Assembly: GCA_004297825.1 (NCBI GenBank)
Contig: SCSX01000040.1
Span: 1 to 60,175 of the forward strand
DNA length: 60,175 nucleotides
Reading direction: 5' to 3'
DNA from: Spirochaetota bacterium
GTDB lineage: Bacteria > Spirochaetota > UBA4802 > UBA5368
Numbering within the stretch: the first letter of the stretch is position 1; every line of letters begins with the position of its first letter. Of this stretch, positions 1 to 60,175 are shown piece by piece. Both the position numbers and the translations under genes were made by a program. Below the pieces are notes generated by a model, which ran no database searches, was not told where the DNA came from, and was given only the letters and a program-made list of their open reading frames with translations.

Positions 1-391
1 GAATGCCCCCTGCGCTCCTTTGGCCGATGGCATAATGGGGGAACCGAACATAATTATGCCTTCCGGCCGAATCGCGCAGCAGCTCGTGCAGGTAGCGCTT
101 CGTCGCGATGGCCACCAGATGCGAGACCGAGAACCGGCTCAACTTACGGAAATCCGAAGCAAACTCATTCTCATTCTTCCTGAAGCGAATAGGAAAACAA
201 TGCCAACGCTTCAAAGGGTCACGAGGCTGATACCTCACCAGAGTAAACCCTCCCTGAAACCGGTCAATATCGCGCAGAACGCGCTTCAGGAGCATGATGA
301 CGACCGCCTGGCGGCTTGTTTTGAGCTTTGCCGCGGCAAGGGCGATATTCACGAAGACGATGTGGCTCATGTTTATAGAAGTGCGAAGCAT
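1..391 (-). CDS. Hypothetical protein, N-terminal part (cut by left edge)
   Basis: An open frame runs from an ATG at 391 off the left end, about 130 codons. A good ribosome site (GGAGG, 7 bases before the ATG) supports this start. The protein is basic and helical, with the stretch DFRKLSRFSVSHLVAIATKR near residue 85 and no signal peptide. I do not recognise the family with confidence. The layout of a short strand followed by a helix loosely recalls small spirochaetal DUF1564 proteins, but this is only a resemblance. The plus-strand frame opposite it lacks a ribosome site and has shadow-like composition. Confidence 0.55.
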   Translation of the reverse strand, partial: MLRTSINMSHIVFVNIALAAAKLKTSRQAVVIMLLKRVLRDIDRFQGGFTLVRYQPRDPLKRWHCFPIRFRKNENEFASDFRKLSRFSVSHLVAIATKRYLHELLRDSAGRHNYVRFPHYAIGQRSAGGI

Positions 392-538
392 TCCGTATCC
401 TCCGGGACAAAACTGAGCGTCCAAAGTGAATACGAATGGGGAATGAAAAATATGAACGGTTTTCCCGGCTATGATCCGGGTGCCCGAAAATTAATTCAAA
501 CCCGCCGGTATTTCCGTCCCCGAATTATGAATTGGCGG

Positions 539-567
539 TTGACATAACGATATTTATTATCTATACT
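539..567 (+). promoter_or_regulatory. Sigma-70 type promoter for the sensor kinase gene
   Basis: A perfect -35 TTGACA at 539-544 and a -10 TATACT at 562-567 are separated by 17 bases. Transcription would begin near 574, about 110 bases before the ATG at 686. This is among the best consensus promoters in the window. Confidence 0.75.
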
Positions 568-685
568 GCTGCCGGTTAATCCACGCCGCCGCCAACCTTC
601 ACCTATAGTTACCGTCGCCGCACGCGGGGGGCGATTGATCACAGTTCTCGCGATACTATATGGTTATTCGTCAGGATGTCGGATA

Positions 686-3292
686 ATGCCCGCTAAATGG
701 CTGACCTTTGGACTGACCCATGAGATGGAAGAACGTTTCAGGCAATCGCAGCTTGGTACGGATATCGCCCAGGCCAGGATCTGCATCCTGCTTTTATTGG
801 TGCCCATCGCAGGGTATGCCGTCAACGATTACCTTTTCTATGGCTTCACCTGGCCGTTCTATGCCATTACCCTGTGGCGGCTTGCCCTGGTTGTCTCTAC
901 CGCGCTGTTGCTTGCGCGCATGAGCGGGATAAAATCGCACACATCCTACGACCGGTTCATATTTGGCTGGGAGCTTGCCTGCGCATTGACCCTGGCGGGC
1001 CTTGCGGCACTTCGTCCCTCAAGCTATATCGGTCACCTGATGGTCGCCGTGGTCGCCGTATTTCTTTTTCTTCTTGTCATTCCCACCAGATTTACCAACC
1101 AGCTCGCGATCTCGACGGCAATCCTGACCGCGGAGGCGGTAATCGTATCCCTGGGCCCGCGGTCGCCGCAGGAAGCCATGGTAATCGCCCTCACCCTGTT
1201 CGTGACTCCCATAATCTGCGTTTTGAGCTCCTGGCAGCTCCACCTGCAGCGGAGACGGACCTTTATGGCGGGAGAAGACATCCGGGCGGCGGAGAAGGAA
1301 TGGGAGCGGACATTTGACAGCGTCCCCGACCTGATCGCCATACTCGATGATAAGCACCGGATTGTGCGCGCCAACAAGGCAATGGCGCAACGGCTCGGCG
1401 TGACGCCCGCGCAATGCACAGGCCGAATATGCTATGAGGTCGTGCACGGAACCGACGGGCCGCCGGCTTTCTGCCCGCATGCCCTGACGATCAAGGATTC
1501 CCGGGAACATACGATGGAGGTCCGGGAGGACCGTCTCGGGGGGGAATTCCTTGTGAGCACGACCCCGTTGCCGGACCGGGACGGGAGGATGACGGGCTCG
1601 ATTCACGTTGCCCGGGACATCACCGCGGGCAAAACGGCCGAGCGTGCCCTGCGTGAAAGCGAAAAACTGTTCGCGACCATGTTCGATGCGGCCCCTATCG
1701 CCATGTCGCTGGCCTCCCTGCCGGACGGGGTGCAGCTCAACGTGAACAGGGCCTGGCTGGATCTCATGGGTTTCAACCGGAAGGAAGACGTGATCGGGAA
1801 GACGTCCCTGGACCTGGGCCTGGTTCCCGACGCGGATTCCAGGGAGCGTTTGCTGAACGAGTTCCGGAACAGCGGATCGGTGCGAAATTTCGAGATGACG
1901 GCCGTTTCACGCGAGGGCGCCGCGCACATCATTCTTGTCAACCTGCACAAAGTCGATATCGGCGAACGCCACCTCTTCATTTCGACGAACGAGGACATCA
2001 CCGAGCGCGTGCGGGCGGTGGAAGCGCTGCGCATGATGAATGAAACGCTCGAAGCAAGGGTGAAGGAGCGGACTGGGGAGCTCGATACCGCGCGCCTGGC
2101 GGCGCTCAACCTGATGGAAGACACGGTACTCGCCCGCACCCGCATAGAGTCGATCAACGCCGAGCTCCGGCAGGAGATCATCGAGCGCAGGCGGGCGGAG
2201 GAACGGTACAGGCTGTTGTTCGAGCAGATGATGACCGGTTTCGCCGTGTGCGAGATGCTCGTGGACGACCGGGGCAGGCCCTCGGATTTTCGCTTCCTGT
2301 CCCTTAACCCCGCGTCCGAAAAACTCACGGGCCTCCGCGCGGGGGACGCCGTGGGCAGCACGGCACGCGAGGTCATGCCGGGAATCGAGGAACGGCTGAT
2401 CGACCGGTTCGGTATCACGGCGCTCACGGGCGAGCCCGCGGAATTCGAGGATTTCTCATACGCGTTGGGCGGGCATTTTGAATTCAAGGCCTATCCCCTT
2501 GACCGGGGAAAATTCGCGATCATGTTCTCGAATATCACCACGCGAAAACTGGCGGAAATAGAGATCAACAAGCTGAACCTGGAGTTGGAAACGCGGGTCG
2601 AGGCACGCACCGCGGAGCTCGCGGCCGCCGTCCAGGAACTGGAGAGCTTCTCCTACGCCGTTTCGCACGACCTGCGGGCGCCCTTGCGCGGGATCGACGG
2701 ATGGGGCCTGGCCCTTGTCGAGGAGTACGGGAACGCGCTCACGGGCAAGGGGATCGAGTATCTCGCCACGATACGCAGCGAGACCCAGCGGATGGCGGAG
2801 CTTATCGACGCCCTGCTCCAATTATCGCGTCTCAGCCGTAAGGAACTGCGGCGCGAGACCGTGGACATGAGCGGGACGGCCCTCGCGATCGACCGCGAGC
2901 TCAGGGAGCTTTACCCGGCGCGGGACGTCGAGTTCAAGGCGCAACCCGATCTCACCGCGTTCGGGGACCCGGCGCTCATAACCGCGATCCTGCGCAACCT
3001 GCTCGAAAACGCCTGGAAATTCACGTCAAGAAGGGAAAAGGGGGTTATCGAATTCTCCCGGGTCGAGATGGAGGGCAAATCCCCGTTTTTCGTGCGGGAT
3101 AACGGTACCGGGTTCGACCCCCGGTTCGCATCCAAGCTCTTTACGCCCTTCCAGCGGCTTCACCGCCGGTCGGAATTTCCCGGAACCGGTATAGGGCTTG
3201 CCACGGTAAAACGCATCGTGAACCGCCACGGGGGCGAAATTTTTGCCGTGGGTGAGCCGGAAAAAGGTGCGTGCTTTTATTTCACTTTATAG
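686..3292 (+). CDS. Membrane-anchored multi-PAS sensor histidine kinase
   Basis: Autophosphorylating sensor kinase at the inner membrane. The first 190 residues hold about six hydrophobic helices. They are followed by a PAS domain (about 205-315), a second PAS (325-445), a coiled coil (450-505), a third PAS (505-620) and the kinase core. The phospho-acceptor His is near residue 661 in SHDLRAP. The ATP-binding domain has NLLENAWKF (N box), DNGTGF (G1) and GTGIGLA (G2). The His box and ATPase resemble the phytochrome/Cph1-type kinase class, which usually signals to a stand-alone Rcp1-type receiver, and such a receiver is the next gene. I chose the ATG at 686; a TTG at 635 in the same frame would add 17 residues. 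No sensory ligand can be read from the sequence. Confidence 0.9.
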   Translation: MPAKWLTFGLTHEMEERFRQSQLGTDIAQARICILLLLVPIAGYAVNDYLFYGFTWPFYAITLWRLALVVSTALLLARMSGIKSHTSYDRFIFGWELACALTLAGLAALRPSSYIGHLMVAVVAVFLFLLVIPTRFTNQLAISTAILTAEAVIVSLGPRSPQEAMVIALTLFVTPIICVLSSWQLHLQRRRTFMAGEDIRAAEKEWERTFDSVPDLIAILDDKHRIVRANKAMAQRLGVTPAQCTGRICYEVVHGTDGPPAFCPHALTIKDSREHTMEVREDRLGGEFLVSTTPLPDRDGRMTGSIHVARDITAGKTAERALRESEKLFATMFDAAPIAMSLASLPDGVQLNVNRAWLDLMGFNRKEDVIGKTSLDLGLVPDADSRERLLNEFRNSGSVRNFEMTAVSREGAAHIILVNLHKVDIGERHLFISTNEDITERVRAVEALRMMNETLEARVKERTGELDTARLAALNLMEDTVLARTRIESINAELRQEIIERRRAEERYRLLFEQMMTGFAVCEMLVDDRGRPSDFRFLSLNPASEKLTGLRAGDAVGSTAREVMPGIEERLIDRFGITALTGEPAEFEDFSYALGGHFEFKAYPLDRGKFAIMFSNITTRKLAEIEINKLNLELETRVEARTAELAAAVQELESFSYAVSHDLRAPLRGIDGWGLALVEEYGNALTGKGIEYLATIRSETQRMAELIDALLQLSRLSRKELRRETVDMSGTALAIDRELRELYPARDVEFKAQPDLTAFGDPALITAILRNLLENAWKFTSRREKGVIEFSRVEMEGKSPFFVRDNGTGFDPRFASKLFTPFQRLHRRSEFPGTGIGLATVKRIVNRHGGEIFAVGEPEKGACFYFTL

Positions 3293-3383
3293 GTATATTA
3301 TAATGACCGCTCTGGGGCAGGTGCCAGTGGGGTGTTTGGTGTTGCGCTATTAAGTAAGTATTCGAAGGGAGCATCGGCAGGGT

Positions 3384-3827
3384 ATGACGAAACGTAAAAA
3401 GATTTTACTCATAGAAGACAACCCGAGCGACGTTATTCTCACGAAGCGGGCATTTTCCCTCAAGCGCGTCGCGAACGAAATAGTCGTCGCGCAGGACGGC
3501 CAGGAGGCGCTGGATTACCTGTTCTGCGAGGGGGAGTACGCGGGAAGAGACACATGCGACCTCCCGGGGCTCATCCTGCTGGACCTGAACCTGCCGAAGA
3601 TCGATGGAATAACGGTCCTCAGGGAAATAAAGAAACGCGAGACGACCCGCGCGTTACCGGTGGTGGTTCTTACGACCTCGAACGAGGATTCGGACCTCAC
3701 TACCTGCTACAACCTGGGGTGCAACAGCTACATCCGCAAGCCCGTGGAATTCGGACAATTCGTGGAGGCGGTAGGCCAGCTGGGGCTCTACTGGTTCATG
3801 CTTAATCAGGCACCTGAAACGAATTAG
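3384..3827 (+). CDS. Single-domain response regulator, Rcp1-like
   Basis: Receiver domain of 147 residues with no output domain. The acidic pocket (EDNPSD), the phospho-acceptor Asp in LILLDLNLPKIDG (near residue 68), the switch Thr in LTTS and the Lys in YIRKPV are all present. The ED-NPSD start and the long alpha4 region match the Rcp1/CheY-like class that pairs with phytochrome-type kinases. It lies 91 bases after the kinase gene on the same strand, so it is the likely partner and probably co-transcribed. The gene ends 18 bases before the stop of the convergent minus-strand operon. Confidence 0.88.
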   Translation: MTKRKKILLIEDNPSDVILTKRAFSLKRVANEIVVAQDGQEALDYLFCEGEYAGRDTCDLPGLILLDLNLPKIDGITVLREIKKRETTRALPVVVLTTSNEDSDLTTCYNLGCNSYIRKPVEFGQFVEAVGQLGLYWFMLNQAPETN

Positions 3828-3845
3828 CATACCGGAATACCGGCC

Positions 3846-5849
3846 CTAAATCCCTTCCCCGGCCGCAAAATCAGTTTCCGGAAGCACCAGGATCTCGTCC
3901 GAAACCTTCAGACGGATGATGAACGTCGTTCCCTCCCCCGGCCGGGTATCGAAGGTGAGCGTGCCGCCGTGCTTTTTCACCACGATCGCGTACGCGATTG
4001 CCAGCCCCTGCCCGGTGCCTTTGCCTACGTCCTTTGTGGTGAAAAAGGGATCGAATATCCTGGGCTGTATTTCTTTGGGGATTCCCGTCCCGGTGTCGGA
4101 TATGCGTATTTCCACCCAATCCCCCTCGAGCCTCGTCGCGACACCGATCGTCCCCTTGCCCCCGGCGTCTTTTCGCGCGACGTCGCCGATGGCGTGCGCC
4201 GCATTGATGATGATGTTCAACGCGGCCCGGTTCAGCTCGCCTTCGAAGAGCGGGACGGCCGGAAGCCCCGGATCGAATTCGGTCTTCACGTCGGCAACGT
4301 ATTTCCACTCGTTCCTTGAGATGGTGATCGCGCTCTCAATAGTCTTGTTGATATCGGTGGGGACCTTTTTCGCCGAGCCCGGATGGGAGAACTCCTTCAT
4401 GGACTTTATTATCGACACGACCCTTTGAACGCCGGTAATAGATTCGCCGATCGCGCCCGGGACTTCGACGGCGAGAAACGCGCGATCGATGCCGCGCGCG
4501 GCCTCATGGACGCTATCCGCACGCGTATCGGCGGCGGGATTGTCCCGTGGCATGACGTGCAGCTCATATGCGCGCGCGATTACGTCGTAGTCGGCAAAGG
4601 CGTCCTTCAGGAACGAAAGATTATCGGAAATATATTGAAGGGGCGAATTGATCTCATGAGCGATGCCCGCGGAAAGCTGACCAATGGATTCCATCTTCTG
4701 AGCGTGGGCAAGCTGTTCTTCAAGCACCCGCCGCTCCGTGATGTCCGCCCCCGTGACGATGAATCCGATTAACAATCCTTTCCCGTCCTTGAGGGGATTA
4801 ATCGACACCCCGAGAATCCTGGAATCCCCCCGGGCGTCGGTATACGACAAGTCGTCAAGGCGCACCGTCCGTTCCTCGCTGGTACAATCCGCTATGCCCT
4901 CGTAAATCCTCGCCCACTCCCACTCGATAGGGATCTCACCGAACCTGCGGCCCACGACATCCGCCGCGCCGCATTGAAACGCGGCCTCCGCCGCGGGGTT
5001 CCAGTGCGTAACCACGTCCTTGAGCGATACCCCGATCAGGATGGAGGTAATGGCGTTCAATATGTAGACTATCTCCGCGTGGGCCGACTCGATCTGCCGC
5101 AGGGCCTCTCGCTGTTCCGTGATGTCGCGGAGAATGCCTTGAATCAGGACGGGTCCCCCTTTTTCCTCCCGAAGTAACGACGCGCTTACAAGGCAGGTGA
5201 ATTCCGACCCGTCCTTGCGACGAAGCTGCGTCTCGAAGTCCCGGACATAGCCGTTGGCCGCAAGCAAATCCTGAAACAGGAGCCTGTCCTCCGGACGAAC
5301 GTATGTCGTGCCGGCCTTGACGGCGAGCAGTTCCTCCCTGGTGTAGCCGAGCAGGTCCATGAGCGACCGGTTGAAATCCAGAAGGTTTCCGTCCAGGTCT
5401 CTTATGTAAATCGCGTCGTTCGAGGAATGAAACAGGGTCCGATACCTCGACTCGCTCTCCCTGAGACGGGATTCTATTCGATGCTTGGCGAGGGCCAGCC
5501 GTATGTTGATTACGATTTCGTTTTCATTGAACGGCTTCAGCAGGTAACCGAACGACTCGACCTCGTTGACCCTTCGCACGGTTTCCTCGTCGGAATAGGC
5601 GGTCGTGAAGATCACGGGGGTTCCGTGTTTCTCGTTTATGGCCCTGGTGGTCTCGATGCCGTCCATGCCGCCCTCGAGAAAAATGTCCATGAGAATGACG
5701 TCGGGACGTGTCCGTTCGATGAGGGACAAGGCCTGCTTCCCGCTCGACGCGGTTCCCGCGATCTCATAGCCGTGGGCGCCCAGTATCCGCGCGACCGCGG
5801 CGGCGATCAGCTTATCGTCTTCGACAATAAGAACCTTTGCATGCTCCAT
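3846..5849 (-). CDS. Receiver-PAS-PAS-histidine kinase
   Basis: A soluble 667-residue sensor kinase with an N-terminal receiver (residues 1-125, phospho-Asp in VILMDIFLEGGMDG, Lys in LLKPF). Two PAS domains follow (about 135-255 and 260-375), then a kinase core with the His in AHEINSPLQ near 405 and ATPase motifs NIIINAAHAI, DTGTGIP and GTGQGLA. The receiver in front suggests it is controlled by an upstream kinase, making it a phosphorelay intermediate. It is the last gene of the minus-strand signalling operon, 39 bases after the HD-GYP gene. The ribosome site is weak (GGGA). Confidence 0.88.
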   Translation of the reverse strand: MEHAKVLIVEDDKLIAAAVARILGAHGYEIAGTASSGKQALSLIERTRPDVILMDIFLEGGMDGIETTRAINEKHGTPVIFTTAYSDEETVRRVNEVESFGYLLKPFNENEIVINIRLALAKHRIESRLRESESRYRTLFHSSNDAIYIRDLDGNLLDFNRSLMDLLGYTREELLAVKAGTTYVRPEDRLLFQDLLAANGYVRDFETQLRRKDGSEFTCLVSASLLREEKGGPVLIQGILRDITEQREALRQIESAHAEIVYILNAITSILIGVSLKDVVTHWNPAAEAAFQCGAADVVGRRFGEIPIEWEWARIYEGIADCTSEERTVRLDDLSYTDARGDSRILGVSINPLKDGKGLLIGFIVTGADITERRVLEEQLAHAQKMESIGQLSAGIAHEINSPLQYISDNLSFLKDAFADYDVIARAYELHVMPRDNPAADTRADSVHEAARGIDRAFLAVEVPGAIGESITGVQRVVSIIKSMKEFSHPGSAKKVPTDINKTIESAITISRNEWKYVADVKTEFDPGLPAVPLFEGELNRAALNIIINAAHAIGDVARKDAGGKGTIGVATRLEGDWVEIRISDTGTGIPKEIQPRIFDPFFTTKDVGKGTGQGLAIAYAIVVKKHGGTLTFDTRPGEGTTFIIRLKVSDEILVLPETDFAAGEGI

Positions 5850-5888
5850 TCTTTATCCCGGTCCCAGGCGACGTGCGCGCATCGGGCC

Positions 5889-7394
5889 TCATGCAAGTCT
5901 ATCATATATCTCCTCGAATTTCGAGGAGATTTTCCTGTAGGCCGCCAGCACCTGGGGATCGAAATGGGCGGGGAGCGTCCTCCCGTCGCCCTCGGTGATG
6001 ATCGCGTGCGCCGTCGGGTGATCGTATGCCGGTTTATAGACCCGTGCGTTGCGCAGGGCGTCGTATTGGTCCGCGATGGTCAGGATTCTCCCCTCGGGGG
6101 GAATGGCGTCCCCCTGCAGGCGGCGCGGATAACCGGTCCCGTCCCAGCGCTCGTGGTGCGTGAGGGCGATGCTGCGCGCCATCGCGAGGCGGGGATGTTC
6201 GCCGAGAATCTTCCCGCCTTGCACGGTATGCAGTTTGTTCTTTTCAAACTCCTCGGCAGTGAGCTTTCCGGGCTTCTTTAAAATATCCGGATGCACGTGA
6301 ATTTTCCCGATATCGTGCATGGGGGCCTGAAACCGTATTGTCCTGATGAATGTCTCGGGGAATCCCAGCTCCCGGGCCAGGGCCGCGCTGTATTCGCCGA
6401 CACGCATGATGTGATTACCCGTGTCCTCGTCGTTCGCCTCCGAGGCGCGGGCGAGCGCCTGGATCGTGTATTCGAAGGCGTTTTCCGTTTCCTTGATCTG
6501 TACCGAGAGCGATTTCAGGAACATGGTATTGAGGACCAGGTTGTTCAGCACCGCGGCGTCGTGGCGCGTCACGGTTCTCCCGTAATTAACGGCCATGACC
6601 GTCAGCTTTTCGTCCGCGTGAAAAACCAGGTTATCCGCCTCAATCGACAGGCCGGCGAGCCCATGACCGAGCGGTTCCCACTTCCCTGATTCGAGGTCGG
6701 AATTATTTAAAAACCCTATATTAGATCCGTTTCCCGCCGTTAACAGGTCGTGCAGGTCCATATCGAAGCCGCTCTTCACGATGACGCCCGCCTCCATGGA
6801 ATACATGCGCCACTCCCATCCGAAATCCGCCGCTATGCCCACGATCAGGATACGGGGTTTCCCGGGGCGCGTTTCATCACCGGCAATTATCTGCGAGACG
6901 AAGCGCTTGACTCCCTCCGCCAGATCAAAGCGCATGGGATCAAAGTTTTTAATCAACTGCTCGCCAAAATGCGTCATGCTGTTAATGTTGGTGTAGGCGT
7001 GCTCAAGCTGGTCGTCCAGTTCCTTCATTCGCAGCAGCATCGCGATGCGCGCGAGCACCTCGCCCTGGTTGAACGGCTTGGAGATGAAATCCTCGGCCCC
7101 GGCTTCAATGCCCTTAATGCGGTCCTGTTTGGAACGAAGCGAGGTGAGCAGCACAATGGGCACCCTTCTAAACCGCTCGTCCTGTTTGAGTTGTTTGCAT
7201 ACCTCGAAACCGTTCAGGGTGGGCATCATTACATCGAGAAGGATCAGATCGACGTTGTGCTGCATCGCGAAGGCGAGCGCTTCGATCCCATTCTCCGCAG
7301 TGGTGACGCGGTATCCCCTGGGGAGCAGGAGCGCCTCCAGGAGCGCCAGATTCGCCCGCTCGTCATCCGCGCATAATATATGCTTAGGCTCCAT
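5889..7394 (-). CDS. Response regulator with HD-GYP c-di-GMP phosphodiesterase domain
   Basis: The receiver (residues 1-125, phospho-Asp in LILLDVMMPTLNG) is joined to a middle region (about 130-300) that looks GAF-like but is divergent. An HD-GYP domain follows (about 305-490). The metal-binding HD pair is in MHDIGK and the signature motif is intact in HHERWDGTGYP. HD-GYP proteins of this type hydrolyse cyclic di-GMP to GMP. The start has GGAGGG 7 bases before the ATG. It sits in the middle of the signalling operon, 32 bases after the small receiver gene, so phosphorylation by one of the local kinases probably controls c-di-GMP breakdown. Confidence 0.9.
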   Translation of the reverse strand: MEPKHILCADDERANLALLEALLLPRGYRVTTAENGIEALAFAMQHNVDLILLDVMMPTLNGFEVCKQLKQDERFRRVPIVLLTSLRSKQDRIKGIEAGAEDFISKPFNQGEVLARIAMLLRMKELDDQLEHAYTNINSMTHFGEQLIKNFDPMRFDLAEGVKRFVSQIIAGDETRPGKPRILIVGIAADFGWEWRMYSMEAGVIVKSGFDMDLHDLLTAGNGSNIGFLNNSDLESGKWEPLGHGLAGLSIEADNLVFHADEKLTVMAVNYGRTVTRHDAAVLNNLVLNTMFLKSLSVQIKETENAFEYTIQALARASEANDEDTGNHIMRVGEYSAALARELGFPETFIRTIRFQAPMHDIGKIHVHPDILKKPGKLTAEEFEKNKLHTVQGGKILGEHPRLAMARSIALTHHERWDGTGYPRRLQGDAIPPEGRILTIADQYDALRNARVYKPAYDHPTAHAIITEGDGRTLPAHFDPQVLAAYRKISSKFEEIYDRLA

Positions 7395-7426
7395 AACGGT
7401 TCCCTCCGGATAGTGTTCGAATCCGC

Positions 7427-7795
7427 TTATTCCGAAATGATGTTTTTAATTATTTCCGGCAATTTTCTGGTATCGATCGGCTTCGCGATATACTCGTCGG
7501 CGCCCGTGGCCATTACCTTCTCCCGGTCCCCGGTCATCGCGAACGAGGTCACGGCGATTATCTTCATATCCCGCGTAACGGGGTCGGCCTTCAAGACCTC
7601 GATCGCCGAGTAGCCGTTCATGACGGGCATCTGGAGATCCATAAGGATTACGTCGGGGCGTGCCTCCCGCGCCATCCTGATACCCTCCAGGCCGTTCACG
7701 GCTTCCAGCGTATCGAACCCGTAATGAAGAAGAACATCCCGGAGGAGGGTCCTGTTGGCCAGGTTGTCCTCAACGATGAGCACCTTATGATTCAT
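7427..7795 (-). CDS. Single-domain response regulator, DivK/CheY-like
   Basis: A 122-residue receiver starting MNHKVLIVEDN, with phospho-Asp in VILMDLQMPVMNG near residue 52, switch Thr in VTSFAM and Lys in YIAKPI. The ATG at 7795 lies 11 bases inside the end of the preceding kinase gene, so translation is probably coupled. The frame stays open upstream to 8035, but that 80-residue extension is Arg/Ser-rich shadow of the kinase gene and is not accepted. Stand-alone receivers like this shuttle phosphate between kinases. The kinase just upstream is the probable partner. Confidence 0.9.
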   Translation of the reverse strand: MNHKVLIVEDNLANRTLLRDVLLHYGFDTLEAVNGLEGIRMAREARPDVILMDLQMPVMNGYSAIEVLKADPVTRDMKIIAVTSFAMTGDREKVMATGADEYIAKPIDTRKLPEIIKNIISE

Positions 7796-9371
7796 GCGAG
7801 TCCTCCCGATAAACCGGCAGGGTGAACGTGAACGCGCTCCCCTTTCCCGGGCTGCTATGTACCCGTATACCGCCCCCGTGAAGCTCCACGAGCTTCTTCG
7901 CGAGAAACAGACCCACGCCCGCGCCGGCATAGCGCTTTTCAAAGGGCGACTCGAGCTGCGCGAACGGCTGAAAAAGCTCCGCGATGCGCGCCTCCTCGAT
8001 GCCGATTCCCGTATCCGCGACCTCGATCTCGACATACTCCGCCTTTCTGATCGCGGAGACGGCGACCGTGCCGCCGTCGGGCGTAAACTTGACGGCGTTG
8101 TTGACCAGGTGAAAGAGAACCTGCTTGATCTTGGCCGCGTCGGCCTCGATCGTGATGTTGGCGCCCGGTTTTACCGAATGAATCAGGGTGATGTTGCGTT
8201 TGTATGCCTCGTCGCGGAACATGGCCGCCGCGGACAAGACCAAGTCCCTGATTATGAGGCTCCCCGGCTGCAAGACCGTGTCGTTAAACTCCAGGCCGGC
8301 GAGCTCGACCAGGTTCAGCAGGATATCGAGAAGGCGCCTGCCGCTTGTTTCGATAAAGCCGACATAATCCTTTTGCCGCGCGTTCAATTCCCCCGAAAGC
8401 CCGTCCTGGAGCACCTCCGAAAAGCCGATTATGGAATTAAGCGGCGTGGTGAGCTCATGGCTTATGTTCGAGAGAAACGCTGTCTTGGACCGGTTCGCCG
8501 CTTCGGCCAGCAGTTTTTGCGATTCCAGGTCGCTGTTGCGGGCGCGAAGCTCTTTGTTGAGCCGTACGATCACTTCCTCGCTCTCTTTTCTTTCGGTGAT
8601 GTCGCGGGAGTTCACGATTACTAAGCACACGCGGCCTTCCATAGGGCTCACGATACTCGCGATGCTTTCGAACCAGCGCTTCCCCCGATTTCCGAAAGCA
8701 GGGTATTCAACCCGTGTTGAGGAGCGCGTGGCGAGCAGATCATTGAAGGCAGCGCGGACCGCCGGAGCCTCCCCGGGATGGACGAGATCGAATACCGATC
8801 TCCCTATCAAATCAGGAGCGTCACACCCCGTAATCGCGCTATGCGAGGGGCTCGCGTACAGCACCGTGCCCTGATCGTCGAGTATGGAAACCAGGTCCAT
8901 CATGTTCTCGGTTATGAGCCGGAAGCGTTCATCGGTCAGGCTGAGCAACTCCTCCGCCTCCCTTCTCTTGGAGATATCGAACCAGCTCCCGCCAATCTCC
9001 ACCGGGCTTCCGTTTTCGCCTTCCATAAGCCTGAGCTCATCGTGCAGCCAGAGATACGAGCCGTCCCTGTGGCGCATGCGGTACTCCCGCGCGTCACGCT
9101 TTTTTTTGAAGATGGCGCGAAGCGCCTCCCGGACCGACGCGGCGTCGTCCGGGTGGATGTGCGCGTCGCGAAAACCGGGATCGTCGATGAATTCATGGGC
9201 CTTGTATCCCAGCAGGGAAAAAACGTTTTCGCCCATGAAGACGATCCGAAATCCGTTGGACGCAGCGCATATATAGGAGACGACCGGGCCGGACTCAAGG
9301 ATCAGCTTGAGCCGGTTCTCGATTCGACGCATCGTACCCAGCGTGTCGTTTTCCCTGCCGTTGCTATGCAT
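7785..9371 (-). CDS. PAS-PAS sensor histidine kinase (soluble)
   Basis: Cytoplasmic kinase of 528 residues without membrane helices. PAS domains lie at about 20-138 (with a PAC-like HRDGSYLWLHDE) and 145-262. A coiled coil leads into the phospho-acceptor His305 in SNISHELTTPLNS. The ATPase has HLVNNAVKFTPDGG, DTGIGI and GAGVGLFLAKK. The kinase core is clearly related to that of the gene upstream (shared PLNSIIGF, ILQDGL-type stretch and KFTPDGG). The two are probably tandem duplicates with different sensory halves. The gap to the upstream gene is 17 bases, and the next gene overlaps by 11. Confidence 0.9.
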   Translation of the reverse strand: MHSNGRENDTLGTMRRIENRLKLILESGPVVSYICAASNGFRIVFMGENVFSLLGYKAHEFIDDPGFRDAHIHPDDAASVREALRAIFKKKRDAREYRMRHRDGSYLWLHDELRLMEGENGSPVEIGGSWFDISKRREAEELLSLTDERFRLITENMMDLVSILDDQGTVLYASPSHSAITGCDAPDLIGRSVFDLVHPGEAPAVRAAFNDLLATRSSTRVEYPAFGNRGKRWFESIASIVSPMEGRVCLVIVNSRDITERKESEEVIVRLNKELRARNSDLESQKLLAEAANRSKTAFLSNISHELTTPLNSIIGFSEVLQDGLSGELNARQKDYVGFIETSGRRLLDILLNLVELAGLEFNDTVLQPGSLIIRDLVLSAAAMFRDEAYKRNITLIHSVKPGANITIEADAAKIKQVLFHLVNNAVKFTPDGGTVAVSAIRKAEYVEIEVADTGIGIEEARIAELFQPFAQLESPFEKRYAGAGVGLFLAKKLVELHGGGIRVHSSPGKGSAFTFTLPVYREDSHES

Positions 9372-9388
9372 CCCCAGGTCGTCCCCTT

Positions 9389-11092
9389 TCAGTCCGCGCC
9401 CCCGCCCTGTCCGGTTCCGTAGGGCGCGTGCGCGCGTACCGGCATCGTGAAATAAAAGATGCTCCCTTTACCGTATTCGCTTTCCACCCAAATCTTCCCG
9501 CCATGAAGCTCTACCAGTTTTTTCGTGAGGGCGAGACCCAGCCCGGTGCCCTGATACCTTTTCTCCAGGGGAGATTCGAGTTGCGTAAATTCCGAAAACA
9601 ATTTCTGGATTTCCCCGGGCTTGATTCCTATGCCCGTATCCGCGACCGCCGCCAGCACCGAATCGGGTTCGCCCGGCGCGGGCCCAACGGACACCGTCAC
9701 CCGCCCGCCGTCCGGGGTGAATTTGACGGCGTTGCTCATCAGATTGAAGAGTATCTGCTTGATTTTCCGCGCGTCCGCCTCGATAGCCGGGCCTTTATTC
9801 GGTACCGCCTCCATTGAAAGCTCGATGCCGTGCGCGAAAGCCTTCTCTTTGAGCATGGACATCGTCATCCGGACCGCGTCCCCCAGATTGAGCACCTCGG
9901 TATGCATCTCCATTTTCCCCGCCTCCACCTTGGAGAGGTCAAGAATGTCGTTAATGAGGTCCAGGAGGTGGCGGGAGCTCGTGTCGATAAAGTCCAGGTA
10001 TGATAGCTGCTTCTCGTTCAGTCCGCCGTAGAGCCCGTCCTGGAGGATTTCCGCGAAGCCGATAATGGAGTTGAGCGGTGTCCGGAGCTCATGGCTCATA
10101 TTTGCGAGGAAATCGGTCTTGGCCCTGTTCGCCGCATCGGCCGCGCCGAGCGCGATCGCGAGCTCGCTGGTGCGTTCCCGCACGCGCTCCTCCAGTTCCT
10201 CGGTGCGCTCCCTGACCCGCGCCATCTCCGCCTGGGCGCGGACCTTGACGGCGAACTCCCTGTTGATCGTCCTGGCGCTCCAGAGTATCAGGACCGAAAG
10301 CAACGCGATATTCGAAACCGAGAAGAGCACCAGCCCAAAACCCATGCTGTAGTAAGTCAGTGCGCCGCCCATAAAACTGAGCCATCCCAGAAACGCGGGA
10401 ATGATTACGGCGGCGGGGATGAGGCGCCGGATGATGATGCCGCCCGGGCCGCCGCCCGTTGCCGTTGCCATGATGCCGCGATCCGGCGTTACGTGAATCA
10501 CTCCCGCGCCCAGAACCAGAAATGTGACCGCTGTGGGAAGCGCGATCGACGTGTAGGAGCTCGATCCATATAGTTCGTGGATCGAATAGAGATAGCCGAT
10601 AATCGCGACCAGCGCAATCAGCATCGTGAGACACGCCAGTACCTGGCCGGTTATAACCGCGCTCCTGGTTTTAAACAACAGGAGCGCGTACGAGGCGCCT
10701 ATCAGCGTGAAGTTTATCGCCGTCATAGGGGACATGCGTCCGGGATGCGATGTCTGGACGGCTGTGGCGCTCTCGGTGAAAAGCATTTGATCCAGCCCGG
10801 GATTTAGGGAACCCGCGTATTCGACGAGCGTCGCGGCCCCGATAAAGCCGGCCAGCACCGCGCACGATACGGCTGCCGCCCGAATCGAGCGGGAGTGCTT
10901 CTTAAAGGGATTAAGTGCGAGCGCGCCTCCGCACAGGATAAACGCGAACGCGGTGTTGGCCTTGACGGTTACCCAGCCCGGCAGGACGCTTTTCAGGCCC
11001 TGAATATCGAACAGCCACCCCGCCATCACGGCGACGCCGAAGACGAAAACGACTATCCCGCTCCCTCCCGCCACCGCACGATGAGTAGGCAC
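9389..11092 (-). CDS. Membrane sensor histidine kinase
   Basis: About 270 N-terminal residues form eight or so hydrophobic helices with no recognised named sensor domain. A charged coiled coil (about 285-325) and a kinase core follow. The phospho-acceptor His is near residue 334 in ANMSHELRTPLNS, with ATPase motifs NLMSNAVKFTPDGG, DTGIGIK and GTGLGLALTKK. I chose a GTG at 11092, preceded by GGGAG 7-8 bases upstream. A TTG at 11140 would add 16 charged residues without a ribosome site. There is no PAS or receiver domain, so phosphate probably passes to the small receiver two genes downstream. Confidence 0.87.
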   Translation of the reverse strand: MPTHRAVAGGSGIVVFVFGVAVMAGWLFDIQGLKSVLPGWVTVKANTAFAFILCGGALALNPFKKHSRSIRAAAVSCAVLAGFIGAATLVEYAGSLNPGLDQMLFTESATAVQTSHPGRMSPMTAINFTLIGASYALLLFKTRSAVITGQVLACLTMLIALVAIIGYLYSIHELYGSSSYTSIALPTAVTFLVLGAGVIHVTPDRGIMATATGGGPGGIIIRRLIPAAVIIPAFLGWLSFMGGALTYYSMGFGLVLFSVSNIALLSVLILWSARTINREFAVKVRAQAEMARVRERTEELEERVRERTSELAIALGAADAANRAKTDFLANMSHELRTPLNSIIGFAEILQDGLYGGLNEKQLSYLDFIDTSSRHLLDLINDILDLSKVEAGKMEMHTEVLNLGDAVRMTMSMLKEKAFAHGIELSMEAVPNKGPAIEADARKIKQILFNLMSNAVKFTPDGGRVTVSVGPAPGEPDSVLAAVADTGIGIKPGEIQKLFSEFTQLESPLEKRYQGTGLGLALTKKLVELHGGKIWVESEYGKGSIFYFTMPVRAHAPYGTGQGGGAD

Positions 11093-11188
11093 GTTATTCT
11101 CCCGGTACTTCGGCTTTTTGTATAAATGGCGCTTGACCAAATAATACAGCCCTTCCCGGAAAAAGGCAAAGAATTTAGTTTGGGAAAC

Positions 11189-14083
11189 TCAGGCGCGCTC
11201 AAGGAAGCGCTCGACGTCTTCCGGCGCCAGGGGCTTGTAGTAGAGATATCCCTGGAAGAGATCGCACCCCGTCTTTACCAGGAAATCCAGCTGTTCCCTT
11301 GTCTCGACCCCTTCCGCGACGAGCTTGAATCCCAGGTTGTGTCCCAGGGTCACGATCGCCGCGGCGATGGTCTCCGACATGCGGTCGCCGGGCAGGTAGT
11401 CCACGAAGGACTTGTCGATCTTGAGCGCGTCCAGCGGGTAGAGCCGGAGCTTGGAGAGCGAGGAATACCCGGTACCGAAATCGTCTATGGAAAGGGCAAT
11501 CCCCATGCGGTGGATCTCGCCGAGCTTGCGCACCCCGTCCTCCTCGTCGTTCATGATGCCGCTCTCCGTGATCTCGAGCTCCAGCCACTGCGGGTCCAGC
11601 CCCGTCTTCGCGAGCGCCCCGGCGATATCGCGCAGCAGGTCCTCGTGGGAGAACTGGTAGGGGGAGAGGTTCACGGCGATGCGCACCGGCGCGATCCCGG
11701 CCTCCTGCCAGCGCTTTCCCTGGGCACATGCGGTTTCAAGCGCGATGCGCCCTATGTCGATGATCATGCCGTTTTTCTCGGCCAGCGGGATGAACTCGGC
11801 CGGGCTCACGAACGCGCCCGAGGGGGCGCGCCAGCGTATGAGCGCCTCGAGCCCGGCGATGCGGCCCATTGCGTCCACCTTCGGCTGGTAATGCAGCACG
11901 AATTCGTTTTCCTGTATGGCCCGGGAAATCTGCCGCTCCAGGACCAGGCGCGACATCATCTTTTCGTTGAGCGCCCCGTCGTAATAGTGGAAGGCCTTTC
12001 CTCCCCTGCCCTTCGCGATATACATCGCGGACTCGCAGTTTTTCAGGAGCGATTCCGGGGTCGTCCCGTCGTCGGGATATACGACCAGGCCGATACTCGT
12101 GGTGACCGCGATCTGCGCGTCCCCGATGCTGAACGTATCGGCGAAGATATCCTGCGCCTTTTTCGCGATCTTGGCGATCCTGTCCAGGTCCGTTTCCCGG
12201 TCGAAGGTGCCGATCCCCAAGAGCAGCACCACGAACTTGTCCCCCTCGAAATGCGACACGACGTCCTTCTTGAAATAGGTAAGCCTGAGCTTGTCGGCGA
12301 TCGCTTTCAGGAGCTCATCGCCCGCGCCGATCCCGAACATCTCGTTGATGTTCTTGAACCGGTCGACGCCGATACACATGAGCAGGAACTTGTTATTATG
12401 CAAAATCTCCCTCTGGAGCAGGAGCGCGAGCATCTGCTTGTTGGGAAGCTCCGTGAGCGGATCGTAATGCCTGAGCCGGAAGACGTTTTCCTCGTTCTCC
12501 TTGCTCTTGGTGATGTCGATGACGATCGCCTCGATGATGCCCTCGCCGGCAAAGACCTTCGCGGTGATCCCCCCCCAGAAGGTGCTGCCGTCGGTCCGCC
12601 TGAAAAGCACCTCGGCGTTGCGGACCTCGCCGTGCTCCCTCAGGGCGCTGCGAATCTCCTGCCATCGCTGCCCGTCGGCGATCTTTTCCTGGATGGGAAG
12701 CCCGATAAATTCGTCTTTCGACGCGTGCCCGAAAAGCGAGTACCCCATGTCGTTCGCCGCGATGATTGTTCTCTTCGAGAGGTCGATGGTCATCATGCCC
12801 ACGAGGGCGTTCTCGTAAAGGGTGCGGAACTTGTTCTCGCTCCTGCGGCGCGCGCGCTCGTTCTCGGTCTTGTCGGTGGTGTCGCGCATGTTCAGGAGTA
12901 TTCCCCCGATGCAGGGATCGTTCCTCAAATCGCACACGGCAATCTCCACGGTTTTTTGCACGCCGCCGCGGGTGCAAACCCTGATGTTCGGGATGACACC
13001 GTCGCGGCAGGAGGACACCCACATGTTGAGCCGCTCCATTATCACGGAACGGTCCCGGGGATGAAACAGGTCCAGGATGCTGGTCCCGGCGATCTGGATC
13101 GGGGTATACCCCAGCATGGGCTCGATGATCTCGCTCACGTACTCGATATCGCCCGCGGCGTCAACGATGACGATGACCTCGGAAAGGTGCCCAACGATGG
13201 TTTTGAACTTTTTCGCGGATTCCCTGATCTGCCCGCGCGCGCGTTCCATCTCGGTGATGTCGCGGGAGTTCAGCACGAAGCAGGCGGTCGCGTCATTGGC
13301 GTCGCTCACCCGCTTGATGGTCGCCTCGAGCACCCTCCACTCCCCGCCCCCGTGGAGGAAGCGGTACGCGACGGAATGCACGATGGGATGCACCCACTCC
13401 ATCTCGAGCACGGCGGAGAACGCGGCGGCGTCGTCCCAGTGGACGAACTCGGTCTCGTGCGATCCTATCATTTCCACGGGATCGCGCCCCAGTATCCGCC
13501 GCGCCGATTCGCTCTTGAACAATATGGTCCCGTCATGCGCGAGCACGCTTACGATGTCGGTGGAATCCTCCGTGAGGCGCCGGTAATAATGCTCGGTGCG
13601 CACCAGGGCGCGCTCCCCGCTCTCCACCTCGCTCACGTCGCGCATGATGCCGAACGTCCCGGAAAGCACCCTCCCGGAGCCGTTCCCGCCCGCATAGGTC
13701 CCGGTCGCGAATACCTCGTAGTGCGGCTCGCGATGCACCGAACGCGGGCCCGGCCCCGGCTTAAGGCGCACCTTCAGGTGCTTCGTGATGCGCGCCCCCG
13801 TCCTTCGCTCGTCCATGATTCTGGGGGGCTCGTCCGTGCACGCCCCCTCCTCCCGCATCGTCGCGAGGACGCTCTCGCGCGTAACGCGCGGCACGTCCTC
13901 GGGATGGATCACCTCGCTGAAATGCCTTCCCAGGAGGGCGCACGGATCGTGGCCCCATCTCGATATTGAGTTGCTCAGGAAGGTGAATCGACCCTCGGGA
14001 TCGATCTTATACATGATGTCCGGAAGCTCGTGAACGAGCTCAAGGTAGGGAAACCCGGGGATGGCGCTCTCGTCGTGTTTCAC
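11189..14083 (-). CDS. PAS(x4)-GGDEF-EAL c-di-GMP phosphodiesterase, degenerate GGDEF
   Basis: Four PAS domains fill roughly residues 10-535, followed by GGDEF (about 540-695) and EAL (about 710-960) domains. The GGDEF signature reads EGDKF (about 613-617), so the catalytic fourth acidic residue is a Lys and cyclase activity is unlikely. The EAL domain keeps EALIRW (746-748), NLSPYQF, EITESG and DDFGTGYSS, so c-di-GMP hydrolysis is expected, possibly with GTP or c-di-GMP sensing by the dead GGDEF domain. The GTG at 14083 has GAGGG 7 bases upstream. An ATG at 14125 has its AGG directly touching the start codon and is less likely. First gene of the minus-strand signalling operon. Confidence 0.9.
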   Translation of the reverse strand: MKHDESAIPGFPYLELVHELPDIMYKIDPEGRFTFLSNSISRWGHDPCALLGRHFSEVIHPEDVPRVTRESVLATMREEGACTDEPPRIMDERRTGARITKHLKVRLKPGPGPRSVHREPHYEVFATGTYAGGNGSGRVLSGTFGIMRDVSEVESGERALVRTEHYYRRLTEDSTDIVSVLAHDGTILFKSESARRILGRDPVEMIGSHETEFVHWDDAAAFSAVLEMEWVHPIVHSVAYRFLHGGGEWRVLEATIKRVSDANDATACFVLNSRDITEMERARGQIRESAKKFKTIVGHLSEVIVIVDAAGDIEYVSEIIEPMLGYTPIQIAGTSILDLFHPRDRSVIMERLNMWVSSCRDGVIPNIRVCTRGGVQKTVEIAVCDLRNDPCIGGILLNMRDTTDKTENERARRRSENKFRTLYENALVGMMTIDLSKRTIIAANDMGYSLFGHASKDEFIGLPIQEKIADGQRWQEIRSALREHGEVRNAEVLFRRTDGSTFWGGITAKVFAGEGIIEAIVIDITKSKENEENVFRLRHYDPLTELPNKQMLALLLQREILHNNKFLLMCIGVDRFKNINEMFGIGAGDELLKAIADKLRLTYFKKDVVSHFEGDKFVVLLLGIGTFDRETDLDRIAKIAKKAQDIFADTFSIGDAQIAVTTSIGLVVYPDDGTTPESLLKNCESAMYIAKGRGGKAFHYYDGALNEKMMSRLVLERQISRAIQENEFVLHYQPKVDAMGRIAGLEALIRWRAPSGAFVSPAEFIPLAEKNGMIIDIGRIALETACAQGKRWQEAGIAPVRIAVNLSPYQFSHEDLLRDIAGALAKTGLDPQWLELEITESGIMNDEEDGVRKLGEIHRMGIALSIDDFGTGYSSLSKLRLYPLDALKIDKSFVDYLPGDRMSETIAAAIVTLGHNLGFKLVAEGVETREQLDFLVKTGCDLFQGYLYYKPLAPEDVERFLERA

Positions 14084-14416
14084 TGCGCACCCTCGTTGCG
14101 AGACGCTCCCGTGCGGCCGGGGCATCCTTTAAAAGCCGCGGGGGTCCGATATACGTCCGGGAGGGAAAAACGGGAAGCCCGCGCGAAATAACCCCTTCGC
14201 GCCGGGTCCATGCCTCCCGGGTCCATTGTCGCCGGCATACGGTCCATGCGTATCATACCGCCAATCCCCACTCGTAGTGCAGATGAAATCCGACAGGCCG
14301 CAGAATCGTGTGTGCGATGTCCTGTCCGAAAAATACTCCGCCTTTTGCAGGTGCCGTTCTTTTTTTCAATGCGCGCTCGACCGGCGATGCGGGGAAGCGC
14401 GCCTGCAAACTCCATG

Positions 14417-14445
14417 GTTCTATTCAAATTAGACTCGCTTGTCAA
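14417..14445 (-). promoter_or_regulatory. Sigma-70 type promoter P1 for the signalling operon
   Basis: On the minus strand TTGACA (14445-14440) and TAGAAC (14422-14417) are 17 bases apart. The start would be near 14410, leaving a leader of about 330 bases before the GTG at 14083. Confidence 0.5.
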
Positions 14446-14525
14446 CCAGTTTTAGCCAATTTCGTTTTACGCCGCCTGCCGCACCCGGCCACGCGCCCCG
14501 TGCGCTTTCGGCGTTATGCGCAATC

Positions 14526-14553
14526 AGTATACGCACGCATGGCGATTTGTCAA
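14526..14553 (-). promoter_or_regulatory. Sigma-70 type promoter P2 for the signalling operon
   Basis: On the minus strand TTGACA (14553-14548) and TATACT (14531-14526) are 16 bases apart, a near-consensus pair. It lies 43 bases beyond the pirin stop codon and points to the PAS-GGDEF-EAL gene, with a leader of about 435 bases. The rest of 14126-14595 contains no gene I can support. Confidence 0.6.
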
Positions 14554-14595
14554 CCCATTCGCGGATGAATTTTTCAGGGTACGGGGAACCGGGGG

Positions 14596-15501
14596 TCACT
14601 TGTGCTTGATAAAGGTGCCCGCCTGGTATTCCTCGAACGCCACCCGCAGCTCGTCCTGGGTATTCATCACGATGGGCCCATACCACGCCACCGGTTCGCC
14701 TATGGGCCTGCCCGATATGAGAAGGAACCGCGCGGGCTCGGTGCCGGTGGCGACCAGGACCGAGTCCCCGTCCCCGAAATGCACGAGGGTCTCGTTCGCG
14801 ACAAACGGCTCCTGCGTGAAGTCGAAATAGTTAACGCCCTCCGCGTCGTGGGCGAAGGGTTTCCGCTCGTTGCAAAAATAGCATTTCCCTCCGATTACAT
14901 ACGCGAGCGCGGTATGCCCCTTCTTGACGGGATGCGTGTACTCGCAGCCCGCGGGAACGGTGATGTCGAGATATTCCGGCTCGGTAACGATGTCCTTAAC
15001 CGGCCCGGGGGTACCGCCCACTGCGCCGCAGATGATTCTGATCCTGACCCCGCCGCCCGCCTCGACTTCCGGTATATCGGAACTCCTGATCTCCTGGTAA
15101 CGCGGGTCCATCATCTTGTGGGAGCGCGGCAGGTTCGCCCAGAGCTGGAAGCCGTTCATCACCCCCTGCGCGTCGCCCTTGGGCATCTCCTGGTGTATGA
15201 TGCCGCTGCCCGCGGTCATCCACTGGATATCCCCGGCGGAGATGACGCCCTTGTTGCCCATGCTGTCGCCGTGCTCGACGTTACCGCGCAGCATGTAGGT
15301 TATCGTCTCGATGCCGCGATGGGGATGCCAGGGGAAGCCGCGAATATAATCCGACTCCTTCCCCGAACGGAAATCGTCCAGCAGCAGGAACGGGTCGAAC
15401 ATGGTCGCCTCGCCGAACCCAATGGCCCTCTTGAGATGCACCCCGGCGCCCTCGAGTACCGGCCTGCTTTTGATGATCTTCCTGATTTTCCTTATGCTCA
15501 T
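14596..15501 (-). CDS. Pirin family protein
   Basis: A 301-residue bicupin of the pirin family (metal-dependent, quercetinase-like or redox-sensing). The N-terminal cupin keeps the metal ligands: the HPHRGIETITYML block (two His), HGDS, and the GSGIIHQEMP block with His and Glu. The C-terminal cupin is the usual degenerate one. Length matches the family. I chose the ATG at 15501 because GGAGGA precedes it; nine upstream codons in frame are discarded. It is single, flanked upstream by repeats (15531-15634), and nothing nearby suggests a substrate. Confidence 0.88.
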   Translation of the reverse strand: MSIRKIRKIIKSRPVLEGAGVHLKRAIGFGEATMFDPFLLLDDFRSGKESDYIRGFPWHPHRGIETITYMLRGNVEHGDSMGNKGVISAGDIQWMTAGSGIIHQEMPKGDAQGVMNGFQLWANLPRSHKMMDPRYQEIRSSDIPEVEAGGGVRIRIICGAVGGTPGPVKDIVTEPEYLDITVPAGCEYTHPVKKGHTALAYVIGGKCYFCNERKPFAHDAEGVNYFDFTQEPFVANETLVHFGDGDSVLVATGTEPARFLLISGRPIGEPVAWYGPIVMNTQDELRVAFEEYQAGTFIKHK

Positions 15502-15530
15502 GGCTCCTCCAGATACGAAAATGTCCATCC

Positions 15531-15634
15531 ACCTACCCCTCCCTTGACGGGAGGGGCCAGGGGAGGGTGATGATGCCCAACCTGGTATGGTGCTTCTTCA
15601 CCCCCACCCGGCCTCCCCCATCAAGGGGGAGGGG
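15531..15634. repeat. Palindromic CCCTCCC repeat pair, copy 1
   Basis: Two hairpin-forming halves in inverted order, 15531-15572 and 15599-15634, separated by about 26 unrelated bases. Each has the core CCCTCCCTTGACGGGAGGGG or its G/C-run variant. The same element recurs near 16.6, 33.1, 34.6 and 35.9 kb. It fills most of the gap between pirin and the PEBP gene. Confidence 0.8.
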
Positions 15635-15792
15635 AACGGCTCGCCTATATGCGCTTTTCTTGTTCACGGGCCCGGCTGTTGTTCATACCGGACCTTTCTC
15701 ACTAATTTACAATAGGACCCTTCATCTTTTATCTCCCCCATCTCTTCAATCCCTTCATCCCCCTTTCCGTTACAACGCGCCGATACGCATGT

Positions 15793-16398
15793 TTATGGTT
15801 TTTTTGCCGCTTCCTTCCTCTCGGCCCAGGTCACGAGCGTCGCGCGGGCCAGGGTGTGGGTGAACAGGTTGAACCCGAGGAACGCGGGGGTCGCGTCTTT
15901 GGGGACCCCCAGGGTCTCGACATCGACCGCGTGCACCACGAAATAATAACAGTGCTTCCCGTGGCCCACCGGCGGAGCGGCGCCCAGGAAGCGCACGTTG
16001 CGCGCGTCGTTGGGCAGCATGTACGCGCCCTTGGGCAGGCCCTTCCCTTCCGGCGCGCCCGCCCCCGTCGCGAGCATGGTCACGTTCGCGGGGATGTCCA
16101 CCACGGCCCAGTGCCAGAACCCGCTGGCCGTGGGCGCGTCGGGATCGTAGAGCGTCACGACGAAGCTCTTGGTTTCTTTTGGAAACCCGCTCCACGCGAG
16201 CTGCGGGGAATCGTCCTTGCCGCCGGCCCCGAATACGCCGCTCATCTGGGCGACCGGCATGGCCTCCCCGTTCTTCACGTCGGTGCTGGTCACGGCGAAT
16301 GCCGGAACCTTGGGAAGCTTTTCATACGGATTGTCCGTGCACGACGTGCATGACGCCGCGACCAACACTGCGATAGACAGCAATGCGATACGTTTCAT
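15793..16398 (-). CDS. PEBP (YbhB/YbcL) family lipoprotein
   Basis: A phosphatidylethanolamine-binding-protein fold of the bacterial YbhB/YbcL type, 201 residues. A signal peptide ends in a lipobox (LVAASC or the next Cys, in SCTSC), so it is probably a lipid-anchored periplasmic protein. Family blocks are present: SPQLAW, YDPDAP, FWHWAVVDIP, and GHGKHCYYFVVHAVD near the ligand pocket. The start has AGGAG 7 bases upstream. Function in bacteria is poorly defined. The neighbours give no clue. Confidence 0.88.
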   Translation of the reverse strand: MKRIALLSIAVLVAASCTSCTDNPYEKLPKVPAFAVTSTDVKNGEAMPVAQMSGVFGAGGKDDSPQLAWSGFPKETKSFVVTLYDPDAPTASGFWHWAVVDIPANVTMLATGAGAPEGKGLPKGAYMLPNDARNVRFLGAAPPVGHGKHCYYFVVHAVDVETLGVPKDATPAFLGFNLFTHTLARATLVTWAERKEAAKKP

Positions 16399-16737
16399 CG
16401 ATTCTCTCCTGGTTGAAGGTGTGCGCCCTGCGGATTCCCCTTTTCCCGCTACGAGAAAAGGCTACCGGCTTCCACGGCGCCGTCGGTCGGCACAATGCGG
16501 TTGGATTGAAGAAAGATACGGAAATTAAGACTGCGCGTCAACGTGGGGGGCATAATTTAGATGCTGTCATTGCGTATTCGCTGGAAGCGTTCATCCGCAT
16601 TCCCCTCCCTCGATGCTACCCATTACCCACAAGTTAAAAACGCCCCCCATACCCCCCTCCGGGGGATTTAGGGGGCCTCCTGAGGCAGTTTTTGTGATAT
16701 GGGTAATGGGTAGATCAAGGGGGAGGGGAAGCCCCGC
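16399..16737. other. Gene-free gap holding nested palindromes
   Basis: No gene seen between the PEBP start and the uxaC stop. 16608-16732 holds an inverted repeat nested in another repeat (separate entry). The remaining part, 16399-16605, shows nothing I can name. Confidence 0.7.
16600..16732. repeat. Long palindrome apparently inserted in a CCCTCCC repeat
   Basis: A 14-base arm CTACCCATTACCCA (16616-16629) is matched by TGGGTAATGGGTAG (16699-16712). The arms enclose an AAAAAC/GTTTTT pair and an inner C-run/G-run hairpin. Outside the arms lie CCCCTCCCTCGAT on the left and ATCAAGGGGGAGGGG on the right. These are the two ends of the palindromic repeat seen at 15.6 and 34-36 kb, so the inner palindrome looks like an insertion in its loop. 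Confidence 0.65.
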
Positions 16738-18144
16738 TCACGGAAAGCCGAACCACGCCTTCGCGTTGTGGTAACAGATGTCCCCCACCATTCCGCCCAC
16801 AAGCTCGAGATCGTCCGGAATAAGGCCGCGCCGCATGTCCTCCCCGAGCATGTTGCACAGGATACGCCTGAAGTATTCGTGGCGCGGATACGAAAGCAGG
16901 CTCCGGGAATCCGTCGTCATTCCCACAAAGCGGGAGAGGAGCCCCATGGACGCGAGCGCGCGCATCTGCCGCTCCATGCCGTCCTTCTGGTCGAGGAACC
17001 ACCAGGCGCTCCCGAACTGCATCTTTCCCGGGATCGACGCGTCCTGGAAGCAGCCGATCACCGACGCGATCACCTCGTTGCCGGAGGGATTTACCGGGTA
17101 TAGTATCGTCCGCGTGAGGGAGTCGTCCGCGTCCAGCCGGTCGAGAAAGGCGGCAAGGGGCGCCGCGTGCCGAAAGTCGCCGATCATATCGAACCCGGAA
17201 TCGGGCCCCAGGGCGCGGAAGCGGCGCGTGTTCACGTTCCGCAGCACGCCCATGTGAAGCTGCTGCCCCCATCCCTTCCGGTGGTTGAGACGCGCGAGAA
17301 AATCGAGCATGTGGCCGCGATAGGCGTCCATCTCGCCGGGGCCGGGCGTATCGGCCCCCCGCGCCTTCGCGAACACGCGCGAGGCCTCACGCTCGTTCGC
17401 GACTGTGCCGGGCAACGTCTCCACGCCGTGATCGGCGAGCCGGCATCCCTTCGCATGAAAGAAGTCCTGGCGCGCGCGCAGGGCCTCTTTCATATCGCCT
17501 AACGTTTCGATCCGCGCGCCCGCGGATTTTCCCAGCGCGTCCAGCCACGCGTTGAACAGCGCGGGATCGTCCGCGCGAAGCGCCCTGTCGGGCCGCCATG
17601 CGGGATAGAGCTTGAAACCCGCGGCGCCCGCATCGAAGCGCGCGTGGTGTTCCAGGGAATCGGCGGGATCGTCGGTGGTGCATACGGTCTCGACCTTCAT
17701 GGCTCGCACGAGTCCCCGCGCGCCGAATTCCGGGCCGCGCAGCGCGGCGTTGCAGCACTCGTAGATTTCCCGCGCCGTCTTTTCGCAGAGAAGCGTATCG
17801 GCGATCCCGAAGCAGCGCGCGAGCTCAAGGTGCGTCCAGTGGTAGAGCGGGTTGCCCAGCGTGCGGGGCACGGTCGCGGCCCAGGCCTGAAACTTTTCCC
17901 ACGGCCCCGCGTCCCCGGTGATGAGGCGCTCCTCCACCCCGTTCGCGCGTATCGCGCGCCACTTGTAGTGGTCGCCCTCGAGCCAGAGTTCGGTTATGCT
18001 TTCGAAGCGCCGGTCATCGGCAATGTCCCCTGGCGAGAGATGGCAGTGATAATCGATGATGGGCATGTCCTTCGCGAAGCCGTGGTAGAGCGCGCCGGCC
18101 TCGTCGCTTTCGAGGAGAAAGGTATCGGTTATGAAGGGCTTCAT
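16738..18144 (-). CDS. uxaC: Glucuronate isomerase
   Basis: Interconverts D-glucuronate and D-fructuronate (or galacturonate and tagaturonate), the first cytosolic step of hexuronate breakdown. The 468 residues match the family length. An amidohydrolase-like start with the family signature YHCHLSP near residue 33 is followed by GNPLYHWTHLEL, VCTTDDPADSLEHH, QLHMGVLRN, GMTTDSRS and the C-terminal YHNAKAWFGFP. It follows kdgK by 40 bases on the same strand and is probably co-transcribed from the shared control region at 19.3 kb. The ribosome site is weak, which fits translation after kdgK. Confidence 0.96.
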   Translation of the reverse strand: MKPFITDTFLLESDEAGALYHGFAKDMPIIDYHCHLSPGDIADDRRFESITELWLEGDHYKWRAIRANGVEERLITGDAGPWEKFQAWAATVPRTLGNPLYHWTHLELARCFGIADTLLCEKTAREIYECCNAALRGPEFGARGLVRAMKVETVCTTDDPADSLEHHARFDAGAAGFKLYPAWRPDRALRADDPALFNAWLDALGKSAGARIETLGDMKEALRARQDFFHAKGCRLADHGVETLPGTVANEREASRVFAKARGADTPGPGEMDAYRGHMLDFLARLNHRKGWGQQLHMGVLRNVNTRRFRALGPDSGFDMIGDFRHAAPLAAFLDRLDADDSLTRTILYPVNPSGNEVIASVIGCFQDASIPGKMQFGSAWWFLDQKDGMERQMRALASMGLLSRFVGMTTDSRSLLSYPRHEYFRRILCNMLGEDMRRGLIPDDLELVGGMVGDICYHNAKAWFGFP

Positions 18145-18184
18145 CGTGGTTTTCCGTTATGCGATACTCTACTCACTTTCAAGC

Positions 18185-19249
18185 TCATCTCTTTATCCGT
18201 CCCGAGGCGTCTCCCTCCAGGAGTGCCCGTATCTCCGCGGGGGACGCGAGGTTCACGTCACCCTCGATCGAATGGGCCAGGCACGATGCGGCGACCGCGT
18301 ATTCGAGCGCCTCCTCGCGCGTGCCGAGCATTGAAAGTCCGAATATAAGCCCGGCCGCGAAGCTGTCGCCCCCGCCCACCCTGTCGACGATGGGGCTGAT
18401 ATCGTACGTCCGCGAAAAAAACGCGCCCTTCCCGTCGCTCACACAGGCTCCCCATCGGTTGTGCGACGCCGATACGCTTTCGCGCAACGTGATCGCCGCG
18501 AGACGCACATTCGGGTAGGCGCCGATCACTTCGGCGGCAAGCTCCCCGTAGCGCGCATGATCCAGCTTCCCCCCGGACGGATCGAGCGCCGTTCCTATTC
18601 CCAGCGCCTTCTGGCAGTCCTCCTCGTTCGCGATGATGACGTCCGCCAGCGCCGCGAGGCGGGGCATCACGTCCCGTGCGCTCGCGCCGTAGTTCCAGAG
18701 CGCGGCGCGGTAATTGAGATCGCACGAGACCGTGCAGCCCGATGCGCGCGCGGCCTCGATCGCCCGGAGCGATTCGTCCGCGGCACCTCTCGAGAGCGCG
18801 GGCGTGATTCCCGTTATGTGAAACCATCCACAGCCCGCGAGCGCGGCGCGCCAGTCGATGTCCCCCGGCGCGATTTCGCTTATCGCGGAGTGCGCGCGGT
18901 CGTAGATGACGCGAGAGGGACGCTGGCTCGCGCCCTTTTCCATGAAGTAAACGCCCATGCGCGCCCCCTTGCGGAGGGAAACCATCGACACGTCGACCCC
19001 GTACCCGCGCAGGTTCCTGAGCGCGGCGCGCCCGAGATCATTGTCCGGCAGCACGCTCAGAAAGCGCGCGGACAGGCCGTGGATCGCGAGGCTCGCAAGC
19101 ACATTGGACTCCCCGCCCCCGAAGGTCGCCTGTAAGCCGGGCGACTGCAACAGGCGCTCGTTTCCCGGCGGCGAAAGCCTGAGCATTATCTCGCCGAACG
19201 CGGCGTATACCCGTTCACCCGCCTTCTCGTACCCGGTTACCCCCGGCAT
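18185..19249 (-). CDS. kdgK: 2-keto-3-deoxygluconate kinase (PfkB family)
   Basis: Phosphorylates 2-keto-3-deoxygluconate to KDPG with ATP, the last dedicated step of the pathway. The 354-residue PfkB-fold protein has the N-terminal GEIMLRL, the glycine-rich FGGGESNVLASLA block (about residues 46-58) and the ATP/anion-hole motif VGGGDSFAAGLI with the catalytic Asp. The substrate is assigned mainly from context, because it is divergent from uxuB-uxuA and upstream of uxaC. The frame is open to 19393, but GGGGAGG lies 7-8 bases before the ATG at 19249, so this start is preferred. No KDPG aldolase gene is in the window. Confidence 0.88.
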   Translation of the reverse strand: MPGVTGYEKAGERVYAAFGEIMLRLSPPGNERLLQSPGLQATFGGGESNVLASLAIHGLSARFLSVLPDNDLGRAALRNLRGYGVDVSMVSLRKGARMGVYFMEKGASQRPSRVIYDRAHSAISEIAPGDIDWRAALAGCGWFHITGITPALSRGAADESLRAIEAARASGCTVSCDLNYRAALWNYGASARDVMPRLAALADVIIANEEDCQKALGIGTALDPSGGKLDHARYGELAAEVIGAYPNVRLAAITLRESVSASHNRWGACVSDGKGAFFSRTYDISPIVDRVGGGDSFAAGLIFGLSMLGTREEALEYAVAASCLAHSIEGDVNLASPAEIRALLEGDASGRIKR

Positions 19250-19311
19250 GACGTGTCCTCCCCGCGCGCCGTTTCGCATTCCGGCCGCGTACGGTGAAAT
19301 CCTCCCAGGAA

Positions 19312-19328
19312 CTTGCGTTTTTTGCAAG
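19312..19328. promoter_or_regulatory. Putative operator between kdgK and uxuB
   Basis: CTTGCGTTTTTTGCAAG has 5-base inverted arms and a 7-base centre. It lies 63 bases before kdgK and about 90 before uxuB. A 15-of-17 match sits at 28934-28950 before the hexuronate transporter operon. The LacI regulator downstream of uxuA is the obvious candidate to bind it. That link is inference. Confidence 0.6.
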
Positions 19329-19418
19329 AATAAATAAATAATTGCTGGCACACGGCCCGGTTCCATGCGATCATAGGTTACGGGAAGGCACACGAGTTAT
19401 ACGGGGGAGGCGGCGCGC

Positions 19419-20273
19419 ATGGAATTGCCGTTTAAGGTCGATCTCACGGGACGCACGGCGGTGGTCACGGGTGGGGGGGGCGTGCTCTGCGGCGCATTCG
19501 CCCGGGCGCTCGCGCGCTGCGGCGCGCGCGTCGCGGTCCTGGATTTGAAGATCGAGAACGCCCAGGGCGTGGTGAGTGCTATCCACGCCTCGGGCGGGAC
19601 CGCGCTCGCGGTCCAGGCCGACGTGCTCTCCGCCGAGAGCCTCAAGGCGGCGGAAGAGCGCGTGCGTGCGGAATTCGGCCCCTGCAGCCTTTTGATCAAC
19701 GGCGCCGGGGGGAACCACCCGAAGGGCACGACCAGCCGCGAGTATTTCAACCCGTCCGACGCCGGCGCGGGACCGGACACGGTCACGTTCTTCGACCTTG
19801 ACCCGGCGGGGGTGGAGTTCGTGTTCCGGTTGAATTTTATCGGCACCCTCGTCCCCACGCAGGTTTTCGCGCGGGGCATGATAGGCGCGAAAGGGGCGTC
19901 GATAATAAACGTATCGTCCATGAACGCGTTCAGGCCGCTCACGAAGATTCCCGCCTACAGCGGTGCGAAGGCGGCGGTGAGCAACTTCACGCAGTGGCTG
20001 GCGGTGCATTTCTCGAAGGCGGGGATACGCGTGAACGCGATCGCACCCGGCTTTTTCCTCACGGAGCAGAACAGGACCCTCCTCATGAACGCCGACGGCA
20101 TGTTCACCCCGCGCGCCGCGACGATACTCGCGCACACCCCCATGGGGCGTTTCGGGAACGCCGACGATCTTATCGGTACGCTCCTCTGGCTCGCGGACGA
20201 AAAGGCCTCGGGATTCGTGAACGGCACGGTCATCCCCGTGGACGGCGGCTTCGCGGCCTTCGCGGGGGTGTAG
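19419..20273 (+). CDS. uxuB: D-mannonate oxidoreductase (fructuronate reductase), SDR type
   Basis: Classical short-chain dehydrogenase that reduces fructuronate to mannonate with NAD(P)H. This is the SDR-type enzyme found in Bacillus (YjmF), not the long-chain UxuB of E. coli. The cofactor motif TGGGGVLCGAFA is near residue 17. The family block NGAGGNHPKGTT, the catalytic Tyr-Lys in YSGAKAA and the C-terminal FVNGTVIPVDGGF are present. The start has GGAGG 8 bases upstream. It is transcribed away from kdgK, starts the uxuB-uxuA unit and is 284 residues long as expected. Confidence 0.9.
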   Translation: MELPFKVDLTGRTAVVTGGGGVLCGAFARALARCGARVAVLDLKIENAQGVVSAIHASGGTALAVQADVLSAESLKAAEERVRAEFGPCSLLINGAGGNHPKGTTSREYFNPSDAGAGPDTVTFFDLDPAGVEFVFRLNFIGTLVPTQVFARGMIGAKGASIINVSSMNAFRPLTKIPAYSGAKAAVSNFTQWLAVHFSKAGIRVNAIAPGFFLTEQNRTLLMNADGMFTPRAATILAHTPMGRFGNADDLIGTLLWLADEKASGFVNGTVIPVDGGFAAFAGV

Positions 20274-20297
20274 CCAAAAAGGGGGGTTAGAGAAATT

Positions 20298-20376
20298 AAC
20301 AGGGATTTGCAGGATATTAAGGATCGGTATAATCATCGGACATGCAAATCCCTGTCCATCCTGACAATCCCTGTTA
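20298..20376. repeat. Inverted ACAGGGATTTGC repeat
   Basis: ACAGGGATTTGC (20299-20310) is matched by GCAAATCCCTGT (20344-20355), and a second arm ATCCCTGTTA ends at 20376. The right side is built from repeated AGGAT/ACAGGGAT words. It fills the gap between uxuB and uxuA without interrupting either gene. Confidence 0.7.
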
Positions 20377-20416
20377 GAATGCCTTAGAGGAGATGAATCT
20401 ATACAGGAGTTTCATC

Positions 20417-21469
20417 ATGCAGATGACATTCAGGTGGTTCGGCGAGGGCGATGCGATTCCCCTCGAGTACATACGCCAGATACCGTCCGTGAAGGGCATT
20501 GTGTCCGCGTTATACGACATTCCCGTGGGCGACGAATGGCCGGCGGACAAGATCGCGGCGCTCAAGCGGCGCGTGGGGGACGCGGGTCTCGTACTCTCGG
20601 TGATCGAGAGCATCCCGGTGCACGAGGACATCAAGCTCGGGCGTCCGTCGCGCGACCGTTACATCGAGGCGTACCGGGCGAGCGTGCGGAACATGGGGAG
20701 CCAGGGCATACCGGTGCTCTGTTACAACTTCATGCCCGTCTTCGACTGGACCCGCACCGATCTCGAGGTCAAGAATCCCGACGGATCCACGTGCCTGTGC
20801 TACGACCACGACAGAATCGGGGGGATCGATATACGCGGCGAGGGCCTGGAGCTTCCCGGCTGGGCGACGGCGTACACCCGCGCGGAGCTCACGGCGCTCC
20901 TGGACGCGTATGCCGGGGTGAGCGACGAGGCGCTCTGGGAAAATCTCGAGTATTTCCTTAAAGCGGTCGTCCCCGTCGCCGCCGAATCGGGCGTGAAGAT
21001 GGCGATACACCCGGACGATCCGCCCTGGCCCATCTTTGGCCTGCCGCGCATCGTCAAGGACGAGGCCGACCTCGACCGGCTGGTGAACACCGTGGACAGC
21101 CCTTCGAACGGCATCACCTTCTGTACAGGCTCGCTGGGACCCAACCGCTCGACGGAGCTCGTGCGGACGATCGGCAAATTCGCGCGCATGGGGCGCGTGC
21201 ATTTCGTGCACCTGCGCAACATCCGGCGCTCAGGCGAGCGCAGCTTCTGCGAGACGGCGCACACCACCGAATCCGGCGACATCGACGTGTACGCGGTCAT
21301 GAAGGAGCTCGTGGACGCGGATTACCGCGGCATGATGCGGCCGGACCACGGGCGCATGATCTGGGGCGAGAAGGGAAGGCCCGGGTACGGTCTCCACGAC
21401 AGGGCGTTAGGCGCGATGTACCTGTGGGGCCTCTGGGAGGGCCTTAATAAATCTAAAGGGGACAGGTAG
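20417..21469 (+). CDS. uxuA: Mannonate dehydratase
   Basis: Dehydrates D-mannonate to 2-keto-3-deoxygluconate, the substrate of KdgK. The 350-residue TIM-barrel protein of the UxuA family begins MQMTFRWFGEGD, the usual N-terminus, with AGGAG 7 bases before the ATG. An ATG eight codons earlier lacks this. Family blocks include CYNFMPVFDW, MAIHPDDPPWPIFGLPRI, ITFCTGSLG, HLRNI and the C-terminal MMRPDHGRMIWGE. It follows uxuB after a 143-base repeat-containing gap and completes the glucuronate-to-KDG route with uxaC and uxuB. Confidence 0.96.
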   Translation: MQMTFRWFGEGDAIPLEYIRQIPSVKGIVSALYDIPVGDEWPADKIAALKRRVGDAGLVLSVIESIPVHEDIKLGRPSRDRYIEAYRASVRNMGSQGIPVLCYNFMPVFDWTRTDLEVKNPDGSTCLCYDHDRIGGIDIRGEGLELPGWATAYTRAELTALLDAYAGVSDEALWENLEYFLKAVVPVAAESGVKMAIHPDDPPWPIFGLPRIVKDEADLDRLVNTVDSPSNGITFCTGSLGPNRSTELVRTIGKFARMGRVHFVHLRNIRRSGERSFCETAHTTESGDIDVYAVMKELVDADYRGMMRPDHGRMIWGEKGRPGYGLHDRALGAMYLWGLWEGLNKSKGDR

Positions 21470-21562
21470 GTATCGGCCCCCGCGCGATCGAACGCCCGCC
21501 GGGAAAATCGCGGCGCTTAAGGGATTCGGGGTCCGATTCGCCGTTAGGCGTAATTAAAAACC

Positions 21563-22564
21563 ATGTTAAAAATAAAAAAACTTAAAAGCATCGAGGACAT
21601 CGCCGTGGCCTGCGGGGTCTCGATAAGCACGGTGTCGCGCGCGCTCAACAACGAGCCCGGCATCTCGAGCAAGACCCGGCAGAAAATTTTAAAGATGGCC
21701 CAGGAGCAGAACTTCACGCCCCGGACGCGCAAGCGTCCCCTCGTCCGCTCGCAGCTCGATCTCATGGTCGTGGTGCCCGAGGAGGAGGAGCTCTCGGCGA
21801 ATCCCTTTTTCAATGTGTCCGAGCTCCTGGGCGCCATAAACGAGTCGTTCCGCACCGAGCGCAAGCGCGTCGAGATAATCACCGCCGAGAACTTCGCGCA
21901 TTACATCGACGTCGAACGACCGGGCTGCGACGGCATCCTCTTCGCGTATCGCGGCATCGAGGAGGCGCTCCGGAAGAGGCTCCGGGACCGGAAGATACCG
22001 CACGTGTTCCTGAGCCGCAGCTTCGCCGACGACAATTACGTTTCGTGCAACGGCATCAAGGGCGTGCTGCAGCTCGTGGAGCACCTTCTCGCAACGGGCC
22101 ACCGGCGCATCGGCTATTTCGGAAACGAGGGGAATCCCAACAACGCGGACAGGCTGCGCGGCTACCGGCTCGCGCTCGCCGAATCCGGCACCGCGCTCCC
22201 CGCCGATCTCGTGTTCATGAACCGGGGCGCCCTCGATTCATGCCGCCCCGCCGCCGAATTCTTCGCCGCGAAAAAATGTGACGCAGTCGCCTGCTTCAAC
22301 GATTTCCAGGCCGTCACCCTCATCAACGAGCTCGCGGCGCTCGGGAAGCGCGTGCCCGCGGACGTATCGGTGACCGGGTTCGACGACTCGCCGCTCTCGC
22401 GCGTGTCGCGCCCCCCCGTAACGACGATCGCGCTTCCCACATTTGAGATGGCCTTCCTCGCCTCACGCTGGCTCAGGGATAACATCCTTAACCGGCTCGA
22501 CCGGTCGCTCCGCATCGAGGTCGACGGGACGATGGTGGTGAGGAAGAGCGTGAGGAGAAAGTAG
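21563..22564 (+). CDS. LacI-family transcriptional regulator of the hexuronate genes
   Basis: A DNA-binding protein of 333 residues. The helix-turn-helix at about 9-30 (IEDIAVACGVSISTVSRALN) is followed by the hinge and a periplasmic-binding-protein-like sensor domain with HRRIGYFG, DAVACFNDF and SVTGFDDSPLSRVSRPPVTTI. LacI proteins usually bind a sugar or sugar acid and release operator DNA. Its place after uxuA suggests it controls the uronate genes and binds the palindromic sites at 19312 and 28934 (inference). The start is an ATG in an A-rich stretch without a strong ribosome site. Confidence 0.9.
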   Translation: MLKIKKLKSIEDIAVACGVSISTVSRALNNEPGISSKTRQKILKMAQEQNFTPRTRKRPLVRSQLDLMVVVPEEEELSANPFFNVSELLGAINESFRTERKRVEIITAENFAHYIDVERPGCDGILFAYRGIEEALRKRLRDRKIPHVFLSRSFADDNYVSCNGIKGVLQLVEHLLATGHRRIGYFGNEGNPNNADRLRGYRLALAESGTALPADLVFMNRGALDSCRPAAEFFAAKKCDAVACFNDFQAVTLINELAALGKRVPADVSVTGFDDSPLSRVSRPPVTTIALPTFEMAFLASRWLRDNILNRLDRSLRIEVDGTMVVRKSVRRK

Positions 22565-22589
22565 GCAGACAAGCCGGGTGGTACACTCA

Positions 22590-23864
22590 TTACCAGAAGG
22601 TCGTCTCCGTGTATGTGCCGGGATACAGGTCCGCGGCAAGCGTGGGCGCATGCGTTCCATCATAAACCCAGAGCTCGCGTCCGTTTTCGTCGGTGTAGGC
22701 ACTGAAATATAATTTACCATTATATTCGACAAAGTAATCTGGTGAACTATCGCCGTTCGTATTTATATCGGCGACCATGTGCGGTGCGGCAGCGCCGTCG
22801 TATACCCACAGCTCGATGCCACGCACGCCGTCATCGGCGGCGAAATAAAGCTTGTTATTGAATGGCAGCATGTGACGACGCTGATATCGTTGGAACTCGC
22901 AACTGTCGCCCGGATGAATATCTGACACCATTGATGGAGCATTTATTCCGTCGTATTTCCAAAGCTCAAAGCCGTGAATGCCGTCATCCGCAATAAAGAA
23001 TAACGTATCGTTCAGCACGGTCAATCCGCATATCCCGCTTCCAGAACTGCCGGTATTGATGTCCATCACCAGTTCAGGCGGGTTCGATCCGTCATATATC
23101 CAGGGCTCCCGTCCGAAATTACCGTCGTCGGCGCTGTAAAAAAGCTTGTCCTTAAAAACGATCATGGCTCCTAGTAAATTCCCCTCCACGGGGTTTATGC
23201 CCGGGGCAAGCTTGCATCCGTCGGTCTCATCGTATGACCACAGTATCCCCGCCCCTTCGGCGGTGTATGCGTTGAAGAACAGCTTGTTATTAAAAATGAT
23301 GCGCAGCGAAACCCCGTGAGCATACTCGGGGTCCGGATCGAATATCAGGCCCGGCTCATTCGAGCCGTCATAGCACCAGAGGCTTCGCATGATGCCGTAA
23401 TTCGTGAAGTACATCTTGTTATTGTAAATTATTGATCCATCCGGATACACCCCCGCGGAACCCGCTTGGGACATCGACTCTATGAACGCCGGATCGTCGA
23501 AACCATCGTATTTCCAAAGCCCCAGGGTTGAAGGGTTTTTCATTCCGAGGAAATAGAGCGCATCGTTCCACACCAGCAACTTCCATGGAGCAAGGCCGGA
23601 AAGGCAATCCCAGGATTCCGTCGGATAATAGCGCGGAGATGAAATCCCGTCATAGGAAAACAGAAAGGCCTGATTTCCCGACCGTGAACCGAAAAACAAT
23701 AAATCGTTATATACGATGAGGTCGGTGGGCCCGGATGAGTGGGGGTATACATACTCGGTTCCCCAATCGTCGGAAAGATCCATGGTTCCGACATCGCAGG
23801 AAAGTATATGCGAAGCGAGAAGAATAATCGGGATTACGATTTTCGCCAGCTGTCCGGCTTTCAT
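22590..23864 (-). CDS. ELWxxDG-repeat lipoprotein
   Basis: Predicted surface or periplasmic lipoprotein of 424 residues. The signal peptide ends in the lipobox HILSC, and the ATG at 23864 has GGAGG 7 bases upstream. The mature part is about eight repeats of 45-50 residues, each with the pattern N-x-L-(F/Y)-F then (E/L/P)-W-x-Y-D-G, as in GFELWKYDG, GIELWVYDG and GRELWVYDG. This is the ELWxxDGT repeat type, which probably forms a beta-propeller. It has Asp- and Tyr-rich, more AT-rich coding than its neighbours, suggesting separate ancestry. Role unknown; it converges on the LacI gene with a 25-base gap. Confidence 0.82.
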   Translation of the reverse strand: MKAGQLAKIVIPIILLASHILSCDVGTMDLSDDWGTEYVYPHSSGPTDLIVYNDLLFFGSRSGNQAFLFSYDGISSPRYYPTESWDCLSGLAPWKLLVWNDALYFLGMKNPSTLGLWKYDGFDDPAFIESMSQAGSAGVYPDGSIIYNNKMYFTNYGIMRSLWCYDGSNEPGLIFDPDPEYAHGVSLRIIFNNKLFFNAYTAEGAGILWSYDETDGCKLAPGINPVEGNLLGAMIVFKDKLFYSADDGNFGREPWIYDGSNPPELVMDINTGSSGSGICGLTVLNDTLFFIADDGIHGFELWKYDGINAPSMVSDIHPGDSCEFQRYQRRHMLPFNNKLYFAADDGVRGIELWVYDGAAAPHMVADINTNGDSSPDYFVEYNGKLYFSAYTDENGRELWVYDGTHAPTLAADLYPGTYTETTFW

Positions 23865-24212
23865 CGATGAACCTCCACGATTCCTGAAGCTGGTTTGAGC
23901 ATTATGCATTACTCTGTCGTTTGCGAATGGCTTTGCCGGGATATGGCGCCACCTTAAGGCTTATAGTCGTACACTCTTTGATAAGCACATTTCATGCCAA
24001 CCAGGCTGTTGAGCGGGATCGGGTAATCCCTGGATTTTCGAGGAGTTGGGAGCGCCAGGTTTCTGGGCTCATCGGGAATTGATATTCTGTTGATCTATTT
24101 TAACACAGTGTAGCAATTTCACAACACGGAGCACGTCGTTTCGACCAGCCTGCGCATGCAACATGCCGCGTGTACGCGATGCGGCCCGCAGAGCCATGTG
24201 CCGAGTCTGCCT
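23865..24212. other. Gene-free gap
   Basis: 348 bases upstream of the lipoprotein and downstream of the antitoxin gene. No frame with a ribosome site, no RelE/Doc-like toxin remnant and no clear hairpin or repeat was seen. Confidence 0.55.
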
Positions 24213-24476
24213 TTATGTATTTCTCTCCGATTGCTTCCAAAATGCATCATGTTTAAATTTATGGTCGGAAGTTATTTGTTTTTCAGATTTGTGGATGATA
24301 TTTTGAAAAATCTTTGATTCGGATAAAATAATCCGCTCTAATTGGTCATCATTTTCTATAGCTAACAATACGGCCGCCGGCTTTCCATTTTTTGTGATAA
24401 CAACGGCGACATTATGGGAATCCTTGATATATTTACTCAGTTTTGATTTTACTTCAGCGATTGACGCGATTTTCAT
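24213..24476 (-). CDS. Phd/YefM-type antitoxin, apparently orphan
   Basis: An 87-residue protein beginning MKIASIAEVKSKLSKYIKDS and continuing VVITKNGKPAAVLLAI, the standard Phd/YefM N-terminal DNA-binding and dimer fold. The C-terminus is Lys-rich and would wrap a toxin. AAGGAAG precedes the ATG by 7 bases. In this family the antitoxin represses its own operon and neutralises a RelE/YoeB or Doc toxin. No toxin gene follows (348 bases of empty sequence) or precedes it. Coding is markedly more AT-rich than the surroundings, which suggests recent transfer. Confidence 0.82.
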   Translation of the reverse strand: MKIASIAEVKSKLSKYIKDSHNVAVVITKNGKPAAVLLAIENDDQLERIILSESKIFQNIIHKSEKQITSDHKFKHDAFWKQSERNT

Positions 24477-24543
24477 AATTTTACTTCCTTGTTCCCAATC
24501 AATAATCTGTTGTTTATCTTTACGCCTATGGCAGAGATTGATA

Positions 24544-25890
24544 TTATTCCAGTGTGCGCACCCTCTTCATCCCGGGCGCGAGCACGTTGAACATGCACCA
24601 CGCGAGCAGGTAGGCGCTGCCCGATACGAGGAAGAGCGCGAAGTACCCCGTCCGGATATCGCCCTGCGCCTCCCAGTACTGGAGCACGTTTCCCGCGAGG
24701 GCGGCGATCAGCATGCCGCCTAACGCTCCCGCCATGCCGCCTATGCCCGTGACCGATGCCACGGCCTTCGCCGGGAACATGTCCGAAACCGTCGTATACA
24801 GGTTCGCCGACCAGGCCTGGTGCGAGGCCGCGGCCAGGCTCACGAGCGCGATCGCGGCCGGGAGACCCATGCCGTGCGACTGGACAAAGACGATGGGGAC
24901 GACCAGCAGCGCGAAAAGGAGCATCGTACGGTTGCGGCTCCGGTGCGCCGGCATGCCGCGGGCGATCATGAACGACGAGAGCCAGCCGCCGAACACGCTC
25001 CCCACCGTGGTCGCCGTGTAGATGACGACCAGCGGAAGCCCGAAGCTCTTGAGGTCCATCCCGCGCACGTCGGCCAGCCAGCCGGGGATCCAGAAAAGGA
25101 AGAACCACCAGATGGGATCGGTGAGAAACTTCGCGGCCACGAAGGCCCACGTCTGCCGGTAGCGGAAAAGCCCCGCCCATGAGAGGGGGGCGCCGGCCGA
25201 TTCCTCCCGGTCGCCCCGGATGAACCTGAGCTCGGCCGGTGAAAGCCGCGCGCTCCGTTCGGGGCTGTCGTAGTATCGGAACCAGAAAATAAGCCACATG
25301 AGCCCCACCGCCCCTGTCGCGACGAACGCCGCCTGCCAGCCGAACGATCCGGCGAGCCAGGGAACCAGCACCGGCGCGAGTATCGCCCCGATGTTCGTGC
25401 CCGAGTTGAAGATGCCCGTGGCGAGCGCCCGCTCCTTTTTCGGGAACCACTCCGCGACCGTCTTGATCGCCGCCGGAAAGTTGCCGGCCTCGCTCACGCC
25501 CAGGAAGGCGCGCGCGACACCGAAGCCGAGCGCACCGCCCGCCGCGGCATGCAGCATCGAGGCGAGGCTCCACAGGAAGAGGAAGAGCGCGAAGCTGATC
25601 TTCGTGCCTATGGCGTCGATGATCCTTCCGGACAGAAGCATCCCGGCCGCGTACGCGAACTGGAACGCCATCACGATGTACCCGTATTCGGATTCGCCGA
25701 TACGCAGGTCGGTCTTCAGCAGGGGCTTCAGTATTCCGAACACCTGGCGGTCAAGGTAGTTGATGCTCGCCGCGAAGAACAGGAGCGCGCAGATAACCCA
25801 GCGGAAGTTTCCGCCGGGTCCGGTCACTGCCGCGCCCGCGCGCGCCCCCTGCCCGGGGGCGGTATCGGCGACCCCGCCTTTATTGCTCAT
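24544..25890 (-). CDS. MFS hexuronate-type transporter (ExuT-like, ACS family)
   Basis: A 448-residue carrier with 12 predicted membrane helices, probably a proton symporter for glucuronate or galacturonate in the inner membrane. Anion:cation-symporter features are INYLDRQVFGIL in helix 1, a cytoplasmic GRIIDAIGTK loop, GVSEAGNFPAAIKTVAEWFPKKER-type sequence after helix 4 and SDMFPAKAVASVTGIGG near helix 11. Its start lies 4 bases after the stop of the upstream glycosidase-like gene, so the two are one operon. The operon has the same candidate operator as kdgK/uxuB, which strengthens the uronate assignment. Confidence 0.85.
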   Translation of the reverse strand: MSNKGGVADTAPGQGARAGAAVTGPGGNFRWVICALLFFAASINYLDRQVFGILKPLLKTDLRIGESEYGYIVMAFQFAYAAGMLLSGRIIDAIGTKISFALFLFLWSLASMLHAAAGGALGFGVARAFLGVSEAGNFPAAIKTVAEWFPKKERALATGIFNSGTNIGAILAPVLVPWLAGSFGWQAAFVATGAVGLMWLIFWFRYYDSPERSARLSPAELRFIRGDREESAGAPLSWAGLFRYRQTWAFVAAKFLTDPIWWFFLFWIPGWLADVRGMDLKSFGLPLVVIYTATTVGSVFGGWLSSFMIARGMPAHRSRNRTMLLFALLVVPIVFVQSHGMGLPAAIALVSLAAASHQAWSANLYTTVSDMFPAKAVASVTGIGGMAGALGGMLIAALAGNVLQYWEAQGDIRTGYFALFLVSGSAYLLAWCMFNVLAPGMKRVRTLE

Positions 25891-25894
25891 CGCG

Positions 25895-28876
25895 TCAGTC
25901 TATGAGCGAGATGACAGTCGCCCACAGGATTTTCAACTGCAGGGAGACCGGGAGGTCCATCTCGGCTTTTTTCGCAGGCTTCGCCTCGAACCGGATTTCG
26001 GGGGAGCGCGGTCCCTCGCGCCCCTCCCCGTCCAGCGGCGCGACCGCGGCGTAGTAGGCGCGACCCTCTTCGAACGGCGCGCCCGTGGAAAATTCCTTCA
26101 CGAAAAGGGTGGACTCGCCGCCCTTCTGCGCGAAGGTGCGCGGGTAGGCCCCGGGTTCCGTGCCGCAATAGACGCGGTAGCCGCGAATATCCCCGGCCGG
26201 CTTTTCCCAGTGGAAGTAGATGCCGCCGTCGCCGTACACCGCGAGAAATCCCAGGGGGGGCGCGGCTTCGCGGCGCGGCGCGGTGACCGGTTTATCGGCG
26301 GGACCCGCGGTGAACGGTGGACGCGCGAACGAGATGAGCGCGCGCTTCTCCGCGTCCGGCAGCGTATCGCCTTCGAAGAAGGAGACCATGAGCGAGAATT
26401 GCGCGCTGTGTCCCGAGTAGGTGCACGCCGCCGTATGGTACTGGTCGCCCGAGAGCAGCGAAACCGTGAAGCCCTGCCCGTTGCTCCAGGTCGGCTGATA
26501 GTACTGTTCCCCGAAATAGGTGCCGAACGGGTTCAGGCGCAGGTGAAACCCCGTCCAGAAACCGTAATCGATCTTGAGCGGGCAGAACGCGAAGTTCGAC
26601 AGGACCGAGGTGTCCATCGCCACGGCGATGCCGCCCTCCTTCCCCGCCACCGCGACATACTCGGCGGTGATATGGTTGTTCACGTTCGCGAGCGCGAGAT
26701 TTTTCCTTGAATGCCTGGAGTAGTCGATCGGGTATGAAGATTCCACCCCCAGGAAATTCCTCTTGAGCACCCTGAAGGGCGAATCCCTGTCCGCGGTGGG
26801 CGCGAACGTGAGCTCGCAGGGCGCAACCTCCTGCCACGCGGGATCGTACAGGCGCGCGAGCGCCGCCATCTGCGGCTTGAAGACGACGGTGCGCGGGGTA
26901 TCGGGATAGGTGATCGAGGCGTCGATAAACACGGAACCCACGCCCTCCACAAGGTACAGGAGGTAATCGATATGACCGGGGCGCGTCCCCGCGACCGGAA
27001 GCGTGAATTCGCCCGTGAGCCTGAGCGCCGCCACGCCGCCGCCTCCGTCCCTTACCACGCGCGCTTCGAGCGTCCCCGGCGCGTATTTCTTTCCATCGTA
27101 CACTATACTTGGAAGAAAGCTGTCTTCGAAGAGCTCAACGACGCCTCCCTTCGTTACGCCCTGCACGTGCCCGCGCCCGTCAACCTTGATCTCGACCAGG
27201 CCATTGCCCAGCCCCGCGGGACTTGCCGTTGTGCGGAATTGTGTGACGCCCGCCTTCGTTTTCCGGTACAGGTTGTACGTCCCGTCCGTCAAAAGGGGCC
27301 CCGGGACGTAGAACCGCGCCCTCCCGTCCCTGTCGGCGGGAAGGGCGTACGCCGTGAGGGCGCGCCCGTCCGCGCCCTCGATGAAATGCTCGCCGGGCGC
27401 GTCGTACCCTTGCGCGAAGGTGACGACAACCCCTCCGCCCGCAGCCGCGCGCTTCTCTCCCATGATGAAGATAGAGCCCGCGAGCTCCGCGCCTTCCGAT
27501 ACGCGCGCCGGCGGCCTCCGGTCACGGGCGAGGCCTTCCGCGACCGCGCGCGCGCGGGCGCGCGCGAATTCCGAGCTTCCCTTGAGCTCCGCGATGATGC
27601 CTTCCACCACGCGCTCGCGTGTGCGTGCGAGGAACGGCGTCGCCATGCCGAAGTTAGTCGTGGAAAGAAGCCTCATGCGCGATTCATACGAGCGGTCGAG
27701 CGCGGCGCGCACGTCCGCGGGTATCCCCATCCCGGCGCGGGCGTACACCCCCTCCGCGATTTCGTGCGTGCGCCGGTCGGCAGCGACCTCCTGCCAGTAG
27801 TCGCTCGAATAGGCCTTCTCGGACCAGGACACATAGCCGTTAAAGCTCCCGTCCGCCGCGTCCTGCCCGAAGGAAATCTCCCCCGCCGGTTCGTGCGTCT
27901 TCACGTACTCGTCTATGGAGGTGAAGCGCACGTAGTCCATTCCCGCCGCGTCGTCGATAAGCTGTGACAGCCCGCCGGTATTGGGGAGCCAGGAAAGGTA
28001 GGAAGGAAGCTTGTACCCGTACCAGTACGAATCGTCGGCATCGGCGTTGATGCAGATGAGCACGTCGCGCGTGATGTTCCCGCGCAGCTGCTCGCGGTGA
28101 AGATCACGCACCCATTTTTTAATGCTGATGTTCTCGGCGAGGTCGCCGTGGTTGTACGCGGGGATTACCAGCAGCTCCTCCTTCGTCTCCCTGTTCCGGT
28201 ACATGAGCGGATTATGCGCCTCCTCCAGGGTGAGCTCGCGCTCGAACACGCGGAAGGCGTCGAAGGGGATCGCGCTGTAATAGAGCACCACGCCCTTGAG
28301 GCCCAGGTCCTTGTAGAGCCTGTAATTGCCCGGCGTGATCATCATCTCCTGGGGGCGCACATAGGGTGTCCATTTCTGGAAGAGATCGGCGACCCCGCTC
28401 CCCTTCGGGTTATGAATGGAAAGCTTCATCGAGTCCAGGAATTCCTTCTCGTTCAGGGCGGACGACAGCGCGTTGTTGTACGACATGAGTATGATCTCGT
28501 CACCGTTTTCCTTTACGCGGCGCTGGAGGTTTTTAATGATGTCGGGCGCGTATTTCGGGAGCGTCTCCTGGAGCGAGAAGAGGTTCTCGAAATCCCAGGT
28601 GCCCTTGACGGGTATGCCCTTCGCGTTTTTCTCGTCGAGCACCTCTATGATCTTCCGGATGATCCGAATGTCCTTCCCGAACCCCGCCTCGTCGTTGGTG
28701 TCGATGCGGTAGGAGTGGTAGAGGTTGCCGTGAAATCCAATCGAGAGGTATACCTTGCGGTCGGTCGATTTGCCTATCAGGGTGAGCCGGGGAATCACCA
28801 CGATGCCCGCCAGCCAGATCAACAACAGGCCGGCAAGGGAGAGAATGGCTATCATCACTACGTGTTTCACGCTCAC
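25895..28876 (-). CDS. Membrane-anchored GH38/GH57-like protein with C-terminal Fn3 domain
   Basis: A large (993-residue) protein of uncertain activity. An N-terminal hydrophobic anchor (about 5-30) would place it outside the cytoplasmic membrane. Residues about 40-370 look like the barrel of polysaccharide-acting GH57/GH38 enzymes (IGFHGNLYHSYRIDTN, WDFENLFS, ITPGNYRLYKDLG, INADADDSYWYG). About 480-860 is beta-rich, with an NGLVEIKVDGRG segment typical of the GH38 C-terminal region. The last 100 residues form a fibronectin-III-like domain (YFHWEKPAGDIRGYRVY). I cannot identify catalytic residues. The GTG at 28876 has GGAGG 7 bases upstream; a TTG at 28921 is less likely. Pairing with a uronate transporter suggests release of uronic acid from a glycan. 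Confidence 0.68.
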   Translation of the reverse strand: MSVKHVVMIAILSLAGLLLIWLAGIVVIPRLTLIGKSTDRKVYLSIGFHGNLYHSYRIDTNDEAGFGKDIRIIRKIIEVLDEKNAKGIPVKGTWDFENLFSLQETLPKYAPDIIKNLQRRVKENGDEIILMSYNNALSSALNEKEFLDSMKLSIHNPKGSGVADLFQKWTPYVRPQEMMITPGNYRLYKDLGLKGVVLYYSAIPFDAFRVFERELTLEEAHNPLMYRNRETKEELLVIPAYNHGDLAENISIKKWVRDLHREQLRGNITRDVLICINADADDSYWYGYKLPSYLSWLPNTGGLSQLIDDAAGMDYVRFTSIDEYVKTHEPAGEISFGQDAADGSFNGYVSWSEKAYSSDYWQEVAADRRTHEIAEGVYARAGMGIPADVRAALDRSYESRMRLLSTTNFGMATPFLARTRERVVEGIIAELKGSSEFARARARAVAEGLARDRRPPARVSEGAELAGSIFIMGEKRAAAGGGVVVTFAQGYDAPGEHFIEGADGRALTAYALPADRDGRARFYVPGPLLTDGTYNLYRKTKAGVTQFRTTASPAGLGNGLVEIKVDGRGHVQGVTKGGVVELFEDSFLPSIVYDGKKYAPGTLEARVVRDGGGGVAALRLTGEFTLPVAGTRPGHIDYLLYLVEGVGSVFIDASITYPDTPRTVVFKPQMAALARLYDPAWQEVAPCELTFAPTADRDSPFRVLKRNFLGVESSYPIDYSRHSRKNLALANVNNHITAEYVAVAGKEGGIAVAMDTSVLSNFAFCPLKIDYGFWTGFHLRLNPFGTYFGEQYYQPTWSNGQGFTVSLLSGDQYHTAACTYSGHSAQFSLMVSFFEGDTLPDAEKRALISFARPPFTAGPADKPVTAPRREAAPPLGFLAVYGDGGIYFHWEKPAGDIRGYRVYCGTEPGAYPRTFAQKGGESTLFVKEFSTGAPFEEGRAYYAAVAPLDGEGREGPRSPEIRFEAKPAKKAEMDLPVSLQLKILWATVISLID

Positions 28877-28933
28877 GTCGATACCTCCGGGGGTTGAGAT
28901 GGGGACCGGCTCATGGAGCAAGGCTGGATGATA

Positions 28934-28950
28934 TTTGCGTATTTTGCAAG
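28934..28950. promoter_or_regulatory. Putative operator upstream of the transporter operon
   Basis: TTTGCGTATTTTGCAAG matches the kdgK/uxuB site (19312-19328) at 15 of 17 positions. It lies 58-74 bases before the GTG start of the glycosidase-like gene, a normal place for a repressor site. Confidence 0.6.
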
Positions 28951-28971
28951 CAAAAAGAAAAAATATTGGAA

Positions 28972-29006
28972 ACCGTAGAGACGTCCCGCCGGGACGTCTC
29001 TACGGT
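28972..29006. repeat. GTAGAGACGT hairpin, copy 1
   Basis: ACCGTAGAGACGTCCC (28972-28987) and its exact inverse (28991-29006) form a 16-bp stem with a 3-base loop. It lies just beyond the stop of the 29030-29710 gene and could act as its terminator, but no T-run follows. A related palindrome is at 58405. Confidence 0.75.
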
Positions 29007-29029
29007 ACGGTACGGGGAACGCGCGCGCG

Positions 29030-29710
29030 TCAGCAGTTTACGCAGGTCTTAGCCTTATCCTGCTCCGTGTATATTACGTTGCTGTTGTCGGCGATGTCCA
29101 TGCGGAAGCTGTCGGCCAGGGGCACGTGGTAATTGTCGAAGGCCGCGAAGCAATAGGCCTTGGACTTGCGGTAATAGGCGATCGCGTCCAGGGGCCGCCC
29201 GTTCTCCATGTAGCGGTCCGCCATGCGTATCGAGTCGGAGGCGTTGCTGATATTGACGTCCCCCGTCGTGAACATGGTGATCTCGGTCTCGACGGTCCTG
29301 GACTTCAGGGCGAGCTGCATCTTGGACCGGATGTACATCTTCACCGTCTCGGTGTGTATCTTCTCGGAATCCTCGCGGTACTTCTTCGCGATCCTGGCCG
29401 CGAGCTCCTTGATCTCGGCCGCGTTCTTCCTGAACATCTCCGCCGATTCCGGCATCTTGCGATGCAGGTAGAGCGTCACCGCCAGCGAGTACGAATCGAG
29501 GATGCGGTAGAATTCCTTCTCGCCGCCGCCGTAATTGATTATGGGCACATAGAGCGCCCGGATATTCATATAATTATTGTTCATAAGCGTTTGTACGATA
29601 TAGACGGGATCGTTGGCAAGTGTAGGGTTTTCCTCTTCCGCGCCCGCGTACGGGGCCGCGATAAACAACAGGCCCGCCATCGCAAGTAACGTCAACCATC
29701 GGCTCTTCAT
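29030..29710 (-). CDS. Secreted helical protein of unknown function
   Basis: Unrecognised 226-residue protein. The signal peptide (LLAMAGLLFIAAPYAGA, cleavage before EEENP) predicts export. The mature part is almost all helix, with tetratricopeptide-like helix pairs (for example YMENGRPLDAIAYYRKSKAYCF) and a Lys/Glu-rich middle helix. It ends with Cys-x-x-Cys (TCVNC), an odd feature for an exported protein, possibly a redox or metal site. GAGGAGG lies 6 bases before the ATG at 29710; five earlier codons in frame are ignored. Single gene, with a hairpin just downstream. Confidence 0.65.
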   Translation of the reverse strand: MKSRWLTLLAMAGLLFIAAPYAGAEEENPTLANDPVYIVQTLMNNNYMNIRALYVPIINYGGGEKEFYRILDSYSLAVTLYLHRKMPESAEMFRKNAAEIKELAARIAKKYREDSEKIHTETVKMYIRSKMQLALKSRTVETEITMFTTGDVNISNASDSIRMADRYMENGRPLDAIAYYRKSKAYCFAAFDNYHVPLADSFRMDIADNSNVIYTEQDKAKTCVNC

Positions 29711-29805
29711 GAAATTCCTCCTCACTGCGCGTATGCATGCCTTCCCTCTCGGGATCGACCAATATACACACGGTATGGGGGGAAAAAAAGGCCTGGAGCG
29801 ATATT

Positions 29806-30585
29806 TTAGCGGTAGGCGATGAAAAAAAACCTGAAGAATGGGAACAGGATCCGCCCGTTTTCCATAGCCGGGTAGTCCTTTTCAAGCTCGATGCGCACGG
29901 CCCGCTCGAACCGCGCCCGCTCGTCCGCGCCGTCCATGCGGTCGAGGAAGGGCCTCATCCCGGTGCCGCGGCTCCACTCGATGATCGATTCATGCGTGTC
30001 CATCACGTGGATATACCTGGTCTCCCATAGCTCCACCCGGGCGGAAAGCCGCGCGAGTATCGTGTAATACTCAGCATAATCCAGGCAGGTGAGCATCGCC
30101 TCGCAGCCGGCCGTCTTTTCCCGCCATTCCGGCAGGCTGGCAATCTTTCGAATCGCGATGCCGAGCGGCATCCGGTTGAACGCGGGCAACTGGACCGCAA
30201 GCGCCCCTCCGTCCGCCGTCATACCGAACAGGCGGGGGATCAGGGTCTCGTGGCCGGGCATCCACTGGAGCGCGGCGTTCGAGAACACGATATCGAACCG
30301 TGCGTCCGGATCGTAGGCGCGCGCATCGGCGAGTATCCACTTTCCCCCGGTGTCCCCGGCGCGGGCCTGTTCCAGCATGGAGGGCGAATCGTCGACGCCC
30401 GTCAGGTTGGCGTTCGGCCAGCGTCGCGCGAGCACCCGCGTGCTGTTTCCCGGTCCGCAGCCTATATCGACGATGCGCCGCGGGTCTCCGATTCGAATCC
30501 TGTTTACGAGATCGATCGCGGGCTGCGTCCTCTCATCCTCGAATTTCAAGTAGAGCCCGGGGTCCCAGTCGCGCGTTCCGCTCAT
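29806..30585 (-). CDS. tam: Trans-aconitate 2-methyltransferase-like SAM methyltransferase
   Basis: Class I SAM-dependent methyltransferase of 259 residues. The opening DWDPGLYLKFEDERTQPAIDL is the hallmark of the Tam family, followed by motif I VDIGCGPGNST, the acidic VDDSPSML, ADARAYDP and FSNAALQWMPGHE. Tam methylates trans-aconitate, a toxic by-product of the TCA cycle. The start MSGTRDWD has a GAGGGGGG run upstream; the frame is open to 30744, but the extra 53 residues are Arg-rich and unlikely. No aconitate-related genes are adjacent. Confidence 0.88.
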   Translation of the reverse strand: MSGTRDWDPGLYLKFEDERTQPAIDLVNRIRIGDPRRIVDIGCGPGNSTRVLARRWPNANLTGVDDSPSMLEQARAGDTGGKWILADARAYDPDARFDIVFSNAALQWMPGHETLIPRLFGMTADGGALAVQLPAFNRMPLGIAIRKIASLPEWREKTAGCEAMLTCLDYAEYYTILARLSARVELWETRYIHVMDTHESIIEWSRGTGMRPFLDRMDGADERARFERAVRIELEKDYPAMENGRILFPFFRFFFIAYR

Positions 30586-30762
30586 GCAGCCCCCCTCGCG
30601 TCCATCAAGATTTTCGCCCCGAAACCGGGACGATCCGCGCATCGGCCCCCGAAAAATAATAGCGCGGGGCGCCGATTCGCTCATTCCCTCACCGTGAAAA
30701 GTATCCCGCTTGATGCGAGCGCGCCGCCATGCTCTCTCCGCCATTATAAACGCCTGAAGGAT

Positions 30763-31785
30763 TCAAATCCCCCGCATCGCGGCCGCGGTCTCGCACATGC
30801 GGACGGCGTACGCCCACTCGTTGTCGAACCAGGCGTAGAGCTTCACGAGCCTTCCGCCGGCCGCCCGTGTGAGCGAAGCCTCTATTACCGCGGATCGCGT
30901 GTCGCGCTGGAAGTCGCATGAGACGAGCGGCTCCGTATTGACGCCAAGGATGCCCGCGAGATGTCCCCCCGCGGCCTCCATGAGCGCGCGGTTCGCATCG
31001 GGGGCCGATACCGCTTTGCCCGCAAGGAGCGTGATGTCCATTGCCGATACGCTCACCGAGGGTATGCGAACCGCAATGGCCTCGATCTTTCCCTCGAAGC
31101 CCGGCAGGACGCGGGCGACACCGGAACCCAGGTGCGTGTCCACGGGAACGATCGAGCGTTCGGCGGCGCGCATGCGGCGAGGGTCGGCGTGATGATAGGA
31201 ATCGCCCACCGGCTGGTCGTGCATGGCCGCGTGGATCGTGGTTACCTGTCCGCACTCGATCCCGAACGCGTCGTCGATTGTCTTGAGTACCGGGATCAGG
31301 CAGTTCGAGGTGCAGGAGGCGTTCGACACGATCCGGTCGTTCGGAGAGACCTGGCCATGATTCACGCCGCGCACCACGGTGCGGTCGACGTCCGCGGGAC
31401 CGGGATAGGAGAGGAGCACCCTTCCCGCCCCGGCCGCGAGGTGCCGCGCGGCGTCCGATCTTGTCGTACACAGCCCGGTGCACTCGAGCACGAGATCGAT
31501 GTCCAGCAATTTCCAGGGAAGCCGGTCCATGTCCGGTTCGTTCAGCAGGCGGACCCGGTCATTCCCTATCGCCATGGTTTCGCCGTCAAGGGAGACCGGC
31601 AGGGAGAAACGCCCGTAGATGGAATCGTATTTTGTCAGGTGGACCATCGCGGGGAAACCGGCGATGTCGTTCACGGCGACGAGCTCCAGCGATTCACGAA
31701 AACCATGCTCGTAGAGCGCCCTTAGCACGCACCGTCCGATTCTGCCATACCCGTTGATCGCAATCCTGTATGTCACCTCAGCCAC
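30763..31785 (-). CDS. epd: Erythrose-4-phosphate dehydrogenase (GapA/Epd family)
   Basis: NAD-dependent dehydrogenase of 340 residues with the Rossmann motif INGYGRIGR, catalytic Cys158 in SNASCTSNCLIP and His185 in TIHAAMHDQ. The MHDQPVGDSYH stretch, HPG-like YPGPADVDRTVV and CDFQRDTRSAV resemble E. coli Epd more than glycolytic GapA, which has TGxQ-type sequences there. Epd oxidises erythrose 4-phosphate to erythronate 4-phosphate for pyridoxal-phosphate synthesis. Four PLP enzymes lie just upstream, a suggestive neighbour set. The start is a GTG with a weak ribosome site. GapA activity cannot be excluded. Confidence 0.78.
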   Translation of the reverse strand: MAEVTYRIAINGYGRIGRCVLRALYEHGFRESLELVAVNDIAGFPAMVHLTKYDSIYGRFSLPVSLDGETMAIGNDRVRLLNEPDMDRLPWKLLDIDLVLECTGLCTTRSDAARHLAAGAGRVLLSYPGPADVDRTVVRGVNHGQVSPNDRIVSNASCTSNCLIPVLKTIDDAFGIECGQVTTIHAAMHDQPVGDSYHHADPRRMRAAERSIVPVDTHLGSGVARVLPGFEGKIEAIAVRIPSVSVSAMDITLLAGKAVSAPDANRALMEAAGGHLAGILGVNTEPLVSCDFQRDTRSAVIEASLTRAAGGRLVKLYAWFDNEWAYAVRMCETAAAMRGI

Positions 31786-31919
31786 CGTTCCGTATCATCA
31801 TTCCTTCACCGACATGCAGTGCCTTCCTTGCCCCCTCAGGGGGTGCGGGGGATCCCCATCTCCCTTTCCTTTGACGTTATGCGTCACAAAGGCGTGCAAG
31901 AATAGGAGAGGGCTCGGAA

Positions 31920-33059
31920 TTATAATCGCGCGGCCTGTGCCAAGTCTTCCATGAGGTCGTCCGCGTCCTCGAGTCCCACCGAGAGGCGCAGCAGCGTATC
32001 GGTGATGCCCAGGGCTTCCCTCTCCGGGGCCGGTATCGCCGCGTGCGACATCTTCGCCGGGTATGAGAGGATGGACTCTACGCCCCCGAGCGATACGGCA
32101 ACCGTCCAGTAATGCACGTTCCTCATGATCGCGTAGGCGCGCTCCACGCTGTCCGCCGCGAAGGAGACGACAGCGCCGTACCCGGTCGCCTGGCGTTTTA
32201 TGATTTCGTGACCCGGGTGCGCGGGGAGGCCGGGATAGAAGACCCTGCTCACCCAGGGCTGCCCGGCAAGCCAGCGCGCGATCTTCATGGCGCCCTCCGC
32301 CTGAAGGGTCATGCGCGCGCGGAGCGTCTTTATCCCGCGCATGAGGAGCCAGGAGTTCTCGGGCGAGAGCATGCCGCCCGTCGTGATCTGCACGTGGAGC
32401 ACCTTCCGGCCCATCTCGCGCGTCGCCGTCACCACGGCCCCGGCGACCAGGTCCGAATGCCCCCCCAGGAATTTCGTCGCACTGTGCACGCTCATGTCCA
32501 CGCCCAGCTCGAGCGGCCGGAAGAAGTACGGAGAGAGAAACGTGTTGTCGAGGATCGTGACGAGGCCGTATCGGCGCGCAAGCGCAACCATCGCCTCGAA
32601 ATCGATTATCTTCAGCAGGGGATTCGAGGGACTCTCGAGAAAGAGCACCCTGGTGTTGTCGCGCATCGCGCCCTCGACCGCCGCGATGTCCGAGGTGTCG
32701 GCAAAGGTATGCGTGATGCCGAAACGATCAAGATAATTCGTGAGGAGCCGGTAGCTCCCGCCGTAGAGGTCCCTTGTCGCGACGATGTGATCGCCGCTCT
32801 TGAGCACCGCCGTGAGTGCGGCCGTGAGCGCCGCGACGCCGGATGCGAAGGCATAGCCCCGCCTGCCCCCCTCGAGCGCCGCGAGGATCTCCTCGAGCGC
32901 GCGGCGCGTGGGATTTCCGGAGCGCGAGTACTCGTACTGCTGCCGCTCGTCGATATTCTTCTGATGGTACGTGGACGCGGGATAAATGGGGATGCTGAGC
33001 GCCCCGGTGAAGGGATCACGGTCCGCGGCCCCGTGCAGTATTTTAGTATCGTATTTCAT
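31920..33059 (-). CDS. Cystathionine gamma-synthase/lyase family PLP enzyme
   Basis: A 379-residue Cys/Met-metabolism PLP enzyme. The cofactor Lys is in SVHSATKFLGGHSD near residue 200. Other family blocks are YSRSGNPTRRALE, FASGVAAL, YGGSYRL, ESPSNPLLKI, DNTFLSPY and SLGGVESILSYP. These enzymes make cystathionine (MetB) or split it (CTH, MetC); the sequence does not settle which. The ATG at 33059 has GAGGG 5 bases upstream. The next gene on this strand is a close relative of the same length, probably from tandem duplication followed by specialisation. Confidence 0.9.
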   Translation of the reverse strand: MKYDTKILHGAADRDPFTGALSIPIYPASTYHQKNIDERQQYEYSRSGNPTRRALEEILAALEGGRRGYAFASGVAALTAALTAVLKSGDHIVATRDLYGGSYRLLTNYLDRFGITHTFADTSDIAAVEGAMRDNTRVLFLESPSNPLLKIIDFEAMVALARRYGLVTILDNTFLSPYFFRPLELGVDMSVHSATKFLGGHSDLVAGAVVTATREMGRKVLHVQITTGGMLSPENSWLLMRGIKTLRARMTLQAEGAMKIARWLAGQPWVSRVFYPGLPAHPGHEIIKRQATGYGAVVSFAADSVERAYAIMRNVHYWTVAVSLGGVESILSYPAKMSHAAIPAPEREALGITDTLLRLSVGLEDADDLMEDLAQAARL

Positions 33060-33076
33060 GAGCACCCTCTTCCGTT

Positions 33077-33114
33077 GCCCCTCCCCTAACCCCTCCCCTC
33101 AAGGGAGGGGGAAA
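33077..33114. repeat. Palindromic CCCTCCC repeat, single-half copy
   Basis: One half of the element at 15.5 kb, with the hairpin core CCCCTCAAGGGAGGGGG. It lies 18 bases before the PLP gene that starts at 33059 and so is inside or next to its leader. Confidence 0.75.
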
Positions 33115-33262
33115 GTTAATTTCGCGCATTTTATCAGATTCCGTTCTGCCTTCCCGTTATACGCCACTGCCTCATGCAACAATCCGCCTTAATCCTATCC
33201 CCTCCATCGCCTTTGCCTCTATCTCCTCATCTCCTAATTCCGTTGCCGTTTCTCAGTTGCCG

Positions 33263-34402
33263 TTAAGCATTGGCCAGCGCCTGGTCGAGGTCTTCGATGA
33301 GGTCGTCCACGGCCTCGATGCCCACGGACAGGCGCAGGAGCGTATCAGTTATGCCCAGGCGCTCGCGGATGTCAAGAGGTATGTCGGCGTGGGTCTGGGT
33401 CGCGGGATGGGTGATGAGCGATTCCACCCCGCCCAGGCTTTCGGCGTAGCTGATAATGCGCACACCGTGGAGAACGCGGTTAGCGGCGTCCCGGTCCTTC
33501 ACCCGGAAGGAAAGCATCGCCCCGAATCCGCGCGCCTGTTTCTCCTGCACCGCGCGTCCCGGGTGGCCGGGAAGCCCGGGGTACCAGACGCCGGTAATAT
33601 CGGCGCGCAGCGCACACCACTCCGCGATCTTCGCGGCGCTCTCCTGCGCGCGGTCCAGGCGGATCGCGAGCGTCTTGAGGCCGCGGAGCAGGAGCCACGA
33701 ATCCATGGGCGAGAGCACGCCGCCCGTGGCGTTCTGGATGTACGCGAGCCGCGCGCACAGGTCGTCGGTCGCGGCGACGGCGATGCCGCAGAGCGTGTCG
33801 TTGTGGCCGCCCAGGTATTTCGTGCCGCTGTGCACGACGATATCGGCGCCCAGCGCGAGGGGATTCTGGAGGTAGGGCGTCATGAAGGTGTTGTCGACGA
33901 TGCACGGGACGCCGCGGCGCTTCGCGATCGCGGCGACGGCAGCGATGTCGACGATCTTCAGCATGGGATTCGAAGGGGTCTCGATGAACACCGCGCGGGT
34001 CTCTTCGCGGAAATGACTTTCGACCGTGGAGGGATGAGACATGTCGGCATAGGATGCCGTTATGCCGAAGCGCGGCGCGATCCCCTCGAAGAGGCGCCAG
34101 GTCCCGCCGTAAAGATCGTCCGAGAAAAGTATGTGCGCCCCCTGCCCGAAGAGCGCCATCACCGCCGTGATCGCCGCCATGCCCGAGGCGAAGGCGAAGC
34201 CGCCCTTCCCTCCCTCGATGTCCGCCATGACGCGCTCGAGCTCCGCGCGGGTGGGGTTCGCGGTGCGGGTATAGTCGTACCCTGAAAAACAGCCCGGTCC
34301 AGGGTGGCGGAAGGTCGCGGTCTGGTGAATGGGCGTGCTGATCGCGCCGTTCGATTCGTCCGCGCACAGGCCCGCGTGCGCGATCGTGGTGCGGATATCC
34401 AT
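33263..34402 (-). CDS. Cystathionine synthase/lyase family PLP enzyme, paralogue
   Basis: A 379-residue homologue of the preceding enzyme with the same blocks: YTRTANPTRAELE, FASGMAAI, YGGTWRL, ETPSNPMLKI, DNTFMTPY, the cofactor Lys in VVHSGTKYLGGHND and SLGGVESLITHP. GGAGG lies 7 bases before the ATG. The two paralogues could divide the MetB and MetC steps, or one could be a homocysteine- or H2S-forming lyase. The start MDIRTTIAHAG and the HQTATF block are closer to MetC/CGS-like proteins of anaerobes, but I do not assign the reaction. Confidence 0.9.
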   Translation of the reverse strand: MDIRTTIAHAGLCADESNGAISTPIHQTATFRHPGPGCFSGYDYTRTANPTRAELERVMADIEGGKGGFAFASGMAAITAVMALFGQGAHILFSDDLYGGTWRLFEGIAPRFGITASYADMSHPSTVESHFREETRAVFIETPSNPMLKIVDIAAVAAIAKRRGVPCIVDNTFMTPYLQNPLALGADIVVHSGTKYLGGHNDTLCGIAVAATDDLCARLAYIQNATGGVLSPMDSWLLLRGLKTLAIRLDRAQESAAKIAEWCALRADITGVWYPGLPGHPGRAVQEKQARGFGAMLSFRVKDRDAANRVLHGVRIISYAESLGGVESLITHPATQTHADIPLDIRERLGITDTLLRLSVGIEAVDDLIEDLDQALANA

Positions 34403-34564
34403 TGACGGTCCTCCGTGAAAGATGCTCTTGCTCTACTTCAAGCATACGCGGGAAGAAAATTCAAGGTAAACATGATTTTCGCGTCGCAGGGGACAAAAAG
34501 GAAATTATTGTATTGAAAGGTAGAGAATTCCGGTGAGTCTGCTCAATAGAACGGCTTGAGCCTT

Positions 34565-34674
34565 GCCCCTCCCCCTCGATGGGGGAGGCCGGGTGGGGGT
34601 GGAAGCTGAATCACGCGCTCAGGCACCGAACCTTCACCCTCCCCTAACCCCTCCCATCAAGGGAGGGGGAAAAT
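34565..34674. repeat. Palindromic CCCTCCC repeat pair
   Basis: Halves at 34565-34604 and 34634-34674 in inverted order, as at 15.5 kb. Here the C-rich, ATCGAGG-type half comes first, so the whole element is in the opposite orientation. Confidence 0.8.
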
Positions 34675-34722
34675 TCTAAATATTGCGCGGGCATATTCAT
34701 TCCCCGCAGACCAGGATAGTAG

Positions 34723-34780
34723 CCGCGAATACACGCGAATACACGCCAATGACTTTTGTAAAATTCGCGTTCATTCGCGG
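34723..34780. repeat. Inverted CCGCGAATACACG repeat
   Basis: CCGCGAATACACGCGAAT (34723-34740) faces ATTCGCGTTCATTCGCGG (34763-34780), with an internal direct repeat CGCGAATACACG. It is a different type from the CCCTCCC element beside it. Confidence 0.7.
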
Positions 34781-34816
34781 TTGCGTTTACCCCCCCCATC
34801 TCCCCTTCCTTTGACG

Positions 34817-35785
34817 TTACGCGTCTATCCCCTCGAAGAGGATGCTCGACAAATACCGCTCACCGGCATCGGGAAGTATCACGACCACGTTCTTTCCTTT
34901 ATTCTCAGGACGCGCCGCGATCTTCACCGCGGCCGCCATGGCGGCGCCGCTCGAGATGCCCACGGTGATCCCCTCTTCCCTGTGGAGGCGGCGCGCCATC
35001 TCGACCGATTCCTCGTTCGTAACGGTCGCGATTTCGTCGACCAGGCTCAGGTCCAGGACCGCGGGCTTGAATCCCGCACCGATCCCCTGGATCTTGTGCG
35101 GGCCCGGTTTTGGATCCTCACCGTTCCGGATCTGGGTGAGCACCGGGGAATTCACCGGCTCCACCGCCACCGTCCATACGTCCTTCATCTTCGAGCGCTT
35201 GAGGTAGCGGCTCACCCCGGTGAGGGTCCCGCCCGTGCCCACGCCGGAAACGAAAATTTCGACGGCCCCGTCCGTGTCCTCCCATATCTCGGGCCCGGTC
35301 GTCTTGAAATGGATCTCCGGGTTCGCGGGATTCTTGAACTGCTGCGGCATGAAGTATTTTCCCGGCTCGTTCGCGATCATCTCCTCGGCCTTCGCGATCG
35401 CGCCGGGCATTCCCTTCGCGCCCTCCGTGAGCACGAGCCCGGCACCAAACGCCTTGAGCATGCGGCGGCGCTCCAGGGACATCGTCTCGGGCATGGTGAG
35501 GACGAGCGGGTACTGCCGCGCCGCGCACACGAAGGCGAGCGCGATGCCGGTGTTCCCGCTTGTCGGCTCGATCACGGTGACCTTCCCGTTCCCGGGCTTG
35601 AGCGTGCCGTCGCGCTCGGCCGCCCATATCATCGACGCGCCTATGCGGCACTTCACCGAGTAGGCAGGATTGCGCCCCTCGACCTTCGCGAGCACCGTCG
35701 CGGGCAGCCCCGCGGCGATCCTGTTTATCTTCACGAGCGGCGTCCGTCCTATGCTCTTGCTGATGTCTTCGAATATGTTCGCCAT
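34817..35785 (-). CDS. cysK: Cysteine synthase A (O-acetylserine sulfhydrylase)
   Basis: Makes cysteine from O-acetylserine and sulfide. The 322-residue fold-type-II PLP enzyme has the cofactor Lys in [16 protein letters not shown] (residue 45 region, the CysK-A variant with Cys after Lys), the substrate loop TSGNTG, the phosphate-binding [10 protein letters not shown] and PVNSPVL, and the C-terminal SSGAA. AGGAG lies 7 bases before the ATG. It sits between cystathionine-type enzymes and an O-acetylhomoserine-type sulfhydrylase, so sulfide can enter through either amino acid. Confidence 0.96.
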
Positions 35786-35833
35786 TGTTTTTCTCCTAAA
35801 ATAAAATTATATGATCTGCCGGGGAAAAAGCCT

Positions 35834-35939
35834 TCTCCCCTCCCTTGATGGGAGGGGCTGGGGGAGGGTGAAAGCATCCGGTACCCCAGGTTCGCTCTCC
35901 ACCCCCACCCGGCCTCCCCCCTCAAGGGGGAGGGGAAAG
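35834..35939. repeat. Palindromic CCCTCCC repeat pair
   Basis: Halves at 35834-35873 and 35899-35939 in the same order as the 15.5 kb copy, including the CCTTGATGGGAGGGG core and the CCACCCCCACCCGGCC right half. It lies about 50 bases upstream of cysK. Confidence 0.8.
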
Positions 35940-36050
35940 TCTCCCGCATGAAATCAATCGTCGGTCAATTCACCCTCTTCATAATCCCAATCCCTATCTC
36001 ATCCATCGCCTTTGCCTTTCTCCTCATCTCCTATTCCTTTGACGTTGCCG

Positions 36051-37416
<1,366 letters not shown>

Positions 37417-37476
37417 GATAAAAGTAAGATTTTTTCAATCATTTGTACATAGTTATGTATAAAAACAGCGCATCCT

Positions 37477-37523
37477 GAGCGGAGTCGAAGGACGAACACC
37501 GCCGGCATGGTTCGACTCCGCTC
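37477..37523. repeat. GAGCGGAGTCGAA inverted repeat
   Basis: GAGCGGAGTCGAA (37477-37489) faces TTCGACTCCGCTC (37511-37523) with a 21-base loop. A partial further arm, GGTTCGAC, follows at 37534. It lies between the metY promoter and the end of the M28 peptidase gene. Confidence 0.75.
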
Positions 37524-37577
37524 ACCACGCCGGTGGTTCGACCCGCGAAAATATGCGCACGTATGGTACGACGACGT

Positions 37578-38807
37578 TCAGGGCGCGCCGGGACCCGCGT
37601 CTTTTTCCAGGATGAAGTGATAGACGATTTTCAGGACGGCCTCGACGATGGCGGGCTCGATCTTATCTACGGTATCCCCCATGGTGTGATAGACCATTCC
37701 CTCCCGGATATAATGTGTGGAGAGTCCCAGGATGCAGGTCGCGTCGACCCCAATTCGCGCGAACTCGGCGGCGTCCGTCCCGCCGCCCCCGAAGGCGATC
37801 GGGACGACGGACAGGGCATACCCGAGTTTTTCGGCTATCCGCCGGCAATCTTCCGCGAGCGGCAGCGAGGTTTTCAGGAAGCCGTTGATCTCGCTCGTCA
37901 GGCATCTAAGCTCCCCGAGAGAATAGAGCGAATCGATATTGAGCACGCAGGTCGGCACGCCCAGGAGCTCCTCCCGGTGCGCATCCACGTACGCGCGGGC
38001 GCCGCGCAGTCCCTCCTCCTCCGCGTCCGTGCTCAGAAACACCAGCTTCGTCGAAGAGAGCCGCCCCCCCTTTTTTTTCGGGGAACCGAATACCTCCGCG
38101 AGCCGGCAGAGTATCGCCGTCGCGATCAGGTTGTCCCCGGCCCCCGGCACCGCGGCCTTGTTGACGAAGAAGTAAAAGGGCAGCACCATGACGAGCCCAA
38201 CCGCAAGCGCCGTGCGCAGCGCCGTTACGAACCCGGGATCGGCGTATCCCGCGAGATGCAGCGCGCCCCAGGCGAACACGAAAAACCCGGGAACGAACAC
38301 GAAGACGAGCCCCGTCACGATCCTCACGGAATACCATTTCTGGAGGTACACCATGTAATTGAACAGGTTGGCGCTGTCATGGTGCCCGGCGATGACGATC
38401 TGCCGCGCGGTCTCCCCTTTCGGCAGTATCTCGCCCGACACGTTCCAGCCCCTTGATTTTTTATAGAACGGATCGAAGATCCTCTTATAAAAAACGAATC
38501 CCCCGACGGCGCTCAGGTTGCAGACCACGTAGGCGAGCATCGCGGGGATCAGCCAGTATCCCCCGAGGAAGGCGCCGGCCGTGATCACGGAATACCCGAC
38601 CGCGAGGATCTTCATGAAGCCCGTGAAGGCGCCGCTGTTGAACTCGAAGCCCTCCATTAAAACGCGGTCGCACGACGCCGACAGCCGGTCCTTGATGTCT
38701 TGGGCGCACGCCCTGCACGCCTCCGTTCCGGCGAGGCGGGGGCCGTGTTTCCCGATCAAGACGCTCACATAGTGAAGGCACTCGCGCGCCATTTTCTTAA
38801 AATCCAT
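37578..38807 (-). CDS. M28-like metallopeptidase with inserted membrane helices
   Basis: A 409-residue protein with zinc aminopeptidase motifs split by membrane segments. Zinc-ligand candidates are AGHHDSA (142-144), PGAGDN (Asp225), TDAEEEG (263-265), NIDS (292) and VYHTMGD (His374), in M28 order. Hydrophobic helices lie at about 66-108 (two) and 162-216 (two). The second pair sits between the first and second ligands, where ordinary M28 enzymes have a soluble loop. ATG at 38807 with AGGA upstream; the frame is open to 39098, but that extension is Arg-rich. Substrate unknown. Confidence 0.8.
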   Translation of the reverse strand: MDFKKMARECLHYVSVLIGKHGPRLAGTEACRACAQDIKDRLSASCDRVLMEGFEFNSGAFTGFMKILAVGYSVITAGAFLGGYWLIPAMLAYVVCNLSAVGGFVFYKRIFDPFYKKSRGWNVSGEILPKGETARQIVIAGHHDSANLFNYMVYLQKWYSVRIVTGLVFVFVPGFFVFAWGALHLAGYADPGFVTALRTALAVGLVMVLPFYFFVNKAAVPGAGDNLIATAILCRLAEVFGSPKKKGGRLSSTKLVFLSTDAEEEGLRGARAYVDAHREELLGVPTCVLNIDSLYSLGELRCLTSEINGFLKTSLPLAEDCRRIAEKLGYALSVVPIAFGGGGTDAAEFARIGVDATCILGLSTHYIREGMVYHTMGDTVDKIEPAIVEAVLKIVYHFILEKDAGPGAP

Positions 38808-39327
38808 ACCGTTCCTGTTTCTCTTGTTTATTTTCCGCGGGGGCCGATACGGCTTCCGCGCGGTTTCGGTGCAGGAGCAAATCCCGGGGCCCCGGCACAC
38901 AGACGCCGATTTTCCGCATCCGCGGGAACGCAGTATCGCCGGTGAACGGTTTTTTTCAAGCACAATACGCCTGCAGGCGTTTCCACCCCCGAAGGTTATG
39001 CCCGTGAAGGCGCGGAAACGCTTCCGCGCCTTCACGGGCACCCCGCCGGGGATGTATCGGCCCCCTTCCCCTCGCCTTGACCGTCCGGCGCTCATCAAAT
39101 GGCCGTATAAATACTTGGCGTCCGCCCGTCCAATCCTTATATTATATTCACCGTTTCATCAACAGCTCAATCGAGTCCTTTTTCAGAACGACGGATATCG
39201 GCCCCGGTTCGCCTTTTCTAAACGCACGCGTTCGAAGCAATCTCCAGGGATCGGGTGCGCGGGATGGAGGGGACGGCGCCGGCCCGGGCGCGGTGATCAG
39301 GGGCCACGCCCGGGGGAAGGGATGACC
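38808..39327. other. Divergent control region, no gene
   Basis: 520 bases between the peptidase start (minus) and the PAS-GGDEF-EAL start (plus). It contains one strong hairpin (38999-39040) and no supportable gene. Both flanking frames stay open into it, but with shadow-like composition and no ribosome sites. Confidence 0.65.
38999..39040. repeat. GAAGGCGCGGA hairpin, copy 1
   Basis: A perfect 19-bp stem from 38999-39017 and 39022-39040 with a 4-base loop (ACGC). The core GTGAAGGCGCGGA is shared with the palindrome at 43236-43279. It lies between divergent genes, so a terminator role is unlikely here. Confidence 0.78.
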
Positions 39328-41103
39328 ATGAAAAAATCGAACTCCGTCAAACTGCGCGGGGGGAAACCGGGCCCGTTCACCGTTGACGGAGAGGAGCCCG
39401 GTGAAACCGTGAAACGCCTCACCCGCGCCTTGAAATCCCTTCCCGTGATGTATTTCGAGATGAACGGCGATTTTGAAATCAAGAGCGTCACGGGCGAGAC
39501 GAATACGCTGCTGGGACACCCCGCGGGTGGCATCATCGGCAGGCCTGCAGGCGACATGTTCGCACCCGACGATCGCGGGAAGGCCGGGGATTTTTTTTCG
39601 CGCATCTCGAACGGCTCGGATCACGGGGGCGACGAGTTCTCGATGATCAGGGCGGACGGGAGCGTGTTCCCCGTCCATATCTGCGCGACCTCGCTCCCGG
39701 CGGACGTCCCCGAGGCGCGCATCGGCGGGCTCGCCGTGGACCTTTCGAAGATGCACGGCAACAACAGGGATCTCGAGAAAAAGCACAACGCCCTCATAGA
39801 TTACGCGATCTACGACTCCACGCACGACCTTCTCACCGACGCCTTCAACAGGGACATGTTCGTGACACGCCTGCAGGTCGAGACGATCAAGGCCGACCGG
39901 AGAAAGAACAAGGAGTCCATCTTCGCCGTCATGTGTATCGGCCTGGACCGCTTCAAGGACGTGAATGAGATGTACGGCACCAGGACGGGGGACGCCCTGC
40001 TCAAGCAGGTGGTTGCGCGCCTCCGTGACCTGCTGCGCCCCGACGACGTGCTGGCGCGGATATACGGCGACAAATTCATGATCATTTTTTCGGACGTGGG
40101 AACCTACGAGGACACAATCACCATTTCGGAGAAGATCTCGCGCGCGTTCGGCGACCCCTTTTTCGCCGAGGGCATCCCCATTCCCATTTCCGCGAGCATG
40201 GGCATTTCCATCCACCCCGACGACGGCCGCGACGCGGAGGAGCTCATGGACAAGGCCGACGCCGCGATGTACTACGCGAAGGACCGGGGACGAAACAGCT
40301 ACCAGCTCTTCAGCCGCGAAATCCACGACGGTATCGTGCAGAAGCTCCGTCTGGAGAGCGATTTGCGGCAGGCCGTCCGCAAAGACGAATTCCTCATGTA
40401 TTATCAGCCCATTGTCGACCCCGCCGGCGCGATCGCGGGGATGGAGTCTCTCGTGCGCTGGCAGTCGCCGTCCAAGGGCCTGGTCATGCCCTCCGAGTTC
40501 ATTCATGTAGCGGAAAAAAGCGGCATCATCGTAGAGATAGGCTATCGCGCGATAGAGCAGGTATGCCTCCAGAACATGGAATGGCTCGCGAAGGGCTACT
40601 CCCCCTATACGGTGGCGGTCAACCTGTCGACCTACCAGTTCAGACGGCCCGACCTGGTGAAAGAGATCGCGGCCATCATCGAGCGCACGGGTGCCGATCC
40701 CCGGCGCCTCAAGTTCGAAATCACCGAAACGGGGATCATGGAAAACGAAAAGGAAGGGATCGAGCGGCTCCATGAACTCAAGGCGATGGGATGTTCCCTC
40801 TCGATCGACGACTTCGGGACGGGGTACTCCTCGTTCAGCAAAATTCACGACCTGCCGGTGGATACGCTGAAGACCGACAAATCGTTTATCGACAACGTCC
40901 CGCACAGCATGAAGGCGGTGGCGATTTTGACGGCCATCCTCAACCTCGCGCACAACCTGGGGTTCAGCGTGGTCGCCGAGGGAATCGAGAACAATGAGCA
41001 GTATGACTTCCTGCGCAGCATGAAATGCGATTTCTTCCAGGGCTATTACTTCAGCAAACCCCTGCCCCCGGAGGAAATCGAGAAGCAGTTTCTGCTCCGG
41101 TGA
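39328..41103 (+). CDS. PAS-GGDEF-EAL protein with degenerate GGDEF
   Basis: 591 residues: PAS (about 30-145), GGDEF domain (about 155-325) and EAL domain (about 335-590). The GGDEF signature is YGDKF (246-250), again with Lys in place of the catalytic acid, so cyclase activity is unlikely. The EAL motif is ESLVRW (373-375), with Glu kept, and NLSTYQF, EITETG and DDFGTGYSS are intact, so phosphodiesterase activity is expected. I chose the second of two close ATGs (39322 and 39328), since GGAAGG is 7 bases before it. The next gene encodes a diguanylate cyclase 48 bases on, giving a possible opposing pair in one operon. Confidence 0.9.
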   Translation: MKKSNSVKLRGGKPGPFTVDGEEPGETVKRLTRALKSLPVMYFEMNGDFEIKSVTGETNTLLGHPAGGIIGRPAGDMFAPDDRGKAGDFFSRISNGSDHGGDEFSMIRADGSVFPVHICATSLPADVPEARIGGLAVDLSKMHGNNRDLEKKHNALIDYAIYDSTHDLLTDAFNRDMFVTRLQVETIKADRRKNKESIFAVMCIGLDRFKDVNEMYGTRTGDALLKQVVARLRDLLRPDDVLARIYGDKFMIIFSDVGTYEDTITISEKISRAFGDPFFAEGIPIPISASMGISIHPDDGRDAEELMDKADAAMYYAKDRGRNSYQLFSREIHDGIVQKLRLESDLRQAVRKDEFLMYYQPIVDPAGAIAGMESLVRWQSPSKGLVMPSEFIHVAEKSGIIVEIGYRAIEQVCLQNMEWLAKGYSPYTVAVNLSTYQFRRPDLVKEIAAIIERTGADPRRLKFEITETGIMENEKEGIERLHELKAMGCSLSIDDFGTGYSSFSKIHDLPVDTLKTDKSFIDNVPHSMKAVAILTAILNLAHNLGFSVVAEGIENNEQYDFLRSMKCDFFQGYYFSKPLPPEEIEKQFLLR

Positions 41104-41151
41104 GCGGGACAAGACAGGGCCCGTACCCGGATCCGATCAAGGTGAAACGGA

Positions 41152-43233
41152 ATGGATGAAGCGAAAATCGTATTGATAGTCGACGACGACGGGGGGCTTC
41201 GCCGTCTTCTCGCCGATATACTCCGCGGAAGCGGGCACAACTTCGAGATCCTGGAGGCGGAAACCGGAGGCTCCGCGATCGAGGAGCTCAAGCGCCGGGA
41301 ATGCGACTGCGTGCTCCTGGATTACATGCTGCCCGATATCGACGGCCTGCACATAATCTCGATGATCAGGGACCTTGAACGGGACGCGGCGATCATCATG
41401 CTCACCGGTGTGGGCGACGAAACGCTCGCGGTCAAGGCGATGAAGGCGGGCGCGTTCGACTACCTGCCCAAGGCCTCCATAACCCGGTCCGACAGGTTTT
41501 TCCTGCTCATCCATACGATTTTAAACGCCATCCAATACAAGAAAACGGGCACCGACCGGAAAAAGATAGAGAAGGTGCTGCGGAAAAACGAGGAGCGTTA
41601 CCGGGGGATCGTCGACAACTCGCCCGTCATGATAATCCGGTTCTTCCCCGTGGACTTTTCCGTGTCCTTCGTGAACCAGGGTTACTGCGCCTACTTCAAC
41701 ACCACCCCGTTCGACGCCCTGGGCGAGAACGCGATCGAGCTGGTGTTCGGCGACGACCGGTCTCTCTTCACCGGCGTTACGGAAGGCCTGACCCTCGAAA
41801 AGCCCCTGACAAGCTTCGAGCGCTTCATCAAGTCCGACGATGACCCGCGCTATATCGTATGGTCGGTGCAGGCCCTTTTCGACGACCACGGTACCATATG
41901 GGAATACCAGTGCGTGGGGAGCGACATCACCGACCTGAAGCTCGCGGAAAAACGGAGGCGGACCAGGGAGGAGCACGAGAGACTCGCCGAGACCCTTCAC
42001 GCAGTGGGAATCGGCGTGATCACCACGGACACCCAGGGAAGGATACTCCTCATCAACAGCGTCGCCGAGGATCTCACCGGCTGGACCCATGAAGACGCCG
42101 TGGGCAAGTACTGCGGCGACGTGCTCGCAGTCTCCGACGAGACCGAAACGGGCGGGCTCATGGACATCCAGTACACCTGGGTGGAGAAGGGCTTCGAGGG
42201 CCGCGGTACGAACCTGGAGCTCGTCCTCACGCCCAAGACCGGCAGGAAAAAAAACATCTCGCTCATCATCAAGCCCATCAACAGCCGCTACGAGGGATTT
42301 TCCGGACTGGTCCTGGGATTCATGGATATCACCGAGAAGCGGATACTCGAGCGGCTCTTCGAATACCAGAACGAATTTCTCCAGTCCATAATCGATTCCC
42401 AGGAAAACATCATAATCGTCATCGACCGCGACCGCGTCCGCATGGCGAACAACAGGTTCCTCGATTTTTTCGGGCTGGAACCGGGCGTGGGCGGCGAAGC
42501 GGAGCTCATGTCCATAGGCGGGGCAATTGTCGATGCGGAGGGCTGCCTGGCGAAACCGGCGCCCGGCGGCTGGACGCACGCGCTCGTCGATCCCGGGCGC
42601 CAGAGCAGCCTGATCGCCTTCAAGCCGGCCAGGCTCAGGAAACCACGCGTGTTTTCGATCACGGTGAACAAGCTCTCGATCGACGAGGAGTTGTACGTGG
42701 CGACCCTGACCGACGTGACGGACCTGGATGAGAAGCGCAGGGTATACCAGCACCGGGCGTCCCACGACGCGCTCACCGGTACGTTCAACCGGACGAGGTT
42801 CGACGAGGCGCTGGCGCACCATGTCGAGATCGCGCGCAGGTACGATGCCTGCCTGTCTCTCGTGTTCATGGACATCGATCATTTCAAGGAGATCAACGAC
42901 GAGTTCGGCCACCAGGCGGGCGACACGATTCTCAAAGAGATATCCCGCGTGGTGCGCCGGGCGACGCGGCGCAGCGATATATTCGCGCGCTGGGGGGGAG
43001 AGGAATTCACCCTGCTGCTGCCGCACACCGACGCGAATGAGGCGACGTTGACCGCAGAGAAAATCCGCGCCCGGATCGAGACCGCCAGGCTCAGGATCCC
43101 CCGGCCGGTAACGTGCAGCTTCGGCGTCGCGGGCTTCATGGAGAAGGACACCGTGGAAACCCTGATAAGGCGCGCCGATGAAGCGCTGTATCTCGCGAAG
43201 AACAGGGGACGAAACCGTGTGGAGAGCCGCTGA
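41152..43233 (+). CDS. Receiver-PAS-GGDEF diguanylate cyclase
   Basis: A 693-residue response regulator. The receiver is at 1-125 (phospho-Asp in CVLLDYMLPDIDG, switch Thr in LTG and Lys in LPKAS). Three PAS-like domains (about 140-265, 275-395 and 405-525) precede a complete GGDEF domain. The active-site motif is GGEEF (615-619), with an inhibitory RxxD site RRSD at 606-609 exactly five residues before it, so the enzyme should be active and feedback-inhibited by c-di-GMP. It is the only intact cyclase motif in the window, next to the PAS-GGDEF-EAL phosphodiesterase. Confidence 0.92.
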   Translation: MDEAKIVLIVDDDGGLRRLLADILRGSGHNFEILEAETGGSAIEELKRRECDCVLLDYMLPDIDGLHIISMIRDLERDAAIIMLTGVGDETLAVKAMKAGAFDYLPKASITRSDRFFLLIHTILNAIQYKKTGTDRKKIEKVLRKNEERYRGIVDNSPVMIIRFFPVDFSVSFVNQGYCAYFNTTPFDALGENAIELVFGDDRSLFTGVTEGLTLEKPLTSFERFIKSDDDPRYIVWSVQALFDDHGTIWEYQCVGSDITDLKLAEKRRRTREEHERLAETLHAVGIGVITTDTQGRILLINSVAEDLTGWTHEDAVGKYCGDVLAVSDETETGGLMDIQYTWVEKGFEGRGTNLELVLTPKTGRKKNISLIIKPINSRYEGFSGLVLGFMDITEKRILERLFEYQNEFLQSIIDSQENIIIVIDRDRVRMANNRFLDFFGLEPGVGGEAELMSIGGAIVDAEGCLAKPAPGGWTHALVDPGRQSSLIAFKPARLRKPRVFSITVNKLSIDEELYVATLTDVTDLDEKRRVYQHRASHDALTGTFNRTRFDEALAHHVEIARRYDACLSLVFMDIDHFKEINDEFGHQAGDTILKEISRVVRRATRRSDIFARWGGEEFTLLLPHTDANEATLTAEKIRARIETARLRIPRPVTCSFGVAGFMEKDTVETLIRRADEALYLAKNRGRNRVESR

Positions 43234-43235
43234 GG

Positions 43236-43279
43236 ACGGCCTTGAAGGCGCGGATTCGAATCCGCGCCTTCAAGGCCGT
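43236..43279. terminator. Perfect 44-base palindrome between convergent genes
   Basis: The 22-base half ACGGCCTTGAAGGCGCGGAT plus TC is followed at once by its exact inverse. It starts two bases after the cyclase stop codon and its last base is in the stop codon of the oxidoreductase gene on the other strand. A two-way terminator role is likely, although no T-run is present. The core matches the hairpin at 38999-39040. Confidence 0.65.
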
Positions 43280-45159
43280 TACGAATTCCCCGGCCATACG
43301 GCCCGCGCCTCCGCGTCCATGCCGAGTGCCCTGAGCGTCGCCGTGCGCGCAACGCCCTTCTCCGGGTCCATGCCCATAAGCGCGTAAAAATCCGCCTTCA
43401 TTTCATCGAAACGAATTTCGATGCCCGCGGGATCGCCGTCGCGCGCGGGCTCCAGCATGCGCGGCGTGAGCGCGTCGTCGGCGGCGGTGAAGCCGAGCAG
43501 GCAGTTGATCACGCGCTTCAGGTGAAAGACGCGGTATCCCGCGTCGAGCATCGTGCGCGCGTCGTAGCCGTAGCCGGCGGCGGCGTTGAACAGCTCCACC
43601 ATCTCGGGAATGGTGAAGGTGCGGTCCGCGTACTGGCACAGGCACGCGCTGTTTTCGATGCTCCCGATCGCCGCGGCGAGCATCATCGTTTCGGGCTTAC
43701 CCTCGGCGGTGAGCGCCTCGAGGTTGAATTCGAATCCTATCTCGGGATAGTTGCAGGCGCCGGTCTCCATGAAGTGCATCGCGGTCGATACGTGGCAGGC
43801 GCCCCGCGGGCTCACGGCATAGGCGAGGGCATGCCCGTGGCCGCCGCCGCGCGGATCGTGCATGGGCGACTCGAGCCCCTTGCCCTGCGCGGTGTAGTCG
43901 ATGGAGTTTCCGCCCACGAGCCTGGCGGCCGCGGCGCTCCCCCGCGCGAGAAGCGCGCCCGCCCCCTCTTCCCGTCTCGCCATCGCGGGAAGAAGCGTGT
44001 CGATCACCGTGCGCATGTCGCCCCATTCCAGCGGCACGCCCCGCGTGTGCTCCGGCGTTATCTGCCCCCTCTCGAACGCCTCCATGGCCCAGGCGATCGT
44101 CGCGCCCGCGCTGATCGTGTCCATGCCCAGGTCGTTGCACACGCGGTTGGCCTTGCACGCGGCCGCGAGGTCCGACGATCCCATGAGGCTCCCGAACGCC
44201 GCAACCGTTTCGTACTCGGGGCCCGGTCCCTCGGGGATCGTGAAGGGTCCGTCGTCCACCTTCACGATGCGCTTGCACGCGACCGCGCAATACGCGCAGG
44301 TCCCGGCGCGCGTGAGGTACTTATCCGAGAGCGTGCTCCCGGTGAGCGCCTCGGCCATCTCCTCGTCGAAGTTCGAGGTCCAGTTCCGGACGGGAACGTC
44401 GCCGCTGTACATGTGTCCCTCGAGGTTCCCCGCCGAGCCGAACTCGTGCAGGACCTGCGACATGACGAAGTCCTTGATGCGCGGGGTGAGCGTTTTTATG
44501 AGGGAGGCCACGCGATCGGGGTCCGATACTACTGGCCTGCGGGGCGACGCCTTCACCACGATCGCCTTTACGTTCTTGGAGCCCAGCACCGCCCCCAGGC
44601 CGCAGCGCCCGAAGGCGTGATGCGCCTCGTGCATGATGCACGCGAACGGGACCATGTTCTCCCCCGCCGGTCCTATCACCAGCGACCTTGCCCGTGCGCC
44701 ATAACGCCCGCGGATAAGACTCGTGCACTCTTCAATCCCCCTGCCCCATAGGAAATCCGCGTCCTGTATGCTTATGGTTTCTTCTTCGATCACAATGAGC
44801 GAGGGCTGCTCGAGCCGTCCCGTGAGCACGAGCCCGTCGTATCCCGCATAACGGAACGCGGGCGCGAAGTAGCCCCCGCACGAGGAATCGGCGAAGGTGC
44901 CGGTGAGCGGGGAGCGCGCCGCCGCGCACATGCGGCTCGCGCCCGAGAGCTTGATTCCCGCGAGCGGCCCGTTCATGAGCAGGAACATGGCCTCCGGGGC
45001 GAGCGGGTCCGCGGACAGGTCCGCCCGTTCGAAGAATATCCTCGCCGCCAGACCGCTTCCGCCAATATACGAGGCATAGGTCTGCGCGGGAAGATTGATT
45101 TCCTCCGCGTGCCCCGACGTCAATTCCAGGCTCGCTATTTTCCCGGTATTCGCATACAT
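43279..45159 (-). CDS. Aldehyde:ferredoxin oxidoreductase family protein
   Basis: A 626-residue tungsten/molybdopterin enzyme of the AOR family, which oxidises aldehydes to carboxylic acids with ferredoxin. The 4Fe-4S ligands are Cys288, Cys291 and Cys295 in CAYCAVACKR plus Cys506 or Cys508 near the C-terminus. Pterin-binding blocks include GGSGLAARIFF, AGIKLSGASRMCAAARSP and GRCGLGAVLGSKNVKAI. It is the last gene of the glycyl radical operon, 27 bases after the MFS gene, and probably oxidises an aldehyde made in that pathway. GGGAG lies 7 bases before the ATG. The exact aldehyde is unknown. Confidence 0.93.
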   Translation of the reverse strand: MYANTGKIASLELTSGHAEEINLPAQTYASYIGGSGLAARIFFERADLSADPLAPEAMFLLMNGPLAGIKLSGASRMCAAARSPLTGTFADSSCGGYFAPAFRYAGYDGLVLTGRLEQPSLIVIEEETISIQDADFLWGRGIEECTSLIRGRYGARARSLVIGPAGENMVPFACIMHEAHHAFGRCGLGAVLGSKNVKAIVVKASPRRPVVSDPDRVASLIKTLTPRIKDFVMSQVLHEFGSAGNLEGHMYSGDVPVRNWTSNFDEEMAEALTGSTLSDKYLTRAGTCAYCAVACKRIVKVDDGPFTIPEGPGPEYETVAAFGSLMGSSDLAAACKANRVCNDLGMDTISAGATIAWAMEAFERGQITPEHTRGVPLEWGDMRTVIDTLLPAMARREEGAGALLARGSAAAARLVGGNSIDYTAQGKGLESPMHDPRGGGHGHALAYAVSPRGACHVSTAMHFMETGACNYPEIGFEFNLEALTAEGKPETMMLAAAIGSIENSACLCQYADRTFTIPEMVELFNAAAGYGYDARTMLDAGYRVFHLKRVINCLLGFTAADDALTPRMLEPARDGDPAGIEIRFDEMKADFYALMGMDPEKGVARTATLRALGMDAEARAVWPGNS

Positions 45160-45186
45160 GTCGTGCTCCCTCGTTTCATGGCCGTC

Positions 45187-46428
45187 TCAATGTCCCGCGC
45201 GCGCGAACTTCGCCCCGCGGAGGGCGAGCACGCCAAAGACCGCGGCGAGCACCCCGAGCGCGATGTACAGGGCGAAGGCCGCATGATAGTTTTTCGTGAA
45301 GTCGTGTATGTACCCGGATAGCGGCACCCCGATGGCTGTCCCGAGCGTGGTAAACACGTTCAGGAAACCGTAGATGACGCCGAAATGGCGCGGGCCCAGG
45401 CAGGCGGCCGTCATGAGCGGCGGCAGCACCGTCCGCACCGATATCGCGAAGCCGAAGAGCACGTTGAACAGCACCGCAATCCAGAACATTGCCGCCCCGA
45501 ACAGGAGCCCTATGGAAACCGTGAGCCCGGCGATGCACAGCAGCAGGCTCCTCATGAGCCCGAGCCTGTCGGAAAGATCGCCCATGACAAGCTTCCCAGC
45601 GACGAGGACCGCCATGTGCAGCGACATGAGGCTCGCGGCCGTCCCCGCGTCGACGCCAATATCGGTAAGGTAGGGAACGATGTGATGGAGGACCCCCATG
45701 TTCGCAACCGCGATGAACAGGATCATGACGGCGAGGAACCAGAAGGCCGGCGCGCGCAGCGCCGCGCGCGCGGTAAGCCCGGGAACGGCATCGGCCGTAG
45801 CGCCCGGCGATCCCGCGACCGCCCCGTAGGGGGCAAGCCCCTTTTCCGCCGGCCGGGCGCTCACGAGGAAGACCGCGACGGGAATGGTGCACACGCCCAC
45901 GATGATCCCGAGCACGAGGTACGCGGTCTGCCAGCCATACTGTTCGATAAGCCAGTTCGAGAACGGGTTGAAGATGAACCCGCCAATTCCCGTCGCCGAG
46001 AAGACGATCCCCATGGCCAGCCCGCGCTTTTCCTCGAACCAGTTGGTGATCATCATGGACACCGGGATGATGTGGGTTCCCGCGCTCCCGATTCCCAGGA
46101 AGACCGAAAGCGCGTAAAAATGCGCCAGGGTAGTGCATTGAGAGAAGAGCGCGAAGCTGACACTCATGAGCGCGGTGCATATCCCCATGACGACGCGGAT
46201 ATTTCTGCGCTCGAGTATTTTTCCCATGAAGGGGGCGACCACCATCATCGAGAGCGCGGCGATTGAGAAATAGAGCGCGAACGCGCCGCGAGTGAAGCCC
46301 TGGGATTCTATCACGGGCTTGTAGAAGACGCCCATGCAGTTCATGATGATGCCAATGCCCGCCAGGTTGAGAAAAAATCCCGAGACCACGATCCACCATG
46401 CGTAGTGCATGCGACCCTTCCGGTTCAT
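45187..46428 (-). CDS. MFS transporter, oxalate/formate antiporter-like (OFA/MCT group)
   Basis: A 413-residue, 12-helix carrier resembling the monocarboxylate/OFA group (N-terminal HYAWWIVVSGFFLNLAGIG, then GMGIVFSATGIGGFIFNP and GDLSDRLG). This group moves small carboxylic acids by symport or antiport. GGAGG lies 7 bases before the ATG. It lies within the glycyl radical operon between the SCP2-like and AOR genes, so it likely imports the substrate or exports an acid product. The overlapping frame 45176-46399 is a shadow. Confidence 0.87.
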   Translation of the reverse strand: MNRKGRMHYAWWIVVSGFFLNLAGIGIIMNCMGVFYKPVIESQGFTRGAFALYFSIAALSMMVVAPFMGKILERRNIRVVMGICTALMSVSFALFSQCTTLAHFYALSVFLGIGSAGTHIIPVSMMITNWFEEKRGLAMGIVFSATGIGGFIFNPFSNWLIEQYGWQTAYLVLGIIVGVCTIPVAVFLVSARPAEKGLAPYGAVAGSPGATADAVPGLTARAALRAPAFWFLAVMILFIAVANMGVLHHIVPYLTDIGVDAGTAASLMSLHMAVLVAGKLVMGDLSDRLGLMRSLLLCIAGLTVSIGLLFGAAMFWIAVLFNVLFGFAISVRTVLPPLMTAACLGPRHFGVIYGFLNVFTTLGTAIGVPLSGYIHDFTKNYHAAFALYIALGVLAAVFGVLALRGAKFARAGH

Positions 46429-46547
46429 TCCCGCACCTCCAGGATCAATTCACCGGGGATTTCCCGGTCCCACCCTCCGCGGGCATTCGGTTGATCTCGG
46501 CCCGCGGATGTGATGGTATGCCGAATCTTGTTCTGGCGGCGCGCCCG

Positions 46548-46985
46548 TCACTTCGTGACGATGAGGTGATCGAGCCCCATCTCGCGCAGGGAGATCGGGT
46601 ACATGTGAAACGCCGGTTTGATGACCGGAAGAAGCTTGAGCATCGCCGTGACCTTCCCGCCCTGCTTGATGATTCCCTTGGTGACGCCGGCGATCGGGTT
46701 TTCCAGCCCGTGCCAGAAACGGTGTGAATGGTCGGCGGGCTGCTTCGACCAGACGTCCGGCTGTAGATCGCAGGGCCCCAGGTAAAAGGTTCCGTGCAAT
46801 CCCGGCTTCGCGGGCGGGTTTTTCAGGTCAATGGTTATTTCCGCGTCCGGGTCCGTGTAGAAGAAGCGGATGATGATTCCCGACTTCGCCATCTTGGTGC
46901 CGATCTTCTCGTCGCTAAGCACCCTGTTCAGGAAGTACCCGTAAATTTTATACAGGTCTTCCGCGTCTTTATAATACTTTCCCAT
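46548..46985 (-). CDS. SCP2 sterol-binding-like small protein
   Basis: A 145-residue single-domain protein. The central strand IIIRFFYTDPDAEITIDL, then DVWSKQPADHSHRFWHGLENPIAGVTKG and the closing GGKVTAMLKLLP form the pattern of SCP2-type lipid- or acyl-CoA-binding domains. It has no signal peptide and AAGGGG 6-7 bases before the ATG. It follows the acyl-CoA dehydrogenase by 24 bases. In such a setting the domain may carry a hydrophobic acyl-CoA or act as an accessory to one of the enzymes (inference). Confidence 0.75.
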   Translation of the reverse strand: MGKYYKDAEDLYKIYGYFLNRVLSDEKIGTKMAKSGIIIRFFYTDPDAEITIDLKNPPAKPGLHGTFYLGPCDLQPDVWSKQPADHSHRFWHGLENPIAGVTKGIIKQGGKVTAMLKLLPVIKPAFHMYPISLREMGLDHLIVTK

Positions 46986-47009
46986 ATCGGTCCCCTTGCT
47001 TAGTAGTTT

Positions 47010-48176
47010 TCACTGTCCCTTCCGCTGGTCGAATCTCCTCCCGTATATCATGCCCGCGACCCCTATCTTGAGCATCTGGATGGTGCCCCCCGCGACGCAC
47101 CACGCCTTTGCGTCCCGGTACATCCGCTCCACGGGAAATTCCGTGCTGTAGCCGTAGCCGCCGAATATCTGCATCGCGCTGTCGGTGACGCTCACCACCA
47201 TCTCGTTCGCGAAGGCCTTCGCCATAGAGGCCTCGTACATGGAGGGGAGCCCCTGGCCCGCGCCCGCGGCCGCGCGGTAGACCAGCAGGCGCGCCGCGTC
47301 GAGCTTCGTCGCCATGTCCACGGTCGTGAACTGTATGTTCTGGAACTCGCAGATGGGCCTGCCGAACGCGGTGCGCTCCATCGCATAGGCTTTCGCCTCG
47401 GCGAGCGCGCCCCCGGCGACCCCCAGGCACATCGCGGCGTTCCCGCAGCGCTCGATGTCGAAGGTGAGCATGAGCTTGTTGAAGTCACCCGGCTTTACGA
47501 CGAGGTTTTTCCCGGGCACCTTCACGTTGTCGAAGAAGAGGTCGCATGAGGGCATTCCCCTGAGCCCCATGAAGCGCTCCTGTTTCCCGAAACTGAACCC
47601 GGGCATCCCCTTCTCCACGATGAGTCCGCCTATCCCCTTGTAGCCCCTGGTCTTGCCGAACCGCGTGTACACCATGTAATGGCTCGCGTGCCCGCCGCCG
47701 GTGATGAAGGACTTGCGCCCGTTCAGGAGGTAGCCGTCCCCGTCCTGCTCGGCGTTGGTGGTGAGGGCGGTGAGGTCGGAGCCGGCCTCGGGCTCGGTCA
47801 TGCACACGGAGACGGAGAGCTCGCCCCTGCACACGCCGGGGAGTATCGCCTTCTTCTGCTCCGGGGTGCCGAAAAGGTCGATGACCCGCACCGGGCCCAC
47901 GTTCGATTCGAAGACCGGCGCGGCGATCATGGGGCTGAATTTCGCGAGCTCCTCGATCGTGATGATCGCATTGAGCGCGCTCTGCCCGCCGCCGCCGTAT
48001 TCCGGCGAGAGCGTCATCCCCAGGAAGCCCAGCTCCGCGTATTTCGCCATGAGCGCGTAGGGGAACTCGCCCGTGGCGTCGATATGCTTCGCGAGATCCT
48101 TGAACTTCTCGCGCTCCCCCATGGTGCGGATAGTGTCGATCAGCATTTTCTGTTCATCGGTCAACGTGAAATCCAT
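47010..48176 (-). CDS. Acyl-CoA dehydrogenase
   Basis: FAD enzyme introducing an alpha-beta double bond into an acyl-CoA, 388 residues. Family blocks are CMTEPEAGSDL, NGRKSFITGG, RTAFGRPICEFQ and QIFGGYGYSTEFPVERMYRDAK. The usual catalytic Glu of the YEGT motif is absent: the segment reads VAGGT (361-365). A Glu is present at 242 in FDIERCG, the position used by isovaleryl-CoA dehydrogenase (DLER), which also has a Gly in the other place, so a branched or bulky acyl-CoA is possible. ATG at 48176 with GGAG upstream. No electron-transfer flavoprotein gene is nearby. Confidence 0.92.
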   Translation of the reverse strand: MDFTLTDEQKMLIDTIRTMGEREKFKDLAKHIDATGEFPYALMAKYAELGFLGMTLSPEYGGGGQSALNAIITIEELAKFSPMIAAPVFESNVGPVRVIDLFGTPEQKKAILPGVCRGELSVSVCMTEPEAGSDLTALTTNAEQDGDGYLLNGRKSFITGGGHASHYMVYTRFGKTRGYKGIGGLIVEKGMPGFSFGKQERFMGLRGMPSCDLFFDNVKVPGKNLVVKPGDFNKLMLTFDIERCGNAAMCLGVAGGALAEAKAYAMERTAFGRPICEFQNIQFTTVDMATKLDAARLLVYRAAAGAGQGLPSMYEASMAKAFANEMVVSVTDSAMQIFGGYGYSTEFPVERMYRDAKAWCVAGGTIQMLKIGVAGMIYGRRFDQRKGQ

Positions 48177-48196
48177 GATCACTCCTCGAAATGTTG

Positions 48197-48303
48197 GACC
48201 TGTTGCGAAACTGCCGTCTCGCGCCCGCAGGGAACCCCTGCGGGGGGCTTTTAAGAGGCTTCGCCCCTTATAGCCCGTGGAAAATGGAGTTATGCAACAA
48301 GTC
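48197..48303. repeat. 107-base inverted-repeat element
   Basis: Ends GACCTGTTGCGAAACTGCC and, inverted, GACTTGTTGCATAACTCC match at most positions. The middle has a strong CCGCAGGGAACCCCTGCGG hairpin and a GAGGCTTCGCCCC stretch. It resembles a small non-coding mobile repeat (MITE/REP-like). It is in the 259-base gap between the acyl-CoA dehydrogenase and MmgE/PrpD genes. Confidence 0.6.
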
Positions 48304-48435
48304 TATTGTTAAGGTAACGAACCCTGAAACCCTACCGTTATGCGCAATAAATATCGATCTGCGCCGCCCCGGCGCGCCCCTGCCGGATCGCGCTGCCGGA
48401 AGCCCGTACGCGCATCGGACCCCCTGCCCCTGACG

Positions 48436-49803
48436 TCATATCGATCCCAGGAGGAGCCCTATTCCCTTCGCCTTCTCGATATTCATTATCCCTTCGATAA
48501 TGCCGTCTATCTTCGCCGCGTCGCGCCCGCCGGCGAAGAGGCGCAGCTTGGCGGCGATGTCGTCCTGTTCCATGGGATCGCGCGGGTCGCCTTTGGGAAT
48601 ATCGATCTGCCGGACGTACCTCTGCCCGTCGTGCGTGACGATCTCCACGCGGCTCGCGGTCTTGTCGGGATAGGCCTTGTTCAGCTCGTCATCGCTCACG
48701 ACCGTCACCTTGTTGGAAAGCGTGATCAGCGCGGGATCCGCGATGCGCCGCTCCGTGAGCTGCTTCGCGCCCAGCTCCCCGTCCAGGATGCATGCCGCCA
48801 CGACGAAGGGTATGGAGAACTGGGCCGATACGAAGGTCCCCGATTCCGCGAAGCCCTTCCCCACCGCGAGCGCCGCGACTCCGTAGGTGAACACCGTGAT
48901 CGCCCGTATCGCGGCAGGTTTGAAATGGTGTGCGCCCATGAGCTCGATCACCGCCTGCGCCGCGCCGTGCGTGTGCCTGCACGCGGTGTAGGGCTTGAAG
49001 TAGACGTCCATGATCGAGTAGCGCTCGCCCAGTCCGTCCGTGATCCGTTCGCACTTGGGATCCGCGCGCAGCGTGATCTGCGTGAAGCCGCCCTTGAGCG
49101 CCGAGCCCTCGAGCACGACCGGCGAGCCCGATATCCCCCGCGACGCGAGCTCGGCCGCCATGATGCCGGCGCTCGCCGCCTGTCCCCCCTGGACGATCTT
49201 GATCGTGTAGCCGCCCATGAGCTGCTCCGCCATGGAAAGCGGTAGCAGGTAACCCGCGTTGCCCAGCGCGTTCAGCATCCCGTCCTTATCCAGCCCCATG
49301 AGCCGCGCCGCGGCGGCCGCGGCCCCAAACGTACCGCACGTGCCGGTGGGGAGAAAACCGGAAAGCGTATGAAATGGATGCATGGCTGCGGCGGTCCGGT
49401 TCGCGGTCTCGTAGCCCGCAACCACCGCCTCGATGAGCCTTTGCCCGTCCAGGTCCCGGCCCTCCGCGACCGCGAGCGCCGCGGGAATGACCGCCGACAC
49501 CGCGTGGTTGCCCCCGAAGCGCAGGCCGTCCTGGGCCTCGATCGCCTCGGCAGTGGTGCCGTTGACGAACGCGGCGTTCTGCAACCCGGTCTTGAACCCG
49601 CAGCCGAGCGCCGTCGCGTCCGGGGGACCGCCCATGGCGCGCACGCATTCGGTCACCGCGCGCACGGCGTCCAGCTCCAGCGAGCCGTACACGTTCGCCG
49701 CGTAGTCGAGCAGGCAGAGCTTCGCCTTGTGCACGACCTCTTCAGGAAGCGCGTTATACGAAATCCCCGTGCAGAACTTCGCGAGTTCCCTGGTATATTC
49801 CAT
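48436..49803 (-). CDS. MmgE/PrpD family protein
   Basis: A 455-residue protein of the MmgE/PrpD fold (2-methylcitrate dehydratase and related lyases or epimerases acting on tricarboxylic and other organic acids). Typical blocks are LLDYAANVYGS, NGTTAEAIEAQDGLRFGGNHAVSA-type active-site region, HPFHTLSGFLPTGTCG, LPLSMAEQLMGGYTIKIVQGGQAASAG and YFKPYTACRHTHGAAQA. The reaction cannot be read from sequence. The place between acyl-CoA dehydrogenase and CoA-transferase genes suggests hydration or dehydration of a pathway acid. GGAGG precedes the ATG by 9 bases. Confidence 0.9.
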   Translation of the reverse strand: MEYTRELAKFCTGISYNALPEEVVHKAKLCLLDYAANVYGSLELDAVRAVTECVRAMGGPPDATALGCGFKTGLQNAAFVNGTTAEAIEAQDGLRFGGNHAVSAVIPAALAVAEGRDLDGQRLIEAVVAGYETANRTAAAMHPFHTLSGFLPTGTCGTFGAAAAAARLMGLDKDGMLNALGNAGYLLPLSMAEQLMGGYTIKIVQGGQAASAGIMAAELASRGISGSPVVLEGSALKGGFTQITLRADPKCERITDGLGERYSIMDVYFKPYTACRHTHGAAQAVIELMGAHHFKPAAIRAITVFTYGVAALAVGKGFAESGTFVSAQFSIPFVVAACILDGELGAKQLTERRIADPALITLSNKVTVVSDDELNKAYPDKTASRVEIVTHDGQRYVRQIDIPKGDPRDPMEQDDIAAKLRLFAGGRDAAKIDGIIEGIMNIEKAKGIGLLLGSI

Positions 49804-49838
49804 GAGCGTTCACCTCCGCCTTTCGGTTTTTCCCGCGT

Positions 49839-50639
49839 CTATACGTATCCCTTCTTCTCGTAAATCCGTATCATCCCCAGCGGGTCCAGGACCTTCCTGA
49901 GCACGCGGAGCTCCTCGGCGCGCGGGGGCTCGGTCTCGCGTACGGCCTCGCTCACCCTGAGCTTCCACGGGGTGAGCTTCACCACCTCCTCGACGGAGCT
50001 TCCCGGGTGGTAGCTCTCCAGGTATGCCTCCTTCGAGTCCCGGTCGAACCGGAGGACCGCCTTGTTCGTGATGATCACCTCCGGTCCCGTCCCGGCCGGA
50101 AGCCCGCAGCGCTCCCGTGCGCCCGGGCCGTCAAGGTAGCCGGGGGTCGTGATGAAATCGACGCGCTCCGCGAGGGTGCGCGTGTTGTGGAGCGCGATGA
50201 TGAGGACTCGCTTCGCGAGAGCCCCGATCGGGTTCGCGCCGCCGGACCCGGGGAGGCGGCTTTTCGGGCTGTCGTAATTTCCGATCACCGTGGTGTTGAT
50301 GTTCCCGAACCTGTCCACCTGGCTTCCGGCGAGGAAGCCCACGTCGATCCAGCCCCCTTGTAAAAACATGCCCATCACCTCGATTAGGCCCCCGATCATG
50401 GCCGCGCCGGGATTGAGGCACGGGTCCCCGACCGAGAGCGCCGGCCGCGCGGGGCGCGCGTCGAACACGCCGGACTCCTGCATCATGGACGCCCCGGGCG
50501 CGTGGGTGTGCTTCGCGATGTTCGCGGACATCGTGGGGAAACCAGTCCCCACGATCACGAGGTCTTTGTCGCGTATCTCCCTCGCGCCGCAGCAGGCCAT
50601 GAGCTCCGGCTTAATGTAGGAATCGGGATGCGTGGTCAT
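49839..50639 (-). CDS. CoA-transferase beta subunit (GctB-like)
   Basis: A 266-residue class I CoA-transferase subunit resembling glutaconate CoA-transferase B. The candidate catalytic Glu is in ASMMQESGVF near residue 55; this residue forms the glutamyl-CoA thioester in the family. Glycine-rich blocks are GTGFPTMSANIAKH, GGWIDVGFLAGSQVDRFGNINTT and GSGGANPIGALAKR. It starts 12 bases after the alpha-subunit gene. With the alpha subunit it should activate a carboxylic acid by CoA exchange. A hydrolytic IpdB-like function is possible but less likely given the Glu. Confidence 0.87.
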   Translation of the reverse strand: MTTHPDSYIKPELMACCGAREIRDKDLVIVGTGFPTMSANIAKHTHAPGASMMQESGVFDARPARPALSVGDPCLNPGAAMIGGLIEVMGMFLQGGWIDVGFLAGSQVDRFGNINTTVIGNYDSPKSRLPGSGGANPIGALAKRVLIIALHNTRTLAERVDFITTPGYLDGPGARERCGLPAGTGPEVIITNKAVLRFDRDSKEAYLESYHPGSSVEEVVKLTPWKLRVSEAVRETEPPRAEELRVLRKVLDPLGMIRIYEKKGYV

Positions 50640-50650
50640 GTGGGGCCTCT

Positions 50651-51586
50651 CTAGTAGGCGTACGATACGGGATATCCGTAATCGAACTTCGCCTGGAGTT
50701 TTTTAAACTGCGCGTACCCGAAACGCTGGATGAAGTGCTGGGTGTACCCGGCGCGGTCCTTCATGCCGTACACCCACTCGTCCAGGAATTTATCGAACCC
50801 CTCGGCCGTCGACGAGGCCTGCTGGTAGAGGTATCCGTAGGTCAAATCCACGTCGTAGAATCCGGGCGTGTACCCCGGGTGCGCGCCAAAGGGCTCCTCG
50901 GTGACCGCGACCACTTTAAATGAAGGGACGATCGTGCGCGAGGGATCGGTGCCTACGGTCTCGCGGCTCACGATCCGCTCGCAGCTCACGATCACCTTCT
51001 GCGCCGCGTTCGCGCCCCACTTGCAGTCACCCCCGATCCCCCACATCTGCGCGTTGCCCTCCTCGTCGGCCTGCTGCACGTGGATGATCGCGACGTCGGG
51101 CCGCAGCGCGGGCGCGAGGAGCACCGGGCTCCCGTCGAAGGGCGAGTCGATCTGCTTGTATTTCTTCTCGCCCATGAACGAGCTTATCTTTAAGAGGTCG
51201 GTGCCGGCCATGTCCTTCACCGGGACGAAGGGCATCCCCAGCGCCCCGGCCATGAGCATGAGGGGGAGCGAGAGGTTCGTGTACTCCTCGATCTCGATCT
51301 TGTGCGGGATTCCCTTTTCGATCGAGCGGCGGTAGCACCGCGCGAGGCCGTACAGTCCCAGGGAGATGAACGTGGAGATGAAGCGCTTCACGCACCCGGC
51401 ACCGATAAGCATGTCGAAGTCGTCGGCCGCGTTGCTCCTCGTGACGGTCAGGTCCCGTTTCTTCTGGCGGATGATCTCGTGGATGGCGGCGAACGGCGGA
51501 CGGCATATGTAGCCGCCGATAAAAAGGAAGTCGCCGTCGCCCACGAACCTTCCGACCGCCTCGGCGGTGCTCATCACCTTGCCCAT
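50651..51586 (-). CDS. CoA-transferase alpha subunit (GctA-like)
   Basis: A 311-residue partner of the downstream beta subunit. Blocks include FVGDGDFLFIGGYICRPPFA, LTVTRSNAADDFDMLIGAGCVKRFIST-type region, DVAIIHVQQADEEGNAQMWG and CERIVSRE. GGAGGAGGGAG precedes the ATG. The substrate acid is unknown. In the operon it follows the glycyl radical enzyme by 49 bases, so it likely activates the acid formed by aldehyde oxidation. Confidence 0.87.
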   Translation of the reverse strand: MGKVMSTAEAVGRFVGDGDFLFIGGYICRPPFAAIHEIIRQKKRDLTVTRSNAADDFDMLIGAGCVKRFISTFISLGLYGLARCYRRSIEKGIPHKIEIEEYTNLSLPLMLMAGALGMPFVPVKDMAGTDLLKISSFMGEKKYKQIDSPFDGSPVLLAPALRPDVAIIHVQQADEEGNAQMWGIGGDCKWGANAAQKVIVSCERIVSRETVGTDPSRTIVPSFKVVAVTEEPFGAHPGYTPGFYDVDLTYGYLYQQASSTAEGFDKFLDEWVYGMKDRAGYTQHFIQRFGYAQFKKLQAKFDYGYPVSYAY

Positions 51587-51635
51587 CTCTCCCTCCTCCC
51601 GCGTGCGCCGATGCGCGATATCCCGGATTCCGCGC

Positions 51636-54023
51636 TCACTTCGCGAGCTCGAACTCCGTCCTGCTGATGATCTCGTCCTGCGCGATCTCGGAGAGCCCCG
51701 TGAACTCCGCGGAGTAGCCGCTCACGCGCACGAAGAGGTCCCGGTATTTTTCCGGCATCGCCTTCGCCTCCCTGAGCACGTCCGAATCCAGCATGTTGAA
51801 CTGTACCTGCATGCCGCCGTTCGCGAAATAGGTGCGTATGAGCACGGCCAGGTGCGCCGTCATTATCCTTTTCCCCTGGAAGCGCATATTCAGGTTCGCG
51901 CCGTTGAAAATCCTCGCCAGGGGAAGCTTCACCACGGAATTCATGATCGCCGTGGGCCCGCTCGCGGCGTTTCCCGTCGTGGGCGTGATCCCGTTGCCTA
52001 AAACGTCTCCCGCATAACGGCCGTCCGCCGTCGCCCCCGTGAAGGCGCCCATGCTTATATGGAAGCCCACCGAGAATATCCCCGGCCAGAACGCGCCGCC
52101 CCGGTGATGCCGGTGTCCCGCCAGCACGTCGCAGTAGTGTTCCACGACCCGCGCCGCCATCGCGTCGACCTCGTCGTTGTCGTTGCCGTACTTGGGAACG
52201 CGGTTCAGGAACCACGCGCGCTTGTCATCGTGGTCCTGCCAGTCGGCGGAAAGCCATTCGGCCAAGTCGCCTATGGAAAAGCGCTTATCCCGGAACACGG
52301 CCGAGCTCACGGCGTACAGGCTGTCCACGATGTTCGCGAATCCCATGAGCTGCACGCCGGTGGAGTTGTAGACGGCGCCCCCCGCCGTGAGGTCCTTTCC
52401 CTTCTCGATGCATCCCTCCACCATGGCCGAGGCGAAGGGAGAGGGAACCATCTCCGCGATCGCCCCGTCGAGCACCCCCATGCCGCGGACCATCTGGCCG
52501 ATAAAATGGCGCATCTGCGCATCGTACGCCTTCCACACATCGTCGAAGGACGTGAACGACGCGGGGTCACCCGTCTCGATCCCGGAGCGGTATCCGAAGA
52601 TGTTGTCGATGCCGTTGGAGAGCGCGAACTCGACGCACTTGATCCCGTTAAACTGGACCGCGAAGGTCGATCCGAACGTCTTGCCTTGCGCATTGGGCTC
52701 CAGGCATCCCACGACACCGTAGTCCCGCGCGTCCTCGATCGTGTGGCCCGATTTTACCAGCGACGCGATGATCGCCTCGTCGTTGAAAAAATGCAGCAGC
52801 ACCCCGTCGCGCGCGTATTCGGCCGCCCTGGTCAACAGGGGCCCCGTGTCCTTCTTCGAAATCCTCACGCCGAAGTTGGGCTGCACCGTGCGCACGTCCG
52901 CGTACGCGTCCAGGCCGATAAGGCTCAGCTCGTTGGTCGCGTCCTCCCCGCGTTCGTCCATTCCGCCCACCGTGACGTTCTGCGTGGTCTTGCCCTCCGT
53001 GCCCTCGCCGCCGGGGATGAAGGCCTCCTCGAGCACGTTCCATATTTCGTTCGTCTTTACATAGAGGAGCGCCAGGATCTCGCGAGCCCGATCGGGCGTG
53101 ATGCGTCCCGCGTCCGCGTCCTTTTTATAGTAGGGATACAGGATCTGGTCGATGCGCCCCAGGGAGATTGAATTCCCCCCGGACTCGATCTGTGCGATCA
53201 GGTGGATGAAATAGAACGACTGCGCCGCCTCGTGGAAGCTTTCGGCGGGAAACTCGGGCACGTGACGGCACACCCGCGCGATCTCGCGCAGCTCCGCGGC
53301 GCGCGAGGCGTTCTTCTCGGCGGCGGCAAGCGCATCGGCGTGATCGGCATAACGCCGCGCGAAGATGACAGCCGCGCCGCATGAGCGTATGACCGCCTCG
53401 TAGAAGAGGCCCTTTTCGCCGGCCTTTTCTTCACTGGAAAGCCGGTCCATCTTCGCGCGCGCGTCGTCCATCACGCCGCGCAGGCCGCGCGCGAGCACCT
53501 TCTTGTGGTTCATCGTAAAGTGCCCTATGCCATAGGTGATCTCGAGCATCATGGTGAAGATGTACTTATCCATGTCCGCGGCGACGTCGGCGGGCATGCG
53601 CCCTTCCATGCACTCTTCTACGGTCTTCCCGCGCCAGAACGGCAGTATGGATTCGGCGAGCTCCTTCTTTTCGGCGGGGGTTATGAGGGCGCGCTGGACC
53701 ACCCTCTGGTCGAAGCCGTCAAGGTCTCCCTCGATCCACCTCGCCTTGTTCTCGGGAAAGAGCGGCGCGCCCTTGAGCTTCGAGGTGCGGCATCCCACGA
53801 CCAGCTCTTCCTCGCGGATGACGACGCTGATGTTCTTGAGGATGTGCTCCAGGGCGAAGCTTATCCGCCGGAGCGGCGGCTCGTCCCAGTGGAGCCTCAT
53901 GGATTCCGTGACGTAACGCGCGCGCTCGATGCACACCTCCTGCGGCGCGTCGATTATCTTCCAGCGCAGGTTATCGACCCTTGACCGGGCCTCGTCCTTC
54001 AACGATGCATTCTGCGTACCCAT
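51636..54023 (-). CDS. Glycyl radical enzyme, dehydratase/lyase type
   Basis: A 795-residue member of the pyruvate-formate-lyase-like family; cytosolic, anaerobic. The radical glycine is Gly769 in RVSGYSAEF. The thiyl Cys440 and general-base Glu442 form GCLEP, the GCxEP pattern of eliminating enzymes (glycerol and propanediol dehydratases, choline and isethionate lyases). Benzylsuccinate-type enzymes lack it. Family blocks YGIGHFTMNHKKVLARGL (His168), GGNSISLGRIDQILYPYY and VPKYGNDNDEVD are present. GGAGG precedes the ATG. The substrate is not assigned. No activating enzyme is adjacent, which is unusual, since the radical must be installed by a radical-SAM partner. Confidence 0.93.
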   Translation of the reverse strand: MGTQNASLKDEARSRVDNLRWKIIDAPQEVCIERARYVTESMRLHWDEPPLRRISFALEHILKNISVVIREEELVVGCRTSKLKGAPLFPENKARWIEGDLDGFDQRVVQRALITPAEKKELAESILPFWRGKTVEECMEGRMPADVAADMDKYIFTMMLEITYGIGHFTMNHKKVLARGLRGVMDDARAKMDRLSSEEKAGEKGLFYEAVIRSCGAAVIFARRYADHADALAAAEKNASRAAELREIARVCRHVPEFPAESFHEAAQSFYFIHLIAQIESGGNSISLGRIDQILYPYYKKDADAGRITPDRAREILALLYVKTNEIWNVLEEAFIPGGEGTEGKTTQNVTVGGMDERGEDATNELSLIGLDAYADVRTVQPNFGVRISKKDTGPLLTRAAEYARDGVLLHFFNDEAIIASLVKSGHTIEDARDYGVVGCLEPNAQGKTFGSTFAVQFNGIKCVEFALSNGIDNIFGYRSGIETGDPASFTSFDDVWKAYDAQMRHFIGQMVRGMGVLDGAIAEMVPSPFASAMVEGCIEKGKDLTAGGAVYNSTGVQLMGFANIVDSLYAVSSAVFRDKRFSIGDLAEWLSADWQDHDDKRAWFLNRVPKYGNDNDEVDAMAARVVEHYCDVLAGHRHHRGGAFWPGIFSVGFHISMGAFTGATADGRYAGDVLGNGITPTTGNAASGPTAIMNSVVKLPLARIFNGANLNMRFQGKRIMTAHLAVLIRTYFANGGMQVQFNMLDSDVLREAKAMPEKYRDLFVRVSGYSAEFTGLSEIAQDEIISRTEFELAK

Positions 54024-54114
54024 GGCAACCTCCCCGGATTGTACTGCCGCCGGGCGCCGCGCGCGGGAGACGTATCCCCGCGGGCGCCCGCCGTGTTACC
54101 GCGCGCGAATCGTC

Positions 54115-54945
54115 CTATACCTTTATGTCCATGTAGTTCACCAGTATCGCGTCCCTCAGTTTAGTCGGGAGGAAATTATTAATCCAGAGTAAAAAAGAGC
54201 TGCTGAAATCGATCTGGTTAAAGAGCGCCGGCTTCTTCGCGGTGACCACCTTCACAATCCTGCCCGCCGCGAAAATAGGCGTGGGGGCGGTCTTGATCAG
54301 CTCGTCGTCCCGTGCGATGAATCTTCGCGCCCGCTCGCGATAGGGCGACCCATCTTTCGGGAGCACGTGTATCTTCGCGGCGAAGGTGGTGGACACCTGG
54401 GCCGGCTCGATGATCGACACCCTGATCCCGAACGGCGCAACCTCGTAGCGCAGCGACAGCATGAGACCCGTCACCGCGAACTTGCTCGCGGTATAAATAG
54501 ACTCGAACGGGAATGGAATGCGGCCCACGAGCGAGGACATGGCTATGAGCTTGCCCTGCTTACGGTCGCGCATCGACGGGATGAACGCCTGGAAGATCGC
54601 GGCGGTGCCGATCACGTTTATCTCGAGACACTTGAGCGCCTTTTCGAGGTCCACCTCCTCGAAGGGGCTGAAAAACCCGATGCCCACGTTGGAAAGCACC
54701 GTGTCGACCTTCCCGTATTTCTTCAGCACCTTGTCGCGGAACCGTGTGATTCCCGCGCGGTCCGATATATCCATGGGCATGAGGAGATGCTCTCCCCCGA
54801 TCTTATCCATCTCTTCGGAAAGCGATGCCACGCCCTTTGCGTCCACGTCGAAACCCGCGATCGAATGTCCCATCCCCGCGAGCATCTTCGCCACGTGACG
54901 GCCCATGCCGTCGCCCAGCCCTGTTATTACGATCACCTCTCTCAT
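54115..54945 (-). CDS. Short-chain dehydrogenase/reductase
   Basis: A 276-residue classical SDR. The cofactor motif is TGLGDGMG (8-15), followed by FDVD, an Asp-Val/Ile pair in MPMDISD, a Ser in MSSLVG and the catalytic Tyr-Lys in YTASK. The C-terminal tail (LFNQIDFSSSFLLWINNFLP) is hydrophobic and may touch a membrane or bulky substrate, as in some steroid or lipid SDRs. GGAGG lies 6 bases before the ATG. A remnant of a second copy lies at 57480-57633. It probably oxidises or reduces a hydroxyl or keto group before or after the radical step. Confidence 0.9.
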   Translation of the reverse strand: MREVIVITGLGDGMGRHVAKMLAGMGHSIAGFDVDAKGVASLSEEMDKIGGEHLLMPMDISDRAGITRFRDKVLKKYGKVDTVLSNVGIGFFSPFEEVDLEKALKCLEINVIGTAAIFQAFIPSMRDRKQGKLIAMSSLVGRIPFPFESIYTASKFAVTGLMLSLRYEVAPFGIRVSIIEPAQVSTTFAAKIHVLPKDGSPYRERARRFIARDDELIKTAPTPIFAAGRIVKVVTAKKPALFNQIDFSSSFLLWINNFLPTKLRDAILVNYMDIKV

Positions 54946-54980
54946 CGCGAGCCTCCAGTAAATTTATTTCTTTACTATTA

Positions 54981-55970
54981 CTATTTACACGAATGCGAAC
55001 GATACCATTCCCCCATCTGCGTCATGGATTCCCTGAAATCCGGGTAGGCCATGCGGAACCCGGTCGACTTGAGCTTTGCGTTGTCCACGATATAGTCGTC
55101 GTACAGGTACTTCACCGCGTCGTATTCCAGGTCGGGGATTTTTCCTTTTCGCGCCGCCTTCGATCCTTCAATCTTCGCCGCGATTTTCACCAGCCACAGG
55201 GGCAGGTGCAGCCTGGGGGGCCTGGTCCCGAACGTCGCGGAAGCCAGCTCAAGCGCTTCCTGCAGGGTCGGGTGCGTGTCCTCGGCGATGTTGTACGCGT
55301 TCCCGACCGCGGAGTCGAGGAACGAAAGATGCTCCACCGCCGCCGCCACGTCCTCGGCGCGTATGTTGGAAAGTAGCTGCTGTCCGTGTCCCGGTATGGC
55401 CGATATGTCCGTGGGCCGGGAGAACGCTTTTCCCGCGCCGTCGTTGCAGCGCGGCCCGTAGACCGTGCAGGGGCGCGTGATGATCCCCGGCATCCCCTGG
55501 CCGATGCGCTTCCAGACGACGTCCTCGCCGTCCCGCTTGCTCGTCCCGTAGGCGTCGTGCGGATCGCGCGGGCCGTCCTCGGTGAAGGGCGTACCCTTGT
55601 AATAGCCATACACGCTGGTCGAGCCCACGTGCACATAGCGCTTCACGCCGTGTTTCATCACCAGCTCCGTGAAAAGCTCGACGCCGCGCACGTTGGTGGG
55701 AAAAAGCCTTTCGTAGGGCGTCGAAAAATTGCAGATGGCGCCCAGGTGGAACACCCGGTCGACATTCCCCTCGAAGAGCCGGGGAAGCGTCTCGGGCTTC
55801 GTGAGGTCGGCGGGAACGTATTCCACGCCCAGCTTCTCGAAAAAGGAAATGTCCTTCCGCGGCCTGGCGCTCGCCCGCACCTTCACCCCTTTATTGGCGA
55901 GGTACTCAACCAGGTGGCTCCCCATGAACCCGGCCGCGCCGGTCACGAGCGTGATTCCGTCGAATTTCAT
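54981..55970 (-). CDS. Extended SDR (NAD-dependent epimerase/3-beta-HSD-like)
   Basis: A 329-residue extended SDR. The Rossmann motif is TGAAGFMG near residue 10, with RASARP, ADLTKPE, HLGAICNF, GSTSVYG, the catalytic Tyr-Lys in YGTSKRDGE and RPCTVYGP. Substrates of this group include nucleotide sugars, steroids and dihydroflavonols. The ALYSV-type sugar markers are missing, and HLGA.C resembles 3-beta-hydroxysteroid and cinnamoyl-type enzymes. ATG at 55970 with GAGGGGGG upstream. It sits between aldehyde dehydrogenase and SDR genes, so a role on the pathway substrate is likely. Confidence 0.88.
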   Translation of the reverse strand: MKFDGITLVTGAAGFMGSHLVEYLANKGVKVRASARPRKDISFFEKLGVEYVPADLTKPETLPRLFEGNVDRVFHLGAICNFSTPYERLFPTNVRGVELFTELVMKHGVKRYVHVGSTSVYGYYKGTPFTEDGPRDPHDAYGTSKRDGEDVVWKRIGQGMPGIITRPCTVYGPRCNDGAGKAFSRPTDISAIPGHGQQLLSNIRAEDVAAAVEHLSFLDSAVGNAYNIAEDTHPTLQEALELASATFGTRPPRLHLPLWLVKIAAKIEGSKAARKGKIPDLEYDAVKYLYDDYIVDNAKLKSTGFRMAYPDFRESMTQMGEWYRSHSCK

Positions 55971-56034
55971 GCGCCCCCCCTCTCCTGTCCGATCGTTATT
56001 CCCCACTATATTTCACATAACGTCATAGCGCCGC

Positions 56035-57459
56035 TCAGTCGTGGCCGATAAGCGCCTTGATTTCAAAATATTCCTCGAGCCCGTATTTGCTGCGCTCGCG
56101 TCCCAGCCCCGACTGCTTGTAGCCCCCCGCGGGCGCGTTGATGTCGAAGTCCGCGCCGTTGATGAAGACCTGTCCCGTGCGCAGCCGCCGCGCGACGGCC
56201 CGCGCGCGCCCCGCGTCTCCCGACCACACCGAGCCCGAGAGACCGTACACGCTGTCGTTCGCGATCTTCACGGCCTCCTCCTCGGTTCGGTAGGGAATGA
56301 TGCACAGCACCGGTCCGAATATCTCCTCGCGGGCGATCGTCATGTCGTTGCGCACGTCGGCGAATATCGTCGGCTTCACGTAATAGCCCTTTTTCAAGTT
56401 TTCCGGCTGTTCGGGGCCGCCCAGGACGAGCGTCGCCCCCTCGCGGATACCGGCCTCGATGTACGCGCGCACCGAGCGCTGCTGCGCAGCGTCCACCATG
56501 GGCCCCAGGTAATTGCCTTCCTCGAACGAGTCGCCCATCTTCATGAGCCCCACGGTGCCCTTCGCGATTTCAATGACCTCCGCCTGTTTCTCGGCGGGAA
56601 CGATCATCCTGGTAAGCGCGATGCAGGTTTGCCCCGAATTGAGGAAGCAGTTGAAGACGCCCTTGGGCACAGCCTTCGTGAGATCGGCATCGTCCAGGAT
56701 GACGTTCGCGGACTTGCCGCCCAGCTCCAGCGTTACCTTCTTGATGGTCTCCGCCGCCGCCTGGGAAACGAGCGTCCCCGACCTCGTGGAGCCGGTGAGC
56801 GAGACCATGTCCACTCCCGGGTGGGACGCGAGCGCATTGCCCGCCTTCGAGCCGGCGCCGGCCACCAGGTTGAACACCCCGGCGGGGAGTTTCACTTCGT
56901 CCATTATCTCCGCCAATATGAAGGCGTCCAGGGGCGCGAGCTGGCTTGGCTTAAGCACCATCGTGCAGCCGGCCGCGAGCGCCGGAGCCACCTTCCCGAT
57001 TATCTGGTGCAGGGGATAGTTCCACGGCGTGATAAAGCCGCATACCCCGATGGGCTCCTTCACGATGCGCGTGCCGTTAATGCTGTACTCGAATTCGTAG
57101 CCCTCCAGGAGGGGCACGAAGGCATTCAGCACGGCTATGGGCAGACCCGCCTGGACCATGCGCGAGAGCGCCTGGGGCATCCCCATCTCGCGGGCGATGA
57201 CATCGCCGATCTCGTTCTGGCGCGCGGCCATCGCCTTCGCGATGTCCGCGATGAACGCGGCGCGCCGCGCGACCGTCGTGGACGCCCAGGCGGGAAAGGC
57301 CGCACGGGCCGCTATCACCGCCCTGTCCACGTCAGCGGCGTTGCCCATGCGCACCCGGGCGATGGCCTCCTCGGTGCAGGGATTGACGACCTCGACGGTA
57401 TCCGTGCCGGCCGGCTCGACCCATTGTCCGCCGATGTAGAACTTGTCGTATGTTTTCAT
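56035..57459 (-). CDS. NAD(P)-dependent aldehyde dehydrogenase
   Basis: A 474-residue ALDH oxidising an aldehyde to an acid. The catalytic Cys is in NSGQTCIALTRM, the general-base Glu in LELGGKSANVI, the cofactor region in ITPWNYPLHQI and SLTGSTRSG, and EEIFGPVLCII is near the C-terminus. ATG at 57459 with GGAGG 4 bases upstream; the upstream part of the frame (to 57798) belongs to a pseudogene and the PadR gene. It is the first intact gene of the operon. The last gene is a second, ferredoxin-linked aldehyde oxidase, so aldehyde handling is doubled. Confidence 0.94.
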   Translation of the reverse strand: MKTYDKFYIGGQWVEPAGTDTVEVVNPCTEEAIARVRMGNAADVDRAVIAARAAFPAWASTTVARRAAFIADIAKAMAARQNEIGDVIAREMGMPQALSRMVQAGLPIAVLNAFVPLLEGYEFEYSINGTRIVKEPIGVCGFITPWNYPLHQIIGKVAPALAAGCTMVLKPSQLAPLDAFILAEIMDEVKLPAGVFNLVAGAGSKAGNALASHPGVDMVSLTGSTRSGTLVSQAAAETIKKVTLELGGKSANVILDDADLTKAVPKGVFNCFLNSGQTCIALTRMIVPAEKQAEVIEIAKGTVGLMKMGDSFEEGNYLGPMVDAAQQRSVRAYIEAGIREGATLVLGGPEQPENLKKGYYVKPTIFADVRNDMTIAREEIFGPVLCIIPYRTEEEAVKIANDSVYGLSGSVWSGDAGRARAVARRLRTGQVFINGADFDINAPAGGYKQSGLGRERSKYGLEEYFEIKALIGHD

Positions 57460-57479
57460 TCCCCCTCCCTGCGCCCCGG

Positions 57480-57633
57480 GCGTCCGGTCCGCGATATCCA
57501 TGTGCCTGAGCAGCAATGATCGCCCTTCGTGCCTGCCGGCCCCTGCTCCGGGCTCTCGAGCCCCTTGCCGTCCAGGTCGAAACCCGCGATCGATGCGCCA
57601 TTGCCGGCAAGGATTTTCGCGACCTCCCGGCTG
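57480..57633 (-). pseudogene. Frameshifted remnant of an SDR gene
   Basis: Minus-strand translation gives REVAKILAGNGASIAGFDLD (57633 down to about 57560). This matches residues 16-36 of the intact SDR at 54945-54115 (HVAKMLAGMGHSIAGFDVD). In another frame about 57535-57480 gives EGRSLLLRHMDIADR, matching its GGEHLLMPMDISDR. The N-terminal 15 residues, the start codon and everything after residue 66 are missing. It fills most of the 181-base gap between PadR and the aldehyde dehydrogenase. Confidence 0.72.
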
Positions 57634-57640
57634 TGTGAAG

Positions 57641-58192
57641 TTATCTTTTCCCGGCCGACGATACCGCGGCGTTATTCCCGATCTCCTCGCGCGCGCGCCG
57701 GAGCCAGGTGAGATACATTTCGTTGAATTCGATACCGAGCTCCGCGAGAAGCTGCACGTGGACGCCCTGCTTTCTCCAGCGCTCGCGGTTTTCCGCACGC
57801 CGCGCGTGCTGGGACTCGTACACGGCTATCTGCTCGTCGATATACTTGAGCGCGAGCCTGTCGTTCCCAAATCCCATGAAGGCAAATTTGAGGAGAAACG
57901 GGTCGCGCAGGAGCATCTGCTTGTCGGGCGATTCTTCAAGCCAGCGCGAGAATTCCTCCTTTCCTTTTTCGGTGATCGCGTAGAGCTTCTTGTGCGGCCC
58001 GCCGTTTTCCGAGGAACGGAGCTCCACCATGGTGACGAGCTCTTCGGACTCGAGCTCCTTGAGGTTCGGGTATATCTGCCCGAAATTCACGGACCACATG
58101 TGTCCGAAGTTCTTCTCGAGATGCTCCTTGATCCGGTAGCCGTGCATGTTCGAGTAGTGAAGAAGGCCCAAAATCGCGTATTTGATCGACAT
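57641..58192 (-). CDS. PadR-family transcriptional regulator
   Basis: A 183-residue regulator. The N-terminal winged helix (SIKYAILGLLHYSNMHGYRIKE, then IYPNLKELESEELV and KKLYAITEKGKEEFSRWL) is typical of PadR. A C-terminal helical dimerisation region (about 90-165) makes it the longer PadR subtype (PadR-s1/AphA-like). Such proteins usually repress nearby genes and release DNA on binding a small, often aromatic, molecule. It stands in front of the 11-gene glycyl radical operon in the same direction. ATG at 58192, AGGGG 10 bases upstream. Confidence 0.9.
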   Translation of the reverse strand: MSIKYAILGLLHYSNMHGYRIKEHLEKNFGHMWSVNFGQIYPNLKELESEELVTMVELRSSENGGPHKKLYAITEKGKEEFSRWLEESPDKQMLLRDPFLLKFAFMGFGNDRLALKYIDEQIAVYESQHARRAENRERWRKQGVHVQLLAELGIEFNEMYLTWLRRAREEIGNNAAVSSAGKR

Positions 58193-58287
58193 TGTTCGCA
58201 AACCCCTGTTCGCAGGCTTTTATTCGTGCCGCCGATTCGCCCGGCCCCGTTGCGGGCCGCGTGGCTGCATCGGACACAATCGACCTT

Positions 58288-58345
58288 GTGATTATATACT
58301 TAATATATATATTATCTATGTATATAGATTGTATATACTTGTCAA
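58288..58345 (-). promoter_or_regulatory. AT-rich promoter/operator region of padR
   Basis: On the minus strand TTGACA (58345-58340) leads into about 50 bases of almost pure A/T. This contains two direct copies of TATATACTT on the plus strand (58293-58301 and 58332-58340) and palindromic TATA runs. A weak -10 (TACATA) lies 17 bases after the -35. It stands out against the GC-rich background and is a likely PadR self-regulation site. Confidence 0.5.
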
Positions 58346-58404
58346 GGATTTTTTGTAATATTACATAAATGAGGCTGGTCAGGGGCGTGCGGGGTTGGTG
58401 AATG

Positions 58405-58430
58405 CAAGACGTACCGCGGTACGTCTCTAC
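58405..58430. repeat. GTAGAGACGT hairpin, copy 2
   Basis: AGACGTACCGCGGTACGTCT is a perfect 20-base palindrome (58407-58426). Its right end ACGTCTCTAC equals that of the hairpin at 28972-29006. It touches the 3' end of the MFS exporter gene (stop at 58427) and may end its transcript. Confidence 0.7.
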
Positions 58431-59734
58431 TCCTCCTGCATCGACGTTACGGCGTCGGCGGAATGCATGGCCTGGGCCATCTCGGGGATGATGCCCTTGC
58501 GCACATAGATGGGGCGCACCATCGCGCGCATGCGGGGAAGGTAGCAGGCGAACACGAGCGCCCCCGCGATGCACAGGACCCCGCCCGCGGCCACGGCGAG
58601 GGGGGTTCCGATACGCTCGGCCGCCGCCCCGGAGGCGAGGCTCCCGAACGGGACCATGCCGGCGAATGCCATCGTGTAGAAGCTCATCACCCTGCCCCGC
58701 ATCGAGTCGTCCACGATCGTCTGCAAGATCGTGTTGCCGGACGCCATCATCGCGATCATGCCGAAGCCCGCGAGCGCGAGCGCCGCCGCGGACAGTGCCG
58801 TTGTGCGCGATACGGAGAGCAGGCAGAGCGCCCCGCCGAACACCGCCGACGAGAGGGCGATGACGCGCCCCAGGCCGCGGACGTCGGCGCGCGAGGCGAG
58901 GTAGAGCGCGCCCGCGAGCGCCCCGAAGCCGGTCGCACCGCTCAATACCCCCAGGGTGCCCGAGTCCCCTCCCAGGATGCTCTTTGCGAAGACGGGCAGG
59001 AGCACCGTGAAGGACATGCCCGCAAGGCTCATGAGCGCGATGAGGAGGAGAAGCGCGCGTATGGGACCAAATCCGAAGGTGTAGCGCACCCCCGCAATGA
59101 GCGCGGCAAGGGGATTTTCCGGCGTTTCCCTGACTGGCTTCGCGGGCACGCGGATTACCACGAGCGACGCGATCACCGCCATGTAGCTCACGCCGTTCAG
59201 GAGGAAGCACATCCCCTCCCCGATCACGACGATGAGCGCCCCGGCGACCATAGGCCCCGCGAGGCGCGCCGCGTTGAACAGGCTCGAATTGAGCGCTATG
59301 GCGTTGGGAAGGTCCTCCTTCCGGTCGATCATCTCGATCACGAAGGACTGGCGCGTGGGCATGTCGAAGGCGTTCACGCAGCCGAGCGCGGCGGCGAGCG
59401 CGACCAGGTGCCATGATTCGACGAGCCCGGAGAGAACGAGGAGCGCCACGGCGAAGGCCTGCAGCATGGCGAGCCCCTGCGTGAGGACCAGGATCGCGCG
59501 CCGGTCGAAGCGGTCGGCGAGCATGCCCGCGACGGGGACCAGTACGAGGGCCGGTATCTGCCCCGCGAAGCCGATCACCCCGAGCATGAGGGCGGAGCCC
59601 GTGAGCCGGTACACGAGCCAACTCATCGCCAGCTGTTGCATCCAGGTGCCCACGAGCGAAATGCCCTGGCCGATATAAAACAGCCGGAAGTTCGGGTTCT
59701 CGAGCGCGCGGAATGTATTCGCAAACCTGTTCAT
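58427..59734 (-). CDS. MFS exporter (EntS/MFS_3-like)
   Basis: A 435-residue, 12-helix efflux-type MFS protein. The start FRALENPNFRLFYIGQGISLVGTWM-type region, LADRFDRRAILV after helix 2, FDMPTRQSF, ALNSSLFNAARLAGP and DDSMRGRVMSFYTM are hallmarks of the MFS_3 group (enterobactin and drug exporters). The ribosome site before the ATG is poor. It is on the same strand as padR but upstream of it with a 234-base promoter-containing gap, so it is probably a separate unit. Substrate unknown. Confidence 0.88.
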   Translation of the reverse strand: MNRFANTFRALENPNFRLFYIGQGISLVGTWMQQLAMSWLVYRLTGSALMLGVIGFAGQIPALVLVPVAGMLADRFDRRAILVLTQGLAMLQAFAVALLVLSGLVESWHLVALAAALGCVNAFDMPTRQSFVIEMIDRKEDLPNAIALNSSLFNAARLAGPMVAGALIVVIGEGMCFLLNGVSYMAVIASLVVIRVPAKPVRETPENPLAALIAGVRYTFGFGPIRALLLLIALMSLAGMSFTVLLPVFAKSILGGDSGTLGVLSGATGFGALAGALYLASRADVRGLGRVIALSSAVFGGALCLLSVSRTTALSAAALALAGFGMIAMMASGNTILQTIVDDSMRGRVMSFYTMAFAGMVPFGSLASGAAAERIGTPLAVAAGGVLCIAGALVFACYLPRMRAMVRPIYVRKGIIPEMAQAMHSADAVTSMQEE

Positions 59735-59840
59735 GAAGAGACAACGTATCCGGGCGGGGACGAAAGGTCAAGGATGGTTTATCGCGCCGTGCTCACTGCC
59801 CCTTCGCGGCAATGCCTTCATGCGTGATCATGCAAAGAGC

Positions 59841-60175
59841 TTATTCTCTGAACAAATCGGTCAGGTTTACCGACAGTCCCTTCAAGGTTTTCACCTTCAC
59901 GGTGTCCGGCGGGGAATAGATGACGGGCCTGGAATAGAGCTTGTCCTTCCCGCGGTAAAATACCATGAGCGTTTCTTCAAGCGGATGGATGATCCAGTAT
60001 TCTTTCACGCCGTGCGTCTCGTAGAGCGCCTGCTTTTCCCGCATGTCCTTGGCGGCTGTCCCCGGGGAGACTATTTCCACCACGAGATCCGGCGCGCCCA
60101 GGCACCCCCGTTCGTCCAGCTTCTTTGCGTCGCAGACCACGGATATATCCGGCTGCACCACGGTGGTGATTTCGT
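59841..60175 (-). CDS. Uma2-family (DUF820) endonuclease, C-terminal part
   Basis: The frame is open through the right edge, reading EITTVVQPDISVVCD at the boundary, so the N-terminus is outside the window. The visible 110 residues carry the PD-(D/E)xK-like core: APDLVVEIVSPGT, a Lys in MREKQALYETHGVKEYWIIHP, and the C-terminal SVNLTDLFRE. Uma2 proteins are widespread, often in several copies per genome. Their biological role is not established, though a restriction-endonuclease fold is predicted. Confidence 0.88.
   Translation of the reverse strand, partial: EITTVVQPDISVVCDAKKLDERGCLGAPDLVVEIVSPGTAAKDMREKQALYETHGVKEYWIIHPLEETLMVFYRGKDKLYSRPVIYSPPDTVKVKTLKGLSVNLTDLFRE

Follow-up and report, generated by a model that had tools for sequence, protein, structure and literature searches.

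A glycyl radical enzyme (GRE) gene without an adjoining activase gene was found in the window, i.e., the whole analysed stretch of 60,175 nucleotides, which is also the whole of contig C40. The encoded protein, P0001, is probably a functional GRE and is the sole unpaired one in its source genome. From the comparison of gene content among genomes, it is quite likely that P0001 receives its radical in trans, from an activase shared with another GRE. The reading as a whole, in which a functional GRE activated in trans carries out a diol-like elimination within an operon-encoded pathway, was given a probability of about two in three.

The GRE gene and its operon

In this anaerobic bacterium, the GRE gene belongs to a conserved, widely distributed catabolic operon on the minus strand, whose genes are listed below in the direction of transcription.

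57641..58201, minus strand: PadR-family regulator, first gene of the conserved operon (Pfam PadR, 4.4e-18; TTG start as listed)
56035..57459, minus strand: aldehyde dehydrogenase (ALDH), start MKTYDKF (Pfam Aldedh, 6.5e-158)
54981..56006, minus strand: extended SDR/NAD-epimerase-like protein, conserved (Pfam Epimerase, 3.3e-31)
54115..54945, minus strand: short-chain dehydrogenase (SDR), conserved (Pfam adh_short, 8.3e-45)
51636..54023, minus strand: GRE P0001, 795 aa, without an activase in the operon (Pfam, residues and fold)
50651..51586, minus strand: CoA-transferase subunit A, glutaconate CoA-transferase-like (1poi_A, 2.8e-52)
49839..50639, minus strand: CoA-transferase subunit B (1poi_B, 5.5e-54)
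48436..49803, minus strand: MmgE/PrpD family protein (Pfam; nearest solved structure IDS-epimerase 2hp3)
47010..48182, minus strand: acyl-CoA dehydrogenase (Pfam; 4l1f, 2.2e-79)
46548..46985, minus strand: 145-aa conserved protein (no Pfam match; SCP2-like by eye only)
45187..46428, minus strand: MFS transporter (Pfam MFS_1, 4.5e-42)
43279..45159, minus strand: aldehyde:ferredoxin oxidoreductase (AOR) family protein (Pfam AFOR_C, 1.7e-100; 1aor, 8.9e-100)

No RNA elements were found in positions 43000-60175. Downstream of the operon, two large GGDEF/EAL/PAS signalling proteins are encoded on the plus strand (38824-43233).

The span 51636-54023 and the residues Cys440, Glu442 and Gly769 given in the preliminary description were confirmed, and the gene was assigned to the minus strand. 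The GCLEP motif supplies Cys440 and Glu442, and RVSGY supplies Gly769 within the RVxG[FWY] fingerprint of the superfamily. Pfam identified a PFL-like domain (8e-192) and a Gly_radical domain (9.9e-24), and the PFL-like barrel and glycine radical domain were also seen in the AlphaFold model (pLDDT 90) and in the PDB matches. P0001 passed the curated cut-off of TIGR01774, the PFL2/glycerol dehydratase family (699.9 vs 678.2 bits), and fell under every equivalog cut-off (HypD, CutC, HpfG/HpsG, HPAD, IAD and PFL), the best being HpfG at 566.5 vs 1000 bits. A non-glycyl radical residue was also sought in P0001 and the other GREs of its genome and was rejected, as Gly was kept in all those read.

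Across Spirochaetota, Desulfobacterota, Chloroflexota and other groups, about 40 genomes carry a GRE ortholog (65-87% identity) in the same operon. The hosts included Spirochaetes, Syntrophales/Smithella, other Deltaproteobacteria, Dehalococcoidia, Zymogenaceae and one Fibrobacteres MAG. C440 and G769 were invariant in a 32-sequence ortholog alignment, and Glu442 and the active-site signature were likewise invariant among the orthologs. The close relative G001, of the same genus, carries the same stretch (locus L054). The comparison of the two GRE genes gave dN 0.076, dS 0.523 and dN/dS of about 0.15, which indicates purifying selection. The orthologs at L059 and L036 each contain an in-frame stop in MAGs (one TAG, one TGA).

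The recurrent operon order is PadR, epimerase-like SDR, SDR, GRE, CoA-transferase A and B, MmgE/PrpD, acyl-CoA dehydrogenase, 145-aa protein and AOR/MFS. The PadR gene lies upstream in most orthologous loci, and the aldehyde dehydrogenase gene is present in only some of them. An all-against-all search for more conserved neighbour genes returned mostly antisense and shifted-frame ORFs. No description of the operon was found in the open-access literature, subscription journals being outside the search.

Distribution of activase genes

GREs are generally described with a dedicated partner activase, and a nearby activase gene is typical of them, though not obligatory. The preliminary description had reported none in the 60 kb, and this held. 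The CxxxCxxC motif occurred in no ORF of at least 80 aa in any frame of the window, and a six-frame TIGR02494 search of the whole genome (E<=0.001) gave no match on contig C40, not even a fragment. A radical-SAM gene hidden in the window by a frameshift was rejected on these results.

The preliminary description had also proposed counting GREs against activases in the genome. The source genome (G000; 4.89 Mb, 96 contigs, 95% complete) contains seven GREs, on C12, C40, C50, C66, C69, C80 and C89, and six activases that pass the family cut-off, on the same contigs apart from C40. Every one of the six activases has a partner among the other six GREs, either no more than 430 bp away or in the same frame. 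One open frame of 1147 aa at C89:6039-9281 (L006, L007, L014) joins a GRE to an activase that lacks the ferredoxin-like insert, and similar long frames were met in G017 (C7), G023 (C266), G029 (C28) and G219 (C139). Further GREs whose contig carries no activase were seen in G002 (C30), G004 (C1), G210 (C11) and G203 (C17, C52 and C66).

The surroundings of the ortholog loci were searched with an activase HMM built from the six activases of G000, which as a positive control detected activases beside more distant GREs in L049, L052, L053, L087, L091 and L092. Around the GRE orthologs it found none except at L068, L075 and L079, where the activase gene follows that of the 145-aa protein at the far end of the operon. 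An activase within 3 kb was found for the P0001-type GRE in 0 of 27 genomes and for other GREs in 51 of 71 (Fisher p=9.6e-12; cells counted by hand, related genomes not independent). Most genomes are fragmented MAGs, in which single absences can be assembly gaps.

A dedicated activase gene in an unassembled gap or past the contig end is an unlikely explanation. It would fit a 96-contig, 95% complete assembly in which 6.1 kb separate the start of the GRE gene from the right end of its contig, and an activase within the operon does exist in G204, G205 and G206. However, the absence is repeated in about 40 genomes and at 10 orthologous loci whose flanks extend for 8.7 kb or more on both sides, which also bears on an activase just outside the window, where the contig ends. 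The single-contig genome G200 has no operon activase either, and nothing orthologous to the activase of the activase-bearing operons turned up in G000 (best identity 38%).

Slightly less likely again is the loss in most lineages of an ancestral operon activase, as in L068, L075 and L079, followed by the use of paralogous activases. The three operon activases are mutually orthologous (56-69%), and G205 contains exactly one GRE and one activase, the latter in the operon, as such a loss would allow. However, the GREs of the activase-bearing operons formed one nested clade (support 0.988, in a tree with a weakly supported backbone in places). Its sister, L072, has no operon activase, and the only activase of that genome adjoins another GRE. 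Since the activase-bearing operons are confined to one nested clade, one late gain is simpler than many losses, and a single late gain in the three-genome clade would be the simplest account. The activase gap at P0001 is not a local loss, and its operon probably never had a dedicated activase in this lineage. The preliminary description had left a choice between activation in trans and a lost partner; trans activation is the best explanation of seven GREs with six activases and of the pattern in about 40 genomes, and the loss reading is weakened by the single nested clade.

A GRE that is never activated, being inactive or working without a radical, would fit the unlinked gene and a genome (G226) that holds the GRE and no recognisable activase, but it is very improbable given the invariant Cys440, Glu442, Gly769 and signature and the purifying selection across phyla.

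Activation in trans and candidate partners

Under activation in trans, an activase encoded elsewhere, beside another GRE, would install the Gly769 radical. In G000 the candidate activators would be the six activases on C12, C50, C66, C69, C80 and C89. Two GREs and one activase were found in eight genomes (G005, G006, G199, G208, G209, G211, G216 and G225), and seven of these have that one activase next to a GRE of about 850 aa of the C80 type. The C80 activase is the leading candidate partner of P0001, since most two-GRE genomes have no activase other than one of its type. Trans activation can be tested directly in genomes that combine exactly two GREs with a single activase. In G200, a single chromosome record of 2.18 Mb, there are two GREs, both full-length, and a single activase, which lies 15.3 kb from the P0001 ortholog.

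At an identity of at least 50%, the C80 type was present in 12 of 14 relatives bearing the P0001-type GRE and in about 16 of the 32 genomes of the same order that do not carry it, a comparison confounded by phylogeny. It was missing in G043, G205 and G209, which bear the P0001-type GRE. No single activase type was found in all such genomes, and one universal trans activase type was not borne out. In G226 (the genome of L071), the P0001 ortholog is the only GRE, and no activase was recognisable, possibly from incompleteness. More tentatively, and with somewhat less than an even chance, the whole GRE clade may have spread horizontally over at least three phyla and been kept as an operon free of activase genes, using whichever GRE activase its host possesses or a non-canonical activator, as G226 could indicate.

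TdcE is a formate-lyase that acts on ketoacids and a close relative of PflB. In E. coli it is activated in vitro by PFL-AE (PflA) (PMC7476758), so that a GRE is served by the activase of another GRE, as proposed for P0001. Unlike TdcE, which is close to PflB, P0001 is at best 38% identical to its own-genome paralogs; the far greater closeness of TdcE and PflB counts against a TdcE-like trans activation. Paired threonyl radical enzymes share one TRE-AE, an arrangement that its authors call atypical (PMC11528403). This case also has two radical enzymes and one activase, but both threonyl enzymes adjoin the shared activase, whereas P0001 is unlinked and keeps its Gly.

One known enzyme thus already borrows its activator; here the rule would span a whole enzyme clade in several phyla. 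Such a clade without its own activase implies a capacity of GRE activases to act on distant GREs. This would bear on the annotation of orphan GREs, on their reconstitution and on the movement of operons between hosts.

Active site and proposed pathway

The preliminary description had called P0001 a dehydratase-type eliminase from its Cys, Glu and Gly. Cys-x-Glu is also present in arylacetate decarboxylases, so these three residues alone are no proof of an eliminase and had been over-read. The fold and the core residues did support the assignment. The predicted structure was nearest to the B12-independent glycerol/propanediol dehydratases of C. butyricum (1r8w; TM 0.94-0.95) and R. inulinivorans (5i2a/5i2g; TM 0.94 to 5i2g), with 37-39% sequence identity to 1r8w and 5i2g. 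Among eight active-site residues of glycerol dehydratase (GDH) compared, the equivalents of Cys, Glu, His164 and Ser282 are kept, and the H168/S285/C440/E442 set of P0001 is diol-dehydratase-like.

The other four GDH residues, which we take to have substrate-pocket roles, are replaced: His281 by Asn284, Tyr339 by Thr347, Asp447 by Phe454 and Tyr640 by Phe650, identically in 22 of 22 orthologs. These replacements indicate that the substrate differs from that of glycerol dehydratase, and a diol-dehydratase-like core chemistry with a different substrate is plausible. P0001 further differs from these dehydratases in its operon and in having no adjoining activase. The closest paralog in its genome, the C69 GRE (L002; 38%), has Asn284 and Ser285 in common with P0001 but retains the Asp and Tyr missing from P0001, and its own activase is 65 bp away.

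From the fold, core residues and gene context, we consider the chances even that P0001 is an eliminase yielding an aldehyde. Once the radical had moved from Gly769 to Cys440, the enzyme would most likely use this residue together with Glu442 and His168 to remove water (or a comparable leaving group) from a substrate resembling a vicinal diol, which would yield the aldehyde. ALDH or AOR would convert the aldehyde to the acid, and the CoA thioester would be formed by the CoA-transferase (in some relatives by a CoA ligase) and then dehydrogenated by the acyl-CoA dehydrogenase. The gene content thus suggests a route from diol through aldehyde and acid to acyl-CoA, the order of which we infer. The fixed active-site signature and the conserved operon suggest an anaerobic pathway, as yet uncharacterised, whose end product is an acyl-CoA. 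CoA-transferase subunit B keeps the catalytic Glu position of glutaconate CoA-transferase (MQESG). In L067, L083 and L088, an AMP-forming CoA ligase stands in place of the CoA-transferase, and in L083 an ALDH replaces the AOR at the same position; both replacements fit the route from aldehyde through acid to acyl-CoA.
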